From the IMG/VR virus record IMGVR_UViG_3300025636_000007, positions 1 to 49,038 of that record: DNA of 49,038 nt; one strand, 5' to 3'. The stretch is from a virus. The position numbers and the translations under genes were made by a program. Under the pieces are notes generated by a model. It did no database searches. It was not told the origin of the DNA and saw nothing but the letters and a program-made list of their open reading frames with translations. Positions 1 through 49,038 of this stretch are shown here, in pieces (the first letter of the stretch is position 1; the number at the start of each line of letters is the position of its first letter).

Positions 1-3000
1 CAGATACGATTTCTGTTAATGAATCAAGAGCAGCAGAGTCAACGTTTGACTTGATAAAGTCGATTTGATTTTGTAGAACAAGATCAGCAGCAACACGGGC
101 AGCGGCTTCATCTACAATTGATTGTGCGTTAGTGTTAACACCAGACGTTAATACGCCTTCCGCGGCAACCGCACGAGCAACTTCTGAACTTAGTGAAGCA
201 GATAAGTCTGAATCACCAGCGATACGCGCTGCTTCTTCGTTACCGATTGCTTGTGTAAGAACATTTTCAACACCAGATGCGCGAGTAACTTCGGCTTTAA
301 TAGCAGCGTCTAATTTCGCGTCAGCATCTTTAAGTGAAGTAGATGCGTCTAAGTAGTTAGAACCACTTGGAGCAACATAAGAACCGTCAGTCGCAAGACC
401 AGCGCCTGATTGAGTCGCAGTCATTTCTGTTTCTACAACAGTAACACGGTTACTTAACGCAGCGTCACCAGAGATACGAGCACTTTCTTCTGCAGTAATC
501 GCAGATTGTAGTACGGTATCCGCGTTTTCACGAGCAACAGCCTCGTCACCAACGATTGTATCAGCGTATACTTTCGCATTCGCCTCTGCGTCGTTTGCCT
601 TAGTAGTTGCGTCAGATTTCGCAGATGCAAGAACAACCGCGTCTGCAGCAATGTAAGCAGTTTCTAACGCACTATCGGCAGCAGCAAATTCACTACGGAT
701 AAGACTTTCTTGCCCTTCAGCACGTGTCTTTTCAGTAGAGATAGCAGTAACGTTAGTAGAAATTCCAGTTTCGTTCGTAGTTACACGAGCTTCAACAGCA
801 TCTAGTTCACCGTGTACTTCGTTGATACCACCAACTAATGTTTGAGCAGTTGTATCTAGAGCAACAGATGAATCACCAACTTTAGCCTCTAAAGAATCGA
901 TGTCTGATTCATTAACAGTCAAACGACCGTCTTGTTCAACATCTTTCGCTTCGATATTAGTAGCACGAGTTTCTAAAACAGTCGCACGTCCTTCAACCGC
1001 GTCCATTTCACCTTCAAGAGTAGATACTTTACCAGCCTCTAAATCAACTTGAGTGTGTAGTTCGTTAACCGCACCAGATAAATCTGAAGCAACAGTTTCT
1101 AAAGTAGCAGAACCAACTTTAGTTTCTAGTGAATCAATATCACCTTCGTTAACTGTTAAACGACCATCTTGAACAACGTCTTTTGCTTCAGTAACAGTAG
1201 CACGTCCTTCTAAAGAACCAGCACGTGATTCTAAATCAGTGGCACGTAATTCTACAGCGTCGATATCAGATTCGTTTACGGATAAACGACCAGAGTTAGC
1301 AGAGATAATACCCTGAATATCTGAATCAGCATCTTCGAACGCAGCAACGATTTCTTGAAGCGTATCAAGAGTTTCTGGAGAAGTACCGATGATAGCATCA
1401 ACACGACCAGTTACTGTGTCAACGTCTGTACGTAAACCACCTTCAATACCAGTAGCACGAACAACTTCAGACGCAAGGTCTTGAGACAATACTAATTCAG
1501 CAGCAGTCGCACGAGCGATTTCCGCAGATAAGTCTGAATCTAGGTCAGAGATATCACCAGTATTAATATCAATATCAGAACGTAGTGCGGCATCACCGTC
1601 GATACGAGCCTGAATTTCGTTATTCAAACCAGTCTGTAATGCGGTATCGCCATTACTACGGGCAGTTGCTTCATCTACAATTGCTTGAGCGTTAGCAGCT
1701 TCGGCAGCCTTTGCGCGAGTTACTTCATTAGTAATTGCGGCAGCGTTAGTAGCAACACCAGATGTGTTTGCGTCAACATCAACGCGTAGACCCGCTTCAA
1801 CACCAGTCGCACGAGTTACTTCATTAGAAATAGCAGTTGCGTTAACACCTTCTGCGGCAGTCGCACGAACGGTTTCCGCAGCGATTGCGTCTGAGTTAAC
1901 ACCTTCTGCAGCAATCGCACGAGCGATTTCAACATCTAGGTTACCTTGTAATACTGAGTCACCGGCAACACGTGCAGCAGTTTCAGATACAATGTCCGCT
2001 TCAACCGCGTCCATTTCACCTTCAAGAGTTGTCGCACGACCTTCAACAGCAGTGGCACGTAGAGCAAGAGCATTATCTGCAGCAAGACGAGTTGCCGCTT
2101 CAGCAGAAACTTGACCGTCTGTGTAAGTGTTAGCAGCCTGTTGCGCAGATAAGATACGAGCAGAAACAGTGTTTCCAGAAGTACCATCGACAGATGCGTC
2201 ACCGATTAGGGCAGTATCCTGTGCGTCAGCGTGGGCAATTGCGTCCGCCTCTGCTTGGTCTGCTTTCTGAGTTGCGTCTGCAAACGCAGCATCTTTAACT
2301 ACAACATCACGTGCTACGTAGTCTAGTTCGATGTTATCGATTTGACCTTGTAGAGACGTATCAGCAGCAGCACGAGTTGCCGCTTCAGTATCAATGTTAG
2401 TTTGTAATACTGAGTCACCAGATGCGCGAGCACCAGCTTCAGTAGAAATAGCAGTTGTGTTAGATGAAACAAGAGCAGAAATTTCACCGTCTACTTTTTG
2501 GAATTCAGCAACAATTTCTGTTAATGAATCTAAAGCGGCAGAATCAGTGTTAGAAATAACATTGTCCAATTTCGCTTCGATGCGAGCTTCTTCACCAGTT
2601 GCGCGTACTACTTCAGCGTCAACTTTGGCTTCGATGCGAGCTTCTTCAGCAGCAGCACGAACTTCTTCAGCGTCGATTTCTGTTTGTAAACCTGTATCCG
2701 CAATTTCGCGAGCAGTTTGTTCAGCAGCAACAGATGCGTCCGCATCAGCAATTGCTTCAGCCTTAGCAGTAGCGATACGAGCAGTAACTGTATTACCAGA
2801 CGTACCATCAACAGATGCGTCACCAACTAATAGTGCGTCATGCGCCTTAGCAGATGCTAGAGTGGCGGCATCACCAGAGTTAATAGCAGAAGTTAAATCT
2901 GTACGAATCGCAGTATCCGCAACAGTACGAGCAGAAATTTCTTGTTCGATTGAAGATGCGTTCGCAGCTTCCGCACCAGTAGCACGTAATACTTCGTCAG

Positions 3001-3859
3001 CAAGGTCTTGTGAAAGAACTGACTCAGCGGCAGTCGCACGTGATACTTCGTCGGCAAGGTCAGACTGTAATGCGTCAACGTTTGCTTCTTCCGCAGTAAG
3101 ACGAACATCTAATGCCTGGTCACCTGATACGCGAGCAGCAACTTCTGTTGTGATTTGTCCTTGTAGGTCAGCCTCGACACCAGATGCGCGTGTTGTTTCA
3201 TTAGCAATCGCAGTTGCGTTTGCAGATTCAGCAGCAACAGCACGAGTTACTTCGTCAGAAATAGCACCAGAGTTAGCAATCACAGACGCAGATAGAACAT
3301 CATCAGCATCTTCGAATGCAGCAACGATTTCTGCTAAAGAGTTAAGAGCAGTCTCGTCAGTGTTCGCCAAGATGTTATCAATACGTACCGATAACGCAGC
3401 GTCAGCACTTTGATATGCGGTTTCGATTGCGTTTTCACGACCAGTGGCACGAGTTACTTCATTAGAAATAGCAGTTGCGTTCGCAGATTCAGCGGCAGAT
3501 GCACGTACTACTTCAGCATCAACTGCAGATTGTAGTAATGCTTCAGCAGATGATGCGCGAGTAGTTTCTACCGCAACAGCATCACTAATATCCTGAGCGA
3601 CAGCAGTCTGTGCGCGGACAGGTGTGAAATACAAGTTTTCACCTTCTGACAAATCATCGGTAGAGAAAGATGCGAAGAATGCGTCAGCACCAATTTTCTT
3701 CAGTGAGTCGGAACCCACATCGTAAAGTAGTGTGAAACATTGCCCCGGATCTAACATACCCGTAAGGGTGCTTTGACCCTGTACTACACTTTCGTCTAAT
3801 TTAGTATTTAAGACTGCCTTGTCGGCTAATGCAGGTGATTTTATTTGTCTAAATGACAT
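1..3859 (-). CDS. Giant coiled-coil tail fibre protein, N-terminal part (runs off left edge)
   Basis: This frame is open from an ATG at 3859 to the window edge, giving 1,286 residues without a stop. A GGAG ribosome site sits just upstream. After a short unique N-terminus (MSFRQIKSPALADKAVLNTK), which probably attaches to the baseplate or a neighbouring fibre, the protein is almost entirely short repeats of the type EVTRATAAE, ISNEVTRA, EGRATVLE and DGRLTVNESDIDSLE. These are rich in Ala, Glu, Asp, Thr and Val and predict long trimeric coiled coil. Such repeats are typical of long tail fibres. The C-terminal receptor-binding tip is outside the window. I see no TATAAATA directly upstream, so it may be read from the promoter before the 4274 gene. 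The exact fibre class is not assigned. Confidence 0.85.
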   Translation of the reverse strand, partial: MSFRQIKSPALADKAVLNTKLDESVVQGQSTLTGMLDPGQCFTLLYDVGSDSLKKIGADAFFASFSTDDLSEGENLYFTPVRAQTAVAQDISDAVAVETTRASSAEALLQSAVDAEVVRASAAESANATAISNEVTRATGRENAIETAYQSADAALSVRIDNILANTDETALNSLAEIVAAFEDADDVLSASVIANSGAISDEVTRAVAAESANATAIANETTRASGVEADLQGQITTEVAARVSGDQALDVRLTAEEANVDALQSDLADEVSRATAAESVLSQDLADEVLRATGAEAANASSIEQEISARTVADTAIRTDLTSAINSGDAATLASAKAHDALLVGDASVDGTSGNTVTARIATAKAEAIADADASVAAEQTAREIADTGLQTEIDAEEVRAAAEEARIEAKVDAEVVRATGEEARIEAKLDNVISNTDSAALDSLTEIVAEFQKVDGEISALVSSNTTAISTEAGARASGDSVLQTNIDTEAATRAAADTSLQGQIDNIELDYVARDVVVKDAAFADATQKADQAEADAIAHADAQDTALIGDASVDGTSGNTVSARILSAQQAANTYTDGQVSAEAATRLAADNALALRATAVEGRATTLEGEMDAVEADIVSETAARVAGDSVLQGNLDVEIARAIAAEGVNSDAIAAETVRATAAEGVNATAISNEVTRATGVEAGLRVDVDANTSGVATNAAAITNEVTRAKAAEAANAQAIVDEATARSNGDTALQTGLNNEIQARIDGDAALRSDIDINTGDISDLDSDLSAEIARATAAELVLSQDLASEVVRATGIEGGLRTDVDTVTGRVDAIIGTSPETLDTLQEIVAAFEDADSDIQGIISANSGRLSVNESDIDAVELRATDLESRAGSLEGRATVTEAKDVVQDGRLTVNEGDIDSLETKVGSATLETVASDLSGAVNELHTQVDLEAGKVSTLEGEMDAVEGRATVLETRATNIEAKDVEQDGRLTVNESDIDSLEAKVGDSSVALDTTAQTLVGGINEVHGELDAVEARVTTNETGISTNVTAISTEKTRAEGQESLIRSEFAAADSALETAYIAADAVVLASAKSDATTKANDAEANAKVYADTIVGDEAVARENADTVLQSAITAEESARISGDAALSNRVTVVETEMTATQSGAGLATDGSYVAPSGSNYLDASTSLKDADAKLDAAIKAEVTRASGVENVLTQAIGNEEAARIAGDSDLSASLSSEVARAVAAEGVLTSGVNTNAQSIVDEAAARVAADLVLQNQIDFIKSNVDSAALDSLTEIVS

Positions 3860-3914
3860 TATGGAATCTCCATTGAGTTTTAGTTAGGATTGTGTTTAAA
3901 CGTTTAATAATATA

Positions 3915-4274
3915 CTAACGAAATTTAATATAGATGTCCGCACCTGAAGGTGGGATTTCAAAGAATTGTATAACGTCGTCTATGGTTTCATAAATTTCTT
4001 CTGGGTGTTGTAATACATCATTTACCCAGACATCAATTAAGTCCGCTCTAGCGGGAGTACCATTAAGAGTGAAGACCGCAGTAGTACCATCCGATATAAT
4101 CGATTGCGCATCTGGTATTACAGTGGTTTTACTTGTTGAAGAAGAGGTTCCTTCAATCAAATCAAATAGCTCAGTTTCTTGGCCTGGAGTTTGTTCAACT
4201 TGCGTTTGTTTCTGTTTCGCAAGATTATACAAACTTTCAGCTAGTACCCGATTGAAAGATTTTCCATTTATCAT
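3915..4274 (-). CDS. Small fibre-associated virion protein
   Basis: This 119-residue protein of unknown family lies between two fibre genes. The N-terminal third (KSFNRVLAESLYNLAKQKQ) looks helical, the middle is Ser/Thr-rich linker, and the C-terminal half (TTAVFTLNGTPARADLIDVWVNDV) looks like a small beta domain similar to modules found in phage fibre proteins. A late promoter lies 38 bases upstream. The ribosome site is weak. A five-codon upstream ORF (MTASQ) ends in a TGA that overlaps this ATG, which could couple translation. It probably acts as a fibre connector or adaptor, but that is inferred only from position. Confidence 0.7.
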   Translation of the reverse strand: MINGKSFNRVLAESLYNLAKQKQTQVEQTPGQETELFDLIEGTSSSTSKTTVIPDAQSIISDGTTAVFTLNGTPARADLIDVWVNDVLQHPEEIYETIDDVIQFFEIPPSGADIYIKFR

Positions 4275-4311
4275 TGAGACGCCGTCATAAAAAGAGTTAA
4301 TATACGAATGT

Positions 4312-4319
4312 TATTTATA
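4312..4319 (-). promoter_or_regulatory. T4-type late promoter
   Basis: TATAAATA on the minus strand, 38 bases before the start of the 119-residue gene. This is the -10 element recognised by the gp55/gp33/gp45-modified host polymerase. Just upstream of it (4320-4334) lies a 7+1+7 inverted repeat, TAAGATT-A-AATCTTA on the minus strand, of unknown role. Confidence 0.75.
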
Positions 4320-4344
4320 TAAGATTTAATCTTAATATAATGTC

Positions 4345-6105
4345 TTAATTGACTATCGCACCGTTTATATCGTAAATATCTATTCTATAATGACTACCGT
4401 GATTACCATCAAGTTTATCCGCGTCAGTAGCAGTTGACGCATTACCTTGAAGGTCTCCCACGAATGTCGATGCGGTTACTGTATCAAATTCTACAGAGCT
4501 CGCGACATCAATATCGAATTGACCAGTTAATGGGTCATATACTAATCCATTACCGGCAGAGACCACGTTACGTGAACGTGAAGTTGTGAAATACTGATTA
4601 TCCCCTTCAGGAACTTCAGTGGTAGTGATACCGTCTATGGTATCTAGTGCTTTCTGAATAGTATCATCAGAACCAGAAAGTAGTCCGTCAAAATTAGTTA
4701 CATCAGCAAATATATCTGAGGCAATTACTGTTTGTGGTATTACCGATACGGGTACTGGAAAATTAGTCCGTATTGGTTGACTACCACCAAATTGAAAATC
4801 ATATGTAGTATTAGTGTTACCAGTAACTTCATTAGCGTAGTATTTTATTACTATGCGGTCAGTTGCTATAAAGTTAGTTGCGGGTAATAACGCATCAGCA
4901 TAAAATTCTACATAAGTTGTTTGAAGAACCTTTGCCGTGTTGGATGATGTAGATAGTAATGTTTCTACACCCGCACTACTTCTTTTATATATTTCAAAGT
5001 AAAATGTTGCTGAGCCTGGCGCGCCATCTGGGTTAACTCTTACATTACCCACCGTATGAATATTGATGACCCCAGTATTACCAACTAAGACACCCTGTTC
5101 CGTAGAAAGTTCCGCAATTAAATTATTAGTACCCGTAAATGAACCCGTGTTGATATCTACTGCGATATCATTATAATCTGAGTCATTAATGTCAGTGACC
5201 ATCTTAGTATATACACCATCAACCGCAATAGTAGCGGTCGTCGGGTATAGTACTATGGCAGATGTCAACGACGAAATGTCAACTTTTCTATCATGTAATT
5301 CATCAATAGCTTGTTGAACATTTGTAGCAACTTGGTCACTATCAGGAACATAGGATACTGAAGCGGCACTTATATTCAATGATTCGACGAACTGTGTATC
5401 CACCTCATTATTGATAGCAGATATAACATCACTGAGTGTTACTACAGGGTCACCATTAAGACGGAAACTTCCGAATATGTTTACACCCGCGCTATCTACA
5501 TCAATACGGTCACTATCACGATATTGAATTTTAAAATCACCACCATTATAACCAAGATGTTTTAAAATCGTGTTGGTGCCGTTATGATATAATCTAGTTT
5601 CTTCGTCAGTACCTACAGTATATGAATAACCATCATCTAAAATGAAGTCGTTATCAAAAGAAGCACCCTCAGAATTATATGATGATATTTGTACAACCTG
5701 ACCATCCGCAATGGGATAAGCAAAAGTTATAGATTCTCCATCATTAGCAGTAAAATCTATACCTTGATGAAGTAGTACACCATTCAGATGTACCTGTATA
5801 CGTGTAGGAGTAGATAAGTCGTATTTTAGTATGTTCCCTGCGTCATCCGCACCAGAGACTGTTTGTAAAGTTCCGTCAGACGTGTAAATATAGTTATTAA
5901 AAGTCGATGAAAGACCAGAACCAGAAGATGCACCAACTTGGATAATCTGTTGGATTCCATCATCATATTCTTTTTTTAGAAACAGTTTACCATCAGCGGT
6001 GTTTATTGCTAATTCACCGAGTTGTAACTGTTCTACCGTTGGTACGTTGCCTGGGACGGCACTACGTCTTAAACGGATATCTATATTATTAGCCAATGTA
6101 GGCAC
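4345..6105 (-). CDS. Tail fibre / baseplate-attached structural protein (586 aa)
   Basis: The protein begins MPTLANNIDIRLRRSAVPGN and continues VPTVEQLQLGELAINTADGK. This N-terminal module recurs in fibre proteins of marine T4-like phages and probably docks the fibre. The start codon is GTG; no in-frame ATG precedes the conserved module. Later regions carry HLNGVLLHQGIDF (beta module), a segment around residues 160-220 typical of fibre shafts, and a C-terminal STFVGDLQGNAST-ADKLDGNHGSHYR motif found near fibre ends. It is a virion appendage component; receptor specificity cannot be read. The ribosome site overlaps a 14-bp palindrome at 6118-6131, which may restrict translation. Confidence 0.8.
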   Translation of the reverse strand: MPTLANNIDIRLRRSAVPGNVPTVEQLQLGELAINTADGKLFLKKEYDDGIQQIIQVGASSGSGLSSTFNNYIYTSDGTLQTVSGADDAGNILKYDLSTPTRIQVHLNGVLLHQGIDFTANDGESITFAYPIADGQVVQISSYNSEGASFDNDFILDDGYSYTVGTDEETRLYHNGTNTILKHLGYNGGDFKIQYRDSDRIDVDSAGVNIFGSFRLNGDPVVTLSDVISAINNEVDTQFVESLNISAASVSYVPDSDQVATNVQQAIDELHDRKVDISSLTSAIVLYPTTATIAVDGVYTKMVTDINDSDYNDIAVDINTGSFTGTNNLIAELSTEQGVLVGNTGVINIHTVGNVRVNPDGAPGSATFYFEIYKRSSAGVETLLSTSSNTAKVLQTTYVEFYADALLPATNFIATDRIVIKYYANEVTGNTNTTYDFQFGGSQPIRTNFPVPVSVIPQTVIASDIFADVTNFDGLLSGSDDTIQKALDTIDGITTTEVPEGDNQYFTTSRSRNVVSAGNGLVYDPLTGQFDIDVASSVEFDTVTASTFVGDLQGNASTATDADKLDGNHGSHYRIDIYDINGAIVN

Positions 6106-6117
6106 CCTTACATTCAG

Positions 6118-6131
6118 TCCCTATATAGGGA
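6118..6131 (-). promoter_or_regulatory. Palindrome overlapping the ribosome site of the 586-aa fibre gene
   Basis: TCCCTATATAGGGA is a perfect 14-bp palindrome between the late promoter (6171-6178) and the GTG start (6105). Its 3' arm supplies the only obvious Shine-Dalgarno-like sequence (AGGGA), about 11 bases before the GTG. In RNA the arms could pair and hide this site, although the loop would be very tight. As DNA it could instead bind a dimeric protein. Confidence 0.4.
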
Positions 6132-6170
6132 AATATATTACAATTTAAAAAATACTAACTTTATATAAAG

Positions 6171-6178
6171 TATTTATG
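6171..6178 (-). promoter_or_regulatory. Variant T4-type late promoter
   Basis: CATAAATA on the minus strand, 66 bases before the 586-aa fibre gene. It differs from TATAAATA at the first base only. Confidence 0.55.
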
Positions 6179-6197
6179 TGTATTTTAAAAACGTATA

Positions 6198-7592
6198 TTA
6201 GTAACTACCACCGTCCAATTGATATATTGTAACAGCCCCGTTGGTTACAGTAAATTGGTCAGAGTCGAAACTTGCGACACCAAGATTGGTAGTTGAAGCT
6301 AACTCCGCGCTGATAAGTAATTCATTAGTTTCATCAGCATAGGTAAGGTCAATTCCTTCACCTGCTGTTAATAAACTAGATACTTTATCATCAATATATT
6401 CGTCTATTGAAATATCATTGATAGATAAAGGAGCAAGAACATTTAATCCTTTGTCAATGTTTATCTGGTCTTTCGTTGCGTCGTATACAATTGATACGTT
6501 CGCACCAGAAATAAATATACCAGCACCATCAGCCTCAGCAGGAGTTGTCGCTTCATCCGCTAAAGTAAGTGTGAGGTCATTAACCGACATTACCGTCGAG
6601 TTAATTGTAGTTTGTGTACCTTGAACAACTAGGTCACCACGAATTACTAATGTACCACCGTCCGAATCAGTCGGAGCAGGGTCTAAGTATAACGTGTTAG
6701 ATGAGTCGGTAGAATATAGGGTATTACCTTCTAGTCTTAAATTACCAACTTCAAGAGAAGTAAGGTTTTCGACTACAGGATTGAGACCAGTTGTGACAGT
6801 GTTTGTGTCTGGGTCATAGGTGACGTTTAAATTATCACCGGCAGTAAAGTTTAGGTCTGAATCCAATAAAGATATTGTATCGCCATTTACAGTGAGATTG
6901 GTACCCACAAGGACTTCGTCTGCTGAAGTTAATCTACCATCAGAATCAACAGTAAACGTCGGTATGGATGTCTGTGACCCATATGTTCCTGCTGTTACGC
7001 CAGTAGGTACTAGACCAACTGTAATGGAGTTTCCGTCAGAGTCAGCAACCGTAGCAATACCACTACCACCAAGAAGACTAAACGATTCTGTGTTTAGATA
7101 TATGTCCCCTGAACCACTATCACCCGCAAAGGAGAAGTTCGAACCTAGTTCTTGAGTTGTTATTAAATTATCGACATAGAACTTAGTAGCAGCATCTGAA
7201 CTATCAATTGGGTCTGATAGGTCTGTTAGACGGGCGCCATTAACAGTAAAGGTTGACAGTGGGTCACCGCCAATACCGCCGCTAGTAAAATTTATACCAC
7301 CTATAGTTAATTGGTCAAGTGCGCCATCAGAATCAACAATAAGTGCTTTGTTAGGGAGATTAACACCATACGATGCGTCAGCTTCACCGTGTAGTAAGTT
7401 AACGTAATGAGCACCACCAATAACGGTATGATTAGCAGCATCACCATTTACTTCTACACCAGTACCGATATATAAACGGTCACCGCCATTTTGTCCGTTA
7501 TCAGGTAAGTATGAATATGCTAATTCACCCTGACTGAGCGTGGTAGGATTACCAGCGACACCGGAACGTTTTATTCTAATTATTGATGCCAT
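6198..7592 (-). CDS. Tail fibre structural protein (464 aa)
   Basis: The N-terminal module is MASIIRIKRSGVAGNPTTLS-QGELAYSYLPDN, comparable to that of the neighbouring 586-aa protein, followed by a shaft of beta-rich Ser/Asp/Thr/Gly repeats. Residues about 300-345 include GDLVVQGTQTTINST and SVNDLTLTLADEATTPAEAD, a fibre motif I recognise from marine myoviruses. The C-terminus ends INGGSY-like (TIYQLDGGSY). Its ATG overlaps the stop of the upstream 91-aa gene (TAATG), so the two are translationally coupled. It probably forms a fibre or whisker with its neighbours. Confidence 0.8.
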   Translation of the reverse strand: MASIIRIKRSGVAGNPTTLSQGELAYSYLPDNGQNGGDRLYIGTGVEVNGDAANHTVIGGAHYVNLLHGEADASYGVNLPNKALIVDSDGALDQLTIGGINFTSGGIGGDPLSTFTVNGARLTDLSDPIDSSDAATKFYVDNLITTQELGSNFSFAGDSGSGDIYLNTESFSLLGGSGIATVADSDGNSITVGLVPTGVTAGTYGSQTSIPTFTVDSDGRLTSADEVLVGTNLTVNGDTISLLDSDLNFTAGDNLNVTYDPDTNTVTTGLNPVVENLTSLEVGNLRLEGNTLYSTDSSNTLYLDPAPTDSDGGTLVIRGDLVVQGTQTTINSTVMSVNDLTLTLADEATTPAEADGAGIFISGANVSIVYDATKDQINIDKGLNVLAPLSINDISIDEYIDDKVSSLLTAGEGIDLTYADETNELLISAELASTTNLGVASFDSDQFTVTNGAVTIYQLDGGSY

Positions 7593-7867
7593 TAGTATTG
7601 ACCTCCATTAATGATTTGTTTCTCTAATAATTTTTGAGCATGCCATTTTTCGTCACTTTCATGATACACTAGAACATCACCTTCTTCGGGATGGGGTGCT
7701 TGAATATTAACATCACCCAATGAACTTAATGAACCAGTAGCTTCGCTAACGCGTCTGACTGGTCGCCCAAGGGTTACTCTTTTTACTTGAGTCTTATCCC
7801 CCGACGATACGTCACTTACTAAGTGCGTAGTACCCCCGTTAGATTTTGAAACCTTTCTTATTGGCAT
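7592..7867 (-). CDS. Small virion-associated protein (91 aa)
   Basis: A short protein with a basic N-terminal half and a C-terminal module LGDVNI-PEEGDVLVYHESDEKW-AQKLLEKQIINGGQY. The pattern of GDVL-Y followed by a W and a final NGG-Y recurs in fibre-cluster proteins of marine phages. It sits four bases after the 118-aa gene and its stop overlaps the next start, inside one late transcript. It is likely a fibre subunit or connector; no enzymatic motif is visible. Confidence 0.7.
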   Translation of the reverse strand: MPIRKVSKSNGGTTHLVSDVSSGDKTQVKRVTLGRPVRRVSEATGSLSSLGDVNIQAPHPEEGDVLVYHESDEKWHAQKLLEKQIINGGQY

Positions 7868-7871
7868 TGGA

Positions 7872-8228
7872 TTACCTTGTCACCGAAGGAGAAACTTTAA
7901 TCTTACCTTCCAGTATGCGTTCTACAATAGGATTTTCGTCACTATCATTAAAAGAAAGTTCTACATCATACACATACCTTCCACGAGAAGATAATGCGTC
8001 CGTCTGAGTATTAGTTAGAGATAATGTGACTACACCATCGGTGGCAGGACTTGCTACGATTGCGGTGAAATCTACCGTATCCTCTGCACCACTATTAAAG
8101 TTCTTTTTCATTTTAGCAGACACGGTATGACCGGTCAAATCTTTTGTTGACCCATCTGCGTTTACTAGTTCCAACTGTAACGCTACATCAGTACCTTGGT
8201 CAATAGTAAAGTCTTCGTAAGTTGCCAT
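7872..8228 (-). CDS. Ig-like baseplate/fibre protein (118 aa)
   Basis: The sequence MATYEDFTIDQGTDVALQLE followed by LTGHTVSAKMKKN and RYVYDVELSFNDSD-VERILEGKIKVSPSVTR matches the pattern of small beta-sandwich modules at the N-terminus of baseplate upper proteins in many phages. The family match is from memory. It is the first gene after the 8231-8285 terminator and its embedded late promoter, so it heads the late fibre transcript 8228-6198. Confidence 0.72.
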   Translation of the reverse strand: MATYEDFTIDQGTDVALQLELVNADGSTKDLTGHTVSAKMKKNFNSGAEDTVDFTAIVASPATDGVVTLSLTNTQTDALSSRGRYVYDVELSFNDSDENPIVERILEGKIKVSPSVTR

Positions 8229-8230
8229 GT

Positions 8231-8285
8231 AAAAAAACCCTAAGTGTTATAAAAAGTATATTCTTCTATTTATAACATCTTAGGG
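8231..8285 (-). terminator. Intrinsic terminator containing a late promoter in its 5' arm
   Basis: On the minus strand CCCTAAG + A + TGTTATAAA (8285-8269) pairs with TTTATAACA + CTTAGGG (8253-8238): 16 base pairs with one bulged A and a 15-base loop, followed by seven Us (8237-8231). It follows the oxygenase gene and should end transcripts of the 10190-8312 cassette. The late promoter at 8267-8274 lies in the 5' arm. Confidence 0.85.
8267..8274 (-). promoter_or_regulatory. T4-type late promoter inside a terminator stem
   Basis: TATAAATA on the minus strand, 39 bases before the 118-aa gene. Late transcripts should start near 8261, within the terminator loop, so they carry only the 3' arm and cannot form the hairpin. 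Confidence 0.8.
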
Positions 8286-8311
8286 CCTTAGTATATCACA
8301 CTATTGAAAAT

Positions 8312-9019
8312 TTATTCTTTAGCAGATATATCCTCTAATACCATTTCCCGCAAAGGGTCAGAACCATCAGACCAATCAAAGACATATGATACTGTACAAC
8401 GCCAATCATCAGTTGATGCCGCATGGTATAGAATCTTTTCTGGTTCATCATAGTGACCGAAGTAAGCGGCCTTACAAGTCCATACTCCCGGCTCATCTTG
8501 ACAACGAATAACTTCTTTAGTTTCTGGGTGAATATACTCGAAGTATCCAGAACCATCTCCAGAGTAAGAGAAGATTAGGTTATATCCAGGCGCATTAGCA
8601 TTGTGATGCCAAGAAATATATCCGCCTGGTGGATAGATTGCGCATAGAGCATTATGTTTAACCGACAAGAAATTCATCATCTTGCCGTTCAAATCTGCGA
8701 TATGTCGAGTGAAATCACGACGGAAAATAGGGTCAGCATCGGCAGTAAATATTTGATGATTTTTCTCAGCAACTTTCAAGTTGTATCCAACAAGATGTTC
8801 TGGGAAACCATCATGGCGATTTCCTAAATCTACGATATTTTTGCGATACTTTTCCCCAACGTAATAGTCACGTTGACGTTTATGCTCAGCTGCGGTCAAA
8901 TGGACGTTTTGTTCAAAACCTTCCACTGAGTGCAATTTAGCGTATTGGTTTAGAATCTCTAGCAATTCTGGGTTATTAACCTCCACGTGCTTGAGATATT
9001 GGTCATTTACCTGTGTCAT
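8312..9019 (-). CDS. Putative 2OG-Fe(II)-dependent oxygenase
   Basis: A 235-residue protein with the core pattern IYPPGGYISWHHNANAPGYN (residues 128-147), a distal YHAAST (His199) and Arg207 in DDWRCTVSYVF. This resembles the double-stranded beta-helix core of 2-oxoglutarate/iron oxygenases, with H138/H139, H199 and R207 as candidate metal and 2OG ligands. The usual Asp of the HxD motif appears to be Asn140, so the metal triad is atypical. Such enzymes hydroxylate proteins, nucleic acids or small molecules; the substrate is unknown. Its ATG overlaps the glycosyltransferase stop (ATGA), so both are made together. It is followed by a strong terminator. Confidence 0.72.
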   Translation of the reverse strand: MTQVNDQYLKHVEVNNPELLEILNQYAKLHSVEGFEQNVHLTAAEHKRQRDYYVGEKYRKNIVDLGNRHDGFPEHLVGYNLKVAEKNHQIFTADADPIFRRDFTRHIADLNGKMMNFLSVKHNALCAIYPPGGYISWHHNANAPGYNLIFSYSGDGSGYFEYIHPETKEVIRCQDEPGVWTCKAAYFGHYDEPEKILYHAASTDDWRCTVSYVFDWSDGSDPLREMVLEDISAKE

Positions 9020-9741
9020 ACGATTGGTGTGTCCTTATTTAAACCCGCAGAGAAGTGACGTAAAATCACTGGATCTTTAGGTTGTGTACGTGCCCAATTA
9101 AAAGCGTTATAATAGTTCCATCTTAAATCATCATCAAAGATTCCGATTTTAAGATCCTTATATTTTTCTTCTTTCTCGGTTAACCACCAGAGTGAGAACT
9201 GATCCCATGACTTGAGACTGTCTATATACCCTTCTGGCCACCAAGTATCATTCATTTGTTTGTATGTCAAATCCCACCAATCCTGCATAAATTCGCGGAC
9301 GATTGGTTTAGTCATATCATACAAACATACACCACCACAAAGAGTAAATTTAGAAGTACCCTCTGGCGTATCAAAATCACGTTCCGCGTAAATATAATCG
9401 CGGTCATCAGTAAGTTCGGAGAATACTACATCGTAGTCTTTCATCTCATCCCATACTTTAATAATATCTTCGTGCTCACATTCCATGTCAGCATCAATAT
9501 ACATTGTTATGTCATATGGCGAACGTGCCATACCCCATAACTTAGCGCGATAATGGTTGTCACAGATAATAACATCATCAGCAACATCATAACCACGTTC
9601 GTCAATATATTTTTCTTCTGTCACGAGACAGATTTTACAATCCTCATAGAAGTCTCTTAGACTTTCTGCGAGGTTAAGAGCATACAAATAAAAGTTAGGT
9701 TTATTTGATGCTACGATTACAAACCCTTTGGTCTTCTCCAT
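9016..9741 (-). CDS. Glycosyltransferase, GT-A fold
   Basis: A 241-residue cytoplasmic protein beginning KGFVIVASNKPNFYLYALNL, typical of nucleotide-sugar transferases that scan ASN-Y-A-NLAxSL. It has the DxD metal/nucleotide-binding motif YIDADME (D83 and D85). Downstream are TLCGGVCLYD (acceptor-side loop), a Trp-rich segment WDQFSLWWLTE, and LRHFSAGLNKD with a conserved-looking His near the C-terminus. It transfers a sugar from a nucleotide sugar to an unknown acceptor, which could be phage DNA, a virion protein or a host glycan. The start overlaps the preceding stop (TAATG) and the end overlaps the oxygenase start (ATGA). It resembles family 8-like enzymes, but I cannot fix the family. 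Confidence 0.78.
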   Translation of the reverse strand: MEKTKGFVIVASNKPNFYLYALNLAESLRDFYEDCKICLVTEEKYIDERGYDVADDVIICDNHYRAKLWGMARSPYDITMYIDADMECEHEDIIKVWDEMKDYDVVFSELTDDRDYIYAERDFDTPEGTSKFTLCGGVCLYDMTKPIVREFMQDWWDLTYKQMNDTWWPEGYIDSLKSWDQFSLWWLTEKEEKYKDLKIGIFDDDLRWNYYNAFNWARTQPKDPVILRHFSAGLNKDTPIV

Positions 9742-10190
9742 TACTCAGTCCCTTCCAGAGATTCCTGTAGGATGAGAATAGAGTACAAGTCTACTTCGAT
9801 ACGAGACTTCGCACGACGTAACTTTCCTTTTAATTTGCGGTTCTTAGAGGCTTTAATCTCATCAACCTCAAATGCTTCTAGTTTGTAATTAAATAATTTT
9901 TCTAACTTACGTGCTTTCTGGTGTTCCAGTTCACGTTGTTTTTCTTCTTCTTTCTCGGCCTCTTTACGAGTAACGCGACTAATAGTCTCGTTATCGATGT
10001 TTTCTTCGCCTACTGAGGCAACAACTTCATCAAACAACTCATTGTTTTTACCATCTTTATCAGTACGGTTCAATAACATAACTTGACGAGTAACGCGACC
10101 AACATCATCTTCCATTTCTAGGATACAGTTTAGTTTATCTTTTGCTTCAGTTTCCCAAAAAGCATTATCCATCCATTTTCTGTAACTCAT
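9741..10190 (-). CDS. Unknown charged protein preceding the glycosyltransferase
   Basis: I chose the ATG at 10190 (MSYRKWMDNAFWETE), which lies about 10 bases after a GGAG site. An upstream in-frame ATG at 10199 is almost directly on that site. The protein is about 149 residues, highly charged, with a probable helical or coiled-coil region rich in Glu and Lys in its second half (KEAEKEEEKQRELEHQKARK) and a basic stretch KLKGKLRRAKSR. No catalytic motif is seen. It is translationally coupled to the glycosyltransferase, so it may be a partner or adaptor in the same modification step. Confidence 0.75.
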   Translation of the reverse strand: MSYRKWMDNAFWETEAKDKLNCILEMEDDVGRVTRQVMLLNRTDKDGKNNELFDEVVASVGEENIDNETISRVTRKEAEKEEEKQRELEHQKARKLEKLFNYKLEAFEVDEIKASKNRKLKGKLRRAKSRIEVDLYSILILQESLEGTE

Positions 10191-10241
10191 ATACTTCATT
10201 CTCCAAAGGGGGGTGTTAAATTCAATTCACTATTATATATC

Positions 10242-10272
10242 AAAAAACTAAGTGGGCCATTTCAGACCCACT
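10242..10272 (-). terminator. Intrinsic terminator after the tetrapeptide-repeat gene
   Basis: On the minus strand AGTGGGTC (10272-10265), loop TGAAAT, GGCCCACT (10258-10251) form an 8-bp stem with one T-G pair, followed after TAG by six Ts (10247-10242). It ends the repeat-gene transcript, but it also lies only about 10 bases after the start expected from the promoter at 10286-10314. Confidence 0.8.
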
Positions 10273-10285
10273 CAATATGTTACCT

Positions 10286-10314
10286 ATTATACATCATGTT
10301 TCACTACGTGTCAA
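10286..10314 (-). promoter_or_regulatory. Consensus sigma70 promoter just upstream of a terminator
   Basis: TTGACA (10314-10309), 17-base spacer, TATAAT (10291-10286) on the minus strand: a full consensus. The -35 abuts the stop codon of the repeat gene. Transcription would start near 10279 and meet the terminator at 10272-10242. Confidence 0.8.
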
Positions 10315-10317
10315 GTA

Positions 10318-13300
10318 TTACGCAATTCTCACATATAGTGTATAACCCTGTACAGTCTGGAACGTAGGTTGGATAGTGGCACCAACATAGTTTCCTACGA
10401 ACGCACGGGAGTAATTACCTGTAAAGTCTCTTGAGTAATTACCAGTAAAGTCACGAGCATATTCACCCGTAAAGTTACCCGCATAGGTAGAGTTTCTTGT
10501 GCGACCATAGTCAGCAGAATATGCTGAAGTACGTAGTCTTGAGTATGCGGATACGCGAACTCGACTGAAAGTATCAGTTGAATTACGAGTATACTCACCT
10601 AAGAATCCACGTGTATAGTCACCAATAAAGTTACCAGCGTACGCACTTACACGGTTACGAATATAGTTACCCGCAAATGTTCTTGCGTAGTTACCAGTAA
10701 AATCACCAGTAAATACAGTTGCGTAGGCTCCTGCGTATTCACCTGTAAATGTTCTTGCGTAGTTACCAGTAAAATCACCCGCATATTGACGAGCATAATT
10801 ACCGATATAATCACGGGCATAGTTGCCAGTGAAAGTAGTAGCATATGTACCCGCATATTCACCTACGAAACCGCGTGAGTAAGCACCAGTATATTCGCCA
10901 GCAAATCCACGAGAGTATGTACCAGTATATTCGCCAACAAATCCACGGTTATACGTACCAGTATATTCACCCGCAAAACCGCGTGAGTATGTACCAGTAT
11001 ATTCACCTGTAAATGTTCTTGCGTAGTTACCAGTATATGACGATGGACGCGTACGTGAGTAAGTCTCTATACGAGTTCTTGAGAAGTCACGAGCATAGTT
11101 ACCAACATAAGAAGTAGCATATGTACCAGTATATTCACCAGCGAAGTTACGAGAATAGTTACCCGCATATGACGATGGACGTGAGCGAACATATGAAGAC
11201 ACTCGAGTTCTTACAAAATTACGTGAATAGTTACCAACATAAGAATTCGCATATGTACCAGTATATTGACCAGAGAAACCGCGTGAGTACGTACCGGCAT
11301 ATTCACCAGCGAATCCACGTGAGTATGTACCAGTATATTGACCAGAGAATCCACGAGAATAGTTACCAACATAGTTTCCAGCAAAGTTGCCGACGTAGTT
11401 GCCCGCAAAGTTACCAGCGAAGTTACGTGCGTAATTACCAGCAAACGTTCTTGCGTAGTTACCGACAAAGTCACCCGCAAAATCTGTTACACGGTCACGT
11501 GCGTAGGCACTTGAACGAGTTGCGACATAAGCAGAAACACGTGTACGAGCATAAGCAGAGTAACGAGTACGTGTTGAAGTACGAGCATATTCACCAACAA
11601 AGTTTCCTGCATATTCACCGGCAAAACCACGTGCGTAGTTACCTACGAAGTCGCCTGCGAAACCACGTGCGTAGTTACCAACAAAGTTACCAGCGAAGTT
11701 TGTTACACGGTCACGAGTAAAGTCACCAACATAATCAGTAATACGTGTACGAGCATAAGCAGAACTACGGCTGCGTGTGAATGCAGTTACACGGTCACGA
11801 GTGAAGTTACCAACGTAATCAGTAATACGAGTACGAGCATATGCTGAAGTACGAGTACGACCGAATGCAGTTACACGGTCACGAGTGAAGTTACCAACGT
11901 AATCAGTAATACGAGTACGAGCATAGGCACTATAACGTGTACGAGCAGAAACTCGAGTACTTGTACGAGAATAGTTACCAACAAAGTCACCAGTAAAGTT
12001 TGTTACACGGTTACGAGTAAAATCACCAACATAGTTAGTAATACGAGTACGGGCATACGCACTATAACGAGTTCTTGTTGAAGTACGAGTACTTGTTCTA
12101 GCATAGTTACCAATAAAGTTTCCTACGTAGTTACCTGTATATGTGGTCGTATAATTACCGACAAAGTTACCAGCATATCCACGCGCGTAGTTACCACCAT
12201 AGTTACCCGCATAATAACCAGTGCGAGTGTATGTTCCCGTTGCGGTATATGTGGTCACACGAGTACGGGCATAGTCGCCAACGTAGTTACCAGCATACTC
12301 CAGTGTGCGAGCATAACCAGCTGTGCGAGCGTAGTCTGTTACACGAGTACGGACATAGTTACCGACGAAATTAGCGATATAATTACCGGTGTAATACTCG
12401 GCGGTAGATCCTATGCGATATCTTGCGAATCCGGCAGGACTTACTCTGCTACGAGTTGAAGTACGTGTGAAGTATGCGGTTCGAGAATAATTAAGCGTCC
12501 GTGTGAAGTAGGACAAGTACCCCCACATATAACGTGCGTAACTGACATACCGAGCATAGTTATCTTGACCACCATAGTTACCAACGAAGTCACCAGTATA
12601 AGTTACAGTACCGGCATAGTTACCTTCATATGTAGCAGTAGTACCATATGGATTACTGTACCTAATATAACTCGCTGAGTAATCTACTGTACGGTCAGTA
12701 TTACGTACAGCGGCATAATTACCTGTAAAATAAAGCACGCTTGTGTAGTAACCGGGCCTTGTGTAAGTTGCAGTATAGGTACCGGCATAGTTACCAACAA
12801 AGTCACCAACATAATAGAGTGGACTTGTGTATGCTAAAGTTCTGGTAGATGTACGTGAGTATGTTCCCGCATAAGCAGAATAACGAGTACGAGCAGACGT
12901 ACGCGTAAAGTCACCAATACGATTACGTATGTAATCAGTTGCGCGAGTTCTAGCATATTCACCAACAAAGTTACCACCAAAGTTACCAGCATATCCACGG
13001 GCATAGTTACCTATGAAATCACCAGTAAATGTAGTCGCATAGTTACCTACGAAGTCGCCAGCGTAGTTAGTAATACGAGTTCTAGCATATTCACCAACAA
13101 AGTCTCCGGCAAAGTTACCCGCATATCCACGAGCATAGTTACCGACAAAGTTACCAGTATATGTGGTCGTATAATTACCGATAAAGTTACCAGCATAGTT
13201 ACCCGCATAGTTTCTTGCGTAGTTACCTACGAAGTTTCCGGTGTAAGTAGTAGTGTAATTACCGATAAAGTTACCAGCATAGTTACCCGCATAGTTTCTT

Positions 13301-15462
13301 GCGTAGTTGCCTACGTAGTTACCAGTATATGTGGTTGTATAATTACCGATAAAGTTACCGGCAAAGTTTGTTACACGGTCACGTGCGTAAGCTGAAACAC
13401 GAGTACGTGTTGAAGTACGAGCGTAGGCACTATAACGTGTACGGGCAGATGTGCGAGTTGAGGTACGCGCATAGTTACCAATAAAGTCACCCGCGAATCC
13501 ACGAGAATAATTACCGATAAATCCACGAGCATAGTCACCAACAAATCCACGAGAATAATTACCGATAAAGTTACCGGCAAAGTTTGTTACACGATTACGA
13601 GCATATGAAGATACACGCGCTCTTGAGTAAATACCAGCGAAGTTAGTTACACGGTCACGAGTGTAGTCTGTTATACGAGTGCGACCGTAGTCAGCAGAAT
13701 AAACAGAAACACGGTTACGTGAGTAAGTTCCAGCATAAGTTGATACACGATTACGGGCATATGTTCCAGCATAAGCAGAAACACGGTTACGTGAGTAAGT
13801 TCCAGCGAACGTTGAACCACGAGTACGAGTAAACGCTCCAGTGTAGTTTCCTACAAATCCGCGAGAATAGTTACCCGCAAAGTTACGGGCATATGTTCCA
13901 GCATAAGTTGATACACGTGTACGACCATATGTTCCTGAGAACGATGATGGACGTGTACGAGTGAATGCTCCAGTATATTGACCAGAGAATGAACGAGAAT
14001 AGTTACCTACAAAGTCTCGAGCATATGTTCCCGCATAAGATGATACGCGGTTACGAGCATATGTTCCTGTGTAAGTTGATACGCGGTTACGAGCATATGT
14101 TCCAGCATAAGATGATACACGGTTACGTGAGTAAGTACCTGAGTAAACCGAAACACGGTTACGAGCATATGTACCTGAGTAAACCGAAACACGGTTACGA
14201 GCATATGTTCCCGCGTAAGTTGATACACGACCACGAGTATACGCTGATGGACGAGTACGTGAGAACGTACCAGTAAAATCAGTAATACGGTTACGAGTGA
14301 ATGTAGAAACTCGAGCTCGGGCATAATAACCAGTGAAGTTACCAGTAAACCCTTGTAGACGAACACGCGTGTAAGTCGATTGACGGTTTAATACATATTC
14401 ACCAGTAAATGTACGGCTGAAATTAGTTACGCGGTCACGTGAATAAGTTGATTGACGGTCGCGTGTATAGTTACCTACGAAATCTCCGACATATTCTCCA
14501 GCGAAGTTACGAGTATAATTACCCGCAAAATCACGTGTATAGTTTCCGATGTAGTTTCCGACAAAATCTTGAGCAGAAGTACGAGTAGATACGCGACTGA
14601 ATGTAGAATTACGGTCACGTGTATACGCAGAAACACGTGTACGGACATATGCGCTATTACGAATACGTGAATATGACTGGTCAATAATATCACGCGCAGT
14701 ATTTAACGCGGAACCTACTGACTTCCATACGCCAGGTAAAGTTGGTGCACCTTGCGTTGATGAACGCAACTGATAAGAACCGATGTTACCTACAATAGCA
14801 CGTAGAGTTTTAATTCGTTGTCCAAGAGTATACTGAATTTGGTCATCAGTCATTTCTTGGAAACCTTGATAGTCACCATTGACATCATACAATGTAGCAA
14901 CTGGGCGAACAGCAGAAACTGTAGGCATAGCAACACGTAAGTATATATGATATGATGTTGCGCTTCCGTCACCACGGGTATCACTGAATACGTTCGGTAT
15001 AAATTGAACGTAGTCGGTGCCTGGGCTTGAAGAGGCAAGTTTGAATGTTCCTTGGTAATCATTCGACGCAAGATTACTGAGAACACGATTCGCTAAGTTA
15101 TTCAAATCACCGTCTACCATTTCGTAGAAGCCTGGGTTTGAAGTAGCGTAATAACCTACTGGTCGGACAAAGTCTGCGCCTGATTCACTAGCAGAACCAC
15201 CATTTTGATAAACAGTAGTTGTTGTAGTACCAGAAGTGATTTGTGAAGCCGGATGAGTCCCTGTCGATTCGTTAAAAAACGTATCGACGAACGTACCGAT
15301 ATTCACATCACCCGTAAGACTTAAATTACCAACATCAGAAGTGCCCGATGTTGATAGTGCCTGTCCCACTGCATACGCAAGATAATTTTCTTCCGTAGGA
15401 GTGAATTCCTGTAGGTCACCATTCGAATTTTTAATTTTTAGTGGTATACTCGATGCTGACAC
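10318..15462 (-). CDS. Giant tetrapeptide-repeat virion protein (1,714 aa)
   Basis: The start is GTG at 15462, with an AAAGAGAG ribosome-like site upstream. Residues 1-262 form a non-repetitive domain (for example GDVNIGTFVDTFFNE and RPVATLYDVNGDY) that probably anchors the protein. From about residue 263 to 1692 the sequence is a continuous four-residue repeat, consensus [GRST]-[NTDES]-[YFR]-[ASTVI], seen as GNYA, RNFA, GTYA, RNRV, SSYA, GDFV. The last 22 residues (TIQPTFQTVQGYTLYVRIA) are again unique. The repeat is rich in Tyr, Phe, Arg, Asn and Gly; I saw no Lys, Cys or His in it. Such a protein is almost certainly an extended virion fibre or coat. I recall similar Tyr-Gly-Asn repeat proteins in marine T4-like phages, but no defined fold or function. 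Confidence 0.85.
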   Translation of the reverse strand: MSASSIPLKIKNSNGDLQEFTPTEENYLAYAVGQALSTSGTSDVGNLSLTGDVNIGTFVDTFFNESTGTHPASQITSGTTTTTVYQNGGSASESGADFVRPVGYYATSNPGFYEMVDGDLNNLANRVLSNLASNDYQGTFKLASSSPGTDYVQFIPNVFSDTRGDGSATSYHIYLRVAMPTVSAVRPVATLYDVNGDYQGFQEMTDDQIQYTLGQRIKTLRAIVGNIGSYQLRSSTQGAPTLPGVWKSVGSALNTARDIIDQSYSRIRNSAYVRTRVSAYTRDRNSTFSRVSTRTSAQDFVGNYIGNYTRDFAGNYTRNFAGEYVGDFVGNYTRDRQSTYSRDRVTNFSRTFTGEYVLNRQSTYTRVRLQGFTGNFTGYYARARVSTFTRNRITDFTGTFSRTRPSAYTRGRVSTYAGTYARNRVSVYSGTYARNRVSVYSGTYSRNRVSSYAGTYARNRVSTYTGTYARNRVSSYAGTYARDFVGNYSRSFSGQYTGAFTRTRPSSFSGTYGRTRVSTYAGTYARNFAGNYSRGFVGNYTGAFTRTRGSTFAGTYSRNRVSAYAGTYARNRVSTYAGTYSRNRVSVYSADYGRTRITDYTRDRVTNFAGIYSRARVSSYARNRVTNFAGNFIGNYSRGFVGDYARGFIGNYSRGFAGDFIGNYARTSTRTSARTRYSAYARTSTRTRVSAYARDRVTNFAGNFIGNYTTTYTGNYVGNYARNYAGNYAGNFIGNYTTTYTGNFVGNYARNYAGNYAGNFIGNYTTTYTGNFVGNYARGYAGNFAGDFVGEYARTRITNYAGDFVGNYATTFTGDFIGNYARGYAGNFGGNFVGEYARTRATDYIRNRIGDFTRTSARTRYSAYAGTYSRTSTRTLAYTSPLYYVGDFVGNYAGTYTATYTRPGYYTSVLYFTGNYAAVRNTDRTVDYSASYIRYSNPYGTTATYEGNYAGTVTYTGDFVGNYGGQDNYARYVSYARYMWGYLSYFTRTLNYSRTAYFTRTSTRSRVSPAGFARYRIGSTAEYYTGNYIANFVGNYVRTRVTDYARTAGYARTLEYAGNYVGDYARTRVTTYTATGTYTRTGYYAGNYGGNYARGYAGNFVGNYTTTYTGNYVGNFIGNYARTSTRTSTRTRYSAYARTRITNYVGDFTRNRVTNFTGDFVGNYSRTSTRVSARTRYSAYARTRITDYVGNFTRDRVTAFGRTRTSAYARTRITDYVGNFTRDRVTAFTRSRSSAYARTRITDYVGDFTRDRVTNFAGNFVGNYARGFAGDFVGNYARGFAGEYAGNFVGEYARTSTRTRYSAYARTRVSAYVATRSSAYARDRVTDFAGDFVGNYARTFAGNYARNFAGNFAGNYVGNFAGNYVGNYSRGFSGQYTGTYSRGFAGEYAGTYSRGFSGQYTGTYANSYVGNYSRNFVRTRVSSYVRSRPSSYAGNYSRNFAGEYTGTYATSYVGNYARDFSRTRIETYSRTRPSSYTGNYARTFTGEYTGTYSRGFAGEYTGTYNRGFVGEYTGTYSRGFAGEYTGAYSRGFVGEYAGTYATTFTGNYARDYIGNYARQYAGDFTGNYARTFTGEYAGAYATVFTGDFTGNYARTFAGNYIRNRVSAYAGNFIGDYTRGFLGEYTRNSTDTFSRVRVSAYSRLRTSAYSADYGRTRNSTYAGNFTGEYARDFTGNYSRDFTGNYSRAFVGNYVGATIQPTFQTVQGYTLYVRIA
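10389..14676 (-). repeat. Coding tandem repeat, 12-nt unit, about 357 copies
   Basis: The tetrapeptide repeat appears in DNA as degenerate 12-base units, with larger near-identical blocks of 12 residues (GTYARNRVSSYA) and about 36 residues (GNFIGNYTTTYTGN-VGNYARNYAGNYA, around 13140-13370). The stretch around 12420-12850 is the most diverged part but keeps the four-residue spacing. The repeat stays in one open frame over 4.3 kb. Confidence 0.9.
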
Positions 15463-15566
15463 AATATCGCTCTCTTTATTAAGTTAAAAGGGGGGTTAAT
15501 CATATATATCTATAACGAAAAATGCGCACTACCCTTTCTATCACGCACCTATATTTTCAATAATAG

Positions 15567-15574
15567 TATTTATA
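15567..15574 (-). promoter_or_regulatory. T4-type late promoter for the tetrapeptide-repeat gene
   Basis: TATAAATA on the minus strand, 105 bases before the GTG start, giving an unusually long leader of about 100 bases. The leader includes ACCCCCCTTTTAAC before the ribosome site; a similar C-run precedes the 10190 gene. Confidence 0.75.
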
Positions 15575-15602
15575 CTTTTAGTTTCCACTACTTATCAGTA
15601 TC

Positions 15603-16415
15603 TTACTGAAGCATACCGCCCGGTGGTGCTGGAGGTGTAGTTGGTGGAGGTGTACTTGGTGGAGGTGTAGTTGGTGGAGGTGTAGTACTGGCCATTTGAC
15701 GACCTACTTTATAATAAACTCCGCCTGGATTACTAGTGGATGCGGTACCTCTAATATATGTAAATTCGCCTATGGTCTTCGAAGTCAAATTATTTAAAGA
15801 CGTGGAAGTACCCGAAAATACTTGAGTACCGTTAAACCATATAGAATCTCCATATGGGCCATCTTGCCAATATGTATTACTTGCGGTATAGTAAGGAGCT
15901 ATAGGTGGATATGATGGAGTATCATTTTCAGTTGTGGTTTCTCGACGAACTTGATAAAACCCACCAGCTGAACCGCCGTTTACGAAGGCGTCTCGAAAAT
16001 ACTTCCAACCACCTGATACTATGGAAGTTGTTCCATCAAAATCACCCGCAAACACTGCTACATCATTCCAATATACCGTGTCTTCTTGGAAAATTCTCCA
16101 ATAAAATTTAGGAACACTAGTTGAATAGAAAGGCCCGTTAGGATTAATTGGTTCATTAAAATCAATATTTAATATAAAGTCCCCACTCGTTGTGGAAACA
16201 ATTTCTAATGTATGTTTGTTTCTTATTTCGAAATCAACATTCTTTAAATAATTACCTGAAGGGTCATTAACATCTACCTGAATAGACCAAGACCTATCAG
16301 ACGATAAATCCTGCCAAACACCAAAAGTCCCAGAGAACTGAGACGTGTCGGTGGCATCAGGGTCAGCAGTAGAGTTAACTACTGCCCTGATTTGATAATC
16401 ACTAGAAGATGCCAT
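15603..16415 (-). CDS. Appendage protein with proline-rich tail (270 aa)
   Basis: The N-terminal domain (MASSSDYQIRAVVNST to about residue 95) contains VDFEIRNKHTLEIVSTTSGD, nearly the same as a segment of the next protein upstream, so the two are paralogues. The middle has two similar motifs, VFAGDFDGTTSIV-GGWKYFRD and VFSGTSTSLNN-TIGEFTYIRG, suggesting a duplicated beta domain. The last 25 or so residues are TTPPP/STPPP repeats ending PPGGMLQ, an extended linker or tip. It is probably a late virion surface protein; no enzyme motif is visible. Confidence 0.72.
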   Translation of the reverse strand: MASSSDYQIRAVVNSTADPDATDTSQFSGTFGVWQDLSSDRSWSIQVDVNDPSGNYLKNVDFEIRNKHTLEIVSTTSGDFILNIDFNEPINPNGPFYSTSVPKFYWRIFQEDTVYWNDVAVFAGDFDGTTSIVSGGWKYFRDAFVNGGSAGGFYQVRRETTTENDTPSYPPIAPYYTASNTYWQDGPYGDSIWFNGTQVFSGTSTSLNNLTSKTIGEFTYIRGTASTSNPGGVYYKVGRQMASTTPPPTTPPPSTPPPTTPPAPPGGMLQ

Positions 16416-16419
16416 TATC

Positions 16420-17433
16420 TTATTTTATCGAGAACTCGCCGCTGTCATCTGGAGCAGTACCACCACCGCTTGGAGGATTAGGTGGAGTATCTGGTTGAGT
16501 TGAAGGTGGTGGCGCAGCACTATATAGCCAAGTTCGCGATGAGAAGGATTCGTTAACACCACCCACTGTAGCATTCGACGTAGCAACCGTACCGAGATAT
16601 GTACCATCAGTTTTAAATTGAATAGTAACCGAGGCAGTACCACCGGTAGCGAATTCATCAATTTCCACAGAAACATCATCACCGACTAGTGTGTTTGTGA
16701 TTGCGACATCTTGGTCAGATACGAAGGCGTCTATACCAAATGTTCCAGTTGTTGAACAAACAACGGTATTTGGAGCAGCTGCTTCACGAATTTGAAATGT
16801 GAATGTTCTATCATAGTTACCATCAGTTGCCGCTAGAGGTAACGTTAATGCCCACTCACGAGCACTGCTCAGACTCAACCAATTTGTGGTATCTCCACTA
16901 AAACGAGATGATTGTGCTGCGTCGGTAGAGACGACAGTCGCTTTAATTTCGTATTGAGCAGCATCAACAATACCACTGTACCAAGATGATGTGAAAGTCT
17001 GTTCACCACTAAGAGTGGCGTTACTCTTAGTGACTAGACCTTGAATAGTACCAGTTGGATTAAAACGAATCTTACCTGAAGCAGTACCCGCACTAGTCGT
17101 ATATTCATCAACGTTAAAACCGATACTCTGACCAGTTAAAGTAGTATATACGTAACCATCAGAGATGTTCATCTGTAGTAAGAACTTATCAGAAGTTTGC
17201 GACACTATTTCAAGTGTGTGTTTGTTCCTGATTGTGAAATCTACTGGAACGACATAAGTGCCATCAACATCAGCAGTATCGACGGCAAGAGTCCATGTTT
17301 GGTTAGCAGATAGTGGTAACCATGTGTCGAGGGTACCTGAAGATAATACGTCCGCAATAGCAACACCGTTAGGGAATTGCGGATTACCATCTAACGTAGC
17401 TTTAATTTCGTAATCAGCGTTAGTGTATGCCAT
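16420..17433 (-). CDS. Appendage protein with duplicated beta domains (337 aa)
   Basis: The protein contains two related domains. The first has DYEIKATLDGN-WLPLSANQTWTLAV and VDFTIRNKHTLEIVSQTSDK. The second, from about residue 155, has QYEIKATVVSTD-WLSLSSAREWALTL and FTFQIREAAAPNTVVCSTTG. Each is followed by a beta segment of the type SGKIRFNPTGTIQGLVTKSNAT / SVTIQF-DGTYLGTVATSNAT. The C-terminus is Pro/Gly-rich. It lies five bases from its paralogue at 15603-16415 and has its own late promoter at 17486-17493. Probably an adhesin-like virion protein. Confidence 0.75.
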   Translation of the reverse strand: MAYTNADYEIKATLDGNPQFPNGVAIADVLSSGTLDTWLPLSANQTWTLAVDTADVDGTYVVPVDFTIRNKHTLEIVSQTSDKFLLQMNISDGYVYTTLTGQSIGFNVDEYTTSAGTASGKIRFNPTGTIQGLVTKSNATLSGEQTFTSSWYSGIVDAAQYEIKATVVSTDAAQSSRFSGDTTNWLSLSSAREWALTLPLAATDGNYDRTFTFQIREAAAPNTVVCSTTGTFGIDAFVSDQDVAITNTLVGDDVSVEIDEFATGGTASVTIQFKTDGTYLGTVATSNATVGGVNESFSSRTWLYSAAPPPSTQPDTPPNPPSGGGTAPDDSGEFSIK

Positions 17434-17480
17434 TTTTTTGTCCTGTATTTTATTAAAATTTTATGTCTGTTATTAGACTA

Positions 17481-17807
17481 TTATGTATTTATATACCATT
17501 TATCCGCAAAACCGGTAGTAGATATTAAATTGACTATATTATTATTTATAACACCTGTAATATTACCATTAGTGTAGAAAGTAATACTTGCTTGTAAATT
17601 AGAACTATCAGTCGAAAAATCATTGGCTGAGGCAGATACAGTTTTTCCTATTAACGGATTAACAATATTAAGTTCTTCTGTCACTGGAGGTGGTTCAGGT
17701 GTTAATGTTCGCTCAAAATGTAATATGTTACCTAGGTACACTCTTTTAACATATCGTGTACCTAGTTTAACTTCTTCTGAACTGACACCGTTGAATTTAA
17801 ACGCCAT
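17481..17807 (-). CDS. Small virion protein related to the appendage paralogues (108 aa)
   Basis: It starts MAFKFNGVSSEEVKLGTRYV, a short module that likely docks to the virion, then has a Pro-rich hinge (TPEPPPVTEEL). Its C-terminal part, LQASITFYTNGNITGVINNN, resembles the second half of the repeated domain in the 337-aa protein (SVTIQFKTDGTYLGTV). The three genes may therefore descend from one family. The late promoter for the next gene overlaps its stop region. Confidence 0.7.
   Translation of the reverse strand: MAFKFNGVSSEEVKLGTRYVKRVYLGNILHFERTLTPEPPPVTEELNIVNPLIGKTVSASANDFSTDSSNLQASITFYTNGNITGVINNNIVNLISTTGFADKWYINT
17486..17493 (-). promoter_or_regulatory. T4-type late promoter
   Basis: TATAAATA on the minus strand, 53 bases before the 337-aa appendage gene and inside the last codons of the 108-aa gene. 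Confidence 0.75.
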
Positions 17808-17820
17808 AATATAATCTCTA

Positions 17821-18108
17821 TTACACTATAAAGTATAGAGTGTCTGGGTCAACCGGATTAACTTGATTATATTCAAGTTGACTACCTGTCCAGAATTTAA
17901 TAGGATTGCCACTGGTATTTTGATTAACAATCTGTGATGTTGGTGGAATAGCGGCAATCGCACCTTCTACTGCGGTAGTCACTTCCTCTGGACTAAGACC
18001 AGAAAATCCTGATACCGCACTATCAAGTTGTTCGAAGTTCTCATTAACTTTATCAAACGCACCATTGATGTTATCTGCTAAGTTAATTACTTGAATATTG
18101 ATGGCCAT
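17821..18108 (-). CDS. Small tail/fibre protein (95 aa)
   Basis: The N-terminal helix DNINGAFDKVNENFEQLDSA is the common docking module that begins many phage fibre or baseplate appendage proteins. The C-terminus KFWTGSQLEYNQV-PDTLYFIV is a small motif widely found at the ends of phage structural proteins. Between them is a short linker. Its ATG overlaps the stop of the 76-aa gene. It probably acts as a minor baseplate or fibre component. Confidence 0.75.
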   Translation of the reverse strand: MAINIQVINLADNINGAFDKVNENFEQLDSAVSGFSGLSPEEVTTAVEGAIAAIPPTSQIVNQNTSGNPIKFWTGSQLEYNQVNPVDPDTLYFIV

Positions 18109-18338
18109 TATCTATTCCTTACTAATTGAGCAAGAAGACTTTTAATATCTGATAACTCACCTTTCAAAGTCGTGACCTCATTCGAAAGGTTTATCATTTT
18201 TTCAGACTCTTGTCTTTTCGCTTCTTTTAGTCTTTTACTTTGAGCAATCTCTCCCTTATTAGTGTTCAAGATTGCCCCTGTTTGTTTATCTCTCACAAGA
18301 TTGTTATGTCCCGTGACCTTCTGAAATCTACTATTCAT
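18108..18338 (-). CDS. Small coiled-coil virion-cluster protein (76 aa)
   Basis: The start MNSRFQKVTGHNNLVRDKQT followed by TGAILNTNKGE is a recognisable small-protein signature in marine T4-like phages, always among baseplate genes as far as I recall. Residues 30-76 predict a coiled coil (INLSNEVTTLKGELSDIKSL). Both ends overlap neighbouring genes, so it is translated in step with the DUF4815 protein and the 95-aa protein. Role unknown; an assembly factor or minor structural protein is likely. Confidence 0.78.
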   Translation of the reverse strand: MNSRFQKVTGHNNLVRDKQTGAILNTNKGEIAQSKRLKEAKRQESEKMINLSNEVTTLKGELSDIKSLLAQLVRNR

Positions 18339-21300
18339 TAAGATGCCAATGCGAGTGAACGTAAGTCAGTAATAATAGGAGACCTAGATGAGTTACTTGA
18401 TTTCATAACAATCTTAACTTGGAACGCTACGAATGGGTCTAGGTCTTCAGTCGTGTATTCATATTCGCGAATCGCTGCGACGGTATCATCTGAAGATACT
18501 ATTGCGTCTATATCTATAGGTAACCAAGAAGCGGTATTAATATTACCGGCCTCCGTCGCCGTACGTACATAAACTTCAAAGTCAGCAGCAGATGGACGAT
18601 TAGCAGAGAATAATACTTTAACCGCAATCGATGATTCATCAAGAATAACAGGTGTAGTAATATGCTGTGCCGCATCATTGTTATCAATAACATTTTCTAA
18701 CGCAAGTACACCCGCACGTTGTAAATCAATTACAGGGGATACTTTACTATCATTAGTAGTCATTGTTATGTTAAACTTCATAGTAGGTGATGTATTATTA
18801 TCACTAGACTGTACTAAAGTAGGAGTGACATTAGTATTCACATCATTGAGCAACGTTAATGCTGTTGGTAATGGATTACCTACATTACTAGTTGAAGTAT
18901 TACGACTAAGACCATAAGACTCACCGTTTACTCTATCTACTGTAGATGTTATTACGGTAGACTGTGGTGTTAATGTCTGAACCATTGGAAGATATTCGTC
19001 CATCATTACCTGATAGGTAGCGAGAACATTTGAACCACCAGTTTCAGTACTAGAATTTGCTACTATATCTACCCCTGCGTCAACAATGATATTATACCCT
19101 AAAAATGAGACGTTGTCAATAGTATGTTGAGTATTTATCGCATTAGCACCAAGACCCGCAACATCACCAGTCACACCGGTGATAGTAACAGTATCATTCT
19201 TAGAAAATCCATGACCTACATGAGAAACGAATACTGTTGTTGACCCTTGTAATGTTCTTAATGGATTCTCGACCAAAATAGTCTTAGGTAGTGTAGCATT
19301 CTCTAATTGAACCATACCTGAAGACTGGAAGTCAGCACGGAATAATTCGAACATCAAATCTTTTGTCTGGTCTGCTGTCCAAGTAGAACCATTCTGAGAC
19401 ATGAATAACGAACCTAAGTGCGGCTGTTTGTTAACACGACTATCAGTAGAACCTATTAGGAATTGGTATGTTTCAGAAACATATGAGTTATACTTGACTG
19501 ATTCAGCAAGTAACACTATAGCATATTCTTCGCCTGGTGTCAAGAATACAGGTTCATCAAACACAATGTCAGTACCAACAACATCAGATAACTGTGGGTT
19601 AGTCGACAACGGTGTGATATTGATGTCCGCTGGATTAGTAAATTTAACTGAGCCCGGCACAATTACATTTGTAGGTTGACCATTTTCTACCGAACGAATC
19701 TGTACTTGTAAAGGAATAACATCGTCTTTACTTTCCATGAATACCCGAACTTTAGATAAGAATATACCATTAGGATTTTCTAGTGGGTTTACTATAAAAG
19801 TTTGTGCAAGAGGATCTCTCCACCAATGCGTATTAATTTCTCTTGTTGTTCTAATAGTACGTTGTATTGTTTCAATAGTACCTGTAGACGTGTATATAGC
19901 ACGTGCCGTACTAATCGCATTGGCATCATCGTTTGTACTGATATCAAGAAGTTTAAATTCTTGAACACCTGTACGGAAACTTATTGACGGTGTACAGGGT
20001 AGGAAGAAAGAACCTATTAATTGTCCTTTTTCATCTGTAGTCAATGATGTTTGTCCAAATGGAGTTGATGTAGCATTAGAGTATTCGTTACCAATAACTT
20101 GAGTTTGGTTAGAGAATTGAACGAATTCTGTTTCTTGACGAGTCCATTCACTTACTGAACGGTTACCGAAGAATGGGAACATCTTAGAATTTGGACGTAG
20201 TCCGTCTACTTTGAAGTATATTCTACGTGAACGCATGAACGGAATGATTTCTACATCCAACACACGGTCACCAAGATTTTCTTGGATAAAAGTAGTGGTA
20301 GTTCTATTAAAAATTCTTGCTCTACTTGTCAACCAGTTGTCACTAAACGTAACTGTTCTACGGGTAGCAGTCGTCAACAAATCAGGTAGACGTGTAGTCT
20401 CCACCCACTCATCAGATGAAGGTGATAACATAGAATGACCAGTCGAAGTTATTACTTCAAATGGGTTAACATTCAATGTACTAGTAGCAAGTGTCTGTGA
20501 CACAAATTTAACATCACTGAAAGGTAGAGTAACTAAATCACCATTGTGAGCCGCTATATTAGCAGGATTATTATCGTCCATTCTTAATTGAACAAAATGT
20601 TCACGGAATGAAGGACGTAATCTATTAACAGGGTCGATTGATGCTCTATAATCAGGATTTGTCACATCAGAGAAGTTGAATGAGGTAAACCCATCAGCAA
20701 TGAATCCTGCTTTAGTTCGTGCGAGACCGTTTGCGTCGACTACAGTTAACGCATTTGTATTAGTCTCCAGTAAACTTAATGTTGTCAATTCATACAATTC
20801 ATTAACACGGTCGTCAAGAGCAGCAATATCTTTCATAGTATATCGTTTATGAGAGATTTGTGTTTTGACCAAGTCATTTTCGTCCAATGTAAATGGATTC
20901 AAACTAAATGTGTATAATGCCAAAGAACCAGTTGGAATATTAGGTTCTCTGGGGTCGAGGGACGCCTCACCTTGGACTATTTGTAACTCACCTGAACCAA
21001 TACCACCTTTACTATTAACAGTGTTAGCAATCAACACATCAATACGTGGCATATAGTAATTAACGTCTGCTGATATAATACTCTTGTTCTTAGGAAGTAG
21101 ATTTATACTAGCAGGATTAATTGCGTATTCAGTTAGTTTGCTCGGTCGAAAATCTACCACATTTCTTAATGATACTGTTTTCCCTGAGGCTAGAGTGTGC
21201 GATGGGATATCTTTATATTCTATATCATCATATGAATTAACATCGAAGAAGTCACCTGAACTATGTGTAAAGTAAGTGAATGTAACTTCTATTTCAGTTG

Positions 21301-23278
21301 GAATACCATCATACAATGGAATGCTTAGACCATCTTTAACTGTTAGATTAGCACGGTCATAAAAGTTATCACGTTGCCCACCATCAAACACGAATAAATT
21401 ACTTATGTCTGTATGGTTAGCAGGGTCAACATCAGTAACATCCATAACACTTACTAGTTCTATAACGTCAACTTTTTCTAGTTCAATAGAATCCACATTA
21501 ACATCAGTACTAAGTGATACACTACCACTTGCCAGAGTCTTAGATCTGCGTGTTGGATTAGATAAACGCACATAGTGAACAATGATATATTTAAAATCAT
21601 CATTCAATCCAGCATACACCCAATTGGTTCCATTATAGGTTAGTGTGTAATCAACGCCTTGTACTAGTTCATCAAATTTTGATATAGCATCTGTACCGCC
21701 AGCAATTGACCCGTCAGCGTTTTCCGTAGATTGAACAATAATCCAATCTCCAGCATGTTCCGCGTCTCCTGCTATTACAATTTGACCTGCGGTAGGCGCT
21801 TGTTTGATAACTTTCTGTACAGTGAAGTTGTAATCAGTAATACTTTCTGGACGAGTGTTAGGTAATTCGAAAAGCATGTTATTATCTGTAGAACCAAATA
21901 ATGTAATCGGGCCTGGGGTTCCACTATTATTACTATCGATTGGATATATTACACCACCGTCAACTCCCGCTGGGACATATAGGAATGTAACATCTCTAAA
22001 GTTATAAGGCGGGTTCATTTCAATATCAAATACGTATAGACGCCATTCATTACCGACTTTTTCTATTCCGCGTATATTACATGTCCCGACATTAGACTCA
22101 CCACTAGCACCTCGAAGGGCAACACCTTTAAAACCATCGATAACACTTAATATGCCCGATGATGTTGATGGGTCGATTAGGATATAGTTACCGTAGTTTA
22201 CAGTAATTCCGTTATTATTAATTTCTGTGGTTAGTCGAGGTTTATCGATACTCAATGGTGTGTTCGGGAAGTCTAGACGATAACCGTCAACATATGCGGT
22301 ACCTGGCGTAACTTCTAAGTCTAATGTATCGTTATCACCATCACTGAATATCGCTTTAAATTCTTTTACTACATAATCACCAGATTCTTCTTTTGTACGT
22401 AAAGCAAGAAGGTCATTCAGTTTATTATAGTCATCAACCGCTTCGACTTGGTCATTGATTACACCATTTACTATACGACCGATGTATACAAAGTTTTCAC
22501 CTTCAGCGATTTGGTCACGTGTAGTTAATACCAGACGGATTCTATAACGGTCTGCACCCGGAGCTGCTCGATTAGGAAATGCTCCCTGATTGTCAAATAA
22601 TGCGTCAGTGTCATTTACATTAACAATATCTTGAATGACGCGGAAACCAAAGTCTGCCGTAGGTTTGTCATCATACTTGGATAGGAATGCTGACTGTTGT
22701 GGAGCATAAACAAAGTGTCCTTGTACAAAAAAGTCACCTTCGACCTCATTGATTTTTGAACCACGACCCGTCGCAAGACTAGGTGCCGCTTGTAGAGTAA
22801 CCGAACCACCTAGTGGATGCGTACCTATAAAGGTAGCACCATCAGCAACTCGTGGAGTTGTGGTGTTATCAGTTGATGATGTAGTATTAGTATACTTAAC
22901 TACAAAAGTGGCAGGGTCGCCATTTTCAGCAGCAATCATTTCTACTACTTGGAATACTAAAGGATCAGCACCACCTAGGTTCACCGTAAAGGTAACACCT
23001 GAGTAGTCATATCCATCTAGACCATATGTACTGGTATCGAGTTTAATATATTCAAAGGTTTGAACCGTTGGATTACCCGTACGTACAGCAGCACCTTCTT
23101 TGAAGATGTTATTACCGAATCGAGCAATCTCATTTTGGATGATAGTTTGCGATTGAGTCAACTCACGTGCTTGAAGAGCCTTACCCGAGTTGAATAGAAT
23201 TCGATAATAGTTATCACTGTCTTTATAATCATCCTTATATACAGTTTCAAACGTTTCTTTTGTAAAATTATTTGGCAT
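18338..23278 (-). CDS. Large baseplate/fibre protein with DUF4815-type N-terminus (1,646 aa)
   Basis: The N-terminal region DSDNYYRILFNSGKALQARE followed by LTQSQTIIQNEIARFGNNIF is the DUF4815 signature found in large virion proteins of T4-like marine phages. The rest is mostly beta-rich, with long Ser/Thr/Asn/Asp segments, and a C-terminal region (SSNSSRSPIITDLRSLALAS) typical of that family. It lies nine bases after gp8, in the place where T4 has gp9/gp10 or related peripheral baseplate parts. It is probably a baseplate wedge or fibre-anchoring protein; equivalence with T4 gp7 or gp10 cannot be decided from sequence alone. Confidence 0.82.
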   Translation of the reverse strand: MPNNFTKETFETVYKDDYKDSDNYYRILFNSGKALQARELTQSQTIIQNEIARFGNNIFKEGAAVRTGNPTVQTFEYIKLDTSTYGLDGYDYSGVTFTVNLGGADPLVFQVVEMIAAENGDPATFVVKYTNTTSSTDNTTTPRVADGATFIGTHPLGGSVTLQAAPSLATGRGSKINEVEGDFFVQGHFVYAPQQSAFLSKYDDKPTADFGFRVIQDIVNVNDTDALFDNQGAFPNRAAPGADRYRIRLVLTTRDQIAEGENFVYIGRIVNGVINDQVEAVDDYNKLNDLLALRTKEESGDYVVKEFKAIFSDGDNDTLDLEVTPGTAYVDGYRLDFPNTPLSIDKPRLTTEINNNGITVNYGNYILIDPSTSSGILSVIDGFKGVALRGASGESNVGTCNIRGIEKVGNEWRLYVFDIEMNPPYNFRDVTFLYVPAGVDGGVIYPIDSNNSGTPGPITLFGSTDNNMLFELPNTRPESITDYNFTVQKVIKQAPTAGQIVIAGDAEHAGDWIIVQSTENADGSIAGGTDAISKFDELVQGVDYTLTYNGTNWVYAGLNDDFKYIIVHYVRLSNPTRRSKTLASGSVSLSTDVNVDSIELEKVDVIELVSVMDVTDVDPANHTDISNLFVFDGGQRDNFYDRANLTVKDGLSIPLYDGIPTEIEVTFTYFTHSSGDFFDVNSYDDIEYKDIPSHTLASGKTVSLRNVVDFRPSKLTEYAINPASINLLPKNKSIISADVNYYMPRIDVLIANTVNSKGGIGSGELQIVQGEASLDPREPNIPTGSLALYTFSLNPFTLDENDLVKTQISHKRYTMKDIAALDDRVNELYELTTLSLLETNTNALTVVDANGLARTKAGFIADGFTSFNFSDVTNPDYRASIDPVNRLRPSFREHFVQLRMDDNNPANIAAHNGDLVTLPFSDVKFVSQTLATSTLNVNPFEVITSTGHSMLSPSSDEWVETTRLPDLLTTATRRTVTFSDNWLTSRARIFNRTTTTFIQENLGDRVLDVEIIPFMRSRRIYFKVDGLRPNSKMFPFFGNRSVSEWTRQETEFVQFSNQTQVIGNEYSNATSTPFGQTSLTTDEKGQLIGSFFLPCTPSISFRTGVQEFKLLDISTNDDANAISTARAIYTSTGTIETIQRTIRTTREINTHWWRDPLAQTFIVNPLENPNGIFLSKVRVFMESKDDVIPLQVQIRSVENGQPTNVIVPGSVKFTNPADINITPLSTNPQLSDVVGTDIVFDEPVFLTPGEEYAIVLLAESVKYNSYVSETYQFLIGSTDSRVNKQPHLGSLFMSQNGSTWTADQTKDLMFELFRADFQSSGMVQLENATLPKTILVENPLRTLQGSTTVFVSHVGHGFSKNDTVTITGVTGDVAGLGANAINTQHTIDNVSFLGYNIIVDAGVDIVANSSTETGGSNVLATYQVMMDEYLPMVQTLTPQSTVITSTVDRVNGESYGLSRNTSTSNVGNPLPTALTLLNDVNTNVTPTLVQSSDNNTSPTMKFNITMTTNDSKVSPVIDLQRAGVLALENVIDNNDAAQHITTPVILDESSIAVKVLFSANRPSAADFEVYVRTATEAGNINTASWLPIDIDAIVSSDDTVAAIREYEYTTEDLDPFVAFQVKIVMKSSNSSRSPIITDLRSLALAS

Positions 23279-23286
23279 GATTATTC

Positions 23287-24591
23287 CTAAACAGTAATTA
23301 CTATTTTAATGTCTTCTTGTTGTTCTTCATCACGAATGATTCGTGCTCTGTTCTCAATATATAGTACATCTCCAGAGTATCTGTCCACAGTATGCGTTGA
23401 TACTGCTGATAATATGATACCTGAACCTGAACCACCGATTTCCGAAACAGTCTCTGTGTCCACGAACTTCACGAATCCAGTAGATTCGTTTTGATGATAA
23501 TGAATGATGTTATCTTGTACATCATCGATGTACGCGACAGCACCCGTTGTGTCTCCACTAATCTGGTTACCCGCGATAAAACCGCCAGCAACGTCTAGTG
23601 TAAGGGTATTTAGTACTTTTGATTCAGAACCTAAGTATAAATCTGTTGTACCTTCTATAGTCAAGTTTTCTAATAACCCAATCTGTCTGAATGAGTTTTC
23701 TACAACAAACGCACCATTCTCGGTACCATTGGGTTTGATAGTGAACATTATAGAAGATGTTTTCAAATCATGTATAGGATTGGCACCAATACCTTCGGGT
23801 GATGTTACAATCGCACGTGCTACAACATTACCTTCTACCACAAAAGATGCGTAGTCATAACCCCCACCAAAATTATTCATGGTGATTTTAACAAGCATTC
23901 CTTGATAAACCGTAGCCGTTGCGGTCGCACCACTACCATTACCCACAACTGTGACTGCGGGGGCAGAGTTATAACCTGAACCAAAGTCTTCTATGATTGC
24001 GCCTAGAACCTGTCCACCTATCGCAGAATTCTGGACATCAAGTTGTTGTTCCTGAAATCCATCGACTGGCGCAGATTGAATATGCTCGACCGGAATATAG
24101 TTAGATGATAAAAACTGGTTGATTCGAGTTGTACTTACCGCGAATAAAAACTTCCAAGTGTAACCGTCACTAGTAGTGAATGTATCAGTTACATTAACAT
24201 TTTCAATTCCGAATCTAGGTTCTACTGTAGAAGGTACATGAGTACCGTCAGCAGCTCTACTCTCCGCCATACATATGTACACATGATTCAGACCAGTCAT
24301 TACGTACTGAGCATGACCGTCATCAGGTCTAACAGAATCTAACCAACCTGAGTACAACGTACCAGCAGACCAGTTAACACGTGGTACGACAAACGTAGAA
24401 CCTTCTACCTTCTTGATAGACTGTAGGTTGTTTCTGAACTCGCGTTCTTCACGTATGTTATTAATAGGTACGATAGTAGCATCAGTAATACCAAATGTAT
24501 CTGATTTACCTATTCCTACGTAACAGTCATTGTCTTCTAAGAACAACTTAGCAAGACTGGTACCAAGTGTTTGTCTAACTATAGCGGGCAT
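23287..24591 (-). CDS. 8: Baseplate wedge subunit gp8
   Basis: The domain order and end motifs match T4 gp8. The N-terminus carries a CYVGIGKSDTFG-type segment comparable to gp8's FITFGRSEPW. The middle has VNWSAGTLYSGWLDSVRP, HVYICMAESRAADG, STVEPRFG and DGYTWKFLFAV. The C-terminus DRYSGDVLYIENRARIIRDE closely parallels the gp8 ending that contains SGEMIYMENRPPII. At 434 residues it is about 100 longer than T4 gp8 (334), with an inserted Gly-rich beta region at about 210-260 (EDFGSGYNSAPAVTVVGNGS). gp8 forms dimers in the baseplate wedge between gp10, gp7 and gp6. Confidence 0.9.
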   Translation of the reverse strand: MPAIVRQTLGTSLAKLFLEDNDCYVGIGKSDTFGITDATIVPINNIREEREFRNNLQSIKKVEGSTFVVPRVNWSAGTLYSGWLDSVRPDDGHAQYVMTGLNHVYICMAESRAADGTHVPSTVEPRFGIENVNVTDTFTTSDGYTWKFLFAVSTTRINQFLSSNYIPVEHIQSAPVDGFQEQQLDVQNSAIGGQVLGAIIEDFGSGYNSAPAVTVVGNGSGATATATVYQGMLVKITMNNFGGGYDYASFVVEGNVVARAIVTSPEGIGANPIHDLKTSSIMFTIKPNGTENGAFVVENSFRQIGLLENLTIEGTTDLYLGSESKVLNTLTLDVAGGFIAGNQISGDTTGAVAYIDDVQDNIIHYHQNESTGFVKFVDTETVSEIGGSGSGIILSAVSTHTVDRYSGDVLYIENRARIIRDEEQQEDIKIVITV

Positions 24592-24604
24592 TATATTTTC
24601 CTAT

Positions 24605-25063
24605 CTATGGGCGTTGAGGCCAATTAATTTCATCTAATGAATGTACACCGTCTAATGTTTGAATTATATCTCTTAATGTTTGACGATACTCCATCCACTT
24701 GTATTTATCACTTTCACTCAAAGGGCTATCAGTTAATTGTGACCAATCAGATTGAGCCAAAAGACTATCTCGTGTTTGTCGTGCGGTTCGAAGAAATTCT
24801 TCCTCGTTAAAGACCCATGATTTGATAGTCCAATCAAAGGTATATACTCCCTCCGGTTTAGTTTCTTTTGCTACAAAACCCTCACCGTCGTGATAATAAT
24901 CATTTATAAAATGACCACCGTGTCCCTGTATAACGCCAGAGGTATCCCATCTAACAACAAGTCCGCCGTGACTAGACCCTTCTTCGAAATGGTCGGGGTC
25001 TGCCGGATAAAAAAGACTTCTGATCTCTCCGGTATCTGCGTTTACTAATGCGCAATTGTTCAT
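24605..25063 (-). CDS. Tail-fibre assembly chaperone-like protein
   Basis: I place the start at 25063 (MNNCALVNADTGEIRSLFYP) because it follows an AGGA site and overlaps the stop of the upstream gene as ATGA; a longer reading to 25108 lacks this support. The C-terminal half contains RDSLLAQSDWSQLTDSPLSE and YKWMEYRQTLRDI followed by LDEINWPQRP. This pattern is typical of phage tail-fibre assembly proteins, in which the ends of fibres are folded or capped. The protein is about 152 residues. It likely assists the 401-aa tip/fibre protein to which it is coupled. Confidence 0.75.
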   Translation of the reverse strand: MNNCALVNADTGEIRSLFYPADPDHFEEGSSHGGLVVRWDTSGVIQGHGGHFINDYYHDGEGFVAKETKPEGVYTFDWTIKSWVFNEEEFLRTARQTRDSLLAQSDWSQLTDSPLSESDKYKWMEYRQTLRDIIQTLDGVHSLDEINWPQRP

Positions 25064-26265
25064 ACTAGTTTTCCTACAATTAAAGTTCTTGTTGCGTCTA
25101 CCGCCCAAGTGTCGTTTACCCGAGCAGTCCCAAATGTTACTGGGGCATAATCTGAACGAGTCATCGCCATAGGTATCATAGCAACACCCATAGCGGAAGA
25201 ATGTGTTTTTGTCACAGTGGAATCTCCACCAGACCCCGATGGGTTATTTGTGTATGAAGTGTTATCATACGCACTTGCCCCAGGCACCGAAAATACATAC
25301 CCTACACCCCAAGTACTCACTCGTCCAGATGGCCATACTGCACCATCACAAAAACATCCTGAGTATCCGGTACCAGTCACAAGGGCAAAGTACTGTTCCC
25401 AATTCAATGTGTCTAATACCTCGGTGTGTATTATAGGCAGGCCTGGGTTAGGTTGCCCAGTCGATGTACTTCCTGTCAAATCTGTTTTACCAGATACTAT
25501 ATTTTCTATCTGTAAATTTTGTCTGTTTGACGAGAATGCTATATCACCATTGGAACGGTATATTTCAAAACCCCAATCGGCATCTTCTTCAGCATTCTTC
25601 GAAACTATTCCAAATTTATATTCTAATGTCCATCCACTAGTCCACGCCCAATCATATACCGTTGTGAATATGGCAACATCAATGGGTATCTCTGCTATTT
25701 CTGTGGATGGTAATTGAGTACTTATATCGTCAAACAAAGTTATCGAGTATATGTTACCACTTACATGAGTAATATTTGTTATAGACCCTGATTTTGCGTA
25801 GTATGTACTACCGACATAAGTACCTAACCAGTCGTATATTACCTTTTCCGCCAAATCAATTGTCGGATTTGTTATAGGTACTTGTGGTTGAGTTAACCCA
25901 ACATAATTACTGTTACCATAAAACTGAGGTGTCGTTATATCAATAGTGACATTAAATGTGTAAGTTCCTACAGGTACATTACTAGTAGGACGTATTCGAT
26001 ATTTAGAGAGTCCCCATTGTATCGATGTCGTAAACGGATAACTTATATCAGCTGAACTAGTTTGTGGTTTTGGTCGTATAAAAAGTAATGATGTTTCTTT
26101 ACTAGTAGGACACGTCACACAAGGTGCTTGAGGTAAACTAGCCAAATGATAAGTAGATATTGTACCAGGCACTACCTCACCAGTTTTAATTATCTGAACC
26201 TGTCTTGACGATTGGTCGATAGTGGTGATACCGCCATTGTTTGATACTTCTATTCCATATGCCAT
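25060..26265 (-). CDS. Tail tip/fibre protein (401 aa)
   Basis: It starts MAYGIEVSNNGGITTIDQSS and continues RQVQIIKTGEVVPGT, an N-terminal pattern I associate with a family of phage tail-tip or fibre proteins (possibly DUF6453, from memory). A CVTC pair (residues about 49-52) could bind metal. The body is beta-rich with many Tyr, Ser and Thr. Its stop overlaps the start of the fibre-assembly chaperone-like gene, a usual fibre/chaperone arrangement. It probably makes part of a short receptor-binding fibre. Confidence 0.72.
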   Translation of the reverse strand: MAYGIEVSNNGGITTIDQSSRQVQIIKTGEVVPGTISTYHLASLPQAPCVTCPTSKETSLLFIRPKPQTSSADISYPFTTSIQWGLSKYRIRPTSNVPVGTYTFNVTIDITTPQFYGNSNYVGLTQPQVPITNPTIDLAEKVIYDWLGTYVGSTYYAKSGSITNITHVSGNIYSITLFDDISTQLPSTEIAEIPIDVAIFTTVYDWAWTSGWTLEYKFGIVSKNAEEDADWGFEIYRSNGDIAFSSNRQNLQIENIVSGKTDLTGSTSTGQPNPGLPIIHTEVLDTLNWEQYFALVTGTGYSGCFCDGAVWPSGRVSTWGVGYVFSVPGASAYDNTSYTNNPSGSGGDSTVTKTHSSAMGVAMIPMAMTRSDYAPVTFGTARVNDTWAVDATRTLIVGKLV

Positions 26266-26266
26266 A

Positions 26267-26893
26267 TTAACTCCTCAATACCAAAAGACTATAATCATCA
26301 GTACCCAGAAATATCTGGTACGATGAAGTCGAACTTCTCACGTCAGCCCTTTCGAGTATAGGCCCTGCACCGGTGGCGCCACCAACTACATAGAAATTTG
26401 AATTCGGTAGTATCTGTACAGCGAACCACTCGGACAAACTAGGATAACCATATCCATATACTGGATGAGTAAAACTACCCGAAGACGTACCGCCATTACC
26501 ACTCGCAAATGAATGGAAACGTGGTTGACGTTTATCCACAGCCATTCTAACATCACCTACTGGATTAAATATTTGTAATCCATATCCGGTTCCTGCTGCC
26601 TGTGTGACACCACTCGCTGTACCTGTCACGAATAATAAATTGGCATTGGTAGCATTCTTTATTACCAATCGAAAGGCACCCGCATTAATGAATTTAATCA
26701 CGAAGGTTACTGTACCAGTACTGGAGCCACCACCTACTTTAGATGAAACTAAACAGTTCGATTGTTGTACTACTGTGGCGCCATAATTAACAGTTACATT
26801 TAAAGTTAACGTATCGGCGGTATTTATTAAGTTCGCTAAATCTTCATTTACCGGACTTGATGTTATATTAGAATCAATCGTATAGTCAGTCAT
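26267..26893 (-). CDS. Virion protein of unknown function (208 aa)
   Basis: No family is recognised. The protein is rich in Ser, Thr, Gly, Val and Asn with short beta-like stretches (LTLNVTVNYGATVV, GTVTFVIKFINAGAFRLVI) and a Gly/Tyr-rich middle (HPVYGYGYPSLSEWFAVQ). It has no signal peptide or membrane segment. It sits one base after the 401-aa gene and seven bases before the 700-aa fibre gene, in the late operon, so it is probably a fibre-tip or baseplate accessory protein. Confidence 0.65.
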   Translation of the reverse strand: MTDYTIDSNITSSPVNEDLANLINTADTLTLNVTVNYGATVVQQSNCLVSSKVGGGSSTGTVTFVIKFINAGAFRLVIKNATNANLLFVTGTASGVTQAAGTGYGLQIFNPVGDVRMAVDKRQPRFHSFASGNGGTSSGSFTHPVYGYGYPSLSEWFAVQILPNSNFYVVGGATGAGPILERADVRSSTSSYQIFLGTDDYSLLVLRS

Positions 26894-26899
26894 TATGGA

Positions 26900-29002
26900 T
26901 TATCCTAAGAAACCAAGTCTGACTCTAATACTATTGTTGTTATCGAATATCTCAATCTTATTATTTTTAATTTCCATACGTTCACCAGTGGCAGAAGACT
27001 TGACATCTAAAGAACCAGTGACAGTAGCGTTTGATAATAATACATCGTTTCCAGATATACTGAAAGGACTTTGATTTGTATTGGCAGTAACAAACTTGAA
27101 TTTGTCTGCTGTCAATATAAAGTCTGAAGTTAATCCAGTGTTATTTAATTCAAACCCAGCAAAATGATTATTGACATCTAGGTTAACGAAGTACTTCGCA
27201 CTTACATCAGGAATGTCCAGTCCATCGATGGTATTATTAAGAGTGGTAGTTGTTACCAATCCCTGTACCGCATTTGCGATATCATCACCAATAGCGGATT
27301 GTAAATTGGTGACTAACGATGCTGCCGAAACTAGGGTCGCACTATCACCTGCTGATATTACCGAGGTTAAAGATGTCGTTGCGTTTGATACTGCGGACGT
27401 GATATCACCACTATCCGGTTTGAGGTCAATAGCATTACTTAATGAAGTAAGTTGCGCGCTCGTCGCTGATATATCAGAATCATTAGCATTTATCAATGAT
27501 GTTAAAGATGTCGTTGCGTTTGATACTGCGGACGTGATATCACCACTATCCGGTTTGAGGTCAATCTTACCTTCTAAAGTAGTGACTGCTTGATTTAATA
27601 ACGTAATTGCTCCACTATCCGCATCATATAGAATATCAGACCGTAACGCATCGCGAGCAGCCGCGGTTACATTGATAATATCAGAATCAGTTCGACCAGA
27701 TACCTCCAACGCACCTTCGAGTGTGACCACTTTGCTATTCAATACTGCGAGGTCAGAATCTACAGTGTCTAATATGTTTGATTGTAGTGTTTCGCGAGCA
27801 TTGGCTGTTGCGTTCACTACAAAATTAGAATCAATTAAATCAATCTCACCTTCGAGTAAGACCACTTTGCTATTCAATACCGCAATGTCAGAATCTACAG
27901 TGCTTAATATGTTCGACTGTAATGTCTCGCGAGCGGAAGCGGTTATACTAATAATGTCAGAATCAGATAAATCGATTAAATCAAGCGCACCTTCGAGTGA
28001 GACCACTTTAGTATTCAATACTGAGTATCCGCTGTCAACCGAGGCAATAATATTACTACGTAGTGTCTCCCGAGCATCGGCAGTTGCGTTCACTACAAAA
28101 TTAGAATCAATTAAATCAATCTCACCTTCTAGGGTAGTTACCCGTTGATTGACCAACTCAATACCATCACTATTAACTCCAATGATGCTTTCCAGATTAC
28201 TTTGGACTGTGCTTTGGATATCTGCTATTGTATCAGAATTGATTTCTACTGTTACACCATTTTCTAAGGCAGTTGTGCGAGATGCTATAGAAACTAGCTC
28301 ATCACTATTAGCGGAAACCGAAATTGTCAACGAATCAATCGCATCAGCATTTACGGTAGTCGCCTCTATAATGTCAGAGTCTATGTTTCTGAGTATAAGT
28401 AAATCTGCGTTAATAGAATCGATTGCTTGTGATTGTATCGCGATAATACCGGCACTGTCAACTATTTGAGTGGATAGTGTTGATATTGCTGAAGTGTTCG
28501 CCCCTATACGTATACCAAGGGCCTCATCTATAATGTTTAACTGCGCACTGACCGAATCTATGGCCTGAGCAAGTACAGTGACGCCATTACTATCTTGTTG
28601 AATTAACGTCTCAAGACGGGACTCTGCCTCAGATACCGCAGTAGTCACGAATGAAGAATCGACTCCACCTTCTACCTGAAGAGAGGATTGTAGGTCGATA
28701 TACCACTGAGAACCAGTAAGCAACTGTCCGTCAATAGAGTCTATCCGAGAATTAATACCAAACGTTCCCGTGGTTATTGCGTTAACCATTTCATCCGAAT
28801 TTACAAACGAAGACGAGTCTAGTACATTTAATACAAAGTCTCGCCATCCGGAATCTAGGGATGCGCCAGAACCTTCAAGACCTAGTAGTACAAGACTATA
28901 GACCTCATCGAAGTTGTAGTTGATTTTCTCGCCTGCTTGACGGAGAGTATCACCTGTTCCGTCATTACCCGCAGTACCAAGAAATAATGTTTGTTTTGGC
29001 AT
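26900..29002 (-). CDS. Repetitive tail-fibre-like protein (700 aa)
   Basis: The N-terminal module FLGTAGNDGTGDTLRQAGEK followed by INYNFDEVY is a baseplate-docking motif found at the start of many T4-like fibre and wedge-periphery proteins. Residues about 100-560 are 40-50-residue repeats (SKVVTLEGALE, ATARETLQSNI, KPDSGDITSAVSNATT) predicting a long coiled-coil shaft. The C-terminal portion (KYFVNLDVNNHFAGFEL to LSNATVTGSLDVKS) resembles fibre tip-attachment modules. It contains an exact 65-bp direct repeat. It is driven by a late promoter at 29032-29039. Confidence 0.8.
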   Translation of the reverse strand: MPKQTLFLGTAGNDGTGDTLRQAGEKINYNFDEVYSLVLLGLEGSGASLDSGWRDFVLNVLDSSSFVNSDEMVNAITTGTFGINSRIDSIDGQLLTGSQWYIDLQSSLQVEGGVDSSFVTTAVSEAESRLETLIQQDSNGVTVLAQAIDSVSAQLNIIDEALGIRIGANTSAISTLSTQIVDSAGIIAIQSQAIDSINADLLILRNIDSDIIEATTVNADAIDSLTISVSANSDELVSIASRTTALENGVTVEINSDTIADIQSTVQSNLESIIGVNSDGIELVNQRVTTLEGEIDLIDSNFVVNATADARETLRSNIIASVDSGYSVLNTKVVSLEGALDLIDLSDSDIISITASARETLQSNILSTVDSDIAVLNSKVVLLEGEIDLIDSNFVVNATANARETLQSNILDTVDSDLAVLNSKVVTLEGALEVSGRTDSDIINVTAAARDALRSDILYDADSGAITLLNQAVTTLEGKIDLKPDSGDITSAVSNATTSLTSLINANDSDISATSAQLTSLSNAIDLKPDSGDITSAVSNATTSLTSVISAGDSATLVSAASLVTNLQSAIGDDIANAVQGLVTTTTLNNTIDGLDIPDVSAKYFVNLDVNNHFAGFELNNTGLTSDFILTADKFKFVTANTNQSPFSISGNDVLLSNATVTGSLDVKSSATGERMEIKNNKIEIFDNNNSIRVRLGFLG
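27366..27565 (-). repeat. 65-bp exact direct repeat inside the fibre gene
   Basis: 27366-27430 and 27501-27565 are identical over 65 bases, offset by 135 bases (45 codons), and encode the same KPDSGDITSAVSNATTSLT segment twice. Recent duplication or gene conversion is likely. Shorter, near-exact repeats (for example around 27817 and 28092) lie further along the gene. Confidence 0.85.
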
Positions 29003-29031
29003 TATTCACTAATCCTAAAATTCTATTGTTC

Positions 29032-29039
29032 TATTTATA
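29032..29039 (-). promoter_or_regulatory. T4-type late promoter
   Basis: TATAAATA on the minus strand, 30 bases before the 700-aa fibre gene and right after the stop of nothing else on this strand; it lies between that gene and the 307-aa baseplate gene ending at 29045. Confidence 0.78.
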
Positions 29040-29044
29040 CACTA

Positions 29045-29968
29045 CTACGTAGATGAGTTTTCACTTTCACGTACAGCATCCATTGTTTCATATTCGGTAG
29101 ACATCACCAGCGTATCGTCATCTAATGTAGGAGAATTCTGGTCAGTGACATCACCTAATGTAGTAAATTCATCGTTTAGTACACCCAGAGGTACATCGGC
29201 ATATCTATCCAATATTTCAGTGCTACCTGTCTCTATGCCATTAGGGTCATTCATCACTAACGTGTTGTATCCCACTGTGGTCATCATAGGAGCCGCCAAA
29301 CCTTCTACTTGAATTCCAAATTCAACGACTTCTAACGGGTCGGTGGTAAGTCCTGCTCTACGACCTGTAGTCGCATCACCTACTGTCACAACATCGGCAG
29401 ATATATAGAATCCTGCGGGATGTGCGAAGCGAGTGTACAATCCATCATAGTCTACTTTAGATAGACCTGTTTTCAAAAGAATTGAGAATATCTGATATCG
29501 TTTATCATCTTGAATATATTTTTGTGATTCATACCCTATTTCGGATTCACCTACAATAAATATATTATTTTTTGGATATTGTATATCAATACTTTCATTA
29601 AAGAACGCACGGAAGAATTGTTCAACCGATATCTGTGTACCTTTAGACCTATAAAAGTCAGCAAGGAGTCTGGCCATCAACCTAGGATTCTGAAAGAATG
29701 ATGCTGACTGAAGACCATTACCTATCTCATTAATAATCTTATCTAAGTTATCTAATGATGCGCTTTGAATATTACGGACTTTAAATAAGTCGTGTATCTC
29801 TGACACAAAACTATCAGTATCATTGGCGTCCGAATATTCATAATACGCTTCTAAGAACTCTATAAGTTTAGGATATTCTTGCGCAAAAAATTCCGGTAAG
29901 ATGGTCTTTACAGCACTCTTATGGAACCCCACTACTCTTCTATGTTGGTCGGTTCTTATATTCGCCAT
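29045..29968 (-). CDS. Baseplate protein next to gp6 (307 aa; gp7-position candidate)
   Basis: The N-terminal helical region contains FFAQEYPKLIEFLEAYYEYS, then LFKVRNIQSASLDNLDKIIN and RLMARLLADFYRSKGTQISV followed by EQFFRAFFNESIDIQYPK. These are characteristic of a baseplate-associated protein seen beside gp6 in marine T4-like phages. Later comes FAHPAGFYISADVV. It starts at the stop of gp6 (29968 shared), so the two are coupled. In T4 this position is taken by gp7, but that is far longer (about 1,030 residues), so the equivalence is only positional. Confidence 0.72.
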   Translation of the reverse strand: MANIRTDQHRRVVGFHKSAVKTILPEFFAQEYPKLIEFLEAYYEYSDANDTDSFVSEIHDLFKVRNIQSASLDNLDKIINEIGNGLQSASFFQNPRLMARLLADFYRSKGTQISVEQFFRAFFNESIDIQYPKNNIFIVGESEIGYESQKYIQDDKRYQIFSILLKTGLSKVDYDGLYTRFAHPAGFYISADVVTVGDATTGRRAGLTTDPLEVVEFGIQVEGLAAPMMTTVGYNTLVMNDPNGIETGSTEILDRYADVPLGVLNDEFTTLGDVTDQNSPTLDDDTLVMSTEYETMDAVRESENSST

Positions 29969-31818
29969 TATAATACACTTCTGGTCGTTTGATAATCAAT
30001 GATGGCCTTTGTGAAAGACTTATCATTATCAATGTCGATTATGTAGTTCCGCAACGGTCTTAATGTGCTTTGATTGGCAGGTAACGCTGAAACTTTCAGG
30101 GCAGTACCAGAATACTCACTGGTAGAACTAAACTTGATACCTAAGATGCTTATTGTACCTAATGCTGAGTTATATGAACCCACGTTACTTAGACGCACAT
30201 TACCAGTTAAATCGAATATCTGTAATGTGGTAGAACCTAACTTGTTCTTAATAGTACAGTTTACACCGTTATATTTGAATATTGATGTTGTGATAACATG
30301 TTCTCTGTCATCAGGTTCGCTAAGTGCGAACGGAAAGTTGACTTTAAACTCTTGGTTCAATTCAACTGGAGAACCACCAGACTGTTCCAATAAGTCTGTG
30401 AGCATCTCGTCTAGTTCAATACGTTGTTGTCCTTTGACGGTCATCTTAGAGTTCAATATAGCAGGACTCAATGTGTCAATTATAGACAATAAGTTAGAAC
30501 GACGAAATACTGAATCAAATGTACTTAATTCCCGTCTAGCATATGCTGCGATAGTGTCTCTCACCTGAACCTCTAAAGATTCTGGGGTCAGTTCTGTTTG
30601 CGATGGGTCAAAGTTAAAGTTTGTAAGCAATTCTAGATATGTATATTGAGGGTTGACAAATTCAGTGTCAATTGACATAATAGAAAGATTGGATGTCAAG
30701 TCGTTTTTTATCGACGACTGTATCGTATTAATAAAAACATCGCTAAGACCTTCCTTAAAGTTTAATGATACAAATACTTTACCATATTGTGGGGGTATAT
30801 TCTCATTACCTCCCCACGCGACAGCATCTTCCACATATTTACCATAGTTAGATATAATCAATGAATGATAATCTTCCGCAGTAACTAACCGTTGTTGCGT
30901 GGCGAATGCGCGGGGAGCATTAAGTTTAATTGACGCTATACTCTCTTTCTCAGCACCACCTGAAGATTCAACTACAGTCGACACATTTAATTGTGCGCCA
31001 TTGATTGATGGTGAGAAAAACTGTGTCGCTCCATTCGCCTGATCAGCAGATGGTGATATATATCGCACTACGATTTTATTACCCGCCTGAGGGGTCTTAC
31101 CTAATATGTTACCGTCACTGAAGAATATTTCGTATTGTCCATTCGCGGCTTCATTCACTATATACACCGTAGAATCATCGGTGATAGTTGCTACATTATC
31201 AATGTTACTATACACAACATGGTCTATAGTATTAAAGTTATCATAAACTTCAACTAACATAGTCGATGTGTCGATAGTGTCATCAGGTATGACGTATACT
31301 TGACTATCCGACTTAGGGCCTACGAAGAATGTCTTAACTTTAGTCTTACCTTCAACTATAAGAATATCCGGTGATAGGTCACTTCCGGTGAAAACATAAG
31401 TTCCGTCATTATTGGTTGCGGTATAACTTTTTGTAGTTCTGAACACATAATTAACACCATCAGCATCACCAGTGAATTCCCATCCCGCTGGGATAGTTAT
31501 ATTTTCAGGGCCGTCCTGAAGTGTTGCAGTAACATTAATTGTTGCGGTTGACGCAGTACGTGACGCTGGTGTATAACCCAATGTCTCTGCGTGACCTACT
31601 ACCGAAGAACGTAATTGAGCACTACTTAAAAATGATTCGTTGATTGCTAAGTTGGCAGTAAGGCCATTAATATGTGTATTGTACGCTAACACATCTAAGA
31701 TGTTAGATAACCCACTCGCCTCAAAGTTGTAATCAGCGAATTCTTCTTTCTGCATCAATGCTGTTTTTAGACTAGCCTTAATATTCGAAAAATCTAAGTC
31801 AGAAGTTTTGATATTCAT
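29968..31818 (-). CDS. 6: Baseplate wedge subunit gp6 (baseplate J-like)
   Basis: The N-terminal domain matches gp6: DLDFSNIKASLKTALMQKEE, FADYNFEASGLSNILDVLAY, NTHINGLTANLAINESFL and LRSSVVGHAETLGYTPAS. It continues with a long beta-rich middle and a baseplate-J-type region (APRAFATQQRLVTAEDYHSL). At 616 residues it is close to T4 gp6 (660). gp6 dimers form the continuous inner ring that ties the wedges together around the hub. It lies between gp25 (shared base at 31818) and the 307-aa protein, with single-base overlaps on both sides, which should keep the expression ratio fixed. Confidence 0.92.
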   Translation of the reverse strand: MNIKTSDLDFSNIKASLKTALMQKEEFADYNFEASGLSNILDVLAYNTHINGLTANLAINESFLSSAQLRSSVVGHAETLGYTPASRTASTATINVTATLQDGPENITIPAGWEFTGDADGVNYVFRTTKSYTATNNDGTYVFTGSDLSPDILIVEGKTKVKTFFVGPKSDSQVYVIPDDTIDTSTMLVEVYDNFNTIDHVVYSNIDNVATITDDSTVYIVNEAANGQYEIFFSDGNILGKTPQAGNKIVVRYISPSADQANGATQFFSPSINGAQLNVSTVVESSGGAEKESIASIKLNAPRAFATQQRLVTAEDYHSLIISNYGKYVEDAVAWGGNENIPPQYGKVFVSLNFKEGLSDVFINTIQSSIKNDLTSNLSIMSIDTEFVNPQYTYLELLTNFNFDPSQTELTPESLEVQVRDTIAAYARRELSTFDSVFRRSNLLSIIDTLSPAILNSKMTVKGQQRIELDEMLTDLLEQSGGSPVELNQEFKVNFPFALSEPDDREHVITTSIFKYNGVNCTIKNKLGSTTLQIFDLTGNVRLSNVGSYNSALGTISILGIKFSSTSEYSGTALKVSALPANQSTLRPLRNYIIDIDNDKSFTKAIIDYQTTRSVL

Positions 31819-32258
31819 TATCTTATCCTTGCTATAGTAACGTTCAATGTTACTGTTTCTAATGTATTAACGAGTTGAAATACCACAGCAATATTAACTG
31901 AGTTATTATTTGAGTTTAAGTCGACCTTGACACCATTAACGATGGCGCGGGGTTCATGTTTACCGATTGCGTGTTTAATCTTATTAGAAACATCGCTAGC
32001 CTCTAATTCAGTGTCAAGAGAAAATAACATTTGCTGTATATTACCACCAAATCTAGACCTGAATGGTCGTTCCCTATTATTCGTCATGATAAGATTCTTT
32101 ATTGACTGTTTAACCGCAGCAGCATCAGTCTTTTTGTAGATATCACCCGACGATTTCGGTTCAAACGAACAATCTATATCCGTGTGTACACGCTTCACTG
32201 AGGATACCAGTGACGTGTTTAATAAGTTACCGTCTTCTATTGAAAATGCTTTTGCCAT
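31818..32258 (-). CDS. 25: Baseplate wedge subunit gp25
   Basis: A 146-residue protein (T4 gp25: 132). It has the gp25-family pattern AVKQSIKNLIMTNNRERPFR, SRFGGNIQQMLF and the EPR motif within GKHEPRAIVNGVKVD. This is the family shared by phage baseplates and type VI secretion (TssE). gp25 joins gp6 in the inner baseplate and helps nucleate the sheath. The gene follows a late promoter at 32283-32290 and its stop overlaps the gp6 start. Confidence 0.93.
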   Translation of the reverse strand: MAKAFSIEDGNLLNTSLVSSVKRVHTDIDCSFEPKSSGDIYKKTDAAAVKQSIKNLIMTNNRERPFRSRFGGNIQQMLFSLDTELEASDVSNKIKHAIGKHEPRAIVNGVKVDLNSNNNSVNIAVVFQLVNTLETVTLNVTIARIR

Positions 32259-32282
32259 TGTTATCTCAAACTCTTTTTATTC

Positions 32283-32290
32283 TATTTATA
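32283..32290 (-). promoter_or_regulatory. T4-type late promoter for gp25-gp6
   Basis: TATAAATA on the minus strand, 25 bases before the gp25 start, directly upstream of the wedge block 32258-29045. Confidence 0.78.
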
Positions 32291-32294
32291 TAGG

Positions 32295-33446
32295 TTATGC
32301 TATACTAGGTTCAGGTAATTTGATTTTAGGTAAGTTTAATTCAATGCTAGTGGGGATTCCTATTATTGCTAACACTTCACAGAAGTCTATTGTCAGCAAA
32401 TCTAATATCTTACCTAAACCAATTTTATCTAAGAACTTTTTAATCTTTTTTATCCATATTAATATCAATTCCTTTTGCCATTGGGATACCCAATCCTGTG
32501 CTGCCTTAACTAGTTCGCGTATCTTGTCTTCTGCCATGGTAACAGATTCGTCAATTTCTCCGATGATGTCGACTAACCTGTACCCGAACAATTCTATGTT
32601 CTCTAATTCCTTAATGACTATACTGTATACAGCACCTTGAACATCGAATTCACTATTGGCAAATTCATCAAGGTCATCTTGTATGCGCTTTACCTCTTCT
32701 TCAGCTTTTGCCTTAATTCTTGCCATTTCCTCTTTGATAAACGCACCGACATCAAAATTGAGTAGGTCAGGTATTGGTGGTAATCCTAATGCGTCCCATA
32801 TGGATTTAAACTTCTTAATAAGTTTTGCGAACATCTTTAACAATAACCCAGACAAACCATTAACTATTTCGGTTTTGATATAGTCCCAAGTGAGTTTGGT
32901 TCTCCATTCAGCACAATCCACACCCCATTCACCTTCCCAAAAACGGAGTGGTTCCGGTATCATATTGTAAATATCATCACCTTTCTCAGCGATTTGTAAC
33001 ATTATATTTTGTTGTTCTTCTTTATCTAATATCTTGAGTAGGTTTATTGTGATACCCAACACATTGATATTGAAGTCTACTGGAATTATTTTGTTAATCA
33101 GTTCTAATATTTTGACTGGAATGTATATGTGAAATTCCGCAATGAGTTCACCCCATGCGTCTTTAATTTCTTTCTGCCAGTTACGAACAGAACCCTTCTT
33201 CCAATAAGGAGACATGAGTTTTGATAACTTGTCTATAAAATCATTAACCGTTTTGATAACATCTTGTATCTGAGCAACAACATCATCTGCTAGTTGTCCC
33301 GCATATGTTACAAGATACGCCTCAAGTTCACTGGGTATCTTTGCTATATCATCAAAGAACTGAACGAACTCACCCTTTCGAGGTAACAGTTCACCACTGG
33401 TACACGGTAGTTTTAATTTTATTTCAGGCAACTGGTATGCTGACAT
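32295..33446 (-). CDS. Helical baseplate-cluster protein of unknown function (383 aa)
   Basis: The family is not recognised. The protein is largely alpha-helical, with an amphipathic C-terminal half (IKEEMARIKAKAEEEVKRIQ, KELENIELFGYRLVDIIGEI) and short hydrophobic stretches (ILELINKIIPVDFNINVLGI, NGLSGLLLKMFAKLI). There is no signal peptide. It is coupled to gp5 by a one-base overlap at 33446. Its place between the hub protein gp5 and wedge protein gp25 suggests a hub-to-wedge linker, tape-measure-like plug or assembly factor. A protein delivered through the tail during infection is also possible. Confidence 0.7.
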   Translation of the reverse strand: MSAYQLPEIKLKLPCTSGELLPRKGEFVQFFDDIAKIPSELEAYLVTYAGQLADDVVAQIQDVIKTVNDFIDKLSKLMSPYWKKGSVRNWQKEIKDAWGELIAEFHIYIPVKILELINKIIPVDFNINVLGITINLLKILDKEEQQNIMLQIAEKGDDIYNMIPEPLRFWEGEWGVDCAEWRTKLTWDYIKTEIVNGLSGLLLKMFAKLIKKFKSIWDALGLPPIPDLLNFDVGAFIKEEMARIKAKAEEEVKRIQDDLDEFANSEFDVQGAVYSIVIKELENIELFGYRLVDIIGEIDESVTMAEDKIRELVKAAQDWVSQWQKELILIWIKKIKKFLDKIGLGKILDLLTIDFCEVLAIIGIPTSIELNLPKIKLPEPSIA

Positions 33447-34042
33447 TATGAATTCAACTTTATGACTGGAGCGCTAACAGTTACTGATTGTCCTGCTTTT
33501 AAATTAACCGAACCAGTCACGTTGATTGTGACATCACCCATCACCGTAAGGGTATCATTTTTTTGAATAACAGTGACACGAGAACCGTCTGCTTGTAGTT
33601 CATAGTGTGTCCCCGATTTATGATGTTCTTTGATACGTTCCTCACCCTCGGTGTCATCATACTCTTTATAATGTCCACTCTCGGTCGCGTATACTTTATT
33701 ATATGGGTAGTTCGCTTTTGTTCTTTCGTGCGCGTCACCTTCTTTAGGAATAGTACCTATTACCAAAGGTAACTGAGATGACTGCCCGTCCATGAATACG
33801 CCGAATACCTGAGTACCCACAAGGATCCCCAAGTTCTGACCTTTACCTTCATGGATACCCTGAGTAACAGGTACAATTATCTGTGCCCAAGGTAAGTCCT
33901 CGTCGGCTATATCATCATATACACCAAACACCTTGACTTTAACCCTTCCTAGTTTAAGAGGGTCATTTTTATTATCTACAACTTGACCAATAAACCATCT
34001 TGTCTGGTCACCATAAAAATCTGAAAAACTACGTGGAATCAT
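33446..34042 (-). CDS. 5: Baseplate hub/spike protein gp5-type, no lysozyme domain
   Basis: Residues 1-100 are an OB-fold: RWFIGQVVDNKNDPLKLGRV, KVKVFGVYDD, DLPWAQIIVPVTQG and GTQVFGVFMDGQSSQLPLVI, as in gp5 and VgrG. The remainder has the short linking helix/strand segment and a beta-stem start (GDVTINVTGSVNLKAGQSVT). At 198 residues it lacks the lysozyme domain and long beta-helix of T4 gp5 (575). It forms the tip of the tube, sitting under gp27, and penetrates the outer membrane. Peptidoglycan cleavage must come from another protein. It is one base after gp27. Confidence 0.85.
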   Translation of the reverse strand: MIPRSFSDFYGDQTRWFIGQVVDNKNDPLKLGRVKVKVFGVYDDIADEDLPWAQIIVPVTQGIHEGKGQNLGILVGTQVFGVFMDGQSSQLPLVIGTIPKEGDAHERTKANYPYNKVYATESGHYKEYDDTEGEERIKEHHKSGTHYELQADGSRVTVIQKNDTLTVMGDVTINVTGSVNLKAGQSVTVSAPVIKLNS

Positions 34043-35347
34043 TTATACATCACTATTATCTAATTTAACACCCGTGAACGTGATACTATACAATTCTGGT
34101 TTGAATGAATGTTTCGCTGAGAATAATAAGTAATCACCCGATTTCTTACTATCAAAAGGATTCTCTTCATTTTCACTGTTACTTAAAAATCTAAGTCTCA
34201 ATTTTCTACCTACAGTATTATACCTATCACTACTAAAAAAATCTACACCATTGACTACGAACGTCAATGGCGATTTCTTGACCAAAGATACCATAGCACG
34301 ACCTGCTACATCTAATCTATACTTACCTTCACTAACACGTTCTGAAAACGTCTGATAATCTTCATACGCTGAGGTACCACCAATCTGAGAAGTGATACGA
34401 CTCTCGATAATGTTATATGGTTTACCGTCTAATTTATAATCTTCAGTGTACAGTGGTTTACCGGTCACAATGCCACTAGCCTTCATTTTAGCGATGACAT
34501 CTTTTACTACATCAAACTTAACATCGACTTCGGTGTTCTTGGTCACATTGAAATATTGATGTTTACTACCTATGTGTCCTGCGTCAATAATACTGAAAAG
34601 GTCTTCTGTCTTAGAATACTTGTAACTTAACATTTTACGACGTTTAGTAACCTGATTACCATCAACGGCGTTATCAGATTCGGAATAGGTATATGGCGCC
34701 TTAGGGTTCATTGGAACTGCGGTCATCATCGATTCTAAATCGTGGAATATCAGTGCGTTCTGTTGTAAGGGGGAGAACAAATAATATGGGTACCCGTCCT
34801 GAGTGGTTGTCTTATTTTTAATCCAATTCAAGGCATTCAAAGGAGTCAGGTTAGGAATAATAACTCTCATCTCGTGAGCGTCCTTAGAACTAGATTGAAA
34901 CTCTCTCCCGAGTATGGCAGAAATATTAGCACAAATCTTTGTTCCCGTACCTTTGTATGCTTTGTTAACGTTAAGCAAGTTAGATTCGAATGCGATATCT
35001 TCTAATATATGACAAATGATGTATTCATTAGTACCATTAACTTTATCACTTGATATTATCTTGTCTATATAAAATATCTTTTTAATGTTCGCGCCATCTG
35101 TTTGACTTGACGCAAAAGTAATTTCTAATTTTTCACCACCACCAAAGTCAACGGAACCTAACAAATCGGTAGAATCCATAAATCCGATTACACCAGTTAA
35201 GTACGGTTTCTCTATATGCTCATATATGTCTATATCACTAACGGTATTAGTAATATTAAGTGGTACCGATATCTTGTCCGACGATAGAATTACCGTCCAC
35301 TGGACATCAGTAATTTGTTCTACAGCACTAGGAGATACCGAACTCAT
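34043..35347 (-). CDS. 27: Baseplate hub protein gp27-like
   Basis: A 434-residue protein (T4 gp27: 391). It has the hub arrangement of two tube-like beta domains: SVPLNITNTVSDIDIYEHIE, YLTGVIGFMDSTD, FYIDKIISSDKVNG, then ISAILGREF, IPNLTPLNALNWI and YPYYLFSPL, a pattern shared with gp27 and gpD-like hubs. The C-terminal region is GDYLLFSAKHSFKPELYSIT followed by FTGVKLDNS. The trimer makes the pseudo-hexameric adapter between the spike (gp5) and the tube. It overlaps the gp53 gene by four bases at its start and abuts gp5 at its end, matching functional order. Confidence 0.83.
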   Translation of the reverse strand: MSSVSPSAVEQITDVQWTVILSSDKISVPLNITNTVSDIDIYEHIEKPYLTGVIGFMDSTDLLGSVDFGGGEKLEITFASSQTDGANIKKIFYIDKIISSDKVNGTNEYIICHILEDIAFESNLLNVNKAYKGTGTKICANISAILGREFQSSSKDAHEMRVIIPNLTPLNALNWIKNKTTTQDGYPYYLFSPLQQNALIFHDLESMMTAVPMNPKAPYTYSESDNAVDGNQVTKRRKMLSYKYSKTEDLFSIIDAGHIGSKHQYFNVTKNTEVDVKFDVVKDVIAKMKASGIVTGKPLYTEDYKLDGKPYNIIESRITSQIGGTSAYEDYQTFSERVSEGKYRLDVAGRAMVSLVKKSPLTFVVNGVDFFSSDRYNTVGRKLRLRFLSNSENEENPFDSKKSGDYLLFSAKHSFKPELYSITFTGVKLDNSDV

Positions 35348-36090
35348 TGACTTTTCACCGCGTCACGGAACGCCTTAACGACAGTATTGACGTTAGCGGG
35401 TCGCAATACGCGTATCTTACGTAACGCATCGTTCTGTTGTACATAATGTATAGTATTGGTCACAGGGGTAACCAAGTCACTAATGACTGAATATGGGTCT
35501 ATATCAACAACTTCACCGTCACCATCTACATAGTGGTGGGGTGCGTTGTATTCAGCAACTGCTGCTGTCAATTCCATAGTTAGTAGACCTGAAAGTGTCT
35601 GTCCATTTATGCTAGTTTTACCGATAAAGGAACCTTCTCTCACCTCAATGGTAAGTTGACCCAAGTCTAAGTCTCTATGTACAACAGTACCTACCGGAAT
35701 GATTTCATCCTGAGAGTTTATATATGAATAGACCTCTTGACCTATATTAAATTTAAGGTACAGTTCAGGGTCGCGTGTAATCAAAATTTCATTATTAAAA
35801 TCTTCTAAAATTTTAGAAGTCAAATCCTTATTTGATAATGGCCAACCACTCTGGCGGATATTATCATTCATTAAATATAGTACCCAATGTAATTCTGGAT
35901 TACCATACAATGTATCTGCGACATGGTCTGGACGTTCACCGTCTCTAATATAATAATCTTGATAGAATGCGGCTGCCTCTTTTACTTCATCTAAAATATC
36001 AGCATATGCGGATAAGTTCTGAGTGAGTACCCGTTCCGAACCCCCACCATATTGATAAAATGTTTTTGGAAATGCTTTGAAATACGACAT
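35344..36090 (-). CDS. 53: Baseplate wedge subunit gp53
   Basis: The pattern DTLYGNPELHWVLYLMNDN in residues about 60-78 is the hallmark of the gp53 family (T4 gp53 has AIYGNPQLYWVLLMCNDN). Before it is a region with YYIRDGERPDHVAD, also shared. The N-terminus is MSYFKAFPKTFYQYGGGSER, and the C-terminus NDALRKIRVLRPANVNTVVK parallels the T4 end ENEKLRQIKIIAKSDIN. At 248 residues it is longer than T4 gp53 (196), with a beta insertion around 130-180. gp53 binds gp25 and gp6 in the inner wedge. It shares one base with the gp48 stop. Confidence 0.92.
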   Translation of the reverse strand: MSYFKAFPKTFYQYGGGSERVLTQNLSAYADILDEVKEAAAFYQDYYIRDGERPDHVADTLYGNPELHWVLYLMNDNIRQSGWPLSNKDLTSKILEDFNNEILITRDPELYLKFNIGQEVYSYINSQDEIIPVGTVVHRDLDLGQLTIEVREGSFIGKTSINGQTLSGLLTMELTAAVAEYNAPHHYVDGDGEVVDIDPYSVISDLVTPVTNTIHYVQQNDALRKIRVLRPANVNTVVKAFRDAVKSQ

Positions 36091-37226
36091 TAAAAACCAT
36101 CCTCGATATCTTTTCTTGATAGAGTTCGTTCTTCCATGAAGTCCAGTGCTACATCAATTTCTACCGGTTTACCGTCTTCATGGAAAGCCATTGTGGACGG
36201 ATTGTAGTTAGTTGAAACACTCCGTAGATAACAATACTTCATCTTGGTACCTACATTGACGCCATCTGTTCCTTCGACATTTCTACCGTAATATTTAATT
36301 TCTATATTAAACAGTTCAGGATATTTGAAACCCAAACTGATATCACCCGCAACTTCAATGGCCTCTGGATAAGCATGATATCTAAATTTCTTGATAATTT
36401 TTTCTACCATATCAGCCTCGGCCTTACTCTTAGGTAAAAACTTAAACTGAAATTGAAACTCTCTCATGTTCACCCCTTTAAACATTGCGCGTTTATTAGG
36501 GTTGACCGTTACCGCAGCAGCAATACTTACTGCGCTCCCAATTTCGGTTGGTGCTTTTGACATTACTCGTACCGCAGCAAGACTTGCCAAATCTCCGGTA
36601 GGTGCGCCAGATGCGAAGTCACCTAAAGATTTTAATCCACTCATCAAACCTTGTGCAAGAGCACCTACCGCAGATTTACCACTATTAATAGCACCTAGCG
36701 CAACAGCACCCGACACTCCCAATTCAACATCACCGTACGTTAACGAGTCTCTCACCGAATATGATACAGGTAGGTACAATTTAATGTATTGGTCTAATGG
36801 ATTATCATCACGACCTTTAAAACTGACTTCGGAAGTAGCAGCCTCTGGTTGCTTTGTCGCAACGACTTCACTAGCTCGGTCACTTGACCCACCAAACAAT
36901 TCATTGATTTTCCCACCTACAGTTTCTTTGACAGAATCCCAAACACTAGATGGCGAAACATCAGGGTCACTAGCCACAGCTGCTGCAGCATTGGTTACCT
37001 TTTCAACAGCATCACGTAAATTTTTGTCTAACCCTGATATTTCAGCAGGATCGATTTTTACTAGTTGAAAAGACACCTGTGCGCCATAACGTCGGTCACC
37101 ACTACTTGTTTGGTCTTCTAATGGATAATGAAGAGTGGTTATAGCTTTCTCTTTCATAGTCCCCGCATTACTAGTTTTTTCTACAGTCTCCGCGACTGTC
37201 TCGGCTGCTGTTTGTGATACACTCAT
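36090..37226 (-). CDS. 48: Baseplate tail tube cap gp48
   Basis: I choose the ATG at 37226 (MSVSQTAAETVAETVEKTSN), preceded by AAGG and lying after the late promoter; a longer reading to 37412 would cross that promoter and the divergent gp4 gene. The C-terminal half carries the gp48 hallmark MFKGVNMREFQFQFKFLPKS followed by KAEADMVEKIIKKFRYHAYP, and then TMAFHEDGKPVEIDVALDFM. The N-terminal half has an Ala/Gly/Ser-rich hydrophobic segment (SGAVALGAINSGKSAVGALA). gp48 sits on the hub and, with gp54, starts tube polymerisation. Confidence 0.88.
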   Translation of the reverse strand: MSVSQTAAETVAETVEKTSNAGTMKEKAITTLHYPLEDQTSSGDRRYGAQVSFQLVKIDPAEISGLDKNLRDAVEKVTNAAAAVASDPDVSPSSVWDSVKETVGGKINELFGGSSDRASEVVATKQPEAATSEVSFKGRDDNPLDQYIKLYLPVSYSVRDSLTYGDVELGVSGAVALGAINSGKSAVGALAQGLMSGLKSLGDFASGAPTGDLASLAAVRVMSKAPTEIGSAVSIAAAVTVNPNKRAMFKGVNMREFQFQFKFLPKSKAEADMVEKIIKKFRYHAYPEAIEVAGDISLGFKYPELFNIEIKYYGRNVEGTDGVNVGTKMKYCYLRSVSTNYNPSTMAFHEDGKPVEIDVALDFMEERTLSRKDIEDGF

Positions 37227-37240
37227 TGAGTAACCTTTAG

Positions 37241-37248
37241 TATAAATA
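37241..37248 (+). promoter_or_regulatory. T4-type late promoter for gp4 (plus strand)
   Basis: TATAAATA on the plus strand, 30 bases before the gp4 start. It forms a perfect inverted repeat with the minus-strand promoter at 37258-37265 (arms of nine bases, nine-base spacer), so each promoter points at the other. Confidence 0.8.
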
Positions 37249-37257
37249 TGTTTTATG

Positions 37258-37265
37258 TATTTATA
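37258..37265 (-). promoter_or_regulatory. T4-type late promoter for gp48-gp53-gp27-gp5
   Basis: TATAAATA on the minus strand, 32 bases before gp48. Expected start near 37252, three bases from the expected plus-strand start near 37255. Confidence 0.8.
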
Positions 37266-37277
37266 CCAGAAATTAAA

Positions 37278-37790
37278 ATGAAAACATATAAAGGTCGTTT
37301 TAAACCTCAACATACCAGTAAATACGCAGGTGATGCGGACAATGTGGTATATCGTAGTATGTGGGAACGCCATGTAATGAAGTGGTGTGACATGAATCCC
37401 GACGTAGTTCAATGGATGTCCGAGGAATTAGTTATACCTTATATTTGCGAAACTGATAATAAACCGCATAGATACTTCACTGACTTTGTTATAAAATATA
37501 AATCAGGTAGGATTGTCATTGTAGAAGTCAAACCCCACAAAGAAACTCTGAGACCTGAACGTAAACAGGGTAAGACTAGACGCACCATACTGAATGAGGG
37601 TATGACATACATCAAGAACCAGTCTAAGTGGAAGGCCGCTAAGAAGTATGCGGACGACCGTGGATATCACTTCGAGATATGGACAGAGAAGGAATTGACC
37701 GCAATGGGTATCATGCCCAAGTCTACGCAACGTATGCGTACCAAGAAACCTCTGAAAAAATTAACACCCTTTCGCAAGAAAAAGAAATAA
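37278..37790 (+). CDS. 4: Head completion protein gp4
   Basis: The sequence TYKGRFKPQHTSKYAGDADN followed by VVYRSMWERHVMKWCDMNPD and VVQWMSEELVIPYI is the classic gp4 signature (T4: YKGVFKPKNPHKYIG, VYRSMWELRYM, VIQWQSEEVIIPY). The later HRYFTDFVIKY and IVEVKPHKETLRP form the D-x-ExK nuclease-like core that gives gp4 a fold like Vsr endonuclease. Length (170) fits T4 gp4 (150). gp4 with gp50 and gp65 seals filled heads before tail joining. The start is at MKTYKGRF (37278); the earlier ATG at 37248 is the last base of the promoter. Confidence 0.92.
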   Translation: MKTYKGRFKPQHTSKYAGDADNVVYRSMWERHVMKWCDMNPDVVQWMSEELVIPYICETDNKPHRYFTDFVIKYKSGRIVIVEVKPHKETLRPERKQGKTRRTILNEGMTYIKNQSKWKAAKKYADDRGYHFEIWTEKELTAMGIMPKSTQRMRTKKPLKKLTPFRKKKK

Positions 37791-37796
37791 TTCCTG

Positions 37797-37804
37797 TATA
37801 AATA
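37797..37804 (+). promoter_or_regulatory. T4-type late promoter for the plus-strand tail block
   Basis: TATAAATA on the plus strand, 41 bases before the gene at 37845. It can drive 37845 through 41712. Confidence 0.8.
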
Positions 37805-37844
37805 GTATTAATCGATTTTATAATCGTATAATAACAGGAACTTT

Positions 37845-38435
37845 ATGTCTAACGTATTTAACAGACTAGAACTACAAGCATTCCGTGCTGGTATCACACC
37901 ACGCACAAAGGAGTCTCGTGCGTGGTTCCAAAATAAAATCAAAAATCTCCGTAGCATCAACCGTGAACAGTTGATGAAGGAAGAACCGTTAAAACAAGTA
38001 AGCACTGAAATTGTCGGTAGTATGTACATGTTCTTCTACGACCCCAAACATAAAAAGACCTTACCGTATTATGATACGTTTCCATTAGTAATTGTAATTG
38101 GGCCTGCTGAAGGCGGATTCTTAGGATTGAACCTTCATTATCTTCCCCCCATACTACGCGCTAAGATGTTGGATGGATTGATGGAAATTACCAGTAATAA
38201 TAAGTTCAACAGCACCACGCGATTCAAGTTAACATATGAGTTACTCGCCAAGGCGTCTAAGTTGAAGTATTTCAAACCGTGTCTAAAACATTATTTGAAT
38301 GAACAGGTACAAAGTAAGTTTGCGTTGGTTCCTGCTCCAGAGTGGGAAATAGCAACGTTTTTACCAACAGCGAACTTCCGTAAGGCGAACTCTAAGAAAG
38401 TCTATGCGGACTCTAAAAAAATGATAGGTGGATAA
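37845..38435 (+). CDS. T4-like virion assembly protein (gp2-type candidate, 196 aa)
   Basis: The core is IVGSMYMFFYDPKHKKTLPY followed by YDTFPLVIVIGPAEGGFLGL and NLHYLPPILRAKMLDGL, a signature found in T4-like phages near gp4. The N-terminus has the basic segment SRAWFQNKIKNLRSINREQL and the C-terminus FLPTANFRKANSKKVYADSK. In T4 gp2 (DNA end protector, bound to DNA ends in the head) is encoded next to gp4, and the position and size fit that idea, but I cannot confirm it from memory of the sequence. It follows its own late promoter and has an AGGA ribosome site. Confidence 0.75.
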   Translation: MSNVFNRLELQAFRAGITPRTKESRAWFQNKIKNLRSINREQLMKEEPLKQVSTEIVGSMYMFFYDPKHKKTLPYYDTFPLVIVIGPAEGGFLGLNLHYLPPILRAKMLDGLMEITSNNKFNSTTRFKLTYELLAKASKLKYFKPCLKHYLNEQVQSKFALVPAPEWEIATFLPTANFRKANSKKVYADSKKMIGG

Positions 38436-38438
38436 TCA

Positions 38439-39161
38439 ATGGCATCAATAGAAGAATTAAAAAGTAGAATAATATCGAAGAATGGTATGGCGATGTCTAA
38501 TCAGTTCATGGTTACTTTACCACCTCTCGCGGGTGCGGGTGCGCGTACAATGAATGTACTGTGTAAGGCGGTAACTATGCCGGGGAAACAAATAACCACG
38601 TTAGACCGTGCTGTAGGTATCCACAATGAAAAAATTGTAAGTGGTTATTTAGTAGATGATGTTTCCATGACGTTTTATGTTTTGAATGACTATGGTGTTA
38701 AGAAATACTTTGATACTTGGAAACAGTTAATGGTAGGTGACCAAATATCTAGAGGCAAGACAAAGGAAGTTCCTGCCGAGGAAAGTGAGAAAGAAACAGG
38801 AGCTGATGGTGAAAAGAAAGAAACTAAGTCAGTGCCCGATGGTTTGGATGTTGGTGAAGTGGGATATAAATCTAATTACGCTAAACCCGTTAAAATTCAT
38901 CAACTGAGTAAACCACAAGCGAGATTTGGTTTTGATATAGGGCCATTGGATTTGAATCTGGACATAGGTGGAACATCCATATATACAGTGGAACTAATAG
39001 ATGCGTTCCCTACATCTATGGGTGCCATAGAACTAACAAACGACGCAGATGGTTTAGTAGAACTCACAGTACAGTTATCGTTTACTGACTGGAAAGTAGT
39101 AGAAGATAAACGTCCATTATTGGCGGGGTCAGTAGGACTCAATCTAGGCGGACTAATTTAA
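38439..39161 (+). CDS. Tail-tube-fold protein (tube initiator gp54 or tube gp19-like)
   Basis: The 240-residue protein has the tube-protein pattern: NGMAMSNQFMVTLPPLAG, NVLCKAVTMPGKQITTLDRA, VGIHNEKIVSGYLVDDVSMT and FYVLNDYGVKKYFDTWKQ, ending with a second beta domain (YTVELIDAFPTSMGAIELTN, LVELTVQLSFTDWKVV). An acidic/basic insert rich in Glu and Lys lies at about residues 108-135. Tube proteins (gp19, 163 residues) and the initiator gp54 (320) share this fold; the intermediate length and hub-gene neighbourhood favour gp54, but a gp19-type role is open. Start is four bases after the upstream stop. Confidence 0.8.
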   Translation: MASIEELKSRIISKNGMAMSNQFMVTLPPLAGAGARTMNVLCKAVTMPGKQITTLDRAVGIHNEKIVSGYLVDDVSMTFYVLNDYGVKKYFDTWKQLMVGDQISRGKTKEVPAEESEKETGADGEKKETKSVPDGLDVGEVGYKSNYAKPVKIHQLSKPQARFGFDIGPLDLNLDIGGTSIYTVELIDAFPTSMGAIELTNDADGLVELTVQLSFTDWKVVEDKRPLLAGSVGLNLGGLI

Positions 39162-39193
39162 TTTAATAATTATTATATAATATAGGATAGATA

Positions 39194-39901
39194 ATGGCTT
39201 TACCAAAACTGAATGCTACACCGACATATGAATTGACAATACCTTCGACCGGACAAAAGGTTACATACCGTCCGTTCGTGGTTAAGGAACAAAAAACTTT
39301 ACTGATTGCGTTAGAGACCCAAGATAGAAACGGTTTACTACGGGCAATCAGTAGAACAATACATGCGTGTATTGAACAACCACTTGATGCCGCACTATCG
39401 ACATTTGATGTAGATTATGCGTTTACTCAGATTCGTTCTAAATCAGTGGGCGAGTCTACTAAAATAGTATTACCGTGTTCAGCTTGTTCTGAAAACAACG
39501 AATTAGATGTTGACCTCACAGACATAAAAGTCGAAGGGGATGTACGACCTACTATTATCAAATTAACAGATGATATTAGTGTAAAAATGCGTTACCCCGC
39601 ATATGAGGAATTAATTGATAATCCTAATATGTTAGAGGGTACCAGTGTAACACAATCGATAATTGAATTGTTAGTCTTATGTATGGACAGTGTCCACACA
39701 GAAGAAGAGCGATACTCATTACGAGATGAGACACGAGAAGAGACTATTAACTTTATTGAGTCAATGAATCCTGCTCAGTTCGAACAACTGGCAGACTTTA
39801 TTAATAATATTCCAAGTATCCAGAAGGACTTAGAGTTTAAATGCACATCGTGCGGGGAGACTACTAATAGAGTTCTACAGGGGATGGATGATTTTTTTTA
39901 G
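39194..39901 (+). CDS. 26: Baseplate hub/tail assembly chaperone gp26-type
   Basis: The protein of 235 residues has the T4_baseplate-type pattern TYELTIPSTGQKVTYRPFVV followed by KEQKTLLIALETQDRNGL, and later IKVEGDVRPTIIKLTDDISV and KMRYPAYEEL. Two CxxC pairs (CSAC near residue 97 and CTSC near 217) could bind one zinc. The ending is QGMDDFF-stop with a run of eight Ts. It sits directly before the tape-measure gene, as tail assembly chaperones do in many tailed phages. AGGA precedes the ATG. The overlapping -1 frame (39892-40080) encodes a probable frameshift extension. Confidence 0.83.
   Translation: MALPKLNATPTYELTIPSTGQKVTYRPFVVKEQKTLLIALETQDRNGLLRAISRTIHACIEQPLDAALSTFDVDYAFTQIRSKSVGESTKIVLPCSACSENNELDVDLTDIKVEGDVRPTIIKLTDDISVKMRYPAYEELIDNPNMLEGTSVTQSIIELLVLCMDSVHTEEERYSLRDETREETINFIESMNPAQFEQLADFINNIPSIQKDLEFKCTSCGETTNRVLQGMDDFF
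39892..39898 (+). other. Candidate -1 programmed frameshift site (T TTT TTT)
   Basis: The eight-T run 39892-39899 contains T TTT TTT read as TTT-TTT in the gp26 frame, followed by TAG. A one-base slip back keeps both Phe codons paired (TTT-TTT) and continues TTA-GTA-AAC into the 60-codon frame up to 40080, bypassing the stop. The heptamer is a legal X-XXY-YYZ slippery site. Confidence 0.65.
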
Positions 39902-40080
39902 TAAACCTCTCTCATGATACTTTGGCTAACTACTATCAAGTAAACTTCCAATTATTGAATAACTTTAATTATTCTCTGGACGAAATAGAAAGTATGTTGC
40001 CTTGGGAGAGGGAGATTTATTTGACTATGTTAATAGACGATATAAAAGAAAAGACTGAAAGGTCTAGAAATAAAGGTTAA
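39892..40080 (+). CDS. -1 frame extension of the gp26-type chaperone (gp51-like)
   Basis: This frame opens right after a TGA (39889-39891) and encodes FF-LVNLSHDTLANYYQVNFQ, LLNNFNYSLDEIESML, PWEREIYLTMLIDDI and a charged end. The ESMLPWEREIYL stretch is characteristic of small tail assembly proteins in T4-like phages. There is no ATG or GTG with a ribosome site at its beginning: the first ATG (39994) is 28 codons from the end and the only early candidate is a TTG at 39922 without a ribosome site. It is therefore most simply made as a 295-residue fusion with gp26 through the slippery site. Confidence 0.7.
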   Translation, partial: FFLVNLSHDTLANYYQVNFQLLNNFNYSLDEIESMLPWEREIYLTMLIDDIKEKTERSRNKG

Positions 40081-40086
40081 CAAAAA

Positions 40087-41712
40087 ATGTCATTATCACA
40101 AATAGTCGAAAAGTTGCATGAGTCTAATTATATTGCTGCTGATACTAATGAAATTGTAGGCAAAATAGAAAAACATCTCGAAGCGCGTCGGATAATAGAT
40201 GAACAGGCCGCGTTAGATGATTTGGAATCGAGTAGTGAATCGCGTCAAAACTCTCCGACTAACAATAACCGCCCAGGAGCACCGGCACCCGGCAGAGGAA
40301 ATAGTAAATTCTCTGAGAAAATGGGTGACGCGTTGTCGGGCGGTATTTCTATTGGTGCTAAAGGTCTCGGTATCGCTACGGGTCTTGGTGCCTTAGGTTT
40401 TGGTATTGGCGCATTCTTTACGGGGTTAGCCGCTGGGGACAAAGCACAAGAACTGATTGGTGCTGACATGCAGACCACCAAAAAGAATATGATTACACTA
40501 GGTCAAGCATTCGCGGAGACCCCCACAGAGGGTCTTATAAAAATGGGAATTGCCGCGGGAATTGGTGCCAAGTTTGGTAGTATCAAAGGTGCCCTTGGTA
40601 TGACATTTTTTGGTGCGGGTCTTGGTGGTTTCTTCGCGGGTCTTGCGTTAGGTGATAAAGGTGCTGAACTTCTTAAAGTAAGTGGTTCTGGTCTCACTAC
40701 CATGATGGTATCTTTCGCTGAAGGTTTAAACGCATTCAGCGGCAAATCATTGGTTGCTTTTGGGGGACTTGTCGCGTTGGCAGCGTCTCCATTCGGTGCG
40801 AAAGCGTCATTCATGCTTCCCTTATTAGGTGTTGGTGTGGCAGGATTCTTTGGTGCCATTGCGGGTATCGGTGACCTTTTGGCTAAGGGTGGGATAACCG
40901 GTGAAGGTATGAAGACCATGATGGTCAACTTAGCAGAAGGATTAAATCCACTAGGAGAACTAGATGGTGTGAACCTGCTTGCTGTAGGTGCCGCTATGAC
41001 TGCGATTGGTGTTGGTATGGTAGCATTATTGGGCGGTAAAGGACTATCTGCCATAGGGGATGCTATAGGTAAAATTTTCGGTTCGGATGAAGATGAGGAT
41101 GTTTTTACAAAAACTGCTAAGTCTCTAAGAAAGTTAGAGGGTATTGACGCAAGTAGATTCACAGGAATTGATAGTGTCGCTAACTCCATATCGGGTCTTA
41201 CCTCGGCAATCAACAGTATGAACGACCTTGATATTGATGTGGGTGATATTGAAGATGAGATGGAGAAATTCGCAAAATCTATTGCGGGTAGTATGGTAAT
41301 TTTCAACTCAATGTGGAACGGTGGTAAAATCGGTGAAGGTTGGATGGATGGGATTAGTGAGATAGATTTTGGTGTAGGTTTGAAAGATTTACCTATAGAT
41401 AAAATCAGTTCTAAAATCTCTGTGATGACTAATGGTATAAAGGATGGTTTCCAATCGGTCACTGGGGGTGGTGAAGAATCTACCCCGGCAGCAAGTGTAT
41501 CACCAGTAAAGAAATCTACGACTTTAGGTAAGGCAGAGAGTCTGGCTCAGGTTCAGAGAGCAAATATGGAAATGGTTGATTTTGTTGGTAGTGCGACTGC
41601 GATAGATAGTTCAACTAAGGTTAACAATGTTAATAACAGTTCTAATGTACACCATAGTGGCGGTTCTGGTGCGCATGATGCACTAGACCCAATGATGGGA
41701 AGTAGAGCATAG
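40087..41712 (+). CDS. 29: Tape-measure protein (gp29-like)
   Basis: The 541-residue protein follows the gp26/gp51 region, as a tape measure should; T4 gp29 has 590 residues. The N-terminal 50 residues are helical and charged, followed by an Asn/Pro/Gly linker (about 55-72) and a long Gly/Ala-rich hydrophobic core (about 80-325). That core contains three repeats at exact 72-residue spacing: GAFFTGLAAGD (108), GGFFAGLALGD (180) and AGFFGAIAGIGD (252), each followed by a MMVSFAEGLN-type motif (first copy degenerate). The C-terminus is Asn/Ser/His-rich. It sets tail length and is threaded through the tube. At about 1.5 angstrom per residue it fits a tail near 80 nm. Confidence 0.78.
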   Translation: MSLSQIVEKLHESNYIAADTNEIVGKIEKHLEARRIIDEQAALDDLESSSESRQNSPTNNNRPGAPAPGRGNSKFSEKMGDALSGGISIGAKGLGIATGLGALGFGIGAFFTGLAAGDKAQELIGADMQTTKKNMITLGQAFAETPTEGLIKMGIAAGIGAKFGSIKGALGMTFFGAGLGGFFAGLALGDKGAELLKVSGSGLTTMMVSFAEGLNAFSGKSLVAFGGLVALAASPFGAKASFMLPLLGVGVAGFFGAIAGIGDLLAKGGITGEGMKTMMVNLAEGLNPLGELDGVNLLAVGAAMTAIGVGMVALLGGKGLSAIGDAIGKIFGSDEDEDVFTKTAKSLRKLEGIDASRFTGIDSVANSISGLTSAINSMNDLDIDVGDIEDEMEKFAKSIAGSMVIFNSMWNGGKIGEGWMDGISEIDFGVGLKDLPIDKISSKISVMTNGIKDGFQSVTGGGEESTPAASVSPVKKSTTLGKAESLAQVQRANMEMVDFVGSATAIDSSTKVNNVNNSSNVHHSGGSGAHDALDPMMGSRA

Positions 41713-41737
41713 AAAAAAGGGACTCCGAAGAGTCCCT
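41713..41737 (-). terminator. Intrinsic terminator of gp32 with UUCG tetraloop
   Basis: On the minus strand AGGGACTC-TTCG-GAGTCCCT forms an 8-bp stem capped by a C(UUCG)G tetraloop, followed by six Ts (41718-41713). It lies 22 bases after the gp32 stop. It has no T-run on the plus strand, so it acts on gp32 transcripts. Confidence 0.92.
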
Positions 41738-41758
41738 GATATTACGAGGATGGATAAC

Positions 41759-42703
41759 TTATTGTTCAGCAGCCATCTGGGCAAAGTACGATAGAGTATC
41801 GTCCGTCGCTGATGTGACTGCTGCCTGTGGAGCAGACGCGGATACAATAGTAGGTTCCGATGCTTCCTTGGCAGGGGCAGATTCTGCTGACTGCGCAAGT
41901 AATTCATTCTTCAAAGTCGCACCATTTCCAGTGGCGACACCTAATACAGTATCTAACTTAGCTTTCAAATCATCATACGATTTAAACCAGTTCGAATCAA
42001 ACGCACCAGCATAGTTTGGTACGATGAACTCATTTAGGTCATACAGTGAGTTGTATGTAGCCTCAAGTTTTACTTCATCTGCCTCGAAAAGACTAGATGG
42101 AGATTTAAAGTCAGACTTATCGTAGTTACGGTATCCAGCGACATTACGAATCTTCAGTTCGAAGTCCGCACCAGACCAAAAATCAAATGGGTTGACCGGA
42201 GTCTCGCCAGGGAATTCTGGTTGCATCATATCCATGATTTTGTCAAAGATTTTTTTACCGAACTCGTAAAGCATAACCTTACCGTTGTTAGACGGATTTG
42301 CGGGGTCATTAATAACGAGGATGTTAGTAACGTAATGTAGACGACGTTTTTGACGACGTGCGGTCTCTTTATCTTCTTCGATACCAGAGTTCCACAGACG
42401 TGAATTCAGTTCGCCTAACGGGTCGTTTTGACCTAGAGTTGTCAATGAACGTTCAATGTACCACTGTCCAGTTGGGCCTTTGAAGGCGTGATCCCAATAA
42501 CGTACCCAAGGTAGGTCTTGTCCTTCGGTCGCAGGCAAGAAACGAATTATAGCATAACCGTTACCCGCTTCATCGACAGTAGGTTTCCACTTTCGGTCGT
42601 CTTGGTATTTGTTGGTGTTAGTGGTACCGCCAGATGCTTCAGATGCAGCAGTGACGAGTTTTGAGATGTCCATAGACTTGGACTTTAGATTTGCAAAAGA
42701 CAT
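41759..42703 (-). CDS. 32: Single-stranded DNA-binding protein gp32
   Basis: The 314-residue protein (T4: 301) has the gp32 layout. The N-terminal cooperativity region MSFANLKSKSMDISKL includes a LKSKS-type basic motif. The OB-fold core includes YAIIRFLPATEGQDLPWVRY, FKGPTGQWYIERSLTTLGQN, RRLHYVTNILVINDPANP and GKVMLYEFGKKIFDKI. An acidic/Ser/Ala C-terminal tail is the protein-interaction region. gp32 coats single-stranded DNA in replication, recombination and repair. It has both a late promoter and a possible sigma70 promoter, a candidate autoregulatory leader, and a dedicated terminator. Confidence 0.95.
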   Translation of the reverse strand: MSFANLKSKSMDISKLVTAASEASGGTTNTNKYQDDRKWKPTVDEAGNGYAIIRFLPATEGQDLPWVRYWDHAFKGPTGQWYIERSLTTLGQNDPLGELNSRLWNSGIEEDKETARRQKRRLHYVTNILVINDPANPSNNGKVMLYEFGKKIFDKIMDMMQPEFPGETPVNPFDFWSGADFELKIRNVAGYRNYDKSDFKSPSSLFEADEVKLEATYNSLYDLNEFIVPNYAGAFDSNWFKSYDDLKAKLDTVLGVATGNGATLKNELLAQSAESAPAKEASEPTIVSASAPQAAVTSATDDTLSYFAQMAAEQ

Positions 42704-42728
42704 AGTATTTTCCTAAAATATAAACTAA

Positions 42729-42757
42729 ATTATAAACAATTGTATTTGATTGCCTCA
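42729..42757 (-). promoter_or_regulatory. Possible sigma70 promoter of gp32
   Basis: TTGAGG (42757-42752), 17-base spacer, TATAAT (42734-42729) on the minus strand: -35 matches four of six positions, -10 is perfect. It would make a second, shorter gp32 mRNA. Confidence 0.5.
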
Positions 42758-42764
42758 ATGGGCA
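42739..42764 (-). promoter_or_regulatory. Candidate gp32 autoregulatory leader (hairpin/pseudoknot)
   Basis: In the gp32 leader UGCC (42764-42761) pairs with GGCA (42754-42751). Loop bases AUUG (42759-42756) can pair with CAAU (42742-42739), which would make an H-type pseudoknot; alternatively UUGA pairs with UCAA. It is followed by about 35 A/U-rich bases before the ATG. T4 gp32 represses its own translation by binding a 5' pseudoknot plus an unstructured A/U leader, the same layout. Confidence 0.5.
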
Positions 42765-42768
42765 TTAC

Positions 42769-42776
42769 TATTTATA
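42769..42776 (-). promoter_or_regulatory. T4-type late promoter of gp32
   Basis: TATAAATA on the minus strand, 66 bases before gp32, overlapping the final codons of gp33. Confidence 0.75.
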
Positions 42777-43014
42777 CATCCAATGTATTAAGTTTTGGGA
42801 GATAATTCAGAGAACGCGCCTCAGATTCGATGTTTTCAAGGATTGGTACTGTTAAGTACTTCTTGACATCTTCAACCTCCAATCCCTTTACTTCACACAA
42901 ATGAACTATAGTATCAACATAACTCATTTTATGTTTATAGACAAATTGCTCTATCTCGTATGAGAAGACCTTTCTGTCTAAAAAGTTAGCAGCGTTCTCC
43001 GCTTTCTTACTCAC
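42772..43014 (-). CDS. 33: Late transcription coactivator gp33
   Basis: The 80-residue protein starts with GTG at 43014, preceded by GGAG. The sequence VFSYEIEQFVYKHKMSYVDT followed by IVHLCEVKGLEVEDVKKYL and IESEARSLNYLP matches the small gp33 form known in marine T4-like phages (T4 gp33: 112). gp33 bridges host RNA polymerase (beta flap) to the gp45 sliding clamp and is required for TATAAATA promoters. It overlaps the end of the upstream gene by eight bases and lies next to gp32, close to the T4 order 33-59-32 (gp59 not seen here). Confidence 0.85.
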   Translation of the reverse strand: MSKKAENAANFLDRKVFSYEIEQFVYKHKMSYVDTIVHLCEVKGLEVEDVKKYLTVPILENIESEARSLNYLPKLNTLDV

Positions 43015-43273
43015 TCAGTACTCCGACCGATAAAACATTCTCCACTTTAAAAGAGCGCCATGCTTGTTTATCGATTGCGAATGCGCGTACTACAGTTTGG
43101 TTGACAGAACGTTCTTCGATTCCATCACCCTGTTCTTTAATCGGTAACACCGAGGGTTGTAGAGTACATGGCATTACACGTTGTTCTCCATTAACCTTAG
43201 TGAAAGTAACTTCAAGAATATTGTTGCGAAGTTGCTCTACGATAGATTCAAACGTAAAATTAGAAACGGTCAT
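43007..43273 (-). CDS. DUF2693-type small SH3-like protein
   Basis: The start is at MTVSNFTFESIV (43273), after an AGAGGA site; an upstream frame to 43303 has no ribosome site. The core NILEVTFTKVNGEQRVMPCT and the end AFAIDKQAWRSFKVENVLSV are typical of the DUF2693 family, small beta-barrel proteins of unknown function common in T4-like phages and some bacteria. It starts inside the end of the 95-residue upstream gene and its stop lies within the gp33 start region, so it belongs to the gp33 operon. Confidence 0.82.
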   Translation of the reverse strand: MTVSNFTFESIVEQLRNNILEVTFTKVNGEQRVMPCTLQPSVLPIKEQGDGIEERSVNQTVVRAFAIDKQAWRSFKVENVLSVGVLSE

Positions 43274-43547
43274 ATTCAGCGTCCTCTTTAGATTCTTCTC
43301 CATCTTCAGAATGAATGAACTTTAAGAATTCTTCATCGCCATCAAGCATTACGATAACACTTTCGATAGATTGAAGTGCGGTTTCCATATTCTTCAATAG
43401 TTGTTCATCTTTCGTTTCTTTTTGAGCTTCTTCAGCGTAGTCCTGTAAAGACTCAATGTAAACAATACGCATGAACTCACGCGTGATTAGTTCAACTTCG
43501 TTTTTAGCAAATTGACCTAAGTCAATTAAATTTTCTGGTGCGGCCAT
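43260..43547 (-). CDS. Acidic protein of unknown function (95 aa)
   Basis: The start is at MAAPENLIDLGQF (43547): its ATG overlaps the upstream TAA (TAATG) and GAGGA lies at good distance, whereas an ATG three codons upstream is too close to that site. The protein is helical, acidic at its C-terminus (SEDGEESKEDAEYDRF) and includes ELITREFMRIVYIESLQDYA. No known domain is visible. Probably an early or middle host-takeover or replication accessory protein. Confidence 0.72.
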   Translation of the reverse strand: MAAPENLIDLGQFAKNEVELITREFMRIVYIESLQDYAEEAQKETKDEQLLKNMETALQSIESVIVMLDGDEEFLKFIHSEDGEESKEDAEYDRF

Positions 43548-43771
43548 TAGTTCCATTCCTCGTTATTGGTAGCTTTATAAACATCATTAAAATGAGCATT
43601 GACATATCTGTCAGTGTCATGCCAACTAATGTTGGACTTATAATCTCCACGGTCTAACGCTTCGACTTCTTTCGCAAGTAGTAAATTAGATTTACGTACC
43701 TTAGAACTTTTCTGAACTTTCATTGCTGCGCGACGAATCATCGCGTATCTCATAACTTTATCTACAGCCAT
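43547..43771 (-). CDS. Basic protein of unknown function (74 aa)
   Basis: The N-terminus MAVDKVMRYAMIRRAAMKVQ is basic and helical, then KSSKVRKSNLLLAKEVEALD, and a C-terminal segment KSNISWHDTDRYVNAHFNDV with His/Asp/Trp. No family recognised. The ATG overlaps a perfect sigma70 -10 element (43770-43775), and the ribosome site is weak, so the true start might instead be the Met at codon 7. It is coupled to the acidic protein. Confidence 0.65.
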   Translation of the reverse strand: MAVDKVMRYAMIRRAAMKVQKSSKVRKSNLLLAKEVEALDRGDYKSNISWHDTDRYVNAHFNDVYKATNNEEWN

Positions 43772-43798
43772 TATACATTAACCCTTATCTTGTGTCAA
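43770..43798 (-). promoter_or_regulatory. Consensus sigma70 promoter overlapping a start codon
   Basis: TTGACA (43798-43793), 17-base spacer, TATAAT (43775-43770) on the minus strand. The last two bases of the -10 are the first two bases of the 74-aa gene's ATG, so this promoter's RNA starts inside that gene. It can serve the gp33-gp32 end of the operon. Confidence 0.7.
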
Positions 43799-43912
43799 GT
43801 AATACTTACCTGTTTTTTTAGATTCTTTCTTACGGTCGATATGAACCGCAGCGACATTATACTTTCTCGCATATTTGGCCACTGGATTATTAGTCTTAGT
43901 CTTAGTCTTCAT
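43778..43912 (-). CDS. Small basic phage protein (44 aa)
   Basis: A 44-codon gene: MKTKTKTNNPVAKYARKYNV followed by AAVHIDRKKESKKTGKYY and LTQDKG. The NPVAKYARKYN-AAVHIDRKKESKK core is a small conserved protein of unknown function in many lytic phages. The start follows a GAGC-type weak site within the end of the MazG-like gene, whose stop it overlaps. Its last codons form the -35 element of the promoter at 43770-43798. Confidence 0.8.
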   Translation of the reverse strand: MKTKTKTNNPVAKYARKYNVAAVHIDRKKESKKTGKYYLTQDKG

Positions 43913-44168
43913 TGAGCAAGTCCGACCATATCTTGAGTTTCTCACGTTTCATATTGGCATTCGCTTCAATGTCAGTAAATGATACAAGGTCATATTCTTG
44001 ACACAAATCAATCATACATTGGAGGTCACCAAGTTCTTTAACGAACCTCTGAAGGGTGTGAGGGTCTTGACCGAATCGTTTTAGTTTCGATGCGATCTGA
44101 ATAACTTCTGCGCACTCTTCCTGAAGAATCGTTAAGAGTTCGGTACAACTATCATTGTGTTTTAACAT
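43902..44168 (-). CDS. MazG-like nucleotide pyrophosphohydrolase
   Basis: An 88-residue protein with the MazG-type core LLTILQEECAEVIQIASKLK (EExxE metal motif) and FVKELGDLQCMIDLCQEY (ExxD metal motif), plus the C-terminal NMKREKLKIWSDLL. Such enzymes hydrolyse nucleoside triphosphates, including non-canonical ones; in marine phages they have been proposed to alter the host nucleotide pool or (p)ppGpp signals. A G-rich site (GGGGG) precedes the ATG. Located in an early operon driven by the promoter at 44453-44481. Confidence 0.82.
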   Translation of the reverse strand: MLKHNDSCTELLTILQEECAEVIQIASKLKRFGQDPHTLQRFVKELGDLQCMIDLCQEYDLVSFTDIEANANMKREKLKIWSDLLNED

Positions 44169-44169
44169 C

Positions 44170-44421
44170 TTAGACCCCCATCAATTTATTATCACGGAAA
44201 TACATTCCCGCTGGAGCGGTCAACTTACCGAGCATTGCCCAGTCTTCAAGTTTCAACGCAGGGACATATTGACCGTACTGGTCAGCAAACTCTTTGCCCA
44301 TCTCGTTATACTCATTAAGATACTGGAGGGCAGCTTCTGCGGCAAGTTTAGCATCTTTATTCTCAAAGGTCTTCTCGTCATAACGATTAGTAATTTTTGG
44401 TTTAGCAACAAATTTAAACAT
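44170..44421 (-). CDS. Unknown early protein (83 aa)
   Basis: Start at MFKFVAKPKITNRYDEKTFE (44421); GAGAGA lies upstream. Sequence is helical with an EAALQYLNEYNEMGKEFADQ stretch and ends AGMYFRDNKLMGV. No family recognised. It is the first gene after one of three near-identical sigma70 promoters, one base before the MazG-like gene, so it is likely expressed at once on infection. Confidence 0.72.
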   Translation of the reverse strand: MFKFVAKPKITNRYDEKTFENKDAKLAAEAALQYLNEYNEMGKEFADQYGQYVPALKLEDWAMLGKLTAPAGMYFRDNKLMGV

Positions 44422-44452
44422 AATATATTCTCTCTCAATCAATTAGGTAGCT

Positions 44453-44481
44453 ATTATACTTCTTTCGGAAACAAAAGTCAA
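44453..44481 (-). promoter_or_regulatory. Early sigma70 promoter, repeat family member 1
   Basis: TTGACT (44481-44476), 17-base spacer, TATAAT (44458-44453), minus strand. Flanks and leader match the promoters at 45582-45610 and 46217-46243 almost base for base (from about 44440 to 44490). Drives 44421 and the genes leading to gp33 and gp32. Confidence 0.88.
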
Positions 44482-44510
44482 GGCTTATTTCAATCTTTTT
44501 TCAAATTATT

Positions 44511-45068
44511 TTAGTAGTACCAGCTGTTGTAGTGACTAGCGTCCGCAGTAGTAGGACGAGCAGAGGAAAAAGAACTAGTCTTGAAACCACCGTAGTTGTC
44601 TAGACGTTTCTTCATCTCTTCGCCAATGAAAGAGTTGGGAACCGCACGAACATTCTGACAGTCATAACCCTCTGAACCTTTGACAGTCTCACACGCAATC
44701 TCACGAACGATTACAGTCTTCGCAGTAGGTTTCGCAACAACTTGGTAAAGGTCAACGTTGGTCTGTTCCCAGCCCCAAGAGTCAACGAAGATGTCACCGA
44801 CTTCAACACTGGCGGCAAGTTCTGCTGCCTTGATTTTCTTCTCTTCTTTCGCTTTGGCGCGGTATTCGATAGTGGCAAGACGGTCATCAATGAACTGTTG
44901 TTGTGCTTCGTACATGCTTTCAATAGTACGGTAACGGACGTGGTATTCATTCTTGACACCGAGACGGGCACGAGGAGCAATACGGTCGCACTTGGCAATC
45001 ATACGTTCTTCATCAATAGTAAGAATAAGGTCGTGTTTCGCAAACAATTCAATCATTTCATTTTTCAT
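44511..45068 (-). CDS. Unknown early protein with phage-common core (185 aa)
   Basis: The start is MKNEMIELFAKHDLILTIDE at 45068, after an AAGAGA site. A conserved core VEVGDIFVDSWGWEQTNVDL followed by YQVVAKPTAKTVIVREIA occurs in hypothetical proteins of many phages and some plasmids. A segment AKAEEKKIKAAELAASVE is helical. The C-terminal region is Ser/Tyr-rich (SSFSSARPTTADASHYNSWY). Function unknown; no catalytic motif visible. Driven by the promoter(s) at 45125-45152 and possibly 45202-45231. Confidence 0.75.
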   Translation of the reverse strand: MKNEMIELFAKHDLILTIDEERMIAKCDRIAPRARLGVKNEYHVRYRTIESMYEAQQQFIDDRLATIEYRAKAKEEKKIKAAELAASVEVGDIFVDSWGWEQTNVDLYQVVAKPTAKTVIVREIACETVKGSEGYDCQNVRAVPNSFIGEEMKKRLDNYGGFKTSSFSSARPTTADASHYNSWYY

Positions 45069-45098
45069 AATATAGTCTCTTTTCAAAGTAAAAACAAC

Positions 45099-45111
45099 GG
45101 GGACTCTCCCC
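45099..45111 (-). promoter_or_regulatory. Short leader hairpin (GGGGA-GAG-TCCCC)
   Basis: On the minus strand GGGGA and TCCCC can pair with a three-base loop, about 15 bases after the expected start of the 45125-45152 transcript. It may stabilise the 5' end; there is no T-run, so it is not a terminator. Confidence 0.45.
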
Positions 45112-45124
45112 AACCAACACAGCT

Positions 45125-45152
45125 ATTATACCATAGCTAAAAAAGAACACAA
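45125..45152 (-). promoter_or_regulatory. Sigma70 promoter of the 185-aa early gene
   Basis: TTGTGT (45152-45147), 16-base spacer, TATAAT (45130-45125), minus strand; TATAATAGCT continues like the repeat promoters. Good -10, weaker -35. Confidence 0.7.
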
Positions 45153-45201
45153 CACTTATTTCACTTATTTTTAGAACACTTTGTTATAAGACTGGCACAT
45201 G

Positions 45202-45231
45202 GTTATAACTTTTTAGTATATCATCAGTCAA
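45202..45231 (-). promoter_or_regulatory. Possible second sigma70 promoter upstream of the 185-aa gene
   Basis: TTGACT (45231-45226), 18-base spacer, TATAAC (45207-45202), minus strand. It lies in the 172-base gap 45069-45240, which holds nothing else that I can recognise besides this, the 45125 promoter and the leader hairpin. Confidence 0.45.
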
Positions 45232-45240
45232 GGGGGGTTA

Positions 45241-45531
45241 CTAAGTGTTTCTGACTTTTTTCAATTTCCCCATGACGATATCAACGGCACACCCACTAAC
45301 ACCACCAACGTTCCATTCGTATTCGTTACCACTTCTACTCTTGGCACCACCGTCGTAGTCTTTCCAGTCATAGATAGTCACCGGAGTCGGTTCCCCGTAA
45401 TAGTCCCACCCCTCAAAGCACCACTCGGTACTAACCTTATCGTCGCCACACTGGGCGTTTAATTCGGGTTCTCCCAAGGCCTCTACTAATTCATGATATG
45501 TCGCCTTGACATATCCCTGTAAGTGTATCAT
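45241..45531 (-). CDS. Unknown early protein (96 aa)
   Basis: Start MIHLQGYVKATYHELVEALG at 45531, with an AAGGA site; an upstream in-frame GTG at 45567 has no site and sits very close to the transcript start. The sequence has the pattern TYHELVEALGEPELN, STEWCFEGW, PVTIYDWKDYDGG, WNVGG-GCAVDIVMG, a form seen in small phage proteins of unknown function that look like variable beta-alpha folds. Two Cys (about 48 and 85) could be paired or bind metal. It is transcribed from the promoter at 45582-45610. Confidence 0.75.
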   Translation of the reverse strand: MIHLQGYVKATYHELVEALGEPELNAQCGDDKVSTEWCFEGWDYYGEPTPVTIYDWKDYDGGAKSRSGNEYEWNVGGVSGCAVDIVMGKLKKVRNT

Positions 45532-45581
45532 ATTATATTCCTTATTTGTTTTCAATTTATCTCTCACTCAATTAGGTAGCT

Positions 45582-45610
45582 ATTATACTTCTTTCGGAAA
45601 CAAAAGTCAA
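45582..45610 (-). promoter_or_regulatory. Early sigma70 promoter, repeat family member 2
   Basis: TTGACT (45610-45605), 17-base spacer, TATAAT (45587-45582), minus strand. The spacer and leader match member 1; the -35 sits four bases past the stop of the preceding small gene. Confidence 0.88.
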
Positions 45611-45613
45611 GGC

Positions 45614-45769
45614 TTATTTTAGAATTGGGTGAATAAAATTCTTAGTATTATAGTACTCCATTAGGATGGAGCGCACAATTGCAACGCTTGAGTTGTGGAT
45701 GGCAACTAGATTAGTGAGATTTAAGTCACTATTGTTTAGGTGGATATTAATCAGTTCTTTATTACTCAT
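45614..45769 (-). CDS. Small early protein (51 aa)
   Basis: A 51-codon gene from ATG 45769: MSNKELINIHLNNSDLNLTN followed by LVAIHNSSVAIVRSILMEYY and a short tail. AGAGAGA lies upstream. It is the third gene after the 46217-46243 promoter and stops just before the next promoter. No family recognised; its helical, Asn-rich form suggests a small host-interaction protein. Confidence 0.6.
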   Translation of the reverse strand: MSNKELINIHLNNSDLNLTNLVAIHNSSVAIVRSILMEYYNTKNFIHPILK

Positions 45770-45790
45770 AATAATCTCTCTACTCTTTTT

Positions 45791-45967
45791 TTAACAATTA
45801 AATGAATATTTTAAATAATTAGGAGTCAACTGTCGTTCCCAAGCATTAAACTGCATACGTTTCTCTAGGGAATGAACCACTTTAGGTGTCTCCATAAAAG
45901 GGCGATCCGCACCAAGCGCTTTTTCAAACTTCTTCGCGTTATATTTTGTACGTGTAACTTTAGCCAT
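45791..45967 (-). CDS. Small early protein (58 aa)
   Basis: A 58-codon gene from ATG 45967: MAKVTRTKYNAKKFEKALGA followed by DRPFMETPKVVHSLEKRMQF, then AWERQLTPNYLKYSFN. A strong AAGGAAA site precedes it. Basic, probably helical. No family recognised. It sits 15 bases after the stop of the 67-aa gene in the same early transcript. Confidence 0.72.
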   Translation of the reverse strand: MAKVTRTKYNAKKFEKALGADRPFMETPKVVHSLEKRMQFNAWERQLTPNYLKYSFNC

Positions 45968-45982
45968 AATATATTTCCTTAA

Positions 45983-46183
45983 TTAAAGAGTGTAAACACC
46001 AACACCATTACATTCAGCATATGGGCCTTGAATGTTTTTCATTTCGACGATGTGACCGTCACCTTCTTCGTTAACAATCTTAACGTGACCGTTCTCGGCG
46101 ATCCACTCAACAACACACTCTTCGATAGGATGCATCGCACCCCAGAAAGCAACAACTGTTTGACCAACTTCAACTTTATTCAT
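45983..46183 (-). CDS. Small SH3-like early protein (66 aa)
   Basis: The start is MNKVEVGQTVVAFWGAMHPI at 46183, after the GAGAGA-rich leader; a longer frame to 46243 would begin inside the promoter. Sequence VEVGQTVVAFWGAMHPIEEC followed by VVEWIAENGHVKIVNEEGD is a small beta-barrel (KOW/SH3-like) pattern. Possible nucleic-acid or protein binding; role unknown. First gene after the third copy of the repeated promoter. Confidence 0.7.
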   Translation of the reverse strand: MNKVEVGQTVVAFWGAMHPIEECVVEWIAENGHVKIVNEEGDGHIVEMKNIQGPYAECNGVGVYTL

Positions 46184-46216
46184 AATAACTTCTCTCTCTC
46201 TCTCAATTAGGTAGCT

Positions 46217-46243
46217 ATTATACTTCTTGAAAACAAAAGTCAA
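46217..46243 (-). promoter_or_regulatory. Early sigma70 promoter, repeat family member 3 (short spacer)
   Basis: TTGACT (46243-46238), 15-base spacer, TATAAT (46222-46217), minus strand. It shares the flanks and the leader AGCTACCTAATTGAGAGA with members 1 and 2 but has lost two bases from the spacer (and differs in the middle), which should weaken it. Confidence 0.78.
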
Positions 46244-46247
46244 GGCT

Positions 46248-46631
46248 TTATTTTAACTTTTTTAACTTTTTTTTGGCTGGAGGTTTATCGCCGGACGTTT
46301 TGCGTTTCACCGTAGGTTTTTTTGGAGGGGTTTTCTTTGGGGCATCTTTCTTAACAGTAGCACTTTTACGCGGCTTTCTTTTTGGTTTATCAACACTTTC
46401 TGGTGGCTGAGGGAATTTCTTAGATAAGAACTCATTAACAGAATAACCGCATGTTCTCAACTCTTTGAAAAACCTGGCATGTGATGTCATATCCCATTGA
46501 TGGGGGGTAGGTAAGAATTCACCATAGTGATCCATAACAATGTCAGACAAGCGTTGACATTCCAAAGAATCATTGTCAAATAAGTATCTAACTTTTCTAT
46601 GATAATTTAATTTAACTATCTTATCATTCAT
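46248..46631 (-). CDS. Protein with lysine-rich disordered tail (127 aa)
   Basis: Residues 1-80 look folded: KIVKLNYHRKVRYLFDNDSL, IVMDHYGEFLPTPHQWDM, FFKELRTCGYSVNEFLSK. Residues from about 80 to the end are a Lys/Pro/Thr-rich, disordered tail (PKRKPRKSATVKK, PKKTPPKKPTVKRK, PAKKKLKKLK), like histone H1 or AlgP tails. It probably binds nucleic acid. Start overlaps the upstream stop as ATGA. No family recognised. Confidence 0.75.
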   Translation of the reverse strand: MNDKIVKLNYHRKVRYLFDNDSLECQRLSDIVMDHYGEFLPTPHQWDMTSHARFFKELRTCGYSVNEFLSKKFPQPPESVDKPKRKPRKSATVKKDAPKKTPPKKPTVKRKTSGDKPPAKKKLKKLK

Positions 46632-46903
46632 TGGGCAACCTCACTAAAAAATATACCTACACGTGACGCACCTTCACCGACGTTACGAATCCTGTACGTT
46701 TCAACTTCTTCTCTTTCACCATTGTCCCATCTGATAGAAACTTTGCTATTGGTGATACCACGTTGACCACATATAACCCCGTTATCTTCTGGATATACGG
46801 AACTATAATATCTATGAACCTGTTGTCCAATTAAGTTCACCCGATTCTTAGCCTCTTGTTTACGTTGATTCATAAAAAGCACCGCAGTACTACATCTTCT
46901 CAT
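46628..46903 (-). CDS. Unknown protein downstream of the methyltransferase (91 aa)
   Basis: Start MRRCSTAVLFMNQRKQEAKN at 46903, with GAGGAAA at good distance; an internal Met at codon 11 is possible. Later RVNLIGQQVHRYYSSVYPED and KVSIRWDNGEREEVETYRIR form a small beta domain. No family recognised. It lies 25 bases after the methyltransferase stop and overlaps the Lys-rich gene (ATGA), so it belongs to the restriction-modification transcript. Confidence 0.7.
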   Translation of the reverse strand: MRRCSTAVLFMNQRKQEAKNRVNLIGQQVHRYYSSVYPEDNGVICGQRGITNSKVSIRWDNGEREEVETYRIRNVGEGASRVGIFFSEVAQ

Positions 46904-46928
46904 TTCACATTTTCCTCTATACTCATTA

Positions 46929-47861
46929 TCAACAATTCCAGATATAAATCTTATCCTGTTTCTTTTTACCTTTTTTCAACGAGTCAACTTTTTGACCCAT
47001 CTGTTGTTTGAGGTCTTCCTCATCATGACATGCCGGTAACCCAAATGATACCGCATCCTCATACATTTTAGGTGATATGTTAAAACAGACGTGACCACCC
47101 GTCTTTATGTTATCAACGCATTTCTGCCAGAGAGGTATAAAGAATTCGGTGTAGAACTTCTCATCAGACTCCCAAGGTGTCATATGTTCATATATTTCTA
47201 AGTTAACATAAGGCGGTGACGTGAGCACAAAGTCATAATCTATTTGAGTGAAGTCTACATCGAGTGCGCTTTTCCAAATCATTTCCAATTTAGGTTCATC
47301 ACCAAACATAGGATTTTCTTGGTCTAAGAATGTTATCATGTCATTATAGGCATCAACCATTTCTACGTTGGTATCGATACCCGTGTAATCTATACCTAGA
47401 CTCCACGCACCTAACATTCGACCACCCCATCCAGCTGTAGGGTCTAGTACACTTTTAGCATTGTATTTTTTATACAGGTACTTTGCGGTAGTCGCTTTGA
47501 ACATGACAATAGAACCTAAGTTGATTCTAAAACATTCAAAGACATTACCGGCAGGTGTCCTACCTCCACGGTTTCGTTTTTGGGTAGAATCAATCAGTTT
47601 ATCCCATTGTTCTTTGTCGCTGTGGATATCATAGATAGTTTTACCATCTTGGCGTTTACACTTTAATAGGTTTTTTAATTGGAAGTGATACAGGAATGGA
47701 TTACCAGAGAAGTTGTTGGAATTCTCTTGGGCGTCAAACTTGTTGAGATTAAACAAATCCTTTCTGAGTTCTGCCACATCGATATTCTTATGATTCTCGA
47801 TATCTTCAACTGTGACAGAATCCAAATGTAAATTCACTGGTTTTAATTCAACTTCAGACAT
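46929..47861 (-). CDS. DNA methyltransferase (SPPY, likely amino-MTase)
   Basis: The 310-residue protein has motif I LDPTAGWGGRMLG (residues 139-151, SAM binding) followed by GIDTNVEMVD, and the catalytic motif TSPPY at 214-218. SPPY and its neighbours are typical of N4-cytosine or N6-adenine DNA methyltransferases. Motif I comes before motif IV. The N-terminal part holds a helical region and TPAGNVFECFRINLGSIVMF. It sits eight bases inside the end of the PD-(D/E)XK endonuclease gene, so the two are coupled and may form a modification-restriction pair. It could protect phage DNA or mark it. Confidence 0.85.
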   Translation of the reverse strand: MSEVELKPVNLHLDSVTVEDIENHKNIDVAELRKDLFNLNKFDAQENSNNFSGNPFLYHFQLKNLLKCKRQDGKTIYDIHSDKEQWDKLIDSTQKRNRGGRTPAGNVFECFRINLGSIVMFKATTAKYLYKKYNAKSVLDPTAGWGGRMLGAWSLGIDYTGIDTNVEMVDAYNDMITFLDQENPMFGDEPKLEMIWKSALDVDFTQIDYDFVLTSPPYVNLEIYEHMTPWESDEKFYTEFFIPLWQKCVDNIKTGGHVCFNISPKMYEDAVSFGLPACHDEEDLKQQMGQKVDSLKKGKKKQDKIYIWNC

Positions 47862-48528
47862 TAAATAATTTCTCGACCTTTTCTTCGGATAATGTTCGGT
47901 TTACATGTTTGAAATAATCTGAGAACTTAGCACCACCTGACTGAGTCCACATATTCCGCAGATAAAAGGCAAGACCTCTACCTTGATAGTCGGCAGCCTT
48001 CAGTTTGGCATTAAATTCGGCAACTCTTTTCATACTTTCTTGTTCGAATTCCTCAATGATTCTTCGCTGTTCATCATTCACAATATCTTCACCCATGTAC
48101 ATCGTAGTCTCATTAGACTTTTCTGAACAGAACAAGTAGACATAACCATCTTTAGGTAGACCACCGTTGTACATAGGGGCATTGTTTTTACTGCTCTTAC
48201 ATTCTAATAGAACTACGGTATTATCTACCTTAAATACGAAGTCCGGAGAGTTGTGGGTACCTGTAGGTTGAGTGAAGTACACATTGTCAGGAACACTATC
48301 ATGATGCTCACCACGCAACAACGCATCTCGGAAGTCAACGACACTGGTAAATCCTAGACTAGACGCTAGTTCTTTGAAGTCGCTCTGTACTAATGAATTG
48401 CTCAACAGCACATCTTCTACGGCATCTTCGTGACTCGCCACATTGTGTACGGTACCACTCACTGCCTGGTAGTTTCTGAAATAAGGTAATGCGATTAATT
48501 GGGCGTGGATTGCTTTAGATAAATTCAT
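47854..48528 (-). CDS. PD-(D/E)XK endonuclease (restriction-like)
   Basis: The 224-residue protein has the catalytic signature NSPDFVFKVDNTVVLLECKS: P95-D96, a 12-residue spacing, then E109-C-K111, as in type II restriction nucleases. Downstream MYNGGLPKDGYVYLFCSEKS looks like the strand and loop that follow the active site in that fold. The N-terminus has AIHAQLIALPYFRNYQAVSG and VVDFRDALLRGEHH, probably DNA-binding. It is first in a transcript with the methyltransferase (overlap eight bases). It would cleave unmethylated host or competing phage DNA. The target sequence is not readable. Confidence 0.82.
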   Translation of the reverse strand: MNLSKAIHAQLIALPYFRNYQAVSGTVHNVASHEDAVEDVLLSNSLVQSDFKELASSLGFTSVVDFRDALLRGEHHDSVPDNVYFTQPTGTHNSPDFVFKVDNTVVLLECKSSKNNAPMYNGGLPKDGYVYLFCSEKSNETTMYMGEDIVNDEQRRIIEEFEQESMKRVAEFNAKLKAADYQGRGLAFYLRNMWTQSGGAKFSDYFKHVNRTLSEEKVEKLFNV

Positions 48529-48554
48529 AATATATCCTAAGTTAATGTGTAGTC

Positions 48555-48584
48555 ATTATAACATATATTTACATTAGTTGTCAA
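48555..48584 (-). promoter_or_regulatory. Consensus sigma70 promoter of the endonuclease-methyltransferase operon
   Basis: TTGACA (48584-48579), 18-base spacer, TATAAT (48560-48555), minus strand: perfect hexamers. It overlaps the last codons of the metalloprotease-like gene. Confidence 0.85.
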
Positions 48585-49020
48585 TACACGCTAGATAAAT
48601 TTCTTCCTCGGTACCGTACGCTTCATGTTCCCACGGGTGGTCATTGTAGGCAACCCCAATATATTCAACACCATCGAATGTTTGTTTAGAAGTCATACAC
48701 TGTTCACCGGCATCGTTTGTTCTTAAAACAAACCCATTATTAACAAGACGACCAGATGCCATTTGTTTAGCGTGAACTAATTCGTGCGCGATGTTTATCA
48801 TTAGGTCTTTCATTGGAATCCGACCCACTTCGTCGCTGCGGGCAATCTCCACTTGAACTTCTTCTTCGTCACCATTACAATAACCACCGGCGCCACCCAT
48901 ACAACGGGGGGTGAAGTCTAATTCAAATAAACATTCTTCAAACTCATCCAGACCTAAGTGGTTGTAAACTCGACTCACATAGTCTAACAGTTTCTGACTG
49001 GTAGTACCTTGAATAATCAT
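48574..49020 (-). CDS. HExxH metalloprotease-like protein (start near right edge)
   Basis: The 148-residue protein contains HELVHAKQMASGRL at about residue 84 (two His ligands and a catalytic Glu) and later DHPWEHEAYG, where a Glu or His may be the third zinc ligand. This is the SprT/gluzincin pattern. I prefer MIIQGTTSQKLLDYVSR at 49020; a codon-3 alternative at 49029 exists and the true start may lie beyond the window. It could process a protein during infection or act on host proteins. Such small HExxH proteins occur in marine T4-like phages. Confidence 0.72.
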   Translation of the reverse strand: MIIQGTTSQKLLDYVSRVYNHLGLDEFEECLFELDFTPRCMGGAGGYCNGDEEEVQVEIARSDEVGRIPMKDLMINIAHELVHAKQMASGRLVNNGFVLRTNDAGEQCMTSKQTFDGVEYIGVAYNDHPWEHEAYGTEEEIYLACIDN

Positions 49021-49038
49021 GTTATACATTATATTGTA

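Follow-up and report, generated by a model that had tools for sequence, protein, structure and literature searches.

How a protein of 1,714 residues built largely of tetrapeptides might fold, and what it might do for the virus that encodes it, is the question raised by one gene of the window (the whole stretch of viral DNA analyzed here, 49,038 nucleotides in length). The window is a 49-kb record of a T4-like myovirus, a bacterial virus of marine type, with genes for the baseplate wedge and hub, tail tube, DNA end protector and single-strand binding protein. The gene of the protein under study, designated P0001, is located on the minus strand between baseplate and tail-fiber genes (10318..15462, read from 15462 to 10318); it has a GTG start and a TAA stop, and its product has a mass of 191 kDa and a pI of 10.0. 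Relatives have retained this start codon as well as the N-terminal sequence. A neighboring gene of 118 aa (7872..8228, minus strand) matches the PHROG family 'L-shaped tail fiber protein assembly' (phrog_3304, E 7.7e-16), and a gene of this name is found in the same order in phage C48C1; judging by this match, its product is a candidate assembly factor for the fiber. Another neighbor, of 1,646 aa (18338–23278), matches phrog_358 (E 0) and Pfam DUF4815 (1.5e-51), while a 541-aa ORF on the plus strand (40087–41712), beside the ssDNA-binding protein gene, gave no PHROG match up to E 0.05.

P0001 begins with an N-terminal domain (residues 1–262; 14677..15462, minus strand, as are all parts of the gene), conserved in an alignment of 43 relatives plus the window, which we infer to be an attachment or base domain. 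This is followed by arm 1 (residues 263–902, 160 tetrapeptides; 12757..14676), a tip of 153 aa with its apex at about residue 979 (residues 903–1055; 12298..12756), which is the least conserved region, arm 2 (residues 1056–1695, 160 tetrapeptides; 10378..12297), complementary in type to arm 1, and a conserved C-terminal cap ending in YTLYVRIA (residues 1696–1714; 10321..10377), predicted to be located at the base beside the N-terminal domain.

Residues 263–1694 comprise 358 tetrads in the register [NTD]-[YFR]-[AVTS]-[GRST]. Tyr, Phe or Arg occupies tetrad position 2 in 324 of these (Tyr or Phe in 257), compared to a mean of 127 and a maximum of 145 at the best phase in 2,000 residue shuffles, and Lys, Cys and His are absent from all 1,432 residues. 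The autocorrelation of aromatic residues was 3.3–3.5 at each multiple of four and at most 0.33 at the other lags up to 32; the five-residue period of pentapeptide-repeat solenoids is therefore absent. A previous sequence-only reading of this DNA had reported both the tetrapeptide array and the lack of Lys, Cys and His, and both are confirmed for residues 263–1694. Its register, [GRST]-[NTDES]-[YFR]-[ASTVI], has the correct periodicity and corresponds to ours after rotation. The four-residue phase of the single, strictly phased array that it described also stands, but not the continuity: two arrays flank the tip, inside which the phase is interrupted at about residues 935–986.

Searches with P0001 gave only chance-level Pfam and PHROG matches (no PHROG below E 0.12). 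A sequence search of the PDB was negative, as was a search of the PDB with a profile of the C-terminal part, and a profile of the N-terminal part gave two chance-level PDB matches only (E 0.17 and 2.2). The N-terminal domain was modeled by AlphaFold2 with pLDDT values mostly of 75–94 in residues 1–250 (62 in residues 61–80). In fold searches of the PDB, BFVD and VIA-align with a model of residues 1–480, the best E-values were 0.4 and 0.6 and no match had a Z-score of at least 2; the disordered arm within this model may have hurt the searches. These sequence, profile and fold-model searches found no known fold or family, in agreement with the earlier statement that the repeat matches no known fold, and no account of a comparable repeat, pairing rule or protein emerged from the open-access literature searched.

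A scan of IMG/VR with the single sequence identified relatives at 72 loci, and a profile scan identified 249 stretches, 80 of which were kept. Three alignments were made from the 72 loci (A1, A2 and A3, comprising 43, 38 and 36 relatives, respectively, each plus the window). Among 50,697 annotated phage records there was one clear homolog, WJE88074.1 of phage C48C1 (Kyanoviridae, OQ984149), and screening 84,980 species genomes of bacteria and archaea with six peptide patterns gave 61 pattern matches in their contigs, none of them a relative. A match to Enterococcus phage Riverwalk covers a 332-base stretch with no annotated gene and was treated as a repeat coincidence. Matches to S-RIM2 and S-TIP37 (E 2–5) had pairing scores of 11.7 and 19.0, without a family-like hairpin signal, and antisense self-matches of the gene, which contain stops, were ignored.

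The two arms of P0001 are complementary in antiparallel order. In a leave-one-out antiparallel alignment, residue i of one arm (263–902) matched residue 1958−i of the other (1056–1695), without gaps, over 640 residues. Among the 481 sums tested in P0001, 1958 scored 0.72 per pair and the next best 0.36. The pairing score of P0001 was 463, compared to 203 ± 10.6 (maximum 238) in 100 shuffles of the tetrads of residues 987–1694, a null that applies to P0001 only and with which the scores of short members are not comparable. When 43 ORFs of the window were scored, P0001 reached 467 and the next highest ORF 10.8.

The same register was found across the family, the arms being tested in 50 members and in 16 others out of the 249 matching IMG/VR stretches. 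The 20 non-redundant relatives used for training were selected by k-mer similarity after dropping 3′-open loci, duplicates and eight further loci (L056, L063, L064, L068, L071, L072, L074 and L075), the complete ones of which were checked later among the 50. In these 20 relatives, with tetrad position controlled, the mean conditional mutual information at the antiparallel register was 0.18–0.20 against a background of ∼0.06 (z 3.9–5.5), whereas a parallel-register control was flat (at most 0.065). Of the 121 registers compared in each of the 20, the best was in every case the position-2 register at the array ends or the one offset from it by +2. All 16 complete members kept out of training also paired, from the start of the array to 15–20 residues before the C-terminus; it should be noted that some of them are near-identical to one another, that six pair in two or three segments owing to inserts, and that L156 and L157 are also broken. 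From this held-out set, 47 loci near-identical to known members and four incomplete loci had been left out.

A single ungapped diagonal described the pairing in 46 of the 50 members, while breaks were needed in L006, L056, L071 and L075. Pairing was weak in two members, L074, where it covered only 55 residues at a distance from the array ends, and L072, where it covered 69. A cruder earlier register scan came within 6 residues of the expected sum in 39 of the 46 members listed and was off in the other seven (L003, L004, L006, L014, L064, L068 and L071). L071 is a divergent member, with three pairing segments and phase slips that, unlike those of other members, are often of 1 or 3 residues. Phase segmentation revealed arrays of equal length around an irregular middle (573/573 in L009, 417/417 in L013 and 749/749 in L005). 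An N-terminal domain, two complementary arms, a tip and a YTLYVRxA cap are found in the family of the C48C1 protein.

To describe the pairing, tetrads were named after the residues at positions 2 and 4 (RS, x-R-x-S/T; SR, x-S-x-R; YG, x-[YF]-x-G). The rule that emerged is near-exclusive: RS and SR tetrads face YG tetrads. In 2,618 tetrad pairs from the 20 relatives, counts that are not independent owing to shared ancestry, RS tetrads of arm 1 were opposite YG in 533 out of 540 cases and SR tetrads of arm 1 in 101 out of 103; for arm 2, the listed cells of the table gave 335/337 and 119/119, respectively. YR tetrads face YR or YG in these relatives; RS-RS, RS-SR and SR-SR pairs were absent from the 2,618, and RS-YR occurred once. 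The ancestry problem does not affect a test confined to P0001, in which 71 of the 73 contacts of Arg, Ser or Thr at position 2 were with Gly at position 4′ (mean 30.7 and maximum 47 in 10,000 shuffles), the register itself having been taken from the family.

The three largest direct couplings, A2-B4, A4-B2 and A1-B1, share one register, the other diagonals being weaker, which means that positions 2 and 4′ are opposite each other on one side of an extended strand. The idea that registers 0 and +2 represent two neighbors, one within and one between chains, was rejected, since the direct couplings favor the single register +2. Phase slips within the arms were of 2 mod 4 residues in 52 of 53 cases, and of the 22 slips in arm 1, 15 had a counterpart in arm 2 no more than 8 residues from the mirror position (1.7 expected) and seven had none. 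Slips of 2 mod 4 preserve the side of the strand; together with the same-face pairing, they favor beta-strands, which is the conformation that we infer for the arms from these sequence patterns.

Fifteen pairs of relatives were compared for indels. Between L034 and L038, 60 aa were lost from each arm, at 260 and 268 residues from the base, the arms being otherwise 97–98% identical; between L009 and L005, 176 aa were gained in each arm. Mirror indels of 28 + 28 aa were found in L012/L066, L012/L024, L013/L031 (with sites 40 residues apart in position) and L026/L013, and the summed indels of P0001 and L009 were 112 and 112 aa. The matching was less clean near the tip, and L013/L011 was not clean. 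In one exception, L003/L006, 24 aa were missing from arm 2 only, uncompensated; since the two are otherwise nearly identical, this may reflect assembly collapse.

The tip is the fastest-changing part of the protein. P0001 and L003 are 78% identical in the N-terminal domain and 82 and 78% in the arms, but 42% in the tip, and in four comparisons with P0001 the tips were 42–53% identical and the arms 75–82%.

Tandem ORF pairs with the N-terminal domain motif were observed in six scanned loci (L052, L053, L054, L056, L060 and L063). In L052, which L053 and L054 resemble, the ORFs are located at 439–2937 and 2969–6448. Across the six loci the first ORF has 829–842 aa and the second 815–1160 aa (limited by the records), both with hairpin-type scores; such loci could be read as encoding two fibers of differing length per phage.

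Large inserts in relatives are confined to arm 2. The C48C1 protein has an uninterrupted arm 1 and six inserts in arm 2, five of them longer than 100 residues, each placed between the partners of two consecutive arm-1 residues. A single insert of 221–395 aa, in arm 2 only and ∼380 residues from the base, is present in L137, L138, L141, L145, L147 and L150, and L149, whose segment coordinates are the same as those of L145, has the same insert pattern. A PA14/GLEYA domain is present in the L137 insert (12700–13884), with Pfam E-values of 8e-4 and 6e-5 for matches that fall slightly short of the curated cut-offs; this domain resembles PDB entry 6m8m, described as a 'putative large adhesion protein' (E 2.7e-6). 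One C48C1 insert weakly matches a tail-fiber PHROG (E 0.005). By these similarities, the inserts look like adhesion-type modules placed on a shaft. The inserts of L141, L138, L145, L147 and L150 share a conserved domain of ∼220 residues (RYSDQSNLL...WEPRVDD) at one shaft site, with no Pfam match in L141, L138 and L145, the three scanned. In L075, residues ∼2011–2065 and 2085–2140 contain the stretch HRSYLYYSTDTSTNQQFFEPRVDD..., which is found twice in the C48C1 protein; this doubling is either a duplication or an assembly artifact.

With the antiparallel register, the conserved pairing rule, the mirrored indels and two-residue slips and the variable tip observed in these sequences, P0001 is probably a very long phage tail-fiber or adhesin subunit whose chain forms a hairpin, by analogy a needle like that of T4 gp37. 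The chain would leave the conserved N-terminal base domain and run outward as an extended, strand-like arm 1 of 640 residues; residues 903–1055 would form a variable tip domain at the far end, and arm 2 would return in exact antiparallel register, bringing the C-terminal cap back to the base near the N-terminal domain. Pairing would take place within the hairpin rather than between head-to-tail chains, and three hairpins might assemble into a six-stranded needle, as in gp37, a step suggested by analogy only. If extended, 640 residues at 2.7–3.3 Å would give a fiber of ∼170–210 nm. The tip and the arm-2 inserts may bind the host surface. Predictions with AlphaFold2 gave no fold for arm 1 without arm 2 (pLDDT ∼27), a failure that, taken alone, would fit a need for the partner arm; a monomer in which the tip was flanked by 100 residues from each arm did not form a hairpin either (mean pLDDT 40, pTM 0.23), which counts against the predicted fold.

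The receptor-binding tip of T4 gp37 consists of a collar, a needle and a head, and its chain extends to the variable head, where it turns and comes back. P0001 would share this out-and-back course: the antiparallel register of its arms is present in the sequence, and a hairpin and a dimer fit it equally. The passages on gp37 in PMC7291167 and PMC9659904 describe a needle of six antiparallel strands that carries a receptor-binding head, and the corresponding part of PMC3004832 gives a needle ∼15 nm long, about 150 by 25 Å. At the C-terminus, where the strand of P0001 might correspond to a collar strand, the two are similar over eight residues (FNYIVRLA in gp37, NC_000866; YTLYVRIA in P0001 and YTLYVRxA in the family). 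Unlike gp37, P0001 has arms of 640 residues each and a tetrapeptide pairing rule, and whereas the C-terminal region of gp37 has His pairs (HSH/HTH), residues 263–1694 of P0001 have no His. Sequence and profile searches detected no homology of P0001 to gp37 or any fiber family. The best reading is that P0001 would be an enlarged analog of the gp37 needle, and no membership is claimed.

Other systems are more distant. No PHROG fiber-family homology links P0001 to the L-shaped tail fiber of T5; only the neighboring gene matches the assembly family. Pentapeptide-repeat proteins, right-handed quadrilaterals with a five-residue period, share a short period with P0001 but not the long-range antiparallel complementarity. 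The part of PMC3004832 on T4 gp5C describes a triple-stranded beta-helix with an octapeptide repeat. It is a repetitive, beta-structured phage needle, as P0001 would be; however, its chains are intertwined and its period is 8, compared to period 4 and antiparallel arms of one chain type in P0001. The TGNVTGNL stretches found in structural proteins of cyanophages (S-RIM2 AOO09386.1) also keep a four-residue phase, built from N, a hydrophobic residue, T and G, but they are short, without aromatic residues or Arg and without hairpin complementarity. The true homolog is WJE88074.1, a 'hypothetical protein' of 3,347 aa with 65% identity to P0001 over the N-terminal domain, which shares the C-terminal cap, the hairpin pairing and similar neighboring genes and differs in its arm-2 inserts and its longer arms (1,032 paired residues).

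A hairpin fiber might be real and yet not bind a receptor, serving instead, for example, to bind glycans or to keep virions apart as a decoration of the head or baseplate. We regard this as unlikely: the gene lies among tail-fiber and baseplate genes near a fiber-assembly gene, and the tip is fast-changing, even though the location of P0001 in the virion is predicted from gene context only and one insert resembles a general carbohydrate-binding module. The fiber nature proposed in the sequence-only reading is likely, on the basis of the gene neighbors and the adhesin-like inserts of relatives.

The main rival to the hairpin is an antiparallel homodimer, in which two head-to-tail chains would build a fiber of double length, flanked at either end by N-terminal domains and with the 'tip' halfway along. 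The relation i+j = constant holds equally for such a dimer, which would, however, place the most variable part of the protein mid-fiber. Tips of 9 residues in L064, L068, L141 and L147, a value that is the floor of the method, fit a hairpin turn, and phage fibers are usually trimers attached at one end, which also argues against the dimer; on these grounds we hold it to be improbable.

Each arm could also be a solenoid or beta-helix of its own, with one tetrapeptide per face and 12-residue turns, the two solenoids lying side by side. The identity autocorrelation of P0001 indeed has local maxima at 12 (0.309) and 24 (0.303) residues, but period 8 is nearly as strong (0.283) and no solenoid family was matched. 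Moreover, the strongest direct couplings are residue-exact pairs across the arms, and two-residue slips are mirrored between them. Paired solenoids are accordingly very unlikely, and the solenoid suggested previously is disfavored by the strongest residue dependencies, which join i of one arm to 1958−i of the other. An artifact arising from composition, from the phase of the repeat or from inverted repeats in the DNA has a negligible probability, since, although the array is of low complexity and shuffled tetrads still score positive (203), it is contradicted by the tetrad shuffles, the parallel control, the other window ORFs and the held-out members, and the DNA of arm 1 is only 19% identical to the reverse-complemented DNA of arm 2 at the pairing register, which ranks 493rd among 601 offsets.

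Returning to the hairpin fiber, on balance we favor the view that a near-digital tetrapeptide code (RS and SR with YG; YR with YR or YG; YG with YG) joins the two arms, that length evolves by matched block insertions and that lateral domains are plugged into one arm. Such a self-matching protein 'zipper' is unlike the fiber shafts described in the open-access papers searched. The architecture suggests a simple, length-tunable beta-fiber and prompts the question how two arms so far apart come to change length in step; it also indicates that a 'low-complexity' repeat can conceal long-range, residue-exact structure. The pairing rule would allow the tip, shaft and lateral domains to be located in relatives without homology to known fibers, and the tips and arm-2 inserts are the likely host-binding parts in an uncharacterized group of T4-like phages.

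Follow-up and report, generated by a model that had tools for sequence, protein, structure and literature searches.

A tail assembly chaperone gene on a T4-like phage contig with a probable -1 frameshift on a conserved T run

Results

A single gene for a tail assembly chaperone of the T4 gp26/gp51 family was found in the window, and we consider it roughly 90% probable that this gene gives two products through a -1 shift on the heptamer T TTT TTT. The window comprises the full 49,038 bases of IMG/VR record IMGVR_UViG_3300025636_000007, which may be a genome fragment, and phrog matches show that it carries T4-like tail genes. A -1 slip on this heptamer, giving a lambda G/GT-like pair before a probable tape-measure gene, had been proposed by a sequence-only reading and is still the best explanation. 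The labels used there, a gp26-type gene followed by a gp51-like one, had to be replaced by one tail assembly chaperone gene with a frameshifted C-terminal domain, which is equivalent to both.

The first open reading frame of the locus, ORF1 (39194 to 39901, plus strand), opens with ATG, closes with GAT TTT TTT TAG and encodes the 235-amino-acid short chaperone (TAC-N). It matched PF12322 at 6e-55 with 186.7 bits, exceeding the curated cut-off of 24.5, and phrog_150 at 9.9e-57, the latter match stopping at profile position 232. PF12322 occurs once in the 49-kb contig, and the separate gp26 and full-length gp51 arrangement of T4 is absent from this possibly fragmentary contig. An AlphaFold2 model of ORF1 (pLDDT of 86) strongly matched predicted structures of T4-like hub proteins in Foldseek. 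Among solved structures no match was significant; those of low rmsd included 3fgx (probability 0.75, E 1.3, with an rmsd of 2.9 across 56 columns) and 2ob9, which is HK97 gp13 (probability 0.28, E 2.8). Both are tail assembly chaperones (PMC9603447), and these modelled fold matches lend weak support to the chaperone identity. We infer a chaperone function for ORF1 and for the fusion.

The heptamer (39892 to 39898, plus strand) is followed immediately by the 0-frame stop TAG (39899 to 39901, plus strand), whose first base is the last letter of an eight-T run spanning 39892 to 39899. After a slip of one base, the first new codon would be TTA (39898 to 39900), and the -1-frame extension (39898 to 40080, plus strand) would add 60 amino acids before TAA closes the frame at 40078 to 40080. 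The predicted frameshift product, TAC-NC (39194 to 40080, plus strand), would thus have 295 residues (235 + 60) and a junction peptide reading ...DDFF-LVNLSHDTLANYYQ... (with FF-LVNLSHDTL across the join); its prediction draws on homology, selection and heptamer conservation. The T run, the stop, the 60 codons and the 295-residue fusion all lie where they had been placed in the sequence-only reading. Moreover, a -1-frame TGA (39889 to 39891, plus strand) lies directly before the T run, so that the frame can be entered only on the Ts, and the -1 frame has two open codons upstream of the ORF1 stop, both within the run. Eight-T runs as such are not rare in this A+T-rich contig, with 2 found versus about 5 expected; thus, the argument rests on homology and conservation and not on rarity. 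A further in-frame GAT TTT TTT is located at codon 369 of the gene at 34043 to 35347 on the minus strand, in the baseplate region.

The gene upstream of ORF1 (38439 to 39161, plus strand) encodes a tail tube family protein (gp54-like/tail tube; phrog_45, 3.3e-31). Downstream, an open reading frame of 541 amino acids (40087 to 41712, plus strand) begins 6 nt past the extension and encodes a Gly-rich protein with hydrophobic segments, probably the tape-measure protein as judged by its position, its length and a plausible composition. A search for tape-measure homology yielded no sequence match for this protein among 50,697 phage records (E 0.01) or among Pfam and PHROG profiles, although the adjoining chaperone is well conserved.

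We then looked at the extension itself, which, from its profile matches and its selection, is taken to be the T-like C-terminal domain of the long chaperone. It is matched by phrog_634 ("baseplate hub assembly catalyst") at 3.8e-22 and also by phrog_150 positions 235 to 282 at 6e-8, exactly where the ORF1 match leaves off. The second frame had been described as lacking a good start, and this was borne out. Its earliest possible start, a TTG at 39922, has no Shine-Dalgarno (SD) sequence and lies some 20 nt beyond the stop, and the codons ahead of it align with those of relatives; starting at the first -1-frame ATG would drop half of the domain. Among the relatives, 37 of 98 have no -1-frame start codon within the first 14 codons and 65 of 98 have no ATG. 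The extension frame is under strong purifying selection, with pN/pS values of 0.06 between the window and its relative L026, 0.12 to 0.21 against seven more distant relatives and 0.05 to 0.35 in other close pairs. The distant pairs are near saturation at synonymous sites, and it is L026 and the other close pairs that carry weight. The other two frames of the extension gave pN/pS above 1 where measured. In public phage records, for example L002, L003 and L013, the frameshifted domain appears as a gene of its own ("baseplate hub assembly catalyst") whose start is arbitrary; it is omitted in L023.

Conservation of the slippery site, a check that the sequence-only reading had called for and that came out in favour of the shift, was assessed in loci gathered from IMG/VR and from annotated phages; a locus was counted if it had the two domains on the same strand. 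The window is identical to locus L004 and was thus dropped as a duplicate from the distinct set, and locus L147 was left outside the frame classes. The -1 layout was observed in 199 loci, 198 of which carry U UUU UUN, read in the 0 frame, close to where ORF1 ends. After removal of duplicates, T TTT TTN was present among the final 12 codons of ORF1 in 174 of 175 loci (at most three codons from the stop in 165), compared to 0.0066 heptamers per gene predicted by their frequency in the remainder of these frames; as the loci share ancestry, these counts are not independent events. The conserved set includes cyanophages, a Pelagibacter phage and phages of Vibrio, Aeromonas, Pseudomonas, Caulobacter and rhizobia. 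At 98 distinct junctions, the codon before the Phe-Phe pair always ends in T and the pair itself invariably opens with TTT. TTT-TTC was used at 46 of these junctions versus 1 of the 60 Phe-Phe pairs found elsewhere in these genes, a codon bias indicating that retention of Phe-Phe alone does not explain the conserved heptamer.

The T run is compatible with a different event, in which RNA polymerase would add an extra U on the eight Ts and thereby produce a subset of mRNAs with fused frames. A run of this type can in principle cause polymerase slippage, and it is present in the window and its close relatives. However, in over half of the relatives the run is just six Ts, followed by C, A or G in the same phase (98 of 174 have T_TTT_TTC), which is too short for efficient polymerase slippage; the T TTT TTN phase is preserved, and the SD-like element described below is a translational signal. 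Transcriptional slippage thus appears unlikely. Homopolymers are also prone to sequencing errors, and the split might in principle be such an error or a decaying gene, with the frames truly fused or the second one dead. The identical phase and heptamer in 198 contigs and phage records, isolates included, refute this for the family, and pN/pS values of 0.06 to 0.21 exclude decay, so that we give this explanation practically no weight.

Upstream of the heptamer, pairing with the anti-SD sequence peaks sharply at offset -16 across the family (mean of -6.5 kcal/mol, with a background of about 0), and in the window AGGGG (39879 to 39883, plus strand), 8 nt ahead of the heptamer, reaches -7.1 kcal/mol; the 16S tail of the phage's own host may differ. 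The element lies about 10 nt upstream of the heptamer across the family and is stronger than the encoded peptides require, with a mean dG of -6.55 observed versus -4.93 ± 0.15 after synonymous resampling that kept the same peptides (z = -10.7). AGGGG is therefore a probable 5' stimulator. On the 3' side, a conserved hairpin was considered and rejected, since the best-stem length was 8.0 versus 7.8 for controls in the window's class; the downstream hairpin of the window is weak (-4.6 kcal/mol). On average, RNA structure just 3' of the heptamer exceeds that of controls (z = -1.41). Strong stems a few bases past the slip site occur in a few cyanophages, P-SSM2 (13 bp) and S-PM2 (15 bp) (L016 and L017), and are absent from the window's relatives.

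Some loci depart from this layout. In L008 (3001 to 3751) and L011 (3001 to 3860), which are 52% identical in ORF1, the extension is found in the +1 frame, and the junction reads C TTT TTT C (AGC or AAC, then TTT TTT CGN). Slipping forward by one base, from UUU to UUC, would connect these frames, and a switch to +1 frameshifting is possible; one missing T in both assemblies is an unlikely cause, as the contigs are independent. Two scans for further +1-frame members found none. Pseudomonas phage Cygsa01 (L206, 1501 to 2411) is the sole -1-layout locus without the heptamer, and its stop/ATG overlap TAATG suggests reinitiation. A second frame with its own ATG and no slippery site, which the sequence-only reading had held to speak against a shift, is thus found in the Cygsa01 lineage and not in the window. 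Four other loci, L018, L019, L021 and L022, keep the heptamer and have an ATG overlapping the ORF1 stop; both routes, shift and reinitiation, may operate there.

These overlaps bear on whether the second frame of the window could be translated separately, by termination and reinitiation from a non-ATG or overlapping start. TAATG or TGATG occurs at the junction in L018, L019, L021, L022 and L206, and a "gp51" gene of its own is a frequent entry in database annotations. However, apart from L206 the relatives with an overlapping ATG retain the heptamer; the first start available in the window is the SD-less TTG already mentioned, behind codons that align with relatives; and in T4 gp51 the extension domain works as part of a long protein. 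For the window, we regard separate translation as very unlikely and retain the -1 shift.

We also compared the locus with T4, in which genes 26 and 51 adjoin on opposite strands and both products are PF12322 members. T4 gp26 (208 amino acids) corresponds to the ORF1 part only and has the short architecture, whereas gp51 (249 amino acids; phrog_150 positions 13 to 280, phrog_634 at 1.2e-23) has the ORF1 part and the extension in one frame. The fused protein thus exists in nature, and T4 makes from two paralogous genes of this family what the window phage would make from one gene with a predicted shift. The end of T4 gene 26 reads GAG TTC TTT GAG TTA CTA TAA, with Phe-Phe kept and the slippery heptamer lost. 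The T4-type arrangement also occurs in Aeromonas phages Aes012 and avDM5. In a tree, the diverged gp26 and gp51 groups lie on long branches and the deep forks lack resolution, so that the tree supports neither the -1 shift nor the duplication as the ancestral state.

Discussion

The occurrence of the shift and its frequency are predicted here from the observed frames, homology, selection and conservation of the heptamer and the SD-like element. In the proposed mechanism, most ribosomes would stop at the TAG at 39899 and release the 235-amino-acid short form. A minority, delayed as AGGGG pairs with 16S rRNA and as the stop codon moves into the A site, would shift by one base to the -1 frame on T TTT TTT and translate 60 further codons to yield the 295-amino-acid long form. 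The locus resembles lambda gpG/gpGT in having a short protein and a -1 frameshifted long form ahead of a tape-measure gene, which in the window is a probable one, assigned by position. The lambda slippery sequence is G GGA AAG, unlike the T run found here. If the two forms act as gpG and gpGT do, coating of the tape-measure protein would fall to the short form, and the long form would bring in tail tube subunits through its C-terminal domain; the frequency of the shift would set their ratio.

The sequence-only reading had suggested that such a locus would link the T4 hub genes to the frameshifted tail chaperones. This link is not new, having been published by Vladimirov, Gautam and Davidson (2022, Virology 566:9, on T4-like tail assembly chaperones), as cited in PMC10885494 and PMC12846349. 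According to the former, some T4-like phages have one short and one long chaperone gene without frameshifting; according to the latter, poly-T stretches in the TAC-N genes of T4-like phages are established -1 signals. As far as these citing papers go, the chaperones concerned belong to the same protein family as that of the window, and our contig is a further member. A 2016 review of frameshifting still gives T4 as the exception to G-T frameshifting (PMC5009743). The TAC locus of the Vandenendeviridae/Andersonviridae (phage Adele, PMC12846349), for which a -1 shift was suggested on GTTTTT, a conserved poly-T motif located where TAC-N ends, differs from that of the window by its description, in phage family and in motif. 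Relative to what the citing papers report, the quantification, the SD-like element, the +1-frame variant (two loci) and the one lineage without the heptamer are possibly new.

Overall, frameshifting is very probably the way in which T4-like phages beyond the T4 group obtain their chaperone pair, and an independent large-scale comparison now backs this. In many database entries, the C-terminal domain is either missing or listed as a gene of its own, named "baseplate hub assembly catalyst". We tentatively propose, as an idea with somewhat less than even odds, that within this one chaperone family there are four interchangeable ways to the short/long pair: a -1 shift with an SD-like stimulator in most lineages, a +1 shift at UUU C in L008 and L011, coupled reinitiation without a slippery site in Cygsa01, and gene duplication in T4. 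If true, this would suggest that the pair and its ratio are selected and not the mechanism. How strictly the short/long ratio controls tail assembly could be tested with the natural set of -1, +1, reinitiation and duplicated versions.
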